Below, piece by piece: positions 1 to 31,281 of a stretch of 31,281 nucleotides of DNA; within the stretch, counting starts at the first letter, position 1; each line of letters starts with the position of its first letter. Source of the DNA: a virus. Below the pieces are notes generated by a model, which saw only the letters and a program-made list of their open reading frames with translations, searched no databases and was not told the DNA's origin. The translations under genes and the position numbers were made by a program. The stretch lies in the IMG/VR virus record IMGVR_UViG_3300036670_000089, positions 1 to 31,281 of that record. One strand, 5' to 3'.

Positions 1-2
1 GT

Positions 3-140
3 CGACCACCACTAAACAGTCTGTATTTTACGTGGACAGAAACACCCCAAGAAAAAACTTGGAGATTACTAAAAGACAGGGTAACGCACAATCGAAATGT
101 GTGGAATACTATAGAATTAACTCAACAGGATAAACAATGA
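3..140 (+). CDS. 3' end of an upstream gene (partial)
   Basis: The reading frame is open from the window edge to a TGA that overlaps the nrdB start as ATGA, which is the usual coupling in this genome. The 45 visible residues are rich in Trp, Asn and Gln and end NTIELTQQDKQ; third positions are A/T rich like the neighbours. It does not resemble the cysteine-bearing C-terminus of NrdA. A second frame (2-133, ending TAA) is also open here and cannot be excluded. No function is proposed. Confidence 0.35.
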   Translation, partial: RPPLNSLYFTWTETPQEKTWRLLKDRVTHNRNVWNTIELTQQDKQ

Positions 141-1237
141 GCAAAGAGCAATACAATTTAACAGTAAAAACAGACTATCTAAACCGCAAGATGTTTCTAG
201 ACCCAGCAGGGCCAGTTACTATTCAACGCTTTGAAGAAGTCAAATACAAGAAGATAGCAGACTTTGATGCAACTGCACGTGGTTTCTTTTGGCAACCAGA
301 AGAAGTAAGCCTCACAAAAGATAGTAACGACTTTAAGGAGGCCAGCGATGCTGTCAAGCATATTTTTACTAGTAACCTACTTCGCCAAACTGCTTTGGAT
401 AGCCTTCAGGGTAGAGGTCCTACACAGGTATTTGCTCCTGTATGCAGCCTTCCTGAACTTGAAGCGCTAATGTACAACTGGGGTTTCTTTGAAACTAACA
501 TTCACAGCAAGAGTTACAGTCATATTATCCGCAATATCTATAACGTGCCTAAGGATGTGTTTAACACAATCCACAACACAGAAGAAATTGTTGGAATGGC
601 AAGTTCAGTAGGCAACTACTATGACAAGTTGCACGTTATTAACTGCCGTAAAGAACTCGGCGAAGTTGTTTCAGAAAAAGAGCATATTAGAGCAATCTGG
701 ATGGCATTACACGCTAGCTATGCACTAGAAGCTTTCCGCTTTATGGTATCCTTCGCTACAAGTCTTGCAATGGTAGAGAACAAAATCTTTATTGGTAATG
801 GCAACATTATCAGCTTGATTCTACAAGACGAATTATTGCACAAAGGCTGGACTGCTTATATTATCAATCAGGTAATTAAGGACGATCCCCGCTTTATTGA
901 AGCAAAGATAGACTGTGAAGCAGAAGTATACGCACTGTACATGGATGTTATCCGTGAAGAGAAAGATTGGGCAACCTACTTGTTTAAGATGGGTCCAGTT
1001 ATTGGTCTTAATGCTAACATCTTGCGTGACTTTGTTGACTTTACAGCAGTGGCCGCGTTAAAAGAAATCGGCATCAAGTACATGTCGCCTGCACCTAAAA
1101 GCACTCCAATACCGTGGTTTAACAAGCATGTGGACACAAGTAAGAAACAGACTGCCCTACAAGAAAACGAAAGTACGAACTATGTACTAGGCGTGATGGG
1201 AGAAAATCTTGACTACGACGCACTTCCGGCTATATAA
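137..1237 (+). CDS. nrdB: Ribonucleotide reductase class I small (beta, R2) subunit
   Basis: The small subunit of class I ribonucleotide reductase holds the metal and tyrosyl-radical site that starts reduction of ribonucleotides to dNTPs; it works in the cytoplasm with the alpha subunit NrdA, which is not in this window. At 366 aa it has normal length. Ligands by comparison with E. coli R2: D88 (in LDSLQGR), E119, H123, E198 (in ALEAFRF), E232 and H235 (in QDELLH). Radical tyrosine is Y127 in HSKSYSHIIRN. The C-terminal tail (NYVLGVMGENLDYDALPAI) resembles the peptide that docks on NrdA. Oddity: E119 and H123 are four apart, where E. coli has ExxH. A glutaredoxin gene follows 185 bases downstream. 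Confidence 0.95.
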   Translation: MSKEQYNLTVKTDYLNRKMFLDPAGPVTIQRFEEVKYKKIADFDATARGFFWQPEEVSLTKDSNDFKEASDAVKHIFTSNLLRQTALDSLQGRGPTQVFAPVCSLPELEALMYNWGFFETNIHSKSYSHIIRNIYNVPKDVFNTIHNTEEIVGMASSVGNYYDKLHVINCRKELGEVVSEKEHIRAIWMALHASYALEAFRFMVSFATSLAMVENKIFIGNGNIISLILQDELLHKGWTAYIINQVIKDDPRFIEAKIDCEAEVYALYMDVIREEKDWATYLFKMGPVIGLNANILRDFVDFTAVAALKEIGIKYMSPAPKSTPIPWFNKHVDTSKKQTALQENESTNYVLGVMGENLDYDALPAI

Positions 1238-1245
1238 TAAACAAT

Positions 1246-1413
1246 ATGTATAAAGCACAATACAAAGACAAGAGCCCTTTTGAATCCTGGGCTACTCACG
1301 GTTCTTACGCTAATGAAAATTCTGCAATCGCAGCAGCATTAGCACGTAAGAGCAAAGGCGCATTGCTGGTTAGAGTAGTCGATTCAAAGGGTGCTACCAT
1401 TTACTCAAATTAA
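1246..1413 (+). CDS. Small protein of unknown function, 55 aa
   Basis: A 55-codon ORF lies between nrdB and the glutaredoxin with 8-base gaps on both sides, so it fits the operon. The product starts MYKAQYKDKSPFESW, has an Ala-rich middle (AIAAALARKSKG), and ends with a beta-like stretch (LLVRVVDSKGATIYSN). Codon use matches the neighbours. I do not recognise the family. Position suggests co-expression with the ribonucleotide reductase genes. Confidence 0.7.
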   Translation: MYKAQYKDKSPFESWATHGSYANENSAIAAALARKSKGALLVRVVDSKGATIYSN

Positions 1414-1421
1414 AAGATATA

Positions 1422-1664
1422 ATGATTACTGTTTATTCAAAAAATAACTGCCCATACTGCGACCGTGCAAAGGCGCTGCTAGAAAGCAAAGACATTCCAT
1501 TTAAAGTAATTAGAGTAGAGGACGATGTTACTGTACGTGCGTTCTTAGTGGACCAAGGTCTGCGGTCAGTTCCGCAGATCTTCCAGGACGGTGTTCTACT
1601 TCCTGGAGGCTTTCAAGGTCTAGCAGATAGAGACGAAGAATTTTTTAACACACTGAAAGGATAA
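1422..1664 (+). CDS. Glutaredoxin
   Basis: An 80-aa single-domain glutaredoxin of the NrdC/GrxC type, a dithiol reductant that can regenerate ribonucleotide reductase. The redox motif CPYC is at residues 10-13 after a first beta strand (MITVYSKNN), the cis-proline motif is SVPQIF, and the glutathione-side GG motif follows in LLPGGFQGL. Length is typical. Its place just after nrdB is the classical phage arrangement and supports electron donation to NrdAB. Confidence 0.93.
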   Translation: MITVYSKNNCPYCDRAKALLESKDIPFKVIRVEDDVTVRAFLVDQGLRSVPQIFQDGVLLPGGFQGLADRDEEFFNTLKG

Positions 1665-1665
1665 T

Positions 1666-1956
1666 ATGATAATTGATAAAGGCGTATGTGTAGGTGAGGT
1701 AATTACACTAAAACTAACAAGCGGCGAAGAGCTTGTTGCTAAACTAGTAGAAGAAACCCCTACTCACTACAAACTGGCAAAGATACAAGTTATTGGAATG
1801 GGTCCGAAAGGTCCAGGACTAATGCCGTATTTGTTTACAGTTAATCCAGACAAAGATGTTAAACTGTTAAAAACAACAGTTACTGTAGCAGAAGCAACCG
1901 ACGAAGTATTTGCTAAACAGTTTCTTCAAAGCACTACTGGTATTGCATTGATGTAA
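1666..1956 (+). CDS. Conserved phage protein, possible Sm-like or SH3-like barrel
   Basis: This 96-aa protein starts one base after the glutaredoxin stop. The N-terminal half (GEVITLKLTSGEELVAKLVEE followed by THYKLAKIQVI) has the strand pattern of a small Sm/Hfq-like or SH3-like barrel, in which a compound or metabolite name would be speculation. The rest contains a GMGPKGPGLMPY loop. The fold idea is inference from the strand pattern only; function is unknown. It is likely in the nrdB operon. Confidence 0.7.
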   Translation: MIIDKGVCVGEVITLKLTSGEELVAKLVEETPTHYKLAKIQVIGMGPKGPGLMPYLFTVNPDKDVKLLKTTVTVAEATDEVFAKQFLQSTTGIALM

Positions 1957-1966
1957 ATACTAGACT

Positions 1967-2938
1967 ATGACTACTCCGACAATAACTCCTTCTAATGCAA
2001 ACTCGTCGACTGTAACAGGTCCCGATCTAGTACCTCATCAGCATAATTTTAATTCTGTTGTTGGATTAAGATTTGGAGAAGATGGCAGAGTTGAACCAGT
2101 ATACGATTCTGCGGATGTTAAAGCAAACGGACAGGTTATTGCACTTTATAATGCAGCAACTCCCAAAGCTGGATTTAGTCCAAGTGCAGTACCATTAGTT
2201 ACTGTACAGGATGCTGTGCAAGATAATGACGGTGACAACAGCGACGGCGCCGTTCAAGCATCTCAATTTTTAGCAGCCGGAAAAATTAATCAACAAGAAT
2301 ACGATCTTATAACTGCCGAAATTAAACCAACTGGTACTGGTATTGCCCCAGTGGCAAGTCTAAAAGGCAATACTATTGTAGTTACTGGCGATGCGTTTAC
2401 CTACGATACAGTGTTAACTCCGTATGGAACAACACTGGCTACTATGATTAAGGATGTTGCATTTCCTAGAACTATCGCACAGTTGGGACAGGGAACAGTA
2501 ACAGCCGCGCAAGCAGTTAATAACTTAGCTAACTTAGCATTAAATGTTTGGGAGCCGGTTAAGCGACAGTATCCTAGAGCTATTATGACCAACAGCTTCA
2601 GACAGGGATCTGGATCGAGTCAACACTCGAGCGGACAGGCTTGTGACATTCAAATTCGAGGACTAAACTCTAGTGCATACTTTGATGTAGCAGTATGGAT
2701 GAGTAAAAATATTCCTTACGATCAGCTGTTGCTAGAATACTTGCCAGGTAAAACTGTATGGATACATGTTAGTTACGCTATTCCAGGGTTGCCAACAGGC
2801 GGAAGAAGCGTATTGTTAGCTAAAGGAAAAGCTAGTACATTAGCAACACTAAACGGAGCATCAGGCGGAAAGTTTGTACCTAACCTACATGCTGATATTA
2901 TTGCTAACGCAGGTATTAACAGAGTGGTAGCTGCTTAA
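1967..2938 (+). CDS. Peptidase M15-like protein (probable peptidoglycan endopeptidase)
   Basis: A 323-aa protein with a zinc-peptidase domain in its C-terminal half. The motif SSQHSSGQACDI (218-228) gives ligands H220 and D227, E257 lies in LLLEYLPGK and the third ligand H267 in WIHVSY. This is the M15 (D-Ala-D-Ala carboxypeptidase/M15_3) pattern, so it should cleave peptidoglycan stem peptides. The N-terminal ~190 residues are low in charge, rich in Thr, Ala and Asn, and unrecognised; they could attach the enzyme to the virion. There is no signal peptide, so it is either a virion-borne cell-wall enzyme or an endolysin needing a holin. The next gene overlaps the stop (TAATG). Confidence 0.8.
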   Translation: MTTPTITPSNANSSTVTGPDLVPHQHNFNSVVGLRFGEDGRVEPVYDSADVKANGQVIALYNAATPKAGFSPSAVPLVTVQDAVQDNDGDNSDGAVQASQFLAAGKINQQEYDLITAEIKPTGTGIAPVASLKGNTIVVTGDAFTYDTVLTPYGTTLATMIKDVAFPRTIAQLGQGTVTAAQAVNNLANLALNVWEPVKRQYPRAIMTNSFRQGSGSSQHSSGQACDIQIRGLNSSAYFDVAVWMSKNIPYDQLLLEYLPGKTVWIHVSYAIPGLPTGGRSVLLAKGKASTLATLNGASGGKFVPNLHADIIANAGINRVVAA

Positions 2939-3348
2939 TGAAAAAGTTTCTTTGGACTACATTAGGATTCCTTAGTTTGGGAATGGCCTACTTAGGAGTT
3001 ATTACTCCTGGACTGCCTTACAGCATCTTTGTGGTATTTGCAGCCTATTGCTTTAGCAAGGGCAGTGAGCGTATGCATCGTTGGATATACAATCACAAAC
3101 TGTTCGGCCCGTTCTTAACCAATTGGGGTACTAAGCGAGTATTCCCAACTAAGATGAAATTCTTCATGCTAGCTATGATGACTTCTAGTTTAATTATTAT
3201 GTTCTTCACCGGAGTTAAACCTATCGGTATAATTAGTACTGCCTGTTTCATGGCACTAGTTTCGGTATGGGCTTGGCGTTTCCCCGGCTCAGTAGAAGAA
3301 CATCAACGAAGAAAAGATAACAACGAAAGGATCGGATGGCTAAAATAA
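2938..3348 (+). CDS. YbaN/DUF454 family inner-membrane protein
   Basis: A 136-aa membrane protein with two hydrophobic N-terminal segments joined at LGVITPGLPYSIFVVFAAYCF, then the family signature SERMHRWIYNHKLFGPFL, and two further membrane segments (about 76-115). This order matches the DUF454/YbaN family of small inner-membrane proteins, whose function is unknown. Its start overlaps the peptidase stop by one base, so it is translationally coupled. A lysis or superinfection role is possible but unsupported. Confidence 0.85.
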   Translation: MKKFLWTTLGFLSLGMAYLGVITPGLPYSIFVVFAAYCFSKGSERMHRWIYNHKLFGPFLTNWGTKRVFPTKMKFFMLAMMTSSLIIMFFTGVKPIGIISTACFMALVSVWAWRFPGSVEEHQRRKDNNERIGWLK

Positions 3349-3590
3349 CTTTAGAACAACTAGTCGATATTGCATTCGCTGTAGAAGAAGGTGACCCATT
3401 TGATTGGGGAGCATTTAAACAGGGAAAAGAAGAAGCAATGAAGATGATCGGCACTAGTATTCTTGATCAATTTGATAAAGATGCTTACTCAGACGAAGAC
3501 AGATTAATCATGTTGTCCACTATTACTAAACTAGTAACAGAGAATATGATTCTACATACAAAACTAATGCAGGCTAAGAATGAAGTGTGA
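3336..3590 (+). CDS. Conserved hypothetical phage protein, 84 aa
   Basis: The gene overlaps the preceding one by 13 bases, with an AAAGGA ribosome-binding site just upstream. The protein is mostly helical and acidic (LEQLVDIAFAVEEGDPFDWG near the N-terminus, ITKLVTENMILHTKLMQAKN at the end). It has no recognisable catalytic motif. Close packing with both neighbours supports real coding; the function is unknown. Confidence 0.75.
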   Translation: MAKITLEQLVDIAFAVEEGDPFDWGAFKQGKEEAMKMIGTSILDQFDKDAYSDEDRLIMLSTITKLVTENMILHTKLMQAKNEV

Positions 3591-3882
3591 AGTAGGCGAT
3601 CTAGCTAAAATTATATATTCAATCCGTCCTACAAACATAGGTAAAACTGTGTTAGTAGACAGTTACATTGGTCATTTTAAAGAAGGCGAAATGTTCGACT
3701 TCCGCGGCGTTCCTTGCAAGGCTATGGTCACTGATCACTATTGGTGGATTTCCACTGAATATGGGCTAACTAATATGCTAGGTGACACCCCAAAAGCATA
3801 CATTCCGGATACTTGGTTAGATCCAATCCGTCCAGAGAAAATGGTAGAAAAAGAAAGAGAAATAGTTGAGCAGGATGCTTGA
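3580..3882 (+). CDS. Conserved phage protein with SH3/KOW-like start, 100 aa
   Basis: A 100-aa protein beginning with a KOW-like strand pair (EVGDLAKIIYSIRPTNIGK) and continuing with WWISTEYGLTNML and AYIPDTWLDPIRP. I recall similar short proteins as frequent hypothetical products of aquatic myoviruses. The function is unknown. It overlaps the previous gene by 11 bases, and its stop codon lies inside the -35 box of the next promoter. Confidence 0.8.
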   Translation: MKCEVGDLAKIIYSIRPTNIGKTVLVDSYIGHFKEGEMFDFRGVPCKAMVTDHYWWISTEYGLTNMLGDTPKAYIPDTWLDPIRPEKMVEKEREIVEQDA

Positions 3883-3907
3883 CAAACACACACAGATGTA
3901 GTATAAT
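3879..3907 (+). promoter_or_regulatory. Sigma70-type promoter of the cold-shock/tmRNA unit
   Basis: TTGACA at 3879-3884 and TATAAT at 3902-3907 are separated by exactly 17 bases, a perfect consensus. The -35 box overlaps the TGA stop of the previous gene. The only features downstream before the next terminator are the cold-shock gene and the tmRNA. Confidence 0.9.
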
Positions 3908-3935
3908 TAATTTTTAACAAAGGTAACATAAGTAA

Positions 3936-4139
3936 ATGGCAACAGGTAAAGTAAAATGGTTTAATGAAACCAAGGGTTTTGGATTTATTACTCCAGACAA
4001 CGGCGGTGAGGATGTATTTGCTCACTACACAGCTATTCAAACTTCAGGATTTAAAGTCCTGCAAGAGAACCAAGCTGTAACATATGACACAGTGCAAGGT
4101 GCCAAAGGCGCTCAAGCTGCAAATATTGTACCAGCGTAA
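3936..4139 (+). CDS. Cold-shock domain protein
   Basis: A 67-aa single cold-shock domain (CspA family) that binds single-stranded RNA/DNA and can melt mRNA structure. The RNP1 motif KGFGFI (residues 14-19) and RNP2-like motif VFAHYTAI are both intact, and the length is that of a standalone bacterial Csp. It has its own consensus promoter 30 bases upstream and an AAAGG ribosome-binding site. The tmRNA gene follows at once with no promoter between, so the two are likely one transcript. Confidence 0.95.
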
Positions 4140-4154
4140 GCTAGTACAGAAAGA

Positions 4155-4457
4155 ATTGTTGTAATTCCTTCGACAAGGATGTGTTCAAGACGCCGGTTCG
4201 AATCCGGCCAGGTCCACCATAAGCAGTTTAAAACTCGTTACCAGACGATGAAACGTAACCAACTGGAAATGTAGAGATACATAGGAATACGCAAACTGCT
4301 TTTGATGGGCCTGCTCTGGTAATCGATTGGGCAAATAGTTAGAGACGGCAACACGGTAGGCGATGACCGTTAATCAAGCAAATCAAAGTAAATGCAACAG
4401 CAATTACAAATGAGGCCTACGCTCTAGCAGCGTAATCTCCGAGGCAACTATGCCTTG
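4155..4457 (+). ncRNA. ssrA: Circularly permuted (two-piece) tmRNA
   Basis: tmRNA rescues stalled ribosomes by acting as tRNA and mRNA. Here the gene is permuted: the 3' acceptor half comes first, with T-arm GCCGG-TTCGAAT-CCGGC (4192-4208), acceptor strand CAGGTCC (4209-4215), A73 and CCA (4217-4219). The 5' acceptor strand GGGCCTG lies downstream at 4307-4313. The two strands pair over 7 bp with the G3-U70 pair required by alanyl-tRNA synthetase. A P2-like helix joins TGTTCAA (4182-4188) and TTGGGCA (4327-4333). The spacer is closed by a 9-bp helix (4221-4229 with 4293-4301), probably for processing. The tag frame 4394-4435 reads ATAITNEAYALAA then TAA. A small hairpin (4442-4455) ends the coding piece. 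Outer ends are approximate. Confidence 0.92.
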
Positions 4458-4473
4458 TCATCCAAACTAGTTT

Positions 4474-4498
4474 AAAAGGCTACTTCGGTAGCCTTTTT
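4474..4498 (+). terminator. Rho-independent terminator after tmRNA
   Basis: A 10-bp stem (AAAAGGCTAC with GTAGCCTTTT) is closed by a TTCG tetraloop and followed by a T run. It ends the cold-shock/tmRNA unit. Confidence 0.93.
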
Positions 4499-4523
4499 AT
4501 TTGCCTAAAATTACCAAAACCGA

Positions 4524-4552
4524 GTGACTAATTTTATACAACACTGTATAAT
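4524..4552 (+). promoter_or_regulatory. Probable promoter of a non-coding RNA
   Basis: GTGACT at 4524-4529 and TATAAT at 4547-4552 are 17 bases apart. The -35 box matches consensus at 4 of 6 positions. No gene of normal size follows for more than 600 bases, so it probably drives an RNA. Confidence 0.55.
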
Positions 4553-4554
4553 AA

Positions 4555-4950
4555 TTACTTAAGGCAATAAAGGCGCACCTAGGCAAACTAGCGTGACATA
4601 AGGTTGGCGGGCCGGTTAATAATTCCGCTGGATAAGGTTCTGATGTGTGACCCAATGTCCAATTCTTTTCTTCACTCGAAAGACTTTTAAGCACTACCTC
4701 AAGCCTTGACTTGAGATGCCTATAAAACGCCAGTCCCTTGATTGTTCACGTTTGCTTAATCGGAAAAGGTTGCAGGAATTTATTAGCGCATCCATGACTG
4801 AAATTGGCACCGAGTCAGTCTTAAAAATCGTAGTAGGTGGGGTAAGGTACAGAGCCCAGAGATGTTAATTCCAAAATACCTACAGCCACCAGTGTGATTG
4901 AGCAACTCAACAAACATGAATACGGCACTCATTATGTGGGTGCCGTATGA
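4555..4950 (+). ncRNA. Candidate structured non-coding RNA (unidentified)
   Basis: The 680 bases between the tmRNA terminator and the peroxiredoxin promoter hold no convincing gene. A promoter-like -10 lies at its left end. Several inverted repeats follow: CTCAAG/CTTGAG (4698-4715), GACTGA/TCAGTC (4796-4820), and a 9-bp 3' hairpin ATACGGCAC/GTGCCGTAT (4920-4948) without a T run. The local base composition is more GC rich than the flanks. I looked for RNase P RNA, 6S RNA and group I intron core motifs and saw none. The right part (4950-5089) is A/T rich with only small hairpins. The assignment as an RNA is inference. Confidence 0.45.
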
Positions 4951-5089
4951 CTTCACAATCTAACAAAACTTAAAACAATTAAAAGAAGAAAAATAATGCG
5001 AGCGACAGCGTAGCATTGGTCTTTAGACCTTTACTGATTTATACTGTAAACATCTTAAAATATATTAAGTCAAAATCTATTAGAACTAC

Positions 5090-5118
5090 TTGACTATTAG
5101 GATTAATCAAGGTATAAT
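5090..5118 (+). promoter_or_regulatory. Sigma70-type promoter of peroxiredoxin gene
   Basis: TTGACT at 5090-5095 and TATAAT at 5113-5118 with a 17-base spacer, 57 bases upstream of the peroxiredoxin start. Confidence 0.88.
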
Positions 5119-5175
5119 ATAACATCAAGAACAGGTAGTTCTTAGAATTTATTTCACACACAAAGGAAAAACAAT

Positions 5176-5715
5176 ATGTCAAATACTAACACCAATCTTC
5201 CAAACATTACTTTTATGTTTCGCGAAGGTGATGAAGCAACTGAAGACGGTGGCTGTGCAATAGGCGGTGAGTTTGTAGCAAAGACTACTACAGACTTGTT
5301 TGCTGGCAAACGAACATTAGTGTTCTCACTACCGGGTGCATTTACCCCAACTTGCTCAACTTACCAGCTGCCAGGGTTTGAAGAAAATTATGAAACAATC
5401 AAAGCAATGGGCATTGATGAAATCTATGTGTCAAGCGTAAACGATGCATTCGTTATGAACGCATGGGCGCAATCTTTAGATATCAAGAACGTTAAAGTTA
5501 TTCCAGACGGCAACGGTGAACTAGCAGACTCAGTAGGCATGCTGGTTGATATGAGTGCAGTGACTTTTGGTAAACGTAGTCGTAGATTCGCTGCTGTTAT
5601 TACAAATGGCACTGTTGAGCAGATGTTTGTTGAGCCAGAAGGTACAGCAACTAATCCTGATCCATACGGTGAAACAAGTCCAGAATCTGTAATGAATTAC
5701 TTGAAGACACTTTGA
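5176..5715 (+). CDS. Peroxiredoxin, Prx5 type
   Basis: A 179-aa thiol peroxidase that reduces hydrogen peroxide and alkyl hydroperoxides. The catalytic motif PGAFTPTCST carries peroxidatic Cys60, and the helper arginine is in GKRSRRFAAV. The insertion FTPTCS and the C-terminal EPEGTATNPDPYGETSPESV are typical of the Prx5/type II group, which usually takes electrons from glutaredoxin or glutathione; a glutaredoxin is encoded 3.5 kb upstream. The other cysteine (C27) is not at a conserved resolving position. It is a single-gene unit with its own promoter and an AAAGGA ribosome-binding site. Confidence 0.93.
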   Translation: MSNTNTNLPNITFMFREGDEATEDGGCAIGGEFVAKTTTDLFAGKRTLVFSLPGAFTPTCSTYQLPGFEENYETIKAMGIDEIYVSSVNDAFVMNAWAQSLDIKNVKVIPDGNGELADSVGMLVDMSAVTFGKRSRRFAAVITNGTVEQMFVEPEGTATNPDPYGETSPESVMNYLKTL

Positions 5716-5730
5716 TGGTTTTCACTATAT

Positions 5731-5756
5731 GAAACAGAGTGTTTCTCCAGTATAAT
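5731..5756 (+). promoter_or_regulatory. -10 box with dyad in the -35 position (pqqA promoter)
   Basis: A perfect TATAAT lies at 5751-5756, but at the 17-base distance there is no -35 box. Instead an inverted repeat GAAAC-N5-GTTTC occupies 5731-5745. This may be an operator for an activator or a weak terminator of the peroxiredoxin gene. Confidence 0.5.
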
Positions 5757-5761
5757 GATAC

Positions 5762-5788
5762 TAAGTACTAGAGCAATACTAGCACTTA
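5762..5788 (+). promoter_or_regulatory. 5' leader hairpin of pqqA mRNA
   Basis: TAAGTACTAG (5762-5771) pairs with CTAGCACTTA (5779-5788) with one A-C mismatch and a 7-base loop. It lies between the -10 box and the ribosome-binding site, so it would form at the very 5' end of the transcript. Confidence 0.55.
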
Positions 5789-5812
5789 AATTTACTAACA
5801 AGGAGAAATACT

Positions 5813-5884
5813 ATGTGGACAACCCCATCAGCAACAGACATGCGTTTTGGATTTGAAATTTGCATGTACGTTATGCACCGATAA
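5813..5884 (+). CDS. pqqA: PqqA-like peptide (pyrroloquinoline quinone precursor)
   Basis: PqqA is the ribosomal peptide whose Glu and Tyr side chains are cross-linked (by PqqE with PqqD) and excised to make the redox cofactor PQQ. This 23-codon ORF starts MWTTPSATDMR and continues FGFEICMY, so Glu15 and Tyr19 have the required E-x3-Y spacing. Length, start MW, the TD.R motif and the terminal Arg all match bacterial PqqA; from memory about 13 of 23 positions equal a Pseudomonas-type sequence. The start is fixed by AAGGAG at 5800-5805, 7 bases upstream. A terminator follows 45 bases after the stop, so it is a one-gene transcript. No pqqB-E genes are in the window; host enzymes would have to process it. 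Position 17 is Cys where I recall Thr. Confidence 0.85.
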   Translation: MWTTPSATDMRFGFEICMYVMHR

Positions 5885-5928
5885 GTGACATAACGACACT
5901 CTTGGAAACAAGAAACTGTTACTAAGAT

Positions 5929-5953
5929 AAAAGCACCTTTAGGGGTGCTTTTT
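5929..5953 (+). terminator. Rho-independent terminator after pqqA
   Basis: AAAAGCACC (5929-5937) pairs with GGTGCTTTT (5944-5952) over 9 bp with a 6-base loop; the T tract is part of and just after the stem. It isolates pqqA from the next promoter. Confidence 0.9.
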
Positions 5954-5954
5954 C

Positions 5955-5983
5955 TTGACTTTATAATCTTATAACAGTATAAT
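5955..5983 (+). promoter_or_regulatory. Sigma70-type promoter of oxygenase pair
   Basis: TTGACT at 5955-5960 and TATAAT at 5978-5983, spacer 17 bases. It begins immediately after the pqqA terminator and lies 25 bases upstream of the next start codon. Confidence 0.88.
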
Positions 5984-6008
5984 GATACATATACCTACGG
6001 AGTTTTAA

Positions 6009-6569
6009 ATGTCAAATACTGTTATGCAGTTTCCTATAAGCATAAAACCTTTTAAGGAACATTCTCAACTAAAGCAACAAGTGTTAACTGCTATTTCAAA
6101 ACAGGACCAGGCTGAACATATGCTTGCGTTTAATAGTGACATTATCAAATGTGATTGGAGCACCTCTCGATATGACGGTAACAGAGAATGGCTTAAAATT
6201 ATAAATTACCCTCTCGCTGTTCACCTCAACGATTGGTGTAATAGTATGGGATATCAAACGTTTGGTATCACCGAGATCTGGTTCCAGCAATACGCCACTG
6301 GAGGCAAACACGCTTGGCATACGCATAGTAATAACTTTACAAATGTATATTATGTGCATTTACCAGAAGGCAGCGCACAAACAGAATGGATAGATCCTGT
6401 AACAAAAGCTATACATACGTTTGACGTACACGAAGGCGACATTGTAACATTTCCTAGCTGGATTATTCACCGAGCACCAGTTAATAACTCAGTAGAAACT
6501 AAAACAATCATTTCGTGGAATATAGATGTGTCGGTACAAGATATTAATGCGGCAGAAACCTACGGTTAA
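6009..6569 (+). CDS. 2OG-Fe(II) oxygenase-like protein (TIGR02466 type)
   Basis: A 186-aa double-stranded beta-helix protein. The C-terminal half has the pattern of the TIGR02466 phage/bacterial family: HAWHTHSNN (H104, H106), NVYYVHLPEG, then HEGDIVTFPSWIIHRAPV with H154, and TKTIISWN where a basic residue (K165) stands where the family usually has Arg for 2-oxoglutarate. The iron triad is inferred as H104 or H106 with H154. The substrate is unknown. The first 12 bases of the ORF are identical to those of the peroxiredoxin ORF. A second oxygenase-like gene follows 18 bases downstream. Confidence 0.82.
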   Translation: MSNTVMQFPISIKPFKEHSQLKQQVLTAISKQDQAEHMLAFNSDIIKCDWSTSRYDGNREWLKIINYPLAVHLNDWCNSMGYQTFGITEIWFQQYATGGKHAWHTHSNNFTNVYYVHLPEGSAQTEWIDPVTKAIHTFDVHEGDIVTFPSWIIHRAPVNNSVETKTIISWNIDVSVQDINAAETYG

Positions 6570-6587
6570 TAAAGGAGAGTTTTTATT

Positions 6588-7121
6588 ATGACTGAAAAAT
6601 TAGAGTACGAAGTGATAGATAATTTTTTAGATAAAGAACATTTTGATACAATAAAAAATACATTAACATCATTTGATATGCATTGGTTTTATAGAGACAA
6701 TATGACATCAGACGATGAGAATGGTATGTGTTATTTTACACATAACTTTTTTTTAAAAAACACTATTTATAGTAGTTTTTTTAATTTACTAGCACCGCTA
6801 CTAGATAAATTAGAAATCGCTTCACTAATAGAAGTTAGAGCAAACATGACTATAAGTAAACCCGATCAATACGAATCTTCGTGGCATGTTGATAATCCTT
6901 ATGAAAATTCTAAAACAGTCATATTATATTTAACAACATGCAATGCTAAAACGATGATAAATGTTGAAAAAGAAATAATTGAGATTGATTCTATTGAAAA
7001 CAGAATATTAATTTTTAATACTAACATTTCTCATAAAATGAGAAGTGCAACAGATACGAAAAGAAGAATTATTATTAATTTAAATTATGTTCAACAAGAT
7101 AGCAATGCAGCTAGAATCTGA
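6588..7121 (+). CDS. 2OG-Fe(II) oxygenase-like protein
   Basis: A 177-aa protein with the HxD...H...R layout of 2OG-Fe(II) dioxygenases: H100 and D102 in SSWHVDNPYENSKTVILYL, H149 in FNTNISHKMRSATD, and R159/R160 in KRRIIINLNYV. It starts after a strong AAGGAG site. It shares an operon with the preceding oxygenase but is not closely similar. The gene is visibly richer in A and T than its neighbours (long A and T runs at 6745-6790), which suggests a different origin. The substrate is unknown; sugar, peptide or metabolite hydroxylation are all possible. Confidence 0.8.
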   Translation: MTEKLEYEVIDNFLDKEHFDTIKNTLTSFDMHWFYRDNMTSDDENGMCYFTHNFFLKNTIYSSFFNLLAPLLDKLEIASLIEVRANMTISKPDQYESSWHVDNPYENSKTVILYLTTCNAKTMINVEKEIIEIDSIENRILIFNTNISHKMRSATDTKRRIIINLNYVQQDSNAARI

Positions 7122-7147
7122 GAAGAATAGATTTGGTAAGAGTTGCC

Positions 7148-7176
7148 TTGACTTTTTCAAATAATGATGTTATACT
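7148..7176 (+). promoter_or_regulatory. Sigma70-type promoter, extended -10
   Basis: TTGACT at 7148-7153 and TATACT at 7171-7176, spacer 17 bases ending TGT, which makes an extended -10 (TGN). Confidence 0.85.
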
Positions 7177-7207
7177 GTGTAAACAGTAACAGCACAGAGG
7201 ATATATT

Positions 7208-7606
7208 TTGACAATGCACCTAGAAGGCCCGTGGCTTAGTACTACCGGCAAACGTAAAGGCAAGAAAAAATTTGCTTCCGCCGAACATGCCAGAAAAGCT
7301 CGCGAACAAGAAGAATCTTGGAAAGACCTACAGAAGCGTTGGGGTGTTGAGACTGAAGATAAGAAACGCACTCGAGCAATGAGAGCCCCGAGTTTATCCA
7401 GTGAATATAATCTAACGATCCCGGCAGGGAGAAACACAACTGCCCATATTCCTAGTAAAAATACAACCGGCGGCTACGCTATTCTTAAACCGATTCCTGT
7501 TTACACAGGCGATAAAATGATCGGTATCGGGCAGCTACACAAGTCAAATGCGGTTCCAGTATTTCGTTCTGAAGATATCGAAGATATTGCAAGGATGCGT
7601 CGATAA
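7208..7606 (+). CDS. Conserved phage protein, 132 aa
   Basis: The product begins MTMHLEGPWLSTTGKRKGKK and is very basic in its first 60 residues. The second half has GRNTTAHIPSKNTTGGYA and IGIGQLHKSNAVPVF, which I recall as a recurrent pattern in hypothetical proteins of aquatic myoviruses. The TTG at 7208 is preferred to the ATG at 7214 because AGAGG (7196-7200) is 7 bases before the TTG and 13 before the ATG. The function is unknown; the basic N-terminus could bind nucleic acid. Confidence 0.82.
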   Translation: MTMHLEGPWLSTTGKRKGKKKFASAEHARKAREQEESWKDLQKRWGVETEDKKRTRAMRAPSLSSEYNLTIPAGRNTTAHIPSKNTTGGYAILKPIPVYTGDKMIGIGQLHKSNAVPVFRSEDIEDIARMRR

Positions 7607-7620
7607 CCAACTGTTTTACG

Positions 7621-7880
7621 CTATCTATTCGGAGTATGAGATATATATATTAACTGTTTCGCAAAGAAACTAAGATAGTTGGTTCGAAGTATGTCACAAG
7701 CTGAAAAGAACCTGCGAGTCTTGGCCAATTGGAAACCCGTGAGATTCGGGCGGTCAAGTTCGACAAAGGCACACAAGTTATGAGATTGTGCGTCCAATGG
7801 AGACAACTACACGAACCCAGGGTTCACCTAAGAGCCTCGTGAAGTTACTCCCTTAATGTAATGTTGTAGCAATACAACAC
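7621..7880 (+). ncRNA. Structured leader or small RNA before the lysis-like genes
   Basis: This 280-base gap has no gene. It can fold: GTTTC/GAAAC hairpin near 7655-7672; a long-range helix CCAATTGGA with TCCAATGG (one bulge) enclosing a CCCG/CGGG hairpin and a GCACA/TGTGC hairpin; CACGA/TCGTG enclosing GAAC/GTTC (about 7810-7842); and a 7-bp TGTTGTA/TACAACA hairpin with a GCAA tetraloop (7862-7879) directly before the ribosome-binding site. No promoter is seen inside. It may be the leader of the following operon or a processed RNA. No known riboswitch class was recognised. Confidence 0.4.
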
Positions 7881-7898
7881 CAAATGAAAGGAGGACTT

Positions 7899-8453
7899 AT
7901 GGAAAAGTCACTGAGATTGATATCCTTGTTTATAGGATTTGTAGTAGTAGTTTGGTTGGTTCACGCCGTAACCGAACAGAAATTTGATGTTCTTAAAAAT
8001 GCTGAGGTAGGCCCATCAACAGATGTTGTGTCGACTAAAGTTCGCGAACAGCAACTAGATTGCCTTGCGATCAACATCTATCGAGAAGCGGGTTATGAGC
8101 CCTTTGAAGGTAAAGTTGCGGTTGCCCAAGTTACTATGAATAGAGTAGCATCGGGTAAATTTGGTAAAGGTGTATGCGGGGTTGTTTACCAAAAGAATGT
8201 GTTTATGGAAAGAGTAGTATGTCAGTTTTCATGGGCATGTGATTCAGTACACAGAAGTAGACCAGTTGGCAAGGATGCATATACTGAAAGTTATGCTGTT
8301 GCCAAAAAAGTTCTACTAGAAGACTTTAGACTAGATCTTCTTAAAGATGCCCTGTATTATCATGCCACTTATGTTAATCCAAAATGGCGACTAGATAAAA
8401 TAGGTCAAATTGGACAACACATTTTTTACCGAGAAAGAGAGAAAAAAGTATGA
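7899..8453 (+). CDS. SleB-type cell wall hydrolase
   Basis: A 184-aa protein with an N-terminal membrane anchor (LRLISLFIGFVVVVWLVHAV, about 5-24) and a Hydrolase_2/SleB domain: CLAINIYREAGYEPFEGKVA, VTMNRVASGKFGKGVCGVV, CQFSWACDSV and HATYVNPKW. SleB-like enzymes are lytic transglycosylases or amidases acting on peptidoglycan, so this is the best endolysin candidate, placed outside the inner membrane by its anchor. The start at 7899 is chosen over the in-frame ATG at 7884 because the latter lies on top of the AAAGGAGG ribosome-binding site. The next gene overlaps as ATGA. Confidence 0.88.
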   Translation: MEKSLRLISLFIGFVVVVWLVHAVTEQKFDVLKNAEVGPSTDVVSTKVREQQLDCLAINIYREAGYEPFEGKVAVAQVTMNRVASGKFGKGVCGVVYQKNVFMERVVCQFSWACDSVHRSRPVGKDAYTESYAVAKKVLLEDFRLDLLKDALYYHATYVNPKWRLDKIGQIGQHIFYREREKKV

Positions 8454-8758
8454 TTAAAGATTTTGATATTTTAAAATTTAAAGATTTTATCGGCAATAAG
8501 ATTTCAGCAATTTCGGCAGAAACATTTGGATGGTTAGCGGTAATTATATTGCATTCTGCAACTATACCAAGTCTGTTAGCTGTAATGGCTGGGTTAACTG
8601 ATAAGTTGCCGGGCGTTGATGTCGTATTGTTAGTTTGGACAGGTCTAGCATTGTTATTTGTTAAAGCTGCTGTTCAAAAAGATATGCTTAATATAGTTAC
8701 TATTGGATTTGGATTTATGGTGCAAGCTGGATTAATGTCCTTGATCTTTTTTAAGTAA
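8450..8758 (+). CDS. Small membrane protein (holin candidate)
   Basis: A 102-aa protein with three hydrophobic stretches (about 27-47, 55-72 and 80-101) after a charged N-terminus. It overlaps the SleB-type hydrolase by four bases, so the two are translated together. Size, topology and partnership suit a holin, but no family was recognised, so the role is inference. A 9-bp inverted repeat that could end the transcript follows 7 bases after the stop. Confidence 0.75.
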   Translation: MIKDFDILKFKDFIGNKISAISAETFGWLAVIILHSATIPSLLAVMAGLTDKLPGVDVVLLVWTGLALLFVKAAVQKDMLNIVTIGFGFMVQAGLMSLIFFK

Positions 8759-8765
8759 TTTGGTT

Positions 8766-8804
8766 AACACCAAGGTTGACATTGAGCAATCTTGGTGTTA
8801 TACT
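8766..8804 (+). promoter_or_regulatory. Promoter overlapped by a 9-bp inverted repeat
   Basis: TTGACA at 8776-8781 and TATACT at 8799-8804, 17-base spacer, extended TGT before the -10. AACACCAAG (8766-8774) and CTTGGTGTT (8791-8799) form a perfect inverted repeat that flanks the -35 and touches the -10. It may be an operator or a hairpin at the end of the upstream transcript. Confidence 0.8.
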
Positions 8805-8838
8805 GTTAATACTGAAACACACACAGAAAGGTCAGTAT

Positions 8839-9324
8839 ATGAAAAAGGCAATTTTAGTAGGCATGTTGGCAACCGCAGTATTTTCTACTGGTTGTTCTTC
8901 AATGAAAGATATCCCCGACCGTAAAACTTATGCTCAACCTAGTTGGTATCAAGACTGCGCCCAAGAAGGCGTCAAGGGTTGGTTTTGGTGGAGTGAAGAT
9001 TATGTCTATGCCTGCGGTGCCGGCGAAAGCTCATACGCACAAGCCGCTGAAGAGCAGATGGATGCTATTGCAATGAACAATTTTGCAAAACGGGTCAACG
9101 GTACTGTTAACAGTGAAACTGTAATCGAAATTAATAACGATAAGAAAACTACTCGTACATTTATTTCTTACAAGGTTGCAGATACTGCTATTCGTAAACA
9201 CGTTAAAAGTGAGAAAGGTCACTTTACAATGGCCGGACGACACTATACCTATGTCCGATTGGAAATGAAGAAATCAACGTTTGATCAGTTGATTGGTGAA
9301 GCCCAATCTAAGCGAGCACAGTAA
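8839..9324 (+). CDS. LPP20-like lipoprotein
   Basis: A 161-aa lipoprotein: signal peptide MKKAILVGMLATAVFSTGC with a lipobox ending at Cys19, then PSWYQDCAQEG, a Trp-rich stretch (GWFWWSEDYVYACGAG) and a helix ESSYAQAAEEQMDAIAMNNF. This order resembles LPP20/FlgP-type lipoproteins that sit on the outer membrane. The start at 8839 follows AAAGG (8827-8831); the longer frame upstream would start inside the -35 box. Phage lipoproteins can block superinfection or help lysis (spanin-like), but that is inference. The next lipoprotein gene overlaps its stop (TAATG). Confidence 0.8.
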   Translation: MKKAILVGMLATAVFSTGCSSMKDIPDRKTYAQPSWYQDCAQEGVKGWFWWSEDYVYACGAGESSYAQAAEEQMDAIAMNNFAKRVNGTVNSETVIEINNDKKTTRTFISYKVADTAIRKHVKSEKGHFTMAGRHYTYVRLEMKKSTFDQLIGEAQSKRAQ

Positions 9325-9644
9325 TGATTAAGATAGCTGTTCTATTAGTGGCAGTATCCTTAGTTGGGTGTAGTGCAGCACCAAAGGTAGTTGCTCAGAA
9401 ACCACAGTACTGTCATACTAGTCAAACAATCAAAACTGTTAACAAAGAAACTGTTAACAGCGAGACTACACTAGAGTGTACGGACGATCAAATTAAACGA
9501 CTTACCACAGTGCGCATGGGCATGGCTCAGAACTGCGGAGAGTTTACTTACTGGACAAAGATTGGAAGCAGAGATGTTCAACGCAAAGGTATCAGCTGTC
9601 AAAAGCCTGATGGTAGCTGGGAAATTGTTAATTCTGGTCGCTAG
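9324..9644 (+). CDS. Small lipoprotein
   Basis: A 106-aa protein with a lipoprotein signal (MIKIAVLLVAVSLVGC) and lipobox Cys16. The mature part has four further cysteines and ends CQKPDGSWEIVNSGR, reminiscent of the C-terminus of 17-kDa surface-antigen proteins. It overlaps the previous lipoprotein by three bases and the next exported protein by 35, so all three exported products are probably one unit. Confidence 0.75.
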   Translation: MIKIAVLLVAVSLVGCSAAPKVVAQKPQYCHTSQTIKTVNKETVNSETTLECTDDQIKRLTTVRMGMAQNCGEFTYWTKIGSRDVQRKGISCQKPDGSWEIVNSGR

Positions 9645-10005
9645 TACTTCGGTAGTAGCGAGTGAGCTAGACAACCCTAGTTTTATCAACTATCGAAGTG
9701 GTGGGTTTGCAAACCAATTGTCTGACATGACATTTAGTTGGTTTCGTAAACTCGATAGTGTTCAAAAAGAAGTATACGATACTGCTGTTAACCAGGCAGT
9801 AATGCGAGCTGAAAACGGACAAACTGTTCGGTGGTACGAAAATGAAGCAAGCGGAGCAGTTACTCCTGTAATGACTTGGCCGCGTAGTGATGGGTATTGT
9901 CGTAGAATGCACATACAGGCAATTGCGTACAATGTAGAAAAAATCATGAGTGCAACTGCATGTTATAGCGAAGTTCAAGATCGCTGGAACTGGTTTAGGG
10001 AATAA
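9610..10005 (+). CDS. Exported protein resembling 17-kDa surface antigens
   Basis: A 131-aa protein with an N-terminal signal sequence (MVAGKLLILVASTSVVASE, likely cut after VAS). The mature part VQKEVYDTAVNQAVMRAENG, QTVRWYENEASGAVTPVMTW and GYCRRMHIQAI with two conserved-looking cysteines follows the pattern of the C-terminal domain of bacterial 17-kDa surface antigens. The start at 9610 is chosen because it begins the signal peptide; it overlaps the previous gene by 35 bases in another frame, and no strong ribosome-binding site is seen. Function unknown. Confidence 0.7.
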   Translation: MVAGKLLILVASTSVVASELDNPSFINYRSGGFANQLSDMTFSWFRKLDSVQKEVYDTAVNQAVMRAENGQTVRWYENEASGAVTPVMTWPRSDGYCRRMHIQAIAYNVEKIMSATACYSEVQDRWNWFRE

Positions 10006-10014
10006 ATACTAGCT

Positions 10015-11442
10015 ATGAAAGTAAATTTAAGCGATAAAATTATAGCGTATCTTACGCTACTCTGCGGATTAACAATATCTGCGGTGGCCATTTGGTATAG
10101 TGTAGCAGGTCTGGTGGCAATTTTTTCGGCTGCTGTACTTCCTATCATAATAATGGGAGTAGTGCTTGAGGTTAGCAAACTAGTAGCTACTGTGTGGCTA
10201 AAGACCAATTGGAGTCGCGCTCCTATCCTAATCAGAACGTACTTAACAGTTGCTATTGCTACCCTAATGGTTATAACAAGTTTAGGTATCTTTGGATTTT
10301 TGTCAAAAGCGCACAGCGATCAAAGCCTAGTAGGCGGCGACGTGCAAAGTCGTATTGCCCTATATGACGAGAAGATCAAGATCGAGCGTGAGAACATTGA
10401 AAATGCTCGTAGCTTAGTTAAACAGATGGACGATGCTGTTACTGGTATTCAAGCAAACGGCAGTGACAGAGAAATCAAACTGCGTGATGGCCGCACCTAT
10501 ACCCGGAGTGCCGCAGAGCTTGCATTAAGCACTCGTCGTAGTCAATCAAAAGATCGTGCAGAATTGACTAAGCAAATAGAGCAAGCCCAAACAGCGATTA
10601 TATCACTGCAAGAACAACGTGCGCCTATAGCCGCAGAAGTACGCAAGGTAGAAGCAGAAGTTGGTCCTATCAAATACATTGCGGCGTTTGTCTACGGTGA
10701 TAACCCTGATGCCAACGTGCTGGAAAAAGCAGTGACCTGGGTGATTATTATCATTGTTGCAGTATTTGATCCACTAGCAGTTATCTTATTACTGTCAAGT
10801 CAATACAGTTTCCAATGGTTCCGGCGTGCTCGTGAAGAGGAAGAACAACGCCAGAAAGTCGTAGTGTCAACTACACCAGAACCTGTCATAGAACCTGTTG
10901 ACTTAGCAGAAGAAGCTAACGCAAAACTTGCAGAACTTGAACCTGAAGTAAATGAACGTACAGAACCTGAATGGATGTTTAGCAAAGAAGAGTCTGTCTT
11001 TGATGAAAAGAAACCATTAGACGAATGGAATGAAATGTCTGGCGATATAGCTGAGTTAGAAAAAGAAGATGAAGACGAAGAAATTTTAAACCAAGTATCT
11101 GCAATTGAAAAATCAGCTATGGCAAAATGGAAAGCTGAGCATCCAGCTACTTCTTTAAAACATCAGCGTAAACTGTTTGACAAAGGAGTAATCGCCGTTC
11201 TACCTTGGGAAAAATACATGCCAGTATCCGAACTAGAGTTTGTCACAGACAACGAAGCGGCAATCGAAGCAGCAAAGTGGGCAGCTGAACAAGTATCAAT
11301 GAACCATATTAAACCAGAAATGTATATGGAACGGGTTGACGGTGAACAGGTTAAAAAAACAATTGAAGGTTATCAGCAAAACGCTGAGCAAACCGAAAGT
11401 AGTATGTGGAATCGAGTACAGTCTAAGAAAGGCGGAGAATGA
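10015..11442 (+). CDS. Membrane protein with coiled coil and acidic tail
   Basis: A 475-aa protein with three N-terminal membrane segments (about 8-30, 32-60 and 74-98), a long coiled coil (about 105-215) that would lie on one side of the membrane, a fourth membrane segment (VTWVIIIIVAVFDPLAVILL) and an acidic, Glu-rich tail of about 200 residues ending in a helical region with LPWEKYMP. I recall similar multi-pass coiled-coil proteins in marine T4-like phages, with unknown role. A function in the host envelope is likely from topology alone. The next gene overlaps its stop as ATGA. Confidence 0.8.
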   Translation: MKVNLSDKIIAYLTLLCGLTISAVAIWYSVAGLVAIFSAAVLPIIIMGVVLEVSKLVATVWLKTNWSRAPILIRTYLTVAIATLMVITSLGIFGFLSKAHSDQSLVGGDVQSRIALYDEKIKIERENIENARSLVKQMDDAVTGIQANGSDREIKLRDGRTYTRSAAELALSTRRSQSKDRAELTKQIEQAQTAIISLQEQRAPIAAEVRKVEAEVGPIKYIAAFVYGDNPDANVLEKAVTWVIIIIVAVFDPLAVILLLSSQYSFQWFRRAREEEEQRQKVVVSTTPEPVIEPVDLAEEANAKLAELEPEVNERTEPEWMFSKEESVFDEKKPLDEWNEMSGDIAELEKEDEDEEILNQVSAIEKSAMAKWKAEHPATSLKHQRKLFDKGVIAVLPWEKYMPVSELEFVTDNEAAIEAAKWAAEQVSMNHIKPEMYMERVDGEQVKKTIEGYQQNAEQTESSMWNRVQSKKGGE

Positions 11443-11840
11443 CCGATAAAATTTTAGTAGTAACTGCGCCTGACGATTCACTGATTGACGGTATTCGAGT
11501 ATTGTTAGTAGAATTATCTAATGACCAATCGCTAGTTGTTTCTAATGCATTACTTACTGCTGATACAAAATATTCAATAATTACCTATGCTTGGAAAATG
11601 GGCGATAGTATTGAATGGCTACTCGACAAGAAATCGAAAAGCGATATTATAATTTTTAACGCAGATGCAGCAGCAAATGGTGCAATTGAGTTAATTATCG
11701 GCTATATCGCTGCCCAGCCAAATTCTTATTACTTTGGCAATTTAAAATCTCTAGTCCTGGCCAACGATTCGGCTATATATACTGCAGATCACATTTTATC
11801 GCTTCTGGAGAGAGCAAAAAACTATTATGATAAGAAATAA
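11439..11840 (+). CDS. Hypothetical phage protein, 133 aa
   Basis: The product alternates beta and helix segments ([44 protein letters not shown]), like a small Rossmann or receiver-type alpha/beta fold, but with no nucleotide-binding or phospho-acceptor motif that I can recognise. It overlaps the genes on both sides, so it is translated with the membrane protein and with bS21. Function unknown. Confidence 0.75.
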
Positions 11841-12060
11841 ATTGAAAGGTACCGGAGTAACGGTAAAAGAACACGAAAACATTAATCAGGCTCTACGCCG
11901 GTTTAAAAATAAAGTGGAAGAAGCAGGAACACTAGATATCCTACGTGCTAGAGAATTCTACGAAAAACCTACAACAGAACGCAAACGCAAAAAAGGTGCT
12001 GCTAAAGCTCGCTGGCGTAAGAATTTGCGTGATGCCCAATTGCCTAAAAAAATGTATTGA
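11827..12060 (+). CDS. rpsU: Ribosomal protein bS21
   Basis: A 77-aa homologue of small-subunit protein bS21, which sits near the anti-Shine-Dalgarno end of 16S rRNA and aids initiation. The family core [16 protein letters not shown] and the diagnostic [14 protein letters not shown] (43-56) are intact, followed by a basic tail. Phage-encoded bS21 is known from aquatic phages and may bias ribosomes to phage mRNAs. The gene overlaps the preceding one by 14 bases. The N-terminus ([15 protein letters not shown]) is slightly longer than in bacteria. Confidence 0.93.
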
Positions 12061-12085
12061 CTTTTCCCTGCTTCGGTGTTATAAT
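12057..12085 (+). promoter_or_regulatory. Sigma70-type promoter, extended -10
   Basis: TTGACT at 12057-12062 and TATAAT at 12080-12085, 17-base spacer ending TGT. It overlaps the bS21 stop codon. Confidence 0.9.
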
Positions 12086-12112
12086 ATAACTTAACATATA
12101 GAAAGTGATAGT

Positions 12113-12685
12113 ATGAATTCAGACGTAATGATTGATTTGGAAACGCTAGACGTTCTCCCTACAGCAACTATATTAACTATTGGTGCGGTTAAGTTTGATC
12201 CATTTGGTGATGAAAGTACAATGGAAAAGTTCTACATTAAAGTTGACGTTGACAGTTGCGATAAGATTGGTGCATCAGTCAGTCAAAGTACACTAGACTG
12301 GTGGTCCAAGCAAAGTCCTGCCGCACAAGAAGCAGCCTTTGATCCTACTGATCGTATCTCTATCGAAGACGCAATGACAAAACTTTACAAGTTCTGTTGG
12401 GGCGGGAAGAGAGTATGGAGCCATGGTGTAGGATTTGACTTGATTATCTTAGAGTGGTACTTCCGAAAAATTGGTAAAGCTATTCCCTGGAGCTTCTGGG
12501 AAGCTCGTGACACTCGAACATTGTTTGATATTGGTATCAATCCAAATCGTGCCACTGTTACTGCACACAACGCTCTAGCTGATGCAGTTGATCAAGCCAA
12601 GGGTGTACAAACAGTATATCAAACATTGCGTACCAGCACAATGATCAACGGTACTTATATTGCACCTTTTGCGAGCACACGATGA
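12113..12685 (+). CDS. DEDDh 3'-5' exonuclease
   Basis: A 190-aa DnaQ-fold nuclease. Exo I is MIDLETL (D8, E10), Exo II is VWSHGVGFDLIIL (D109), and Exo III is TAHNALADAVDQA with H152 and D157, so all catalytic residues are present. The family resembles phage DexA and Rv2179c-like enzymes that trim DNA or RNA 3' ends; the substrate cannot be told from sequence. It heads an operon through the MazG-like, ClpS, heme oxygenase and bilin reductase genes. Confidence 0.88.
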   Translation: MNSDVMIDLETLDVLPTATILTIGAVKFDPFGDESTMEKFYIKVDVDSCDKIGASVSQSTLDWWSKQSPAAQEAAFDPTDRISIEDAMTKLYKFCWGGKRVWSHGVGFDLIILEWYFRKIGKAIPWSFWEARDTRTLFDIGINPNRATVTAHNALADAVDQAKGVQTVYQTLRTSTMINGTYIAPFASTR

Positions 12686-12936
12686 GCAAAGCTAAACATA
12701 AACCATATCAGTGGATCGACGGCGAGACTGCTGATCGTATTACGTGTCTCAATCTAAAAGAATACCGTGCTTATCTTAAAAAAGAAATCAAGCAATGGAA
12801 AAAGAATCCAAAAAGTGATAGCAATCCAGACGGTTATTGGATGCATATAGAAGATGTAGGACTTAACATGCAGACTATTGCAGCACTGGATTTGATTATT
12901 GGACACTTTCCAGAAACCCCGGATGAAACAAAATGA
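12682..12936 (+). CDS. Hypothetical protein, 84 aa
   Basis: This basic protein starts inside the stop of the exonuclease gene (ATGA) and ends overlapping the MazG-like gene. It contains YRAYLKKEIKQWKKNPKS and a C-terminal helical segment NMQTIAALDLIIGHFPETP. No motif is recognised. Confidence 0.75.
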   Translation: MSKAKHKPYQWIDGETADRITCLNLKEYRAYLKKEIKQWKKNPKSDSNPDGYWMHIEDVGLNMQTIAALDLIIGHFPETPDETK

Positions 12937-13226
12937 ATGTAACAGTAAGCGATAACAGCGAAGTAATGGATATCCTCCAGGAGGAAGCCGCAGAAGTTAT
13001 TCAAGCAGTGAGTAAGATTAGGCGGTTTGGTGCAGATAATGCTAAAAACGGCACAGGACAAACTAATGTGCAACACCTAGAAGAAGAACTAGGTGATATG
13101 TTAGCTATGATTGATATCCTAATGATTAATAATGTTGTTAGTTGGGGCAATCTACATTCAGCAAAACGAGCTAAAATAGAAAAACTTAAAAAGTGGTCAA
13201 GTATTCCCAATCTAGAGAATATTTGA
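12933..13226 (+). CDS. MazG-like nucleotide pyrophosphohydrolase
   Basis: A 97-aa all-helical protein with the MazG-type metal sites: EEAAEVIQAVSKIRRFG (E17, E18, E21) and LEEELGDMLAMIDIL (E51/E52, D55). Such enzymes hydrolyse (d)NTPs, and in cyanophages were proposed to act on dGTP, dCTP or (p)ppGpp. The exact substrate here is unknown. The gene overlaps the previous one by four bases. Confidence 0.85.
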   Translation: MNVTVSDNSEVMDILQEEAAEVIQAVSKIRRFGADNAKNGTGQTNVQHLEEELGDMLAMIDILMINNVVSWGNLHSAKRAKIEKLKKWSSIPNLENI

Positions 13227-13257
13227 TAGCAGAAATAAAAACAGTACCGGAGAACAT

Positions 13258-13557
13258 ATGACCGCAGAAGTTAAACAAGACGAGAAAGTTGTAGTAGTAT
13301 TGCAGCCACCTAAGATGTGGAAAGTAATTTTACTAAATGATGATAAGACACCAATGGAGTTGGTCATTCTGTTGTTAACAAAAGTATTTAAGCACGATGA
13401 AAAACGTGCTACTGAAATCACTATGGAAATTCATAATACTGGCAGTGGCGTCGCCGGTGTGTATTCATATGAAATTTCAGAACAACGTGGAATTGAAGCT
13501 ACAGACATCGCTCGTGCAAACGGCAGCCCTTTAAAAGTCCAGGTGGAGCAAGAATGA
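13258..13557 (+). CDS. clpS: ClpS adaptor protein
   Basis: A 99-aa ClpS, the adaptor that brings proteins with destabilising N-terminal residues (N-degrons) to ClpA for degradation by ClpP. The family core is clear: WKVILLNDDKTPMELVILLL, the helix KRATEITMEIHNTGSGVAGV and YSYEISEQRG, which together form the N-degron pocket (the NDD.TP loop and the IH..G.GVAG region). Length is near the bacterial norm. GGAG precedes the start. No ClpA is in the window, so it must use a host unfoldase; a ClpP gene lies at 28910. The heme oxygenase start overlaps its stop (ATGA). Confidence 0.93.
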   Translation: MTAEVKQDEKVVVVLQPPKMWKVILLNDDKTPMELVILLLTKVFKHDEKRATEITMEIHNTGSGVAGVYSYEISEQRGIEATDIARANGSPLKVQVEQE

Positions 13558-14099
13558 GCTTAAAAGATATTACCAGTGATCTGCATCACGAAGCAGAAAA
13601 AACAAAGTTTGCCAAGATGTTGCTTAGTGGTAAGATTGAACGAGAAGATTATAGAAACTATCTCTATAACTTAATGGCAGTGTACGACCCAATTGAATGG
13701 TATTGTACTCGTCAAGGATTCCTCAACACGATGCCCGACCTTCCTCGTCTACATGCTATTCATGCAGACTTTCTAGAACTAGATGACGGTAGCTACTGTT
13801 ATCTAACTGATGCTGCTCTAGAGTATCAGGCATACCTGCATAAACTAGGCAATAATCCGGAACGTAAGCATCTTGTTAAAGCGCATTTATACTGCCGACA
13901 TATGGGCGACCTATTTGGTGGTCAAATCATTAAGAAGCAAGTAGCACATATTTCAAGCGGTAAATTTTACGACTTTGAAAATGGTGATGCTATGAAGAGT
14001 GCTATCCGTGCAACACTAACAGACGACCTAGGCGACGAAGCCCGCGTGGCGTTTGAGTTTGCCATTAAGATGATGACGGATTTGTATCGTGGAGAGTAA
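13554..14099 (+). CDS. Heme oxygenase
   Basis: A 181-aa soluble heme oxygenase that opens heme to biliverdin, CO and ferrous iron using reduced ferredoxin or a similar donor. The proximal-His segment DLHHEAEKTKFAKMLLSGK (H11/H12) and the distal helix YCRHMGDLFGGQIIKK (113-128, GDLFGGQ like GDLSGGQ in HO-1) are present. It lacks a C-terminal membrane tail. The next gene encodes a bilin reductase and starts 11 bases inside this one at a GTG, so heme-to-bilin conversion is encoded as one coupled unit. Confidence 0.92.
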   Translation: MSLKDITSDLHHEAEKTKFAKMLLSGKIEREDYRNYLYNLMAVYDPIEWYCTRQGFLNTMPDLPRLHAIHADFLELDDGSYCYLTDAALEYQAYLHKLGNNPERKHLVKAHLYCRHMGDLFGGQIIKKQVAHISSGKFYDFENGDAMKSAIRATLTDDLGDEARVAFEFAIKMMTDLYRGE

Positions 14100-14772
14100 G
14101 GTCTGGGATAGACTAATTGAAATCCAAGACCTGCTGATCAGCGAGTTCGCAAGAACAGGCGCAGAAAAGTTCGAGCCTAGCATGGATCGCTTCAACCAAC
14201 CAGGTTGGGTAAACCGAGTGTGGGTCAGTGACGCTTATCGTCGTGCCCATATTGATGTTGTGGATGCAAGACTAACTAAAGGGCTATGGATGATGCACTG
14301 TTGTATCTTCCCTCATACACATAACCCAGCTCCAATTTATGGATTTGATGTTATTGCTGGTAAAAATAAGATCACAGGCTGCTTCCACGATTACTCAAAA
14401 GCAGGTGATCCCGAACATCCTATGATGGATTGGTTTCATGACGAAGTTGCTAAACTAGAATGGCGCAAGCAACGTGCGCTACCTGAATGGGCTACTAACA
14501 TTTTTAGCGGTAGTATGGTAGCCGCAGGTAATGTAAGCGATGAAGCAGAACTAGATCAAATTGCAAATTTAGCTCAAACTACAATAGCGCATTATCTAAG
14601 CACAGTAGCAGAAACAAATAACACTGCTGAGGATACTACAGCAGCGCAGAACTACTATGCACAAAATCAGAAATGTAATCCTCATACACCACGGGTAATG
14701 GTTAGTTTAGGGCTTAGTGAAGAAGATGTTAAGCATTTTATACAAGAATGCCTGTTCCCTGAAATAGTATAA
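14089..14772 (+). CDS. pcyX: Ferredoxin-dependent bilin reductase (PcyA/PcyX-like)
   Basis: A 227-aa enzyme of the HY2 family that reduces biliverdin to a phycobilin. It aligns well by eye with cyanobacterial PcyA: YRRAHID with FRKMHLE, KGLWMMHCCIFP with KGLDILHCVMFP, PIYGFDVIAG with PLFGCDIVAG, LPEWATNIFS with LPPWGEIFS, and the C-terminal NQKCNPHTPRVM region. Equivalents of PcyA H88 and D105 are H70 and D87; E76, needed for full PcyA chemistry, is D56. PcyX from uncultured marine phages, found beside a phage heme oxygenase and making phycoerythrobilin, is the closest described type I know; the product here is not certain. Start is GTG. Confidence 0.88.
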   Translation: MESKVWDRLIEIQDLLISEFARTGAEKFEPSMDRFNQPGWVNRVWVSDAYRRAHIDVVDARLTKGLWMMHCCIFPHTHNPAPIYGFDVIAGKNKITGCFHDYSKAGDPEHPMMDWFHDEVAKLEWRKQRALPEWATNIFSGSMVAAGNVSDEAELDQIANLAQTTIAHYLSTVAETNNTAEDTTAAQNYYAQNQKCNPHTPRVMVSLGLSEEDVKHFIQECLFPEIV

Positions 14773-14782
14773 ATAACATACT

Positions 14783-15952
14783 ATGAGATTTTTTGAATTT
14801 GTTGACATAAAGTTAGACGAAGCCCCATTGGGCACTACCGGCCTATTTAAGTACAAGGGTACAAAAAAGGATAGAGTCCCTGTCTTTTTGCGAAAGATCG
14901 AACAGGGAACTCCTTTTAAAGTTAAGACCAAAGCTGGATTTATTGATATTGTTATAGACCCTGTTGAATTTGAAAGAGTTAAACAGTGGATCGAAAACCC
15001 TACTTCTAATCTAAAACTGAAAACTACAGATACAACCTATCCTATAATTCCCTTCGGCGCCATACTTAAAACCAAAGAATTTGGCGGAGAAGAAGCTGGT
15101 CAACGTGAAAAGATCGAACAGGGGCAAATTGGTGAAATACAATCTCAGCTTGAAGATGCTAAAGCTGGTCAACTGTCAGTTAAACTTAAAGTAGGCGATA
15201 CTGTTGTAAATGTTGGATCTGTAGAAAAAGAAAAAGGTAGTGTAAACGGTCGTGCACCAAAGAGTGATATGACTGTACTAGATCCAGACGGCACTCCCCG
15301 GGCATGGGTTAGTTTAAAAGGTGAGCCGTTCCGTTGGGGAGGTTGGCAGCATCTAATGAATATGCCAGAAATTAAACAATGGATGGACAGAATTAAGCAA
15401 GTTAACGGCGGAACATTTAAAGAGGGGATGAGCTTTGGTCTGCACATATCTTCCGACGTTGCTAACAAGATTGTGTTTGGAAAAGAATTCGGCGGCAAGC
15501 GTGGTTTTTCAAATGTTGATGCCGTATTGATTGGCGAGGCTACAATTACTAACGGTAAAATGTCTGCTACTAGAATGTATGCTAACGGACAAACGCCAAC
15601 AGGACCAGATCAGCCTTACCTTGTTATGCGCTTCATGAATGGTAGAAATGATGTAGGATTCAAAAACGTTCGAGCAGAAACAAATACAACAAGTGAAGGT
15701 CGTAAAGTTAAATGGCTAGATAGTGATGCTGATGTGCAATCTGCTATTAAGATGTTTTCATCTGAAGATGAGGAAAAAACAAAACTATCATCGATGACTG
15801 ACAAAGAGAAAAAGGTGTATAGAAAAGAAAAACGCCTATCATCTCAGCCGCCCGTGCCAGCAGCACCGGTAAGTGTTCCTCCGTCAAAAAACACCACCGC
15901 AATGCAGGGCACCTCTATGGTGTCTAGCCCAAAGCCCGAGCCTCAATTCTAA
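14783..15952 (+). CDS. Phage protein with a possible PD-(D/E)XK nuclease core
   Basis: A 389-aa protein. The middle part has KTKEFGGEEAGQREKIEQGQ, then PKSDMTVLDPDGTPRAWVSLKG, whose spacing of Asp, hydrophobic strand and SLK resembles the D...(D/E)xK core of restriction-type nucleases. This is inference from pattern only. Residues 185-300 are rich in Gly and aromatic residues (EPFRWGGWQHLMNMPEIKQW). The C-terminal 60 residues are low-complexity, Lys then Pro/Ser rich. The gene starts 10 bases after the bilin reductase, but function need not be linked. Confidence 0.75.
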   Translation: MRFFEFVDIKLDEAPLGTTGLFKYKGTKKDRVPVFLRKIEQGTPFKVKTKAGFIDIVIDPVEFERVKQWIENPTSNLKLKTTDTTYPIIPFGAILKTKEFGGEEAGQREKIEQGQIGEIQSQLEDAKAGQLSVKLKVGDTVVNVGSVEKEKGSVNGRAPKSDMTVLDPDGTPRAWVSLKGEPFRWGGWQHLMNMPEIKQWMDRIKQVNGGTFKEGMSFGLHISSDVANKIVFGKEFGGKRGFSNVDAVLIGEATITNGKMSATRMYANGQTPTGPDQPYLVMRFMNGRNDVGFKNVRAETNTTSEGRKVKWLDSDADVQSAIKMFSSEDEEKTKLSSMTDKEKKVYRKEKRLSSQPPVPAAPVSVPPSKNTTAMQGTSMVSSPKPEPQF

Positions 15953-15992
15953 AGTTTTAATCCAGTACAAGATTAAACGCTAAGTTTATATC

Positions 15993-16036
15993 TTCGCTCC
16001 TCACCTTAAATAATAGTAAGGTACACCGGGAGCGAA
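15993..16036 (+). promoter_or_regulatory. Hairpin covering the ribosome-binding site
   Basis: TTCGCTCC (15993-16000) pairs with GGAGCGAA (16029-16036), and inside it ACCTTA (16003-16008) pairs with TAAGGT (16017-16022). The GGGAG Shine-Dalgarno (16028-16032) of the next gene is buried in the outer stem, so the hairpin should limit translation until opened. Confidence 0.7.
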
Positions 16037-16039
16037 TCG

Positions 16040-16177
16040 ATGTCCAACACGTTATATACACCCGCGGTATTAAATGCCGCCCTATCAGCAAACTACACAT
16101 TCAAAAGTCCGGTCGGAAACGACAGTGGACCACAGTCGTTATGGCATAAGCTGGTGGAGACATCGTATGCTCGTTGA
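16040..16177 (+). CDS. Small protein of 45 aa
   Basis: The ORF starts 7 bases after GGGAG, and its leader forms the hairpin described at 15993-16036. The product starts MSNTLYTPAVLNAALSANYT and ends WHKLVETSYAR. The next ATG (16167) overlaps its end by 11 bases in another frame. The good ribosome-binding site, coupling and elaborate leader argue for real coding. No family recognised. Confidence 0.6.
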   Translation: MSNTLYTPAVLNAALSANYTFKSPVGNDSGPQSLWHKLVETSYAR

Positions 16178-16610
16178 ACTGGCCGCAGCAAATGCTGCAT
16201 TTGATATCGTTAAACAGACTGTGGCCAATGGTAAAGAACTATGGGAAGCAAGCCAGGCACTGGCAACTTACTTTGGACTCAAACGTGAGATACAAAAACA
16301 AGCCCATAAGCACGGATACAAGTCGGATATTGCTGCATTCATGGCAGCAGAGGAACTTGCTGCCAACGAGACACAGTTGAAAGAACTAATGATCTACGGC
16401 GGCCGAGGCGGCATGTGGGACTCATGGTTAGAATTCCAAGCTGAAATAAAACGCAGCAAGGACAGAGAAGACGCAGAAGAAGCACAGCGCAGATACCTTC
16501 GCAAAAAACGTATTGGCCAAATATGCATGTGGATAGGAATTTCAATAGTAGCTGTGGTATTTGTGATTAGTGCAATATTTACAACTCTAGCAATTCTAAA
16601 ATATAACTAA
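16167..16610 (+). CDS. Conserved phage protein with C-terminal membrane helix
   Basis: A 147-aa protein starting MLVELAAANAAFDIVKQTV. A helical body follows (LKELMIYGGRGGMWDSWLEF, then a charged coil of about 30 residues) and one C-terminal membrane helix (CMWIGISIVAVVFVISAIFT). I recall close look-alikes in T4-like aquatic phages. The start at 16167 is preferred over an in-frame ATG at 16074, because the longer form would overlap the 45-codon gene for 100 bases. Function unknown. Confidence 0.78.
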   Translation: MLVELAAANAAFDIVKQTVANGKELWEASQALATYFGLKREIQKQAHKHGYKSDIAAFMAAEELAANETQLKELMIYGGRGGMWDSWLEFQAEIKRSKDREDAEEAQRRYLRKKRIGQICMWIGISIVAVVFVISAIFTTLAILKYN

Positions 16611-16622
16611 GAGAGATGTAGA

Positions 16623-16970
16623 ATGAGTGATAAAAAAGAAATAACCCTGGAACCGGGATGTGAGATAGAAGCAGCAGACTTAAACGGTGATGGGCATATT
16701 ACAAAAGTAGAACTAGCTATGCACTTGGAATTCAAGCGTAAAGAACTAGAAGATCAAGATGCACAGCGTGATGCCATGCGCAAAATGGCCTGGTTCGCGC
16801 TGTCCGGAATGTTACTGTACCCAACCACAATCATGATTACATCGTGGCTGGGACTTGATAAAGCAGCCGGAATCATTGGCGATATTGCCCCAACTTATTT
16901 TGTTGCTATCTCTGCATTAGTTGCGGCATTCTTTGGCGCCAACGCATACAGCAGCAAGAAAAAAGAGTAA
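16623..16970 (+). CDS. EF-hand-like membrane protein
   Basis: A 115-aa protein with a Ca-binding EF-hand-like loop DLNGDGHITKVEL (about 19-31), a charged helix and two membrane helices (about 53-73 and 87-107). A D-x-N-x-D-G loop followed by two membrane spans is a combination I recall from several marine phages. It follows the previous membrane-protein gene by 12 bases. Function unknown; calcium binding is inference from the loop. Confidence 0.8.
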   Translation: MSDKKEITLEPGCEIEAADLNGDGHITKVELAMHLEFKRKELEDQDAQRDAMRKMAWFALSGMLLYPTTIMITSWLGLDKAAGIIGDIAPTYFVAISALVAAFFGANAYSSKKKE

Positions 16971-17053
16971 GATATAATAATACAAGTAGAGTTTAGAAAA
17001 TTAAACAACTACGCAATAAACAACTAAATATTTACACAATAAGGTAATAAATT

Positions 17054-17380
17054 ATGTTCAAATATTTAATATTGTCAGTTGCAATGTTCTCTTGTGTTTC
17101 CTTCGCAGAGCCAACAGAACAAAAAAAAACAGTAATATGTGATTCTTCGAAAAATATACTTCCGCACTTAGAGTCCAAATACAATGAATATCCTATGTTT
17201 ATTGGCGATGTACCGTTAAAAGAGTCTAAGACAGCATACATTGGAGTAACGGTAAACCCAGAAACTCAGACGTGGACCGTTATATTGTTTGACAAAGATG
17301 TCGCCTGTATAATAGAGACAGGTACAGGGTTTAAATTTAAGATGCCTGGTACTATTTCTAGTACTAAAGACTTTATTTGA
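17054..17380 (+). CDS. Secreted small protein
   Basis: A 108-aa protein with a clear signal peptide (MFKYLILSVAMFSCVSFAE, cleavage probably after SFA). Two cysteines (in VICDSS and VACIIE) could form a disulfide in the periplasm. The mature part is a small mixed alpha/beta domain with YIGVTVNPETQTWTVILFD. A terminator follows 5 bases after the stop. Function unknown. Confidence 0.75.
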   Translation: MFKYLILSVAMFSCVSFAEPTEQKKTVICDSSKNILPHLESKYNEYPMFIGDVPLKESKTAYIGVTVNPETQTWTVILFDKDVACIIETGTGFKFKMPGTISSTKDFI

Positions 17381-17384
17381 ATTA

Positions 17385-17414
17385 AGCAGCTACCGCTAGC
17401 TGCTCTAAGTTTTT
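17385..17414 (+). terminator. Rho-independent terminator
   Basis: AGCAGCTA (17385-17392) and TAGCTGCT (17397-17404) form an 8-bp stem with a CCGC loop; five T residues follow after a 5-base gap. A second hairpin, TGCTAG/CTAGCA, lies at 17430-17452 and shares the octamer CCGCTAGC. Confidence 0.75.
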
Positions 17415-17511
17415 AATTACACCCCTACTTGCTAGTGCTGTTGCCGCTAGCACATCCAAATTACCAAGTATTTTGAAAATATCACTTATCGATTAGGTGA
17501 GATCTGTCCGG

Positions 17512-17540
17512 TTGACTTCTTTCTTGATCTATGTTATAAT
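17512..17540 (+). promoter_or_regulatory. Sigma70-type promoter giving a probably leaderless mRNA
   Basis: TTGACT at 17512-17517 and TATAAT at 17535-17540, spacer 17 bases ending TGT. The start codon begins only 7 bases after the -10 box, where transcription itself should start. Confidence 0.9.
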
Positions 17541-17546
17541 ACAAGT

Positions 17547-18401
17547 ATGAAAATTAAACTTGTATCAGACTTACATTTAGAATTTAGCGATTGTGTTATT
17601 AATAATAACGATAATTGTGATGTTCTAATTTTGGGTGGCGACATCATGATTGCACAAGATCTACACGACCATCATGCCGCAGATTTCGATCCGTACAGCA
17701 ACAACGCCTTGGCGGACCTTAGTCGCAAGATGCAAAAAGTCGCTCGCTTTCGAGATTTTTTGAAGCGGTGTAGTTTCCAATTTCCCCATGTTATCTACAT
17801 TATGGGAAATCATGAGTTTTATAACGGAAAGTTCTATGCTAGTATTGATCACATGCGGGACGAAATTGCAAAGTATCCCAACATCTACATGCTGGAGCAG
17901 GATACAAAGATCATTGACAATGTCGTATTTGTAGGCGGCACATTATGGACTGACCTGAACAAGGGCGACCCAATGACCATGCATGCCATCGAAGGCATGA
18001 TGAATGATTTTCGTATCATTCGAAATGACAAACGTGAGTTTGCTCGCATGAGTGCCCGTGATGTTGCAACCCGACATGCTAGAACCCTGAGCTACTTTAG
18101 ACTCATGCTGTCTGAACACAAGGACAAGAAGTGTGTGGTAGTTGGGCATCATAGCCCCAGCTTTCAAAGTGTGCATGAGGACTATAAGTCCCAGTACTTG
18201 ATGAATGGCGGTTACCATAGTGACCTGAGCGAATTTATCCTGGATCATCCGCAGGTTAAACTGTGGACACATGGTCACACCCATTACCCGTTTGATTACG
18301 TGATTGGTGAGACTAGAATTGTTTGTAATCCACGTGGTTACGAAAACGAAGGGTACAGTGAAGACACTGGATGGAACCCTAACATAGTATTGGAAGTATA
18401 A
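17547..18401 (+). CDS. Calcineurin-like metallophosphoesterase
   Basis: A 284-aa two-metal phosphoesterase. Motifs in order: SDLHLEF (D8, H10), GGDI (D32), GNHEFY (N88, H89), VVGHHSPS and THGHTHYP near the C-terminus. Such enzymes cleave phosphomono- or diesters; the substrate is unknown. The N-terminal motif fixes the start, because D8 lies only seven residues in, so no later start is possible. The mRNA therefore seems leaderless. The next gene overlaps its stop (TAATG) and begins the run of tiny genes. Confidence 0.9.
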   Translation: MKIKLVSDLHLEFSDCVINNNDNCDVLILGGDIMIAQDLHDHHAADFDPYSNNALADLSRKMQKVARFRDFLKRCSFQFPHVIYIMGNHEFYNGKFYASIDHMRDEIAKYPNIYMLEQDTKIIDNVVFVGGTLWTDLNKGDPMTMHAIEGMMNDFRIIRNDKREFARMSARDVATRHARTLSYFRLMLSEHKDKKCVVVGHHSPSFQSVHEDYKSQYLMNGGYHSDLSEFILDHPQVKLWTHGHTHYPFDYVIGETRIVCNPRGYENEGYSEDTGWNPNIVLEV

Positions 18402-18637
18402 TGAACGAACGGATTAGAGAACTCCTTAAACAGAGTTGCGGCTTTGAATATGATGAGGACGGTAATGAACTGACTCCGATTCTTGTTGGTAAGGATTTGG
18501 CTAGGTTCGTCGAGTTGATTCTACTTGAAGTTACAGACATACTCATGTCGTATCGTGGCAAAGTTGTGTTCGAAGACGGTGCTGAATATAACTACGAGCA
18601 TCCTATCATTGCTATCAAAAAACATTTTGGAGTTTAA
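18401..18637 (+). CDS. MNERI/HFGV family protein 1 (divergent)
   Basis: A 78-aa member of a family repeated seven times up to 23324: MNERIRELLKQ start, central helix LARFVELILLEVTDIL where other members have KFAQLIVQECA, and IKKHFGV at the C-terminus. All seem to be small helical proteins of unknown function. The TTTGGAGTT codons of its C-terminus provide GGAG exactly 7 bases before the next ATG. Confidence 0.8.
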   Translation: MNERIRELLKQSCGFEYDEDGNELTPILVGKDLARFVELILLEVTDILMSYRGKVVFEDGAEYNYEHPIIAIKKHFGV

Positions 18638-18639
18638 GA

Positions 18640-18897
18640 ATGATTTACATTAGATTTGCTCTAAGAAACCCATGGCTTCAACGGCATGCGGTAATTGTTG
18701 ATAAAGCAATTACAGTCACTGAAAACAAAACTATTGAAGTTGCACTGTACAGGAACAACTGCATATTTGAATTTAGTTTTGGGATTACTAGCTTTAAACA
18801 AGACCACGCCGGCTTTAATTTTGACATTGGGTTGTTTGGATACAACTTTGAGTTTATTTTTTATGATAACAGGCACTACGATGAACGAACGTATTAA
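18640..18897 (+). CDS. Conserved hypothetical phage protein, 85 aa
   Basis: A beta-rich 85-aa protein: LQRHAVIVDKAITVTENKTI, then FNFDIGLFGYNFEFIFYDNR. The C-terminal pattern IGLFGYNFEF..YDNRH is familiar to me from small phage proteins without known role. The GGAG in the previous gene's last codons serves as its ribosome-binding site. It overlaps the next gene by 17 bases. Confidence 0.75.
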   Translation: MIYIRFALRNPWLQRHAVIVDKAITVTENKTIEVALYRNNCIFEFSFGITSFKQDHAGFNFDIGLFGYNFEFIFYDNRHYDERTY

Positions 18898-19114
18898 ACT
18901 ACTTGCCGAACAAGCTCAGATTAGACTATTTGAGGATAAGTCATTTGGGTGGAGTGTGATTGCAGGAACAGATCAGCATTTGGAAAAGTTCGCCCAGTTG
19001 ATTGTTCAGGAATGTGCTGATGTTGCTTGGAGAAATACTCCTGAAACAGAAGAATTGGAATATAGCCATCTAATCAGTGATAAAATCAAACAACATTTCG
19101 GAGTTGAAGAATGA
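18881..19114 (+). CDS. MNERI/HFGVE family protein 2
   Basis: A 77-aa copy with MNERIKLLAEQAQIRLFEDK, LEKFAQLIVQECADVAW and IKQHFGVEE. The ATG at 18881 is chosen because it matches the start of all other copies; the frame is open further upstream but in the middle of the preceding gene. Its central DNA segment (around 18984-19014) is nearly identical to that of copies 3, 4 and 7. The last codons carry the ribosome-binding site of the next gene. Confidence 0.82.
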   Translation: MNERIKLLAEQAQIRLFEDKSFGWSVIAGTDQHLEKFAQLIVQECADVAWRNTPETEELEYSHLISDKIKQHFGVEE

Positions 19115-19539
19115 ATAAACTATTTTTGGACTGTGAATTTAACGGTTTCGGCGGCAAGTTGATGTCCATGGCATTGGTTCCAGCAGGACAGGAACCTGAG
19201 TTCTATTGTGAGATCGAAATGACCGACCAGTTGGATCCATGGGTTGCGGCAAATGTTGTTCCCCATATGACGCAGGTTCCTGTCACCTACACGGAATTCC
19301 AGCACCGTCTGTGCCAGTATCTCATCAACATGGAGAACATCATTATTGTTGCTGACTGGCCAGATGATATTCGTTACTTCTGCGAAGCGCTGATTACTGG
19401 TCCAGGCGAAAGAATTAATATCCCAAGTGTGATAAAGTTTGAACTGGACCTCAACATCGACTATGTATCTGCGGTTCCGCATAATGCACTACATGATGCT
19501 CGTGGTATTAGAGAGCATTTTTTCGGAGTTGAATCGTGA
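19111..19539 (+). CDS. DEDDh exonuclease-like protein ending in FGVE
   Basis: A 142-aa DnaQ-fold protein: LDCEFNGFGG (D7, E9), VADWPDDIRYF (D82 or D85) and PHNALHDARGI (H124, D129). The compact size and motif wording are like Rv2179c-type 3' exonucleases. It differs clearly from the exonuclease at 12113. Its last residues, REHFFGVES, copy the ending of the MNERI/HFGVE family although the rest is unrelated; the GGAG in that stretch sits 7 bases before the GTG start of the next gene. Confidence 0.82.
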   Translation: MNKLFLDCEFNGFGGKLMSMALVPAGQEPEFYCEIEMTDQLDPWVAANVVPHMTQVPVTYTEFQHRLCQYLINMENIIIVADWPDDIRYFCEALITGPGERINIPSVIKFELDLNIDYVSAVPHNALHDARGIREHFFGVES

Positions 19540-19781
19540 AACCCTGTCCCTTTTGTGGCAAAGCAGTTGATATGGAAGATGGTGACACGCTATATCCAAA
19601 TGGCACTGCCTGGCAAGTTCGAGAGAATGGATTGCGAAGTTACCATTCTTATCGAGAAGTAGCTGACCAAGATTCTTGGTGTTACAGCATGCACTGTCCA
19701 ACCACTGCTGGTGGCTGCGGCGCAGAAATGCCAGCCGATTCTAAACAAGAGGCTGTTGATAAATGGAACACCCGAGTATGA
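19536..19781 (+). CDS. Lar-like zinc-ribbon protein
   Basis: An 81-aa protein with two cysteine knuckles: KPCPFCGKAV (C4, C7) and HCPTTAGGCGAEM, ending EAVDKWNTRV. This is the pattern of the Lar family of small phage proteins, whose founder relieves type I restriction in E. coli; anti-restriction here is inference. It starts with GTG, overlapping the preceding stop, 7 bases after GGAG. Confidence 0.8.
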   Translation: MKPCPFCGKAVDMEDGDTLYPNGTAWQVRENGLRSYHSYREVADQDSWCYSMHCPTTAGGCGAEMPADSKQEAVDKWNTRV

Positions 19782-19996
19782 ACGAACGAATTAAAGCACT
19801 GGCTCTGCAAGCTGGAATAGAATTTACATATGATCCGACCGAAACTCCCATGGGAGAGTTTGTCGAAGCCTGGGACGGCGATCTGGAAAAATTCGCCCAG
19901 TTGATTGTGGCGGAATGTATTGCTCTAATATATGAAGATGACGGCGCAACACATCACGCTGAACTACTTGAAGAACATTTTGGAGTTGACCAATGA
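19778..19996 (+). CDS. MNERI/HFGVE family protein 3
   Basis: A 72-aa copy: MNERIKALALQAG, DLEKFAQLIVAECIALIY and LLEEHFGVDQ. The ATG at 19778 overlaps the stop of the zinc-ribbon gene (ATGA) and matches the family start. The rest between the conserved blocks is variable and acidic. Carries the next gene's ribosome-binding site in its last codons. Confidence 0.82.
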   Translation: MNERIKALALQAGIEFTYDPTETPMGEFVEAWDGDLEKFAQLIVAECIALIYEDDGATHHAELLEEHFGVDQ

Positions 19997-20226
19997 AAGT
20001 TAAAGATCTAATCCGCAGACTGAACGCTATTGATCCTGAGATGGAAGTGGCTATCCTAGATGGATTCAATGGTGGCGGACAACCACGAGCAGTAAACCTC
20101 GGGCCTGTGGTTTGGGATCAAGAAACATTGGAAGAAATGGCTGAGTGTGATGAGTCAATTGACTACAGCGACCTAGATGTTAAATCAGGCACTGAAATCC
20201 TTGTGATGGGCTACGGCTGCTATTGA
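19993..20226 (+). CDS. Conserved hypothetical phage protein, 77 aa
   Basis: The protein starts MKVKDLIRRLNAIDPEMEVA and continues ILDGFNGGGQPRAVNL, a pattern common in short phage proteins where a helix is followed by a Gly-rich loop. It overlaps the previous gene by four bases. Function unknown. Confidence 0.78.
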   Translation: MKVKDLIRRLNAIDPEMEVAILDGFNGGGQPRAVNLGPVVWDQETLEEMAECDESIDYSDLDVKSGTEILVMGYGCY

Positions 20227-20244
20227 CAACTAATAACCCATCGG

Positions 20245-20273
20245 TTGACAGGGTTGTCTAAAACTGCTATAAT
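20245..20273 (+). promoter_or_regulatory. Perfect sigma70 promoter (twin copy 1)
   Basis: TTGACA at 20245-20250 and TATAAT at 20268-20273, 17-base spacer ending TGC (extended -10). The spacer is nearly identical to that of the promoter at 20581. GACA/TGTC forms a small dyad at 20247-20258. Confidence 0.93.
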
Positions 20274-20306
20274 ATACACATAGACAGCAACAAACAGGAG
20301 CACATG

Positions 20307-20570
20307 ATGCCATTACCAGATCAAGCAGCAAAAGAAATCGTCACTGAAATTAAAACTATTGTGATCGATGGCGTATCTTATGATCGCACACCTGGCTCCC
20401 CATTTGATTCTGGTAGTGCTGACAGTTACTATGGTTCGGCCTGGAGCCCAAGTAAAGGTATTGGATCAGAGCGTGTTGACCGTATATCGCAGCTTACTGA
20501 CACAGACATAGCTGAATACACCGCAGGCTATACATGGAATGAAGAAGACTACGGCGTTTACAAAAGTTAA
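20307..20570 (+). CDS. Conserved phage protein with YDRTP motif, 87 aa
   Basis: The product contains VIDGVSYDRTPGSPFDSGSA and DSYYGSAWSP, a Tyr/Ser-rich pattern that recurs in small phage proteins. The ATG at 20307 is favoured over 20304 because AGGAG (20296-20300) is then 6 bases upstream. A shorter relative with SYDRTP is encoded at 30064. Single-gene unit between two near-identical promoters. Function unknown. Confidence 0.78.
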   Translation: MPLPDQAAKEIVTEIKTIVIDGVSYDRTPGSPFDSGSADSYYGSAWSPSKGIGSERVDRISQLTDTDIAEYTAGYTWNEEDYGVYKS

Positions 20571-20580
20571 GACCCTTCGG

Positions 20581-20609
20581 TTGACAGGGTCGTCCAAAAG
20601 TGCTATAAT
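20581..20609 (+). promoter_or_regulatory. Perfect sigma70 promoter (twin copy 2)
   Basis: TTGACA at 20581-20586 and TATAAT at 20604-20609, 17-base spacer ending TGC. It matches the promoter at 20245 at all but three positions of the 29 bases. Confidence 0.93.
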
Positions 20610-20636
20610 TAACGCATAGCAATAAAGGAGCTGGTG

Positions 20637-20792
20637 ATGACTGTTTATCTTGTATTGGAAGAGGATCGTGGCTTTGGTACCACAGTGGTAGCTGCGTTTA
20701 CTTCGCTGCCTGGTGCCTACGCATACCTGAATGGACCCAACGGTTCTAACTGCTATCTTGAATCCACTGAAGGCGTAGAGGTTCGAACATGA
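20637..20792 (+). CDS. Small hypothetical protein, 51 aa
   Basis: A 51-codon ORF after AAGGAG (20625-20630), 27 bases past the -10 box. The product, MTVYLVLEEDRGFGTTVVAA followed by FTSLPGAYAYL and CYLESTEGVEVRT, looks like a small alpha/beta domain. The next small gene overlaps its stop as ATGA. No family assigned. Confidence 0.75.
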   Translation: MTVYLVLEEDRGFGTTVVAAFTSLPGAYAYLNGPNGSNCYLESTEGVEVRT

Positions 20793-20929
20793 ACGAACTA
20801 ATACTTTTCTTTGTAGGCATGATTCACGGCTGTATCCTAGGTTACATTGTGTGGGCTCCCAAGACTTCCTTCAAACAAGCATTTCTTGATGGCATGACAC
20901 TACAGTTCCTTTGGAGGAAACGCAAATGA
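20789..20929 (+). CDS. Small single-span membrane protein, 46 aa
   Basis: The ORF overlaps genes on both sides by four bases (ATGA). The product has one membrane helix (LILFFVGMIHGCILGYIVW) and a basic C-terminus (LWRKRK). Its first ten bases, ATGAACGAAC, equal the starts of the MNERI family although the protein is unrelated. GGAGG near its end serves the next start. Confidence 0.7.
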   Translation: MNELILFFVGMIHGCILGYIVWAPKTSFKQAFLDGMTLQFLWRKRK

Positions 20930-21144
20930 ACGAACGAATTCGAGAACTTGAAGCACAATGCTGGGAGCCTAAGCAATACGGTCCACCTTGGTTTAACTCT
21001 CAAAAGTTCGCCCAGTTGATTGTCGAAGAATGTGCTGCTATTGCCTTAAAGAGTGGGAACACAAACAATAAAAGTTTGCAGACAAAAGTTGAGGCAGAAC
21101 GAATCTATCACAAAATTAAAGAACATTTTGGAGTTGAAGAATGA
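20926..21144 (+). CDS. MNERI/HFGVE family protein 4
   Basis: A 72-aa copy: MNERIRELEAQC, SQKFAQLIVEECAAIALK and KIKEHFGVEE. The ATG at 20926 overlaps the previous stop and follows GGAGG by 9 bases; an upstream in-frame extension is disfavoured for both reasons. Carries the next gene's ribosome-binding site in its last codons. Confidence 0.82.
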   Translation: MNERIRELEAQCWEPKQYGPPWFNSQKFAQLIVEECAAIALKSGNTNNKSLQTKVEAERIYHKIKEHFGVEE

Positions 21145-21329
21145 GAACACCTAGATTTTATGTTGCCGATGAAATTAATAATTGGTCTGTCACTAGTCCT
21201 GACAGTCTTGGTTTTTATAAATGCTTGAGACCTATGTCCTATCCAGGGTTTAATATTAGAAAACGATTGAGGATGGCCTGGTGGGTATTCACAGGTAAGG
21301 GTGATGTTCTTATGTGGGAGATTGAATGA
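21141..21329 (+). CDS. Conserved hypothetical phage protein, 62 aa
   Basis: The product ends with LRMAWWVFTGKGDVLMWE, a Trp-rich pattern (AW.VFTGK.D...W) that I recall from many small phage proteins. The start is set by GGAG 7 bases upstream. Function unknown. Confidence 0.75.
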   Translation: MRTPRFYVADEINNWSVTSPDSLGFYKCLRPMSYPGFNIRKRLRMAWWVFTGKGDVLMWEIE

Positions 21330-21604
21330 TGAGTGGTGAACATAATCAATATCAAAAAACAACTGGATATGAAATGAACCAACGAATTAAACTACTGGCC
21401 GAGCAATGCCGACTCAAATCATACGGCATTAATGGCGAACTGCTTGATGTTGATTTTGATGAAGGAAAGTTCGCCGAGTTGATTGTAGAGGAATGTATTC
21501 AAGCAATTCAGAATGAAGGTCAAACATACGAGCACCTAGATGCTGGTGAGTTTCAAGCCAACAACTTTTCTCAAGCAGTGAAACAACATTTTGGAGTTGA
21601 CTAA
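21326..21604 (+). CDS. MNERI/HFGVE family protein 5
   Basis: A 92-aa copy. Family similarity begins only at Met17 (21374): MNQRIKLLAEQCRLKSYG, GKFAELIVEECIQAIQ and VKQHFGVD. The 21326 start is kept because it overlaps the previous stop (ATGATGA), but 21374 could be the true start. Carries the next gene's ribosome-binding site. Confidence 0.78.
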   Translation: MMSGEHNQYQKTTGYEMNQRIKLLAEQCRLKSYGINGELLDVDFDEGKFAELIVEECIQAIQNEGQTYEHLDAGEFQANNFSQAVKQHFGVD

Positions 21605-21798
21605 TGGAACAATATAATCGTAGCGCAAAGTTTGCTGAACTCAAACCGTATGACCATACAGCCAAAGAACATGACTTCATGGAAGTATGTGAATGGCATA
21701 ACGGCGAGGGTTTTGACTTTACACTTAGTGAACGTCAATTCTCACTCACTTGGGGTCAATGGGATTGTTTGCAAGCACTGGTTGATTTTAAAGGATGA
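21604..21798 (+). CDS. Conserved hypothetical phage protein, 64 aa
   Basis: A 64-aa protein with FMEVCEWHNGEGFDFTL and RQFSLTWGQWDCLQALVDF, a pattern typical of short phage proteins with two strands and an amphipathic helix. Start set by GGAG 7 bases upstream. Function unknown. Confidence 0.75.
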   Translation: MEQYNRSAKFAELKPYDHTAKEHDFMEVCEWHNGEGFDFTLSERQFSLTWGQWDCLQALVDFKG

Positions 21799-22328
21799 AT
21801 AATATGAGTAACTATCAAAAACATGCACTGGCAGAATTCAAAGCTGCCGGCTGGCTCGACGACACTGGAAAGTACAACAATGAGATGCAAGAAGCGATCT
21901 GTACTAATGTATTGAAAATGCTTGATATCTTTGCTGATGAAGGTCACTCTGGATCTTCCGCATCTTATACAATCAACTTATTCAAGAAAATCGCAAGTTT
22001 CGAACCACTAGGTCCGCTGACTGGCACCGATGATGAATGGCATGACGTTGGAGATGGTGTGTTCCAGAACAAGCGAATGTGTTCTGTGTTCAAACGAGCT
22101 GATCGTTTCGATGGTCAAGCATATTGGTTGGATGGCAAAGTATTCTGGGAATGGTGCTCATCACCGGACATTGATGACGGTAAACTATTCAAGTCGTATT
22201 TCACTAATTCAGACTCGTGTGTTCCTATTGAATTTCCGTGGGTAAAACCCGAGAAGTCCGAGTACGTGTTTACTCCAACTGAACAGTTTCCTAATGAGGA
22301 TTTGACTGAACTCCCATTTATGAGCTGA
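21795..22328 (+). CDS. Conserved phage protein, 177 aa
   Basis: One of the larger genes of this block. The product has YQKHALAEFKAAGW, a helical section LKMLDIFADEGHSGSSA, then FEPLGPLTGTDDEWHDVGDG and VFQNKRMCSVFKRADRFDGQ; I recall this combination from many phage genomes, always without assigned function. The ATG at 21804 (MSNYQKH) is an equally possible start. Overlaps the previous stop by four bases. Confidence 0.8.
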   Translation: MNNMSNYQKHALAEFKAAGWLDDTGKYNNEMQEAICTNVLKMLDIFADEGHSGSSASYTINLFKKIASFEPLGPLTGTDDEWHDVGDGVFQNKRMCSVFKRADRFDGQAYWLDGKVFWEWCSSPDIDDGKLFKSYFTNSDSCVPIEFPWVKPEKSEYVFTPTEQFPNEDLTELPFMS

Positions 22329-22352
22329 ACGATTGAAACAAGAAAGAACATT

Positions 22353-22556
22353 ATGAACAAAAAAATTAAACAACTTGCTGATAAAATTTGGAGTTTAGAC
22401 ATTGAGCCTAACCCTCATTTTCAATTATGTTTACAAGCGTTTGCTGAATCAATTGTGCAGGAATGTGAATCGGTTAGTATTAATAATAGCCACCGCGATG
22501 ATGATATGGGTGCTATTATTGCTCGAAAGATTAAACAACATTTTGGAGTTGAATAA
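22353..22556 (+). CDS. MNERI/HFGVE family protein 6
   Basis: A 67-aa divergent copy: MNKKIKQLADKIWSLD, LQAFAESIVQECESVSI and KIKQHFGVE. It is preceded by a 24-base gap rather than an overlap. Last codons carry GGAG 7 bases before the next ATG. Confidence 0.8.
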   Translation: MNKKIKQLADKIWSLDIEPNPHFQLCLQAFAESIVQECESVSINNSHRDDDMGAIIARKIKQHFGVE

Positions 22557-23050
22557 TGGATAATGCTGTACAAACACTACACACCTGCCTGGCCCATGCT
22601 GCCTATGTGGGTTTCCGGGACTATAATTATCAAGACCGAAACTGGGGCAACTATCGCAAGTGGCGGGAAGATGTGTTCGACCGGCTGAGCCAGGATCAAA
22701 AGAAAACGCTGTATGAGCAAGAACGCAGTACCGGCGTCCACATGGGCCCGCCTGACACCAAAGTTGAAAAGACTCGCAAACACACTGACTATGACATGAC
22801 AGTGGCGGCTATGTTTCCGCAGACCTGGGGCAGCACTGCACTAGGCTTTGGTGGCGTTGGCGGACAAGCTATCACCACTGCTTATGTGGTGATTGTGAAA
22901 AGCAATTTGACAGGAGAGTGGGCTGTGTATTTTGGTGGCAGACTGGCTTATGTTATTGCTCGACCAAACGAAGTGTTTTACGTTCATATCCATGCTAATA
23001 CAATGGTAGACGCTAACAAGGGAAAGGCCACATATGAACAAACTAATTAA
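22556..23050 (+). CDS. Conserved hypothetical phage protein, 164 aa
   Basis: The N-terminal half is charged and helical; the C-terminal half, from MTVAAMFPQTWGSTALGFGG through TTAYVVIVKSNLTGEWAVYF to FYVHIHANTMVD, is beta-rich with Gly turns. It is more GC rich than its neighbours in the first half. No catalytic motif recognised. Overlaps the next gene by 17 bases. Confidence 0.75.
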   Translation: MDNAVQTLHTCLAHAAYVGFRDYNYQDRNWGNYRKWREDVFDRLSQDQKKTLYEQERSTGVHMGPPDTKVEKTRKHTDYDMTVAAMFPQTWGSTALGFGGVGGQAITTAYVVIVKSNLTGEWAVYFGGRLAYVIARPNEVFYVHIHANTMVDANKGKATYEQTN

Positions 23051-23324
23051 AGAATTTGCGGTAGAAGCACAAGCTCATGCACTTGTACAATTTAACGGCG
23101 ATTCTACAAAGTGGTCAGCGCTGTATAATCAAAAGTTCGCCCAGTTGATTGTTCAGGAATGTGCCGAACTCAACAGGAAACAAAGTTACAACATAATGGG
23201 TGTGTTGGTGGATATGGCAGAACCCAACGCAGAGTTTGACCGGGTGTGTTTGAACACAGTAAACCACGTGCATACATACTTGAGCGGCGACGCCTTGAAA
23301 CAACATTTCGGAGTTGAAGAATGA
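23034..23324 (+). CDS. MNERI/HFGVE family protein 7
   Basis: A 96-aa copy with an insert between the conserved blocks: MNKLIKEFAVEAQAHAL, YNQKFAQLIVQECAELN and ALKQHFGVEE. The central DNA segment is nearly identical to that of copy 2. Last codons carry GGAG 7 bases before the next ATG. Confidence 0.8.
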   Translation: MNKLIKEFAVEAQAHALVQFNGDSTKWSALYNQKFAQLIVQECAELNRKQSYNIMGVLVDMAEPNAEFDRVCLNTVNHVHTYLSGDALKQHFGVEE

Positions 23325-23470
23325 GAAATCTAGCAATTGCTGAAATTTTAAAATTGATGCAACTCCTGCCCATCCATTACGACATTAAGCCGTGGGATCA
23401 ATGGAGTAACCGAGACTTGTTAGAGTTTTACGGTAATTTGAGAATTGATGTGGAAACAGAGGAATATTGA
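23321..23470 (+). CDS. Small hypothetical protein, 49 aa
   Basis: A 49-codon ORF starting inside the preceding stop (ATGA) and set by GGAG 7 bases upstream. Product: MRNLAIAEILKLMQLLPIHY, then DIKPWDQWSNRDLLEFYG. It appears helical. Function unknown. Confidence 0.7.
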   Translation: MRNLAIAEILKLMQLLPIHYDIKPWDQWSNRDLLEFYGNLRIDVETEEY

Positions 23471-23472
23471 TT

Positions 23473-24120
23473 ATGGCAACCAAAAAGCAAAAAGAACAAC
23501 TGATGCAAACGCTCAAGTTCACACCACGCACATACACATTGATGCTGTCCGGATACGGCGGCGAGATTGTTTTAGGAAGTGTGCCCCGTGAACAATATCA
23601 GTACTTTGTTGACAACGACATTGACATCGAAGAATTTGCGTGTGACAGCGATAACCAAGCAGAAGTTCCGGAAGAGATGCAACCATTCGAACCTGGCAGC
23701 TGGGACGAGTGTGATGATATTGCGCATGAATCCGGATGTGAGCTAAGTGAGCACAACTACATTACTGTAACTGATGAAGTTGGTAAACAGCACTGGCAGT
23801 CTAACTTGGGATATGCAACACTAGCAGAAGCCGGAGTTGAAATAGACGAGTCAAACGAGTTTTTGTGCGAGGACCGCGAGGACAGAGAAAATACAGTGGG
23901 CTTTGTTGGCCAAAGTACCGAGAAGGGTTGCTTCTTTGAAGGCAATTTAGAACTCACTGCACCGTTTGATCCTGCAAAACTTGCAATCAGTTACATCGAT
24001 ATCGAAGGCTGGAGTTTGATCGGTGGTGTTACATATGATGGTATTGATATTGAAGGACATGATGGATACGACACTAGTGGCAAAGGTTCAGAGTTTAAAT
24101 TTTACGACACTGACAAATGA
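23473..24120 (+). CDS. Conserved phage protein, 215 aa
   Basis: The product starts MATKKQKEQLMQTLKFTPRT and continues YTLMLSGYGGEIVLGSV, a beginning I recall from several phage hypothetical proteins. It is strongly acidic, with a long middle part rich in Glu and Asp. The C-terminal YDGIDIEGHDGYDTSGKGSE is Gly/Asp rich and could bind cations. The ATG at 23473 is preferred to the TTG six bases upstream. Function unknown. Confidence 0.8.
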   Translation: MATKKQKEQLMQTLKFTPRTYTLMLSGYGGEIVLGSVPREQYQYFVDNDIDIEEFACDSDNQAEVPEEMQPFEPGSWDECDDIAHESGCELSEHNYITVTDEVGKQHWQSNLGYATLAEAGVEIDESNEFLCEDREDRENTVGFVGQSTEKGCFFEGNLELTAPFDPAKLAISYIDIEGWSLIGGVTYDGIDIEGHDGYDTSGKGSEFKFYDTDK

Positions 24121-24572
24121 TGAAAAAAATCTATTACGAAAAAGTTGGACGCAAGTATGTGCCTATAAGTGAGTACGACAACGATTTCTTAGACAGTTTT
24201 GCAAAAGGTACCCATATTGTTATGAGTTATCCAGGCGGCAAGAGCACACGCTATCACATTGATCCCAACTATGCGGCTATGATTGCCGCAGGCCGCGTGG
24301 CGCAAGAAGCGGTATGTGATGCTATACGCAAGGCCGCCGAACTCAAACCGGACCAGACTCCTATTACACCGGGGCAACAACGTGCCTGGAAAAAACTAGC
24401 CAAAGAGTTTGGCAACGATCTGTGTTCTCTACGTGGTACTAGTTCCTTCGACATTGCTGAGGCCGCAGTCAAAGCTATGCAAGACGAAGCAGATAAACTC
24501 ATGCAACACGAAAGTGTACGTAAGTCTTACGAGCACTTTCAACTAATGTGTAAACTAACTAAGGAGCAATAA
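24117..24572 (+). CDS. Conserved phage protein, 151 aa
   Basis: The product begins MMKKIYYEKVGRKYVPISEY, followed by SFAKGTHIVMSYPGGKSTRY, a beta section, and then long helices including DIAEAAVKAMQDEADKL. I recall this layout from numerous aquatic phages with no function assigned. Overlaps the flanking genes. Confidence 0.8.
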   Translation: MMKKIYYEKVGRKYVPISEYDNDFLDSFAKGTHIVMSYPGGKSTRYHIDPNYAAMIAAGRVAQEAVCDAIRKAAELKPDQTPITPGQQRAWKKLAKEFGNDLCSLRGTSSFDIAEAAVKAMQDEADKLMQHESVRKSYEHFQLMCKLTKEQ

Positions 24573-24820
24573 TGGCAAGCCTAGCTGAATATTTTGAACG
24601 AACTGGATACCACCCAAAATACTTTATAGGTGATAGAGTATTTGGATATTGGAAGAAAATTCCATTTATAGGCACTGTGGGCAACGACCGCAACAAGGTA
24701 GGCAGCGAAGAACCGGAGATCACAATCCATTTAGATCTGCCTATGAGGTTGACAAACGGGATAACTTCGTTTATAATAGTTAAACACAAAGACGTTAAAC
24801 AACTTTTGAAAGCACTATAA
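24572..24820 (+). CDS. Conserved phage protein, 82 aa
   Basis: The product has YFERTGYHPKYFIGDRVFGY and WKKIPFIGTVGNDR, a KOW/SH3-like strand pattern, and ends IIVKHKDVKQLLKAL. A recurrent small phage protein by memory. Its start overlaps the previous stop. Function unknown. Confidence 0.78.
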   Translation: MASLAEYFERTGYHPKYFIGDRVFGYWKKIPFIGTVGNDRNKVGSEEPEITIHLDLPMRLTNGITSFIIVKHKDVKQLLKAL

Positions 24821-24821
24821 A

Positions 24822-25049
24822 ATGGATATAGATAGACTCGCAATATTTTTTGCAGGCAGCATACTAATCACTATGTCTATGGTTTCGATTGCCGCCGGTA
24901 TAATTTTGATTAATAATTTAATTCATCGATACTGGCAACCAGTAACATGGTTCAAGTATGATTATCGTCCAGTATACTTTGACCCAGACACTGGCGAACA
25001 GTTGGTAAAATCTCAAGAACCTACATTAACTACAAAGGCTAAAAAATGA
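24822..25049 (+). CDS. Small membrane protein, 75 aa
   Basis: One long N-terminal hydrophobic segment (LAIFFAGSILITMSMVSIAA continuing to about residue 32) followed by a polar C-terminus with YDYRPVYFDPDTGEQLVK. Probably a single-span inner-membrane protein with a cytoplasmic or periplasmic tail. Overlaps the next gene by four bases. Confidence 0.72.
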   Translation: MDIDRLAIFFAGSILITMSMVSIAAGIILINNLIHRYWQPVTWFKYDYRPVYFDPDTGEQLVKSQEPTLTTKAKK

Positions 25050-25564
25050 TCACACTTAAAGAATACCTAGAACTTATTGAATACAAGATCAACGAAGGCA
25101 GTGACTACGGTTGGAACTGCTTTGGTCCTAATGCACACATGATCAGTGCATGGAATGGCGTTCACGGTGCCGGAGGCTTCAGTTTTAACTGTGTGTTTGA
25201 CACTGTCGATCAAACAGTCTACGAAGTTGAAGTATGTGACTACACCAATGATCGTGCTTATCGTATGCTAAATCCAGCATATGCAGAAGCTCATAGTGCA
25301 GAATCAGCAGATAAAGAAGTGCTTGCTAATCAAGCATGGGATGATGTCGACTACGTTGAGCTAGATATAGTAGACGATTTTATCCAAAAAGCATTGGCTA
25401 TCCGAGACGGTGAAGACTATGATACTCGTGTTCAGATCGAAGTAAACTTTGATGAAGCAGAATTGTTAGTGTATATGAAAATTGCACACGAGCGTGATAT
25501 TACATTTAACGAACTTGTAACAATTGCACTTGAAGAAGCAATTGAAAAATATCGTGTGCTGTAA
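25046..25564 (+). CDS. Conserved phage protein with C-terminal RHH-like segment
   Basis: A 172-aa protein. The N-terminal part (ITLKEYLELIEYKINEGSDY, then GWNCFGPNAHMISAWNG) is a pattern I recall from phage proteins. The last 45 residues, QIEVNFDEAELLVYMKIAHE then RDITFNELVTIALEEAI, look like a strand followed by two helices, as in ribbon-helix-helix DNA-binding proteins. DNA binding is inference only. Confidence 0.75.
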   Translation: MITLKEYLELIEYKINEGSDYGWNCFGPNAHMISAWNGVHGAGGFSFNCVFDTVDQTVYEVEVCDYTNDRAYRMLNPAYAEAHSAESADKEVLANQAWDDVDYVELDIVDDFIQKALAIRDGEDYDTRVQIEVNFDEAELLVYMKIAHERDITFNELVTIALEEAIEKYRVL

Positions 25565-25577
25565 TTAGTTACTGATT

Positions 25578-25847
25578 ATGAGCAAGCCTATAGTAATGAC
25601 TCCGGAACAATGGTCTATAGTTCTTACTGTGATTAAGCAACGTGAAAAGCCCAGTATTTATCTATGTCGAGCCAAGATGAAAGATGTACTGGGCTTTACA
25701 GTACGTGAACATACCGAATATGAGTATCATGCTAGTAATAATAATTCGTTTGACGCGGCGGATATGGTACATACTGTTCGACTGGATTTCTACGATGAAC
25801 CGAAACGCACAATGTTTCTATTAAGGTATGGTAATGGCCGGAACTAA
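25578..25847 (+). CDS. FALRW-tail family protein 1
   Basis: An 89-aa protein, first of a run of eight small genes whose products end in a strand pattern F/Y..(D/E)..DAT(L/M)FALRW. Here the tail reads DEPKRTMFLLRYGNG. The N-terminal part is IVMTPEQWSIVLTVIKQREK. Function unknown. Confidence 0.72.
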   Translation: MSKPIVMTPEQWSIVLTVIKQREKPSIYLCRAKMKDVLGFTVREHTEYEYHASNNNSFDAADMVHTVRLDFYDEPKRTMFLLRYGNGRN

Positions 25848-26079
25848 AGTTGCAACCCTTGATCAGTTACTATCAACACGAGTCAGGACTGTTTATCCTT
25901 ATAGGGTAAATTTTGACGGCATCACCCGTGATCAAATTCAAGAAATGGATAGTTGGTGTACTGATAACTGTAAAGAAATTTGGCGGGAAGAACACAATTA
26001 TGCACATTACTTTCAGTTCACTGACGAGCATGATGCTATGATGTTTATGTTAAAGTTTGGCAGTAGAGGTAATAGATGA
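25828..26079 (+). CDS. FALRW-tail family protein 2
   Basis: An 83-aa product (77 codons in common with an ATG at 25834): YRVNFDGITRDQIQEMDSWC, then YAHYFQFTDEHDAMMFMLKF. The C-terminal block is the family tail. It overlaps the previous gene by 20 bases; AAGG lies in the coding sequence just upstream of the start. Confidence 0.72.
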   Translation: MVMAGTKVATLDQLLSTRVRTVYPYRVNFDGITRDQIQEMDSWCTDNCKEIWREEHNYAHYFQFTDEHDAMMFMLKFGSRGNR

Positions 26080-26342
26080 AAGTAGAGTTTCCTCATGGTG
26101 TGTCCGACGAGTGTGTTGCATGGTTGCGAGAACATGTGGGCGTTGGCGGTGACATGATTAGGCTAGACAGGCGTTTTGATCAGTGTGCGTGGTACTATGA
26201 GCGTAGATTTCGACCATATGATAAACGGGTTGATGATAAACAGGTTCATGACACTGCTGGTGATTACATTCCCACAATCACTGTGAAAGATCCCAAGCTG
26301 GCTACTCTGTTTGCATTGAGGTGGAGTGGACATGCTGTATAA
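26076..26342 (+). CDS. FALRW-tail family protein 3
   Basis: An 88-aa protein: MKVEFPHGVSDECVAWLREH and the tail VKDPKLATLFALRWSGHAV. Start overlaps the previous stop (ATGA). The codons for ALRWS include AGGTGGAG, which serves the next gene. Confidence 0.74.
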   Translation: MKVEFPHGVSDECVAWLREHVGVGGDMIRLDRRFDQCAWYYERRFRPYDKRVDDKQVHDTAGDYIPTITVKDPKLATLFALRWSGHAV

Positions 26343-26607
26343 AATGCCTAGCGAATTATATTTCAAAGTAACCAAACATCACTCTCTCGATGGGCTAGGA
26401 GTACATGCGGGTAGTGATTTTGATCTAGAAGATTTTGCTAAAATTATTAAGAAAACTTACGGCCTAAAAGATTTAGACCATTGTGAATTTCCAGAAGACG
26501 ACAACGACCCTGCCTGGCTTACACCAGGAGGCGGAGAATTATATCACTATAAGATAGTGGATAAGAAACTATTTACTCTGTTTGCTCTACGATGGAGTGG
26601 ATCGTGA
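26332..26607 (+). CDS. FALRW-tail family protein 4
   Basis: A 91-aa protein: MLYKMPSELYFKVTKHHSLD, an acidic centre and the tail VDKKLFTLFALRWSGS. The ATG at 26332 is chosen because GGAG (26323-26326), inside the previous gene's tail codons, is 5 bases upstream. Confidence 0.72.
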   Translation: MLYKMPSELYFKVTKHHSLDGLGVHAGSDFDLEDFAKIIKKTYGLKDLDHCEFPEDDNDPAWLTPGGGELYHYKIVDKKLFTLFALRWSGS

Positions 26608-26813
26608 GAATACTGAAAAAAGAACTGTGGCCACACTGTGTGAATCTTGGTGTAGATGACACAGGAATGAAAATTGACAATGTTGAAATATGGTTAGGCA
26701 AACACTTAGGGTCATTTAAGGATCAGTGGAATGCTGTCTATCATCATAACAGCACCGACTTTTATTTTAAAGAAGGCAGAGATGCTACCCTGTTTGCCCT
26801 GAGGTGGTCATGA
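26604..26813 (+). CDS. FALRW-tail family protein 5
   Basis: A 69-aa protein starting at GTG 26604 (MRILKKELWPHCVNLGV), which overlaps the previous stop and lies 6 bases after GGAG; an ATG at 26592 is an alternative. Tail: FKEGRDATLFALRWS. Confidence 0.68.
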   Translation: MRILKKELWPHCVNLGVDDTGMKIDNVEIWLGKHLGSFKDQWNAVYHHNSTDFYFKEGRDATLFALRWS

Positions 26814-26992
26814 AATTTCGAGCCAAGGTGTCGGCAAGCCCTATGAGCCGCGATTGGGAACAACGCCTTGCCTGGTGCAGAAGCACATTTGGATCTGAGT
26901 CGCATGACCGATGGATGCCCAAGCATTGTTACGAGTTTAGATTTACCAACGAACAAGATTTGGCATTTTATCTATTGAGGTGGGGCATATAA
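26810..26992 (+). CDS. FALRW-tail family protein 6
   Basis: A 60-aa protein: MKFRAKVSASPMSRDWEQRL and the tail RFTNEQDLAFYLLRWGI. The ATG overlaps the previous stop (ATGA); GAGG in the previous tail codons is 5 bases upstream. Confidence 0.7.
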   Translation: MKFRAKVSASPMSRDWEQRLAWCRSTFGSESHDRWMPKHCYEFRFTNEQDLAFYLLRWGI

Positions 26993-27390
26993 TGGATTTA
27001 TATCCTTGGCAAGAACGATTAGTAGATGCTATGATAAAAAATAAAAGACAGAAGATGACTATGTTCACTGCTAGACAATTAGGTAAAAGCGTATGTACTC
27101 AACAGGCCATAGACCGACTTATGCGTGATTTAACCAGTAAGCCTGTTAGTGATCTCATACTGAGTGAAGGCCAAGTTTATGGATCACGCTACTATTGTGT
27201 GGAACCTATTGGAGGCAATTGGTTAGATATGGAAGTGTGGGCGTTGGACACCTACGGCGGTACCGGCAGTATTTGGGGGCAGGCCGACAACGATGTACCA
27301 GGGACCAATGCTCGATGGTATATGAACGACCGCAGGTTTTGGTTCCGTGAAGAACAGGATAGAACGATGTTTGTTCTAAAATGGAGATAA
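26992..27390 (+). CDS. FALRW-tail protein 7 with Walker-A-like N-terminus
   Basis: A 132-aa protein. The N-terminus (YPWQERLVDAMIKNKRQK, then TMFTARQLGKSVCTQQAI with GKS at 31-33) resembles the first strand and P-loop of helicase/terminase ATPases, but Walker B and everything after is missing. The C-terminus is the usual family tail (WFREEQDRTMFVLKWR). It looks like a fusion of an ATPase N-terminus with the tail; ATP binding is uncertain. I recall similar short proteins from marine myoviruses. Confidence 0.7.
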   Translation: MDLYPWQERLVDAMIKNKRQKMTMFTARQLGKSVCTQQAIDRLMRDLTSKPVSDLILSEGQVYGSRYYCVEPIGGNWLDMEVWALDTYGGTGSIWGQADNDVPGTNARWYMNDRRFWFREEQDRTMFVLKWR

Positions 27391-27608
27391 TAGACTATAC
27401 TGACTACATGGTATTGCCCTGTGGAGGAGTTGCCTATTATGACGAGCCTCGGTTTGGAATGAACTATTTCTGTGCTCAATGCAATACTATAGTAGGCAGT
27501 CGAGACATGCCTGTAGAGTGCCAGAATGAAGAGGCCAAGTGGGAATTAAACAAGATGCTAGGCGGTCCAGGTTGGGACTATTTTGCAGAACCAGATGAGT
27601 TTTTCTAA
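27381..27608 (+). CDS. Small cysteine-knuckle protein, 75 aa
   Basis: The protein has PCGGVAYYDEPRFGMNYFCA with a CxxC at 31-34 (CAQC), followed by VGSRDMPVEC (C47). C14, C31, C34 and C47 could bind one zinc, like a zinc ribbon. The pattern CG.VAYY...C..C...VGS..MP.EC is familiar from phage genomes. It overlaps the preceding gene by 10 bases. Function unknown. Confidence 0.72.
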   Translation: MEIIDYTDYMVLPCGGVAYYDEPRFGMNYFCAQCNTIVGSRDMPVECQNEEAKWELNKMLGGPGWDYFAEPDEFF

Positions 27609-27609
27609 T

Positions 27610-27966
27610 ATGGCAATAAGCAGTTTTAGTGGTGGGTTAGATATGCAAGCAATGTCAGGATGGATAGGCAAAAAACCTACTAAGACTATATATCAATATA
27701 ATCAAGTAGGAGACAGTGTGGAAGAAATGCGTGAAATTGTTGTCCATTCTTTTACTATGGGCGATGTAGATGATCCTGATTTATATGCGACCCACCCCTT
27801 GATGGAATGGCAAAATAGCGAGTTTGGCCAATGGGTTATGAAAAATGCCTGCGATGTACCTACATGGCATAGAATGTCTGATGCTGAAAGCTGGGGCTAC
27901 AAGTATGCAATCACAGCCAAGTTTATGGGTCCGTGTTTGACTGAGATGTTGTTAAGAAAAAAATAA
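27610..27966 (+). CDS. Conserved phage protein, 118 aa
   Basis: The product contains WIGKKPTKTIYQYNQ, VVHSFTMGDVDDPDLYATHP and TWHRMSDAESWGYKYAITAK. I recall the FTMGDV.DPDLYA motif from small T4-like phage proteins. The ATG at 27610 directly follows the previous stop; an in-frame ATG at 27595 is an alternative. The last residues (LTEMLLRKK) lie where related proteins carry the FALRW-like tail. Confidence 0.72.
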   Translation: MAISSFSGGLDMQAMSGWIGKKPTKTIYQYNQVGDSVEEMREIVVHSFTMGDVDDPDLYATHPLMEWQNSEFGQWVMKNACDVPTWHRMSDAESWGYKYAITAKFMGPCLTEMLLRKK

Positions 27967-28235
27967 TGTCCAGGACGCCTTATGATACTCGATCTTCTAC
28001 TATATTTAAAGCCATCCGAGCAGAGCACGATTTAAAAACTGACGACCAGCTGATGAAACTTTTAGAAACATATTATGCGGTGCATGTTGGAAATGATATT
28101 GAATTCTCAGAAAAACTTACTTGGTGTTTAACTTGTTGTCAGCATAAATTTCGTGATCTAAGCGAACAAGATGGCAGAGTCTGGTATTTTCAAAACGAAC
28201 AAGATGCAACTATGTTTGCTATGAAATGGAGTTGA
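27966..28235 (+). CDS. FALRW-tail family protein 8
   Basis: An 89-aa protein with SRTPYDTRSSTIFKAIRAEH, four cysteines in the middle (including CLTCCQHKF) and the family tail YFQNEQDATMFAMKWS. It starts at TAATG. It is the last of the run; a promoter overlaps its stop codon. Confidence 0.74.
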   Translation: MSRTPYDTRSSTIFKAIRAEHDLKTDDQLMKLLETYYAVHVGNDIEFSEKLTWCLTCCQHKFRDLSEQDGRVWYFQNEQDATMFAMKWS

Positions 28236-28260
28236 CTTTCTCGTCAACTTGTGTTATAAT
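28231..28260 (+). promoter_or_regulatory. Sigma70-type promoter with dyad over the -35 box
   Basis: TTGACT at 28232-28237 and TATAAT at 28255-28260, 17-base spacer ending TGT. GTTGAC (28231-28236) and GTCAAC (28243-28248) make a perfect inverted repeat over the -35. Confidence 0.9.
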
Positions 28261-28289
28261 AGCATATCATTTAATAGATTAAGGCGCAT

Positions 28290-28691
28290 ATGAAAATTGG
28301 ATTTAGTTTTGGACGTTGTGTACGTGATATCGTAAATGGCGAAGTTAGTATTGACGATGTTGCATTTATTGTTGCTGCAACTTCTATCCATGACCGGGAT
28401 CAATTAGATTCAGTAATTGCCAATTATATGGGCCGCAGTGATTATCTTGCTGGGCTCGATCAAGCAAAATGTCAACAGGTTGCTATTGATCTATGGGATA
28501 GTAATAAAATCTTGCAGCCGAGACGCCAAGGGCTTCAGCGTCACAAGCAGCCCAAAAACTCAGTATGGGTCGATCTATTTCCTACAGAACTAAGTACAAA
28601 CGAGTCAGTTAAGAAAGCATGGGATGCTTATCGCTTTATGCTTCACATGGTAGAAAATGTTGATACAGAAGCATTAGAAATTTTCAAATAG
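28290..28691 (+). CDS. Conserved phage protein, 133 aa
   Basis: The product begins MKIGFSFGRCVRDIVNGEVS and continues IDDVAFIVAATSIHDRDQLD, a helical pattern I recall from many aquatic phages, always without assigned function. It has its own promoter and begins the short operon that ends with clpP. The C-terminal WDAYRFMLHMVENVDTEALE is a long helix. Confidence 0.8.
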   Translation: MKIGFSFGRCVRDIVNGEVSIDDVAFIVAATSIHDRDQLDSVIANYMGRSDYLAGLDQAKCQQVAIDLWDSNKILQPRRQGLQRHKQPKNSVWVDLFPTELSTNESVKKAWDAYRFMLHMVENVDTEALEIFK

Positions 28692-28699
28692 GAGAGCTT

Positions 28700-28888
28700 A
28701 TGATTAAAGACGGATCACTTTGGCGGAGCACTGATAAAAAATTTATAGTGTTACATACTATTGAACTCGAAGGTCATATCTGGGTTCACTATAGAGAATA
28801 CGATCCCAAAAATACTGCCCTCGAATGTAAAGAATACAGTTGCTATCAAGAGAGTTTTTTACATCGATTTAGTTCAACGCCAGAATGA
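28700..28888 (+). CDS. Small conserved phage protein, 62 aa
   Basis: A beta-rich 62-aa protein: DGSLWRSTDKKFIVLHTIEL, IWVHYREYD and YSCYQESFLHRFSSTPE. The F.VL......I.VHYR...YSC...SFL.RF pattern resembles small DUF1653-like barrels, though this is only an impression. AGGAG precedes the start. Confidence 0.75.
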   Translation: MIKDGSLWRSTDKKFIVLHTIELEGHIWVHYREYDPKNTALECKEYSCYQESFLHRFSSTPE

Positions 28889-28909
28889 TTAGCCAAGCAC
28901 AGTATAACC

Positions 28910-29485
28910 GTGGGACTTAGAGTGCAAAAACTTGAAGATTTTAATGCAGAAGACCGAATTAGCGTCAAGCTGCTAGAACACTCAGTGTTCTTCCTTACAG
29001 GAGAAATTGAAGAAGAAAATATTGAAAAGTGCATTAAATGGATCACCTACGAGAATTTAGGTACTAAAGCAGATAAAATTCTAACCTTGTATATAAACAG
29101 TACAGGCGGCGACCTTTACCAAGCATTTGCGCTTATTGACGTTATGCAAACTAGCAAATATACTATCCGTACTATTGGAATTGGTTCTATTATGAGTGCT
29201 GCTTTCTTGATCTTTGCTTCTGGAACTAATGGTGAACGATACCTTGGGAAGAATACCGGAATCATGTGTCATCAGTTCAGTGCCGGCACCGACGGCAAAT
29301 ATCACGACCTCAAAGCAGAAATGAAAGAAACTGAATTACTAAATCTTAAAATGGTTGGCATACTTAAAGATGCCACGGGAATGACAGCTAGCGTAATTAA
29401 GAAAAAACTTTTACCGGCTAGCGATGTTTATCTTACCTCATCTGAGGCAGTTGAACTAGGTATAGCAGATAATATTTTAGAATAA
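28910..29485 (+). CDS. clpP: ClpP-like serine protease
   Basis: A 191-aa ClpP-fold protease subunit of the phage/cyanophage type. It has LYINSTGGDLYQAFALIDVM, the nucleophile in GSIMSAAFLIFASG (S96), the histidine in GIMCHQFSAG (H121) and the aspartate in SDVYLTSSEA (D172), so the triad is complete. ClpP rings degrade proteins unfolded by ClpA or ClpX. Together with the ClpS gene and the tmRNA tag, the phage supplies an adaptor, a degradation tag and a peptidase but no unfoldase. The start is GTG with a weak ribosome-binding site; a second GTG at 28922 is possible. Confidence 0.9.
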   Translation: MGLRVQKLEDFNAEDRISVKLLEHSVFFLTGEIEEENIEKCIKWITYENLGTKADKILTLYINSTGGDLYQAFALIDVMQTSKYTIRTIGIGSIMSAAFLIFASGTNGERYLGKNTGIMCHQFSAGTDGKYHDLKAEMKETELLNLKMVGILKDATGMTASVIKKKLLPASDVYLTSSEAVELGIADNILE

Positions 29486-29498
29486 CATAAAGGCAGAT

Positions 29499-29753
29499 AT
29501 GAAAGTAGTAAGTATATCATCAAAGAGTCCTAAGGTTCTGATGGAAGAAGAACAGAAGGCAGCAATGATCGAAGTTCTCGACGACATGCGGGCTCAGGTC
29601 GAAGCAGGCACTATCGCAGAGTTTGTGGCCTGTGCTATCGACGAAGAAGGTATTGCACAGATACACGTGGCTGCTATGGACATGACTGGAGCAGTCGGGC
29701 TGTACGAGATTGGTAAGCACTTACTGATCAACGACCAAACACTTTTTGACTAA
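29499..29753 (+). CDS. Conserved hypothetical phage protein, 84 aa
   Basis: An acidic 84-aa protein, EEEQKAAMIEVLDDMRAQVE then AGTIAEFVACAIDEEGIAQI, followed by strands to YEIGKHLLINDQTLFD. It follows clpP by 13 bases and probably shares its mRNA. I recall similar small phage proteins without function. Confidence 0.78.
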   Translation: MKVVSISSKSPKVLMEEEQKAAMIEVLDDMRAQVEAGTIAEFVACAIDEEGIAQIHVAAMDMTGAVGLYEIGKHLLINDQTLFD

Positions 29754-29767
29754 ATGTTGCAAAATTA

Positions 29768-29780
29768 CCACATTATGTGG
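29768..29780. promoter_or_regulatory. Palindrome upstream of tandem promoters
   Basis: CCACAT-T-ATGTGG is a perfect 13-base palindrome, 12 bases before the first -35 box of this region. It could be an operator; no T run follows, so it is unlikely to be a terminator. Confidence 0.4.
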
Positions 29781-29791
29781 CCATATTGTAA

Positions 29792-29820
29792 TTGACAGCT
29801 AAATAAAAAGACAATACAAT
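29792..29820 (+). promoter_or_regulatory. Tandem promoter 1
   Basis: TTGACA at 29792-29797 and TACAAT at 29815-29820, 17-base spacer. Confidence 0.8.
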
Positions 29821-29873
29821 AAGAACAGTTGTTTAAGACAGTGTTAAAATTTATTTTGCCAGAAATGCAAATA

Positions 29874-29906
29874 GAGGTTGACAATCAGACTAAATAACAC
29901 TATAAT
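29874..29906 (+). promoter_or_regulatory. Tandem promoter 2
   Basis: Perfect TTGACA (29878-29883) and TATAAT (29901-29906), 17-base spacer. The flanks AGAGG before the -35 and CAC before and AAACACA after the -10 are identical in tandem promoter 3, exactly 100 bases downstream. Confidence 0.93.
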
Positions 29907-29939
29907 AAACACAAGTTAGCAGACAATGTAGTTTGTAAA

Positions 29940-29957
29940 TGTTGTAGAAATACAACA
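29940..29957 (+). repeat. GNRA hairpin, second copy
   Basis: TGTTGTA-GAAA-TACAACA, a 7-bp stem with a GAAA tetraloop in the leader of tandem promoter 2. The same stem with a GCAA loop occurs at 7862-7879. Confidence 0.7.
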
Positions 29958-29973
29958 AAAATAAATTACAAAA

Positions 29974-30006
29974 GAGGTTGACAAGTGTCGTAAAAGACAC
30001 TATAAT
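29974..30006 (+). promoter_or_regulatory. Tandem promoter 3
   Basis: Perfect TTGACA (29978-29983) and TATAAT (30001-30006), 17-base spacer. AGTGTC-N6-GACACT (29984-30001) is an inverted repeat filling the spacer and touching the -10, a possible operator. Downstream, ACTAAC/GTTAGT (30015-30040) can form a leader hairpin. Confidence 0.93.
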
Positions 30007-30063
30007 AAACACATACTAACAAGTAATAGTGCTAGTTAGTTAACAAGATTAAAGAGAAAAAAA

Positions 30064-30213
30064 ATGCAATCGTTTAATAGACAACATACATTTAATACAA
30101 TGCCCAAACAGTTAGGCGTAATAGCCTCCGGTTGGTCAGCGATTAATTGTGAAAGTCTATCATATGATCGTACACCAGAGATTACCAGGGTCCGGGAGGG
30201 CTGGGATGGTTAA
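30064..30213 (+). CDS. Small hypothetical protein with YDRTP motif, 49 aa
   Basis: A 49-codon ORF behind three promoters, with AAAGAG just before the start. The C-terminal SLSYDRTPEITRVREGWDG shares SYDRTP with the protein encoded at 20307. The N-terminus is MQSFNRQHTFNTMPKQLGV. A terminator follows 45 bases downstream. Strong promoters upstream suggest abundant expression or service to the tRNA cluster. Function unknown. Confidence 0.7.
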   Translation: MQSFNRQHTFNTMPKQLGVIASGWSAINCESLSYDRTPEITRVREGWDG

Positions 30214-30257
30214 GTAACAACTTAATACATTTCAAAACTTCAAAGGACCCTAGGATT

Positions 30258-30280
30258 AAAACCCTGGGGTTTTTCTTTTA
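30258..30280 (+). terminator. Probable Rho-independent terminator
   Basis: AAAACC/GGTTTT with a CTGG loop, followed by T-rich sequence (TTTTTCTTTT). It would end the transcript of the 49-codon gene, perhaps partially, since no strong promoter for the tRNAs is seen after it. Confidence 0.65.
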
Positions 30281-30284
30281 GTGA

Positions 30285-30470
30285 AGTGCAACAAGAGGTA
30301 ACGAGGACCTCGCCGGGCACTATAAACATCTGGCAAACGGGCGGACTAGTGGATGGCATCTCCTTTTGTGGAGGGAAAATACTAGTTATTATAAAGCACT
30401 TTCTATCCGAAAGGAGACATGTGGGTTCATCCATGAAAAGTGCTTTATAATACACTTTCCTGGACTAGGG
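30285..30470 (+). ncRNA. Candidate structured RNA with a 15-bp inverted repeat
   Basis: This gene-free stretch has GAGGT/ACCTC (about 30295-30316), ACTAGT/ACTAGT enclosing CTCC/GGAG (about 30343-30386), and a perfect 15-bp inverted repeat, ATTATAAAGCACTTT at 30388-30402 with AAAGTGCTTTATAAT at 30437-30451. The 34-base loop contains AAGGAG. The density of helices suggests an RNA, but a recombination or replication signal is not excluded. Confidence 0.4.
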
Positions 30471-30513
30471 GTTCCCGGTTGACGCATAGCGTGGAGAGTG
30501 TTAACAAATTAAT

Positions 30514-30595
30514 GGATGAGATGCTCTAATGGTAGGGCAGCTGGCTGTAACCCAGTGGCTTCGGCAAGTAGGTTCGATTCCTACCTCATTCACCA
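30514..30595 (+). tRNA. tRNA-Tyr(GTA)
   Basis: Acceptor GGATGAG/CTCATTC, anticodon arm GCTGG-CTGTAAC-CCAGT with anticodon GTA, an extended variable arm (GCTTCGGC), T-arm GTAGG-TTCGATT-CCTAC and encoded CCA. Confidence 0.92.
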
Positions 30596-30601
30596 AATTA
30601 C

Positions 30602-30676
30602 ACTGTTGTCGTCTAGTGGCTAGGACGCTGCCCTTTCAAGGCGGAGAAGCGAGATCGATACTCGTCGACAGTACCA
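30602..30676 (+). tRNA. tRNA-Glu(TTC), copy 1
   Basis: Acceptor ACTGTTG/CGACAGT, anticodon arm CTGCC-CTTTCAA-GGCGG with TTC, encoded CCA. The T-loop is ATCGATA instead of TTCRANY, so position 54 is A. Confidence 0.85.
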
Positions 30677-30682
30677 TGTTTA

Positions 30683-30757
30683 GGTCTTAAAGTGTTCATG
30701 GACGCACACGACACTGTCACTGTCGAAGAAGGGGATCGTTACCCCTTAAGACCGCCA
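30683..30757 (+). tRNA. tRNA-Asp(GTC)
   Basis: Acceptor GGTCTTA/TAAGACC, discriminator G, anticodon arm CGACA-CTGTCAC-TGTCG with GTC, encoded CCA. The T-arm is AGGGG-ATCGTTA-CCCCT, so positions 54 and 58 are A and T instead of T and A. Confidence 0.82.
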
Positions 30758-30766
30758 AGTTTTTAT

Positions 30767-30841
30767 GGAGCTATCGACTATCGGTTAGGTCAACAGGTTT
30801 TCATCCTGTAAAGCGGGGTTCGATTCCCCGTAGCTCTACCA
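30767..30841 (+). tRNA. tRNA-Glu(TTC), copy 2
   Basis: Acceptor GGAGCTA/TAGCTCT, anticodon arm ACAGG-TTTTCAT-CCTGT with TTC, T-arm CGGGG-TTCGATT-CCCCG, encoded CCA. The body differs from copy 1, so it is not a recent duplicate. Confidence 0.9.
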
Positions 30842-30848
30842 GTTTTAT

Positions 30849-30924
30849 TCCCTAGTAGCACAGAGGTAGTTGCGCTTCGCTGTTAACGAAGATGTCGTAT
30901 GTTCGATCCATACCTGGGGAGCCA
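30849..30924 (+). tRNA. tRNA-Asn(GTT)
   Basis: Acceptor TCCCTAG/CTGGGGA, anticodon arm CTTCG-CTGTTAA-CGAAG with GTT, T-loop TTCGATC, encoded CCA. Confidence 0.92.
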
Positions 30925-30933
30925 ATTTATAAT

Positions 30934-31008
30934 GGGGGCAGCAGAGGGCTGCGGGTTTGCTTTGCAAGCATACTGTCTAGAAGGGTTCGATACCCCCGGC
31001 CTCCACCA
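30934..31008 (+). tRNA. tRNA-Ala(TGC)-like, irregular
   Basis: Anticodon loop TTTGCAA gives TGC, and the 3' end GGCCTCC-A-CCA pairs with GGGGGC at the 5' end including G3-U70, as alanine tRNAs need. However, the D-arm is about four bases short, T28-T42 and A7-G66 are mismatches, and only three T-stem pairs form (AAGGG with CCCCC). It may be degenerate or an unusual functional tRNA. Confidence 0.6.
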
Positions 31009-31013
31009 AACAT

Positions 31014-31090
31014 AGCCTATTAGCTCAATTGGTCAGAGCACTGTCTTGATAAGGCAGGGGTACTTGGTTCGAATCCAAGATAGGCTACCA
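31014..31090 (+). tRNA. tRNA-Ile(GAT)
   Basis: Acceptor AGCCTAT/ATAGGCT, anticodon arm CTGTC-TTGATAA-GGCAG with GAT, T-arm CTTGG-TTCGAAT-CCAAG, encoded CCA. Confidence 0.93.
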
Positions 31091-31097
31091 ATTTTAT

Positions 31098-31171
31098 GCG
31101 TGGTTAGTTTAATGGCAGAATTTCTCGTTGCCAACGAGATAGCAAGAGTTCGATTCTCTTACCCCGCACCA
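31098..31171 (+). tRNA. tRNA-Gly(GCC)
   Basis: Anticodon arm TCTCG-TTGCCAA-CGAGA with GCC, T-arm AAGAG-TTCGATT-CTCTT, encoded CCA. The acceptor GCGTGGT/ACCCCGC has one T-C mismatch at pair 4-69. Confidence 0.9.
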
Positions 31172-31177
31172 ATTTAT

Positions 31178-31251
31178 GTATCTCTAATGTAATGGCAGCA
31201 TGACAGTCTCCAAAACTGTTCGTCGGAGTTCGAGTCTCTGGAGGTACGCCA
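31178..31251 (+). tRNA. tRNA-Trp(CCA)
   Basis: Acceptor GTATCTC/GAGGTAC, discriminator G, anticodon arm ACAGT-CTCCAAA-ACTGT with CCA, T-loop TTCGAGT, encoded CCA end. Confidence 0.92.
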
Positions 31252-31257
31252 AATAAT

Positions 31258-31281
31258 GCAGCGGTGGCGGAGAGGCCCAAC
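31258..31281 (+). tRNA. 5' part of another tRNA (cut by window edge)
   Basis: GCAGCGG-TG-GCGGAGAGGCCCAAC looks like an acceptor strand, positions 8-9 and the start of a class II D-arm, as in tRNA-Ser or tRNA-Leu. The anticodon is outside the window, so the isotype is unknown. Confidence 0.55.

Follow-up and report, generated by a model that had tools for sequence, protein, structure and literature searches.

A stand-alone gene for the PQQ precursor peptide PqqA in a T4-like phage contig, with counterparts in methylophage isolates

The viral record analyzed here over its full 31,281 bases (IMG/VR record IMGVR_UViG_3300036670_000089; 'the window') contains a 23-codon gene for PqqA, the peptide precursor of PQQ, and comparable genes are present in sequenced phage isolates and in numerous environmental viral contigs. 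It is probable, in our assessment, that a T4-like phage, likely infecting Methylophilaceae or similar bacteria, supplies PqqA, from which the enzymes of the host make PQQ for methanol dehydrogenase. With less confidence, we lean toward the broader proposal that provision of PqqA alone is a recurrent phage strategy, in which lytic methylotroph phages that are unrelated to one another, and temperate lambdoid phages infecting Klebsiella-like enterobacteria, gained the 23-codon gene independently, and which was overlooked since gene callers skip such short ORFs.

The pqqA unit of the window

The peptide encoded by the window scores 33.5 bits (E 4e-8) against the Pfam profile PF08042 (PqqA; curated cut-off 21.1 bits), with residues 1-19 aligned to positions 1-19 of the 19-position profile, and 30.4 bits against the NCBIfam PqqA equivalog TIGR02107 (cut-off 20 bits). 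In a six-frame PqqA search of the whole record, this ORF was the sole match (E 1.3e-8), so the resemblance is not due to chance. The peptide begins with MW, contains TDMR and GFE, and carries Glu15 and Tyr19 at E-x3-Y spacing, the pair that PqqE is expected to cross-link. By these sequence criteria the ORF is a genuine pqqA gene, and an earlier note on this DNA, which had claimed a PqqA-like peptide with the marks MW, TD.R, GFE and Glu15/Tyr19, encoded by a 23-codon ORF with a Shine-Dalgarno site, was correct in each of these particulars, including the exact extent of the ORF (Table 1). Two residues are unusual: position 17 is Cys, as in 2 of 262 aligned viral copies (Thr in the other 260), and position 22 is His, where 238 of the 262 have Asn. 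Cys17, which lies between the reactive residues, could affect the processing of the window peptide.

The pqqA unit, which is flanked by a promoter-like site and an intrinsic terminator (Table 1), looks monocistronic, because the next unit has a promoter-like site of its own; the RNA of positions 5760-5960 folds far better than shuffled sequences (z -5.0). A terminator-like hairpin is also found just 3' of pqqA in three contigs with closely related PqqA (L099, L127 and L274), the gene order of the window (peroxiredoxin, pqqA, phrog_27048 gene) is repeated in contig L235, and other neighbors of the window pqqA are common to L099, L274 and L310. The retention of these hairpins and neighbors in related contigs shows that pqqA is established in this T4-like lineage, in which it appears to be separately transcribed. 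More generally, 227 of 240 PqqA ORFs scanned have a Shine-Dalgarno-like motif within 20 nt upstream. The DNA similarity of the window to distant records is confined to the peroxiredoxin and pqqA regions and was uninformative as to the host, and its backbone resembles that of phage Melnitz to a limited degree only. The T4-like gene content makes it probable that the record covers just part of a larger phage genome.

Table 1. Coordinates of pqqA genes and associated features in the window and in other phage genomes and contigs (positions without a prefix refer to the window).
Feature	Position	Strand	Remarks
Ribonucleotide reductase small subunit	137..1237	+	Lineage marker: 81% to L274, 61% to Xanthomonas phage X1
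Peroxiredoxin (Redoxin PF08534)	5176..5715	+	Upstream neighbor of pqqA
Sigma-70-like promoter ATGAAA-16-TATAAT	5729..5756	+	Consensus match only
Shine-Dalgarno AAGGAG	5800..5805	+	7 nt 5' of pqqA ATG
pqqA	5813..5884	+	23 aa, MWTTPSATDMRFGFEICMYVMHR; 23 codons then TAA
Intrinsic terminator	5929..5952	+	10-bp stem, 4-nt loop, T-rich tail; 44 nt past pqqA stop codon
Promoter-like TTGACT-17-TATAAT of next unit	5955..5983	+	Consensus match only
phrog_27048 protein	7208..7606	+	Function not known; homologue on pqqA-bearing L235, L099, L274, L310
P19250A pqqA	L333:28082-28153	-	Unannotated, complete genome
Venkman pqqA	L334:9974-10045	-	Unannotated, complete genome
MEP301 pqqA	L335:3313-3384	-	Unannotated, complete genome
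MEP402 pqqA	L336:43047-43118	-	Unannotated, complete genome
Melnitz pqqA	L331:26134-26208	+	Unannotated, complete genome
pqqA of lambdoid prophage L319	L319:2349-2420		

Several other features of the window were recorded. A heme oxygenase gene (13554-14099, +) is followed by a gene for a ferredoxin-dependent bilin reductase (14089-14772, +) that is PcyX/PebS-like and has its closest phage relative, at 50%, in Pelagibacter phage Mosig; the pair is present on this pqqA-bearing contig though the likely host is not photosynthetic. Since heme oxygenase and PqqC have the HO fold in common, the former was weighed as a PqqC-like protein and rejected, as it matches the Heme_oxygenase profile and not PqqC. 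The window also encodes a phage-borne ribosomal protein S21 (phrog_21469; 11827-12060, +), ClpS (13258-13557) and ClpP (28910-29485), as well as two sets of paralogous small ORFs whose function is not known: about seven at 18401-23324 (+), which start like MNxRI(K/R)xL and end in HFGVE/D, and about eight at 25578-28235 (+), which share a C-terminal motif that ends around (F/Y)xLR(W/Y).

Distribution and conservation of viral pqqA

A tblastn search of 50,697 phage records with four different PqqA queries revealed pqqA in each of the nine genomes of methylophage isolates that were recovered (P19250A, Venkman, MEP301, MEP401, MEP402 and four Melnitz genomes); the count applies to these nine and not to methylophages at large, which also include the T7-like OM43 phages MEP431-434. 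The spring-water phage ctXG6705, whose terminase and capsid group with those of Venkman, also has pqqA, and no further genuine phage pqqA was found among these records with the four queries. Two records labeled 'Acinetobacter phage MD-2021a' (L010 and L011), which hold a complete pqqABCDE operon, appear to be contigs of a bacterial chromosome, and a match in Gordonia phage Aflac is due to chance (E 10). None of the nine isolate records annotates pqqA, several showing an empty spot or an antisense hypothetical ORF in its place; in Venkman and MEP301, the gene is oriented against the surrounding early genes.

The isolates represent five essentially unrelated terminase/capsid sets. Among the terminase and capsid sets of P19250A, Venkman, MEP301, MEP402 and Melnitz, the only mutual similarity is a weak one between the Melnitz and Venkman terminases (19.5% identity, E 1e-7). 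With the window lineage this gives about six backbones bearing pqqA in different gene contexts, from which we argue for repeated gain of the gene. Carriage is uneven, amounting to 5/6 contigs of the Venkman type, 5/10 of the MEP301 type, 1/7 of the MEP402 type and 0/5 of the Melnitz type in a set selected by terminase or capsid and made up mostly of partial records; the many MEP402- and Melnitz-type contigs without pqqA indicate that it is not essential.

In IMG/VR, two DNA patterns each matched at least 120 contigs, with every listed match inside a short PqqA ORF, and a third pattern added 25 loci, for a total of 262 viral pqqA copies, including that of the window, among the matches listed. 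More than 240 viral contigs of IMG/VR thus carry the gene, and ten of ten representative viral PqqA sequences exceed the Pfam cut-off. Grouped by the proteins that they have in common, the first 237 contigs lie close to Melnitz, ctXG6705/Venkman, MEP301, MEP402 or P19250A, or to none of these. Marine contigs with further PqqA types, such as MKWETPEYSDIRFGFEVTMYINNK, were also seen.

Nine contigs (L228, L237, L257, L268, L270, L280, L289, L319 and L327) form a group of lambdoid prophages with an orphan pqqA, which adjoins a UmuD-like gene close to the end of the prophage and has an AGGAGG-like site upstream and a terminator-like hairpin directly 3'. The main form of the encoded peptide is identical to Klebsiella pneumoniae PqqA at 22 of 23 residues. 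This prophage pqqA was not found among the 50,697 phage records, nor was its flanking DNA found in E. coli genomes.

The viral peptides are conserved where PqqE would act. In a search pattern that placed no constraint on codons 15 and 19, Glu15 and Tyr19 were present in 128/128 viral copies, with the Tyr19 codon divided between TAC (71 copies) and TAT (57), and such retention of the reactive pair is expected of a PqqE substrate, not of a decoy. Mean pS and pN over viral pqqA are 0.64 and 0.17, and the resulting pN/pS of 0.27 is probably an underestimate, since other residues were fixed by the search patterns.

The window contains no homologue of pqqB-E or xoxF by tblastn with OM43 queries, and a tblastn search with OM43 PqqB, C, D, E and XoxF of about 2.18 Mb around the 262 copies, representing neighborhoods and not whole phages, gave a single match, a 28-residue piece of PqqB at the edge of contig L321 that looks like host DNA. 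Apart from this fragment, pqqB-E and xoxF were absent from these neighborhoods, and no complete pqqABCDE operon was found in the window or in the other viral loci with the OM43 queries. These observations bear out two expectations of the earlier note, namely that so short a gene is easily missed (as in the nine unannotated isolate genomes) and that only the consumed peptide is supplied. None of the outcomes that the earlier note named as refuting it was obtained: the PqqA profiles match, and Glu15 and Tyr19 are invariant in related phages.

Hosts and the proposed role of phage PqqA

The nearest bacterial relatives of the phage PqqA copies are in Methylophilaceae, and, among 369 sampled genomes of the class, the closest bacterial match to the TDMR-type PqqA found in relatives of the window is in OM43, at 87%. 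The window host is therefore probably an OM43-like methylotroph, as judged from the peptide and its relatives. All 120 Methylophilaceae genomes sampled contain pqqA, in 1-12 copies (2-12 in 117 of them), with pqqC nearly always single-copy. Multiple orphan pqqA genes are already known in this family (PMC4109929), as is an extra PqqA encoded in trans to pqqBCDE in Hyphomicrobium (PMC9851590); these resemble the phage copy in providing PqqA in trans and differ from it in being chromosomal and bacterial. OM43 strain HTCC2181 encodes a PQQ alcohol dehydrogenase that scores over the cut-off and has three pqqA genes, none at pqqBCDE and none before pqqB (L694:1854-1953), so an adjoining pqqB-E is not a defining feature of PqqA. 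The metabolism of HTCC2181 thus relies on PqqA supplied in trans even in the absence of a phage, and a phage-encoded copy could join in with no partner genes. The plausible hosts do carry pqqB-E, whose absence the earlier note had named as evidence against its reading.

In the proposed mechanism, a T4-like phage, most likely of Methylophilaceae or a similar PQQ-making bacterium, would have acquired pqqA and would transcribe it as a short stand-alone message from which the peptide is made. The radical-SAM enzyme PqqE and the chaperone PqqD of the host would then join Glu15 to Tyr19, and a host protease together with PqqB and PqqC would complete PQQ. Because one PqqA is consumed per PQQ, the peptide alone might raise or sustain PQQ once host genes are shut off, and a PQQ-dependent (XoxF-type) methanol dehydrogenase, and with it energy and C1 flux, could be kept running during infection. 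Carriage of pqqA by isolates that infect methylotrophs fits the methanol-dehydrogenase idea, and effects on PQQ, dehydrogenase activity and phage yield are predicted. Being present in genuine phage genomes (the isolates) and having a host homologue, phage pqqA is classed here as an auxiliary metabolic gene on genomic grounds.

A possible variant, to which we give serious if lesser weight, is that, with host DNA degraded or host transcription shut off, the phage copy does no more than make up for the pqqA messages that the host has lost while existing PqqB-E keep working, so that PQQ is maintained and not boosted. Carriage of only the used-up component, in a small independent transcription unit, would suit such maintenance; its premise of a host shut-off by these phages is assumed, however, and pqqA is also carried by lambdoid prophages, which do not usually shut down their host. 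A boost and mere maintenance are not separable from sequence.

Phages often encode small inhibitors, and since the phage peptide is expected to bind PqqD, it might instead occupy PqqD/PqqE, lower PQQ synthesis and redirect carbon or electrons. We regard this as very unlikely: nothing would oblige a decoy to keep the reactive pair, but all copies in which those positions were left free retain it, and the commonest host peptide among the fetched loci, MWTTPAATEMRFGFEVTMYVMNK, is encoded unchanged by 25 viral contigs. Peptides other than PqqA are known substrates of PqqE-like radical SAM enzymes, and the window is a phage fragment, leaving some room for a role as a RiPP-like signal or redox peptide matured by another enzyme; its near identity to the PqqA of hosts, a distribution that matches PQQ-making hosts and the lack of further pqq genes or xoxF in the loci, in a search limited to pqqB-E and xoxF, make this use outside PQQ synthesis very unlikely. 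Finally, a functionless, accidental host fragment or assembly artefact, as the tiny size of the gene and its closeness to host copies might suggest, is scarcely credible given its presence in sequenced isolates, its syntenic position in a related phage contig, its Shine-Dalgarno site and terminator, and a protein strongly conserved while synonymous sites vary.

Prior reports and comparison with known systems

The reading that we prefer, phage supply of PqqA to host PQQ synthesis, has a precedent in the Lake Baikal contig VP_266, in which PqqA is encoded together with a phage methanol dehydrogenase on a T4-type contig with a predicted Methylophilaceae host (PMC7678222). That study gives no further pqqA cases and states that phage P19250A encodes none of its auxiliary metabolic genes, a statement attributable to a missed ORF, since the pqqA of P19250A went unannotated. 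Viral pqqA, pqqD and pqqE are also listed, with no accompanying analysis, in a reservoir survey (PMC13188868), and pqqA is not mentioned in the main texts of the papers on Venkman, Melnitz, MEP301 and MEP401/402. The shortness of the ORF accounts for its absence from these records and main texts. Phage pqqA therefore appears to have been known but barely noticed, and its recurrence across lineages, of which no report was found in the open literature, is the new part.

The products of phage metabolic genes are mostly enzymes or subunits that can be reused; here, a 72-base gene would provide a substrate used one-for-one, with catalysis left to the host. If the recurrent-strategy reading is true, PqqA supply, not enzyme capacity, would be one control point for PQQ-dependent metabolism in nature. 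Phage pqqA also offers an inexpensive means of asking whether PQQ and methanol oxidation are limited by the supply of PqqA. The methanol oxidizers infected by pqqA phages are abundant in the marine and freshwater carbon cycle, and the gene illustrates the small-peptide cargo that phage annotation overlooks.

Compared with the PF08042/TIGR02107 family, the window peptide is typical in its length of 23 residues (about 23-29 aa in the family), its own ORF with a ribosome site, its over-cut-off profile matches and its E-x3-Y pair, and atypical in Cys17, His22 and the lack of an adjoining pqqB. With the methylophage isolates, the window shares a stand-alone PqqA ORF (23-24 aa), a Shine-Dalgarno site and the absence of other pqq genes, whereas the isolates have other backbones and gene neighborhoods, and their peptides are 61-74% identical to that of the window. 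VP_266 is likewise T4-like, with PqqA and a predicted methylotroph host, but pairs pqqA with a methanol dehydrogenase, whereas the window has pqqA without a dehydrogenase in the 31 kb seen. Cyanophage auxiliary metabolic genes such as psbA provide a phage copy of a short-lived host component and are thought to sustain energy metabolism. Phage pqqA would be alike in being a copy of a host component that sustains energy metabolism, and unlike in that PqqA is a consumed substrate peptide and not a catalyst or reusable subunit.
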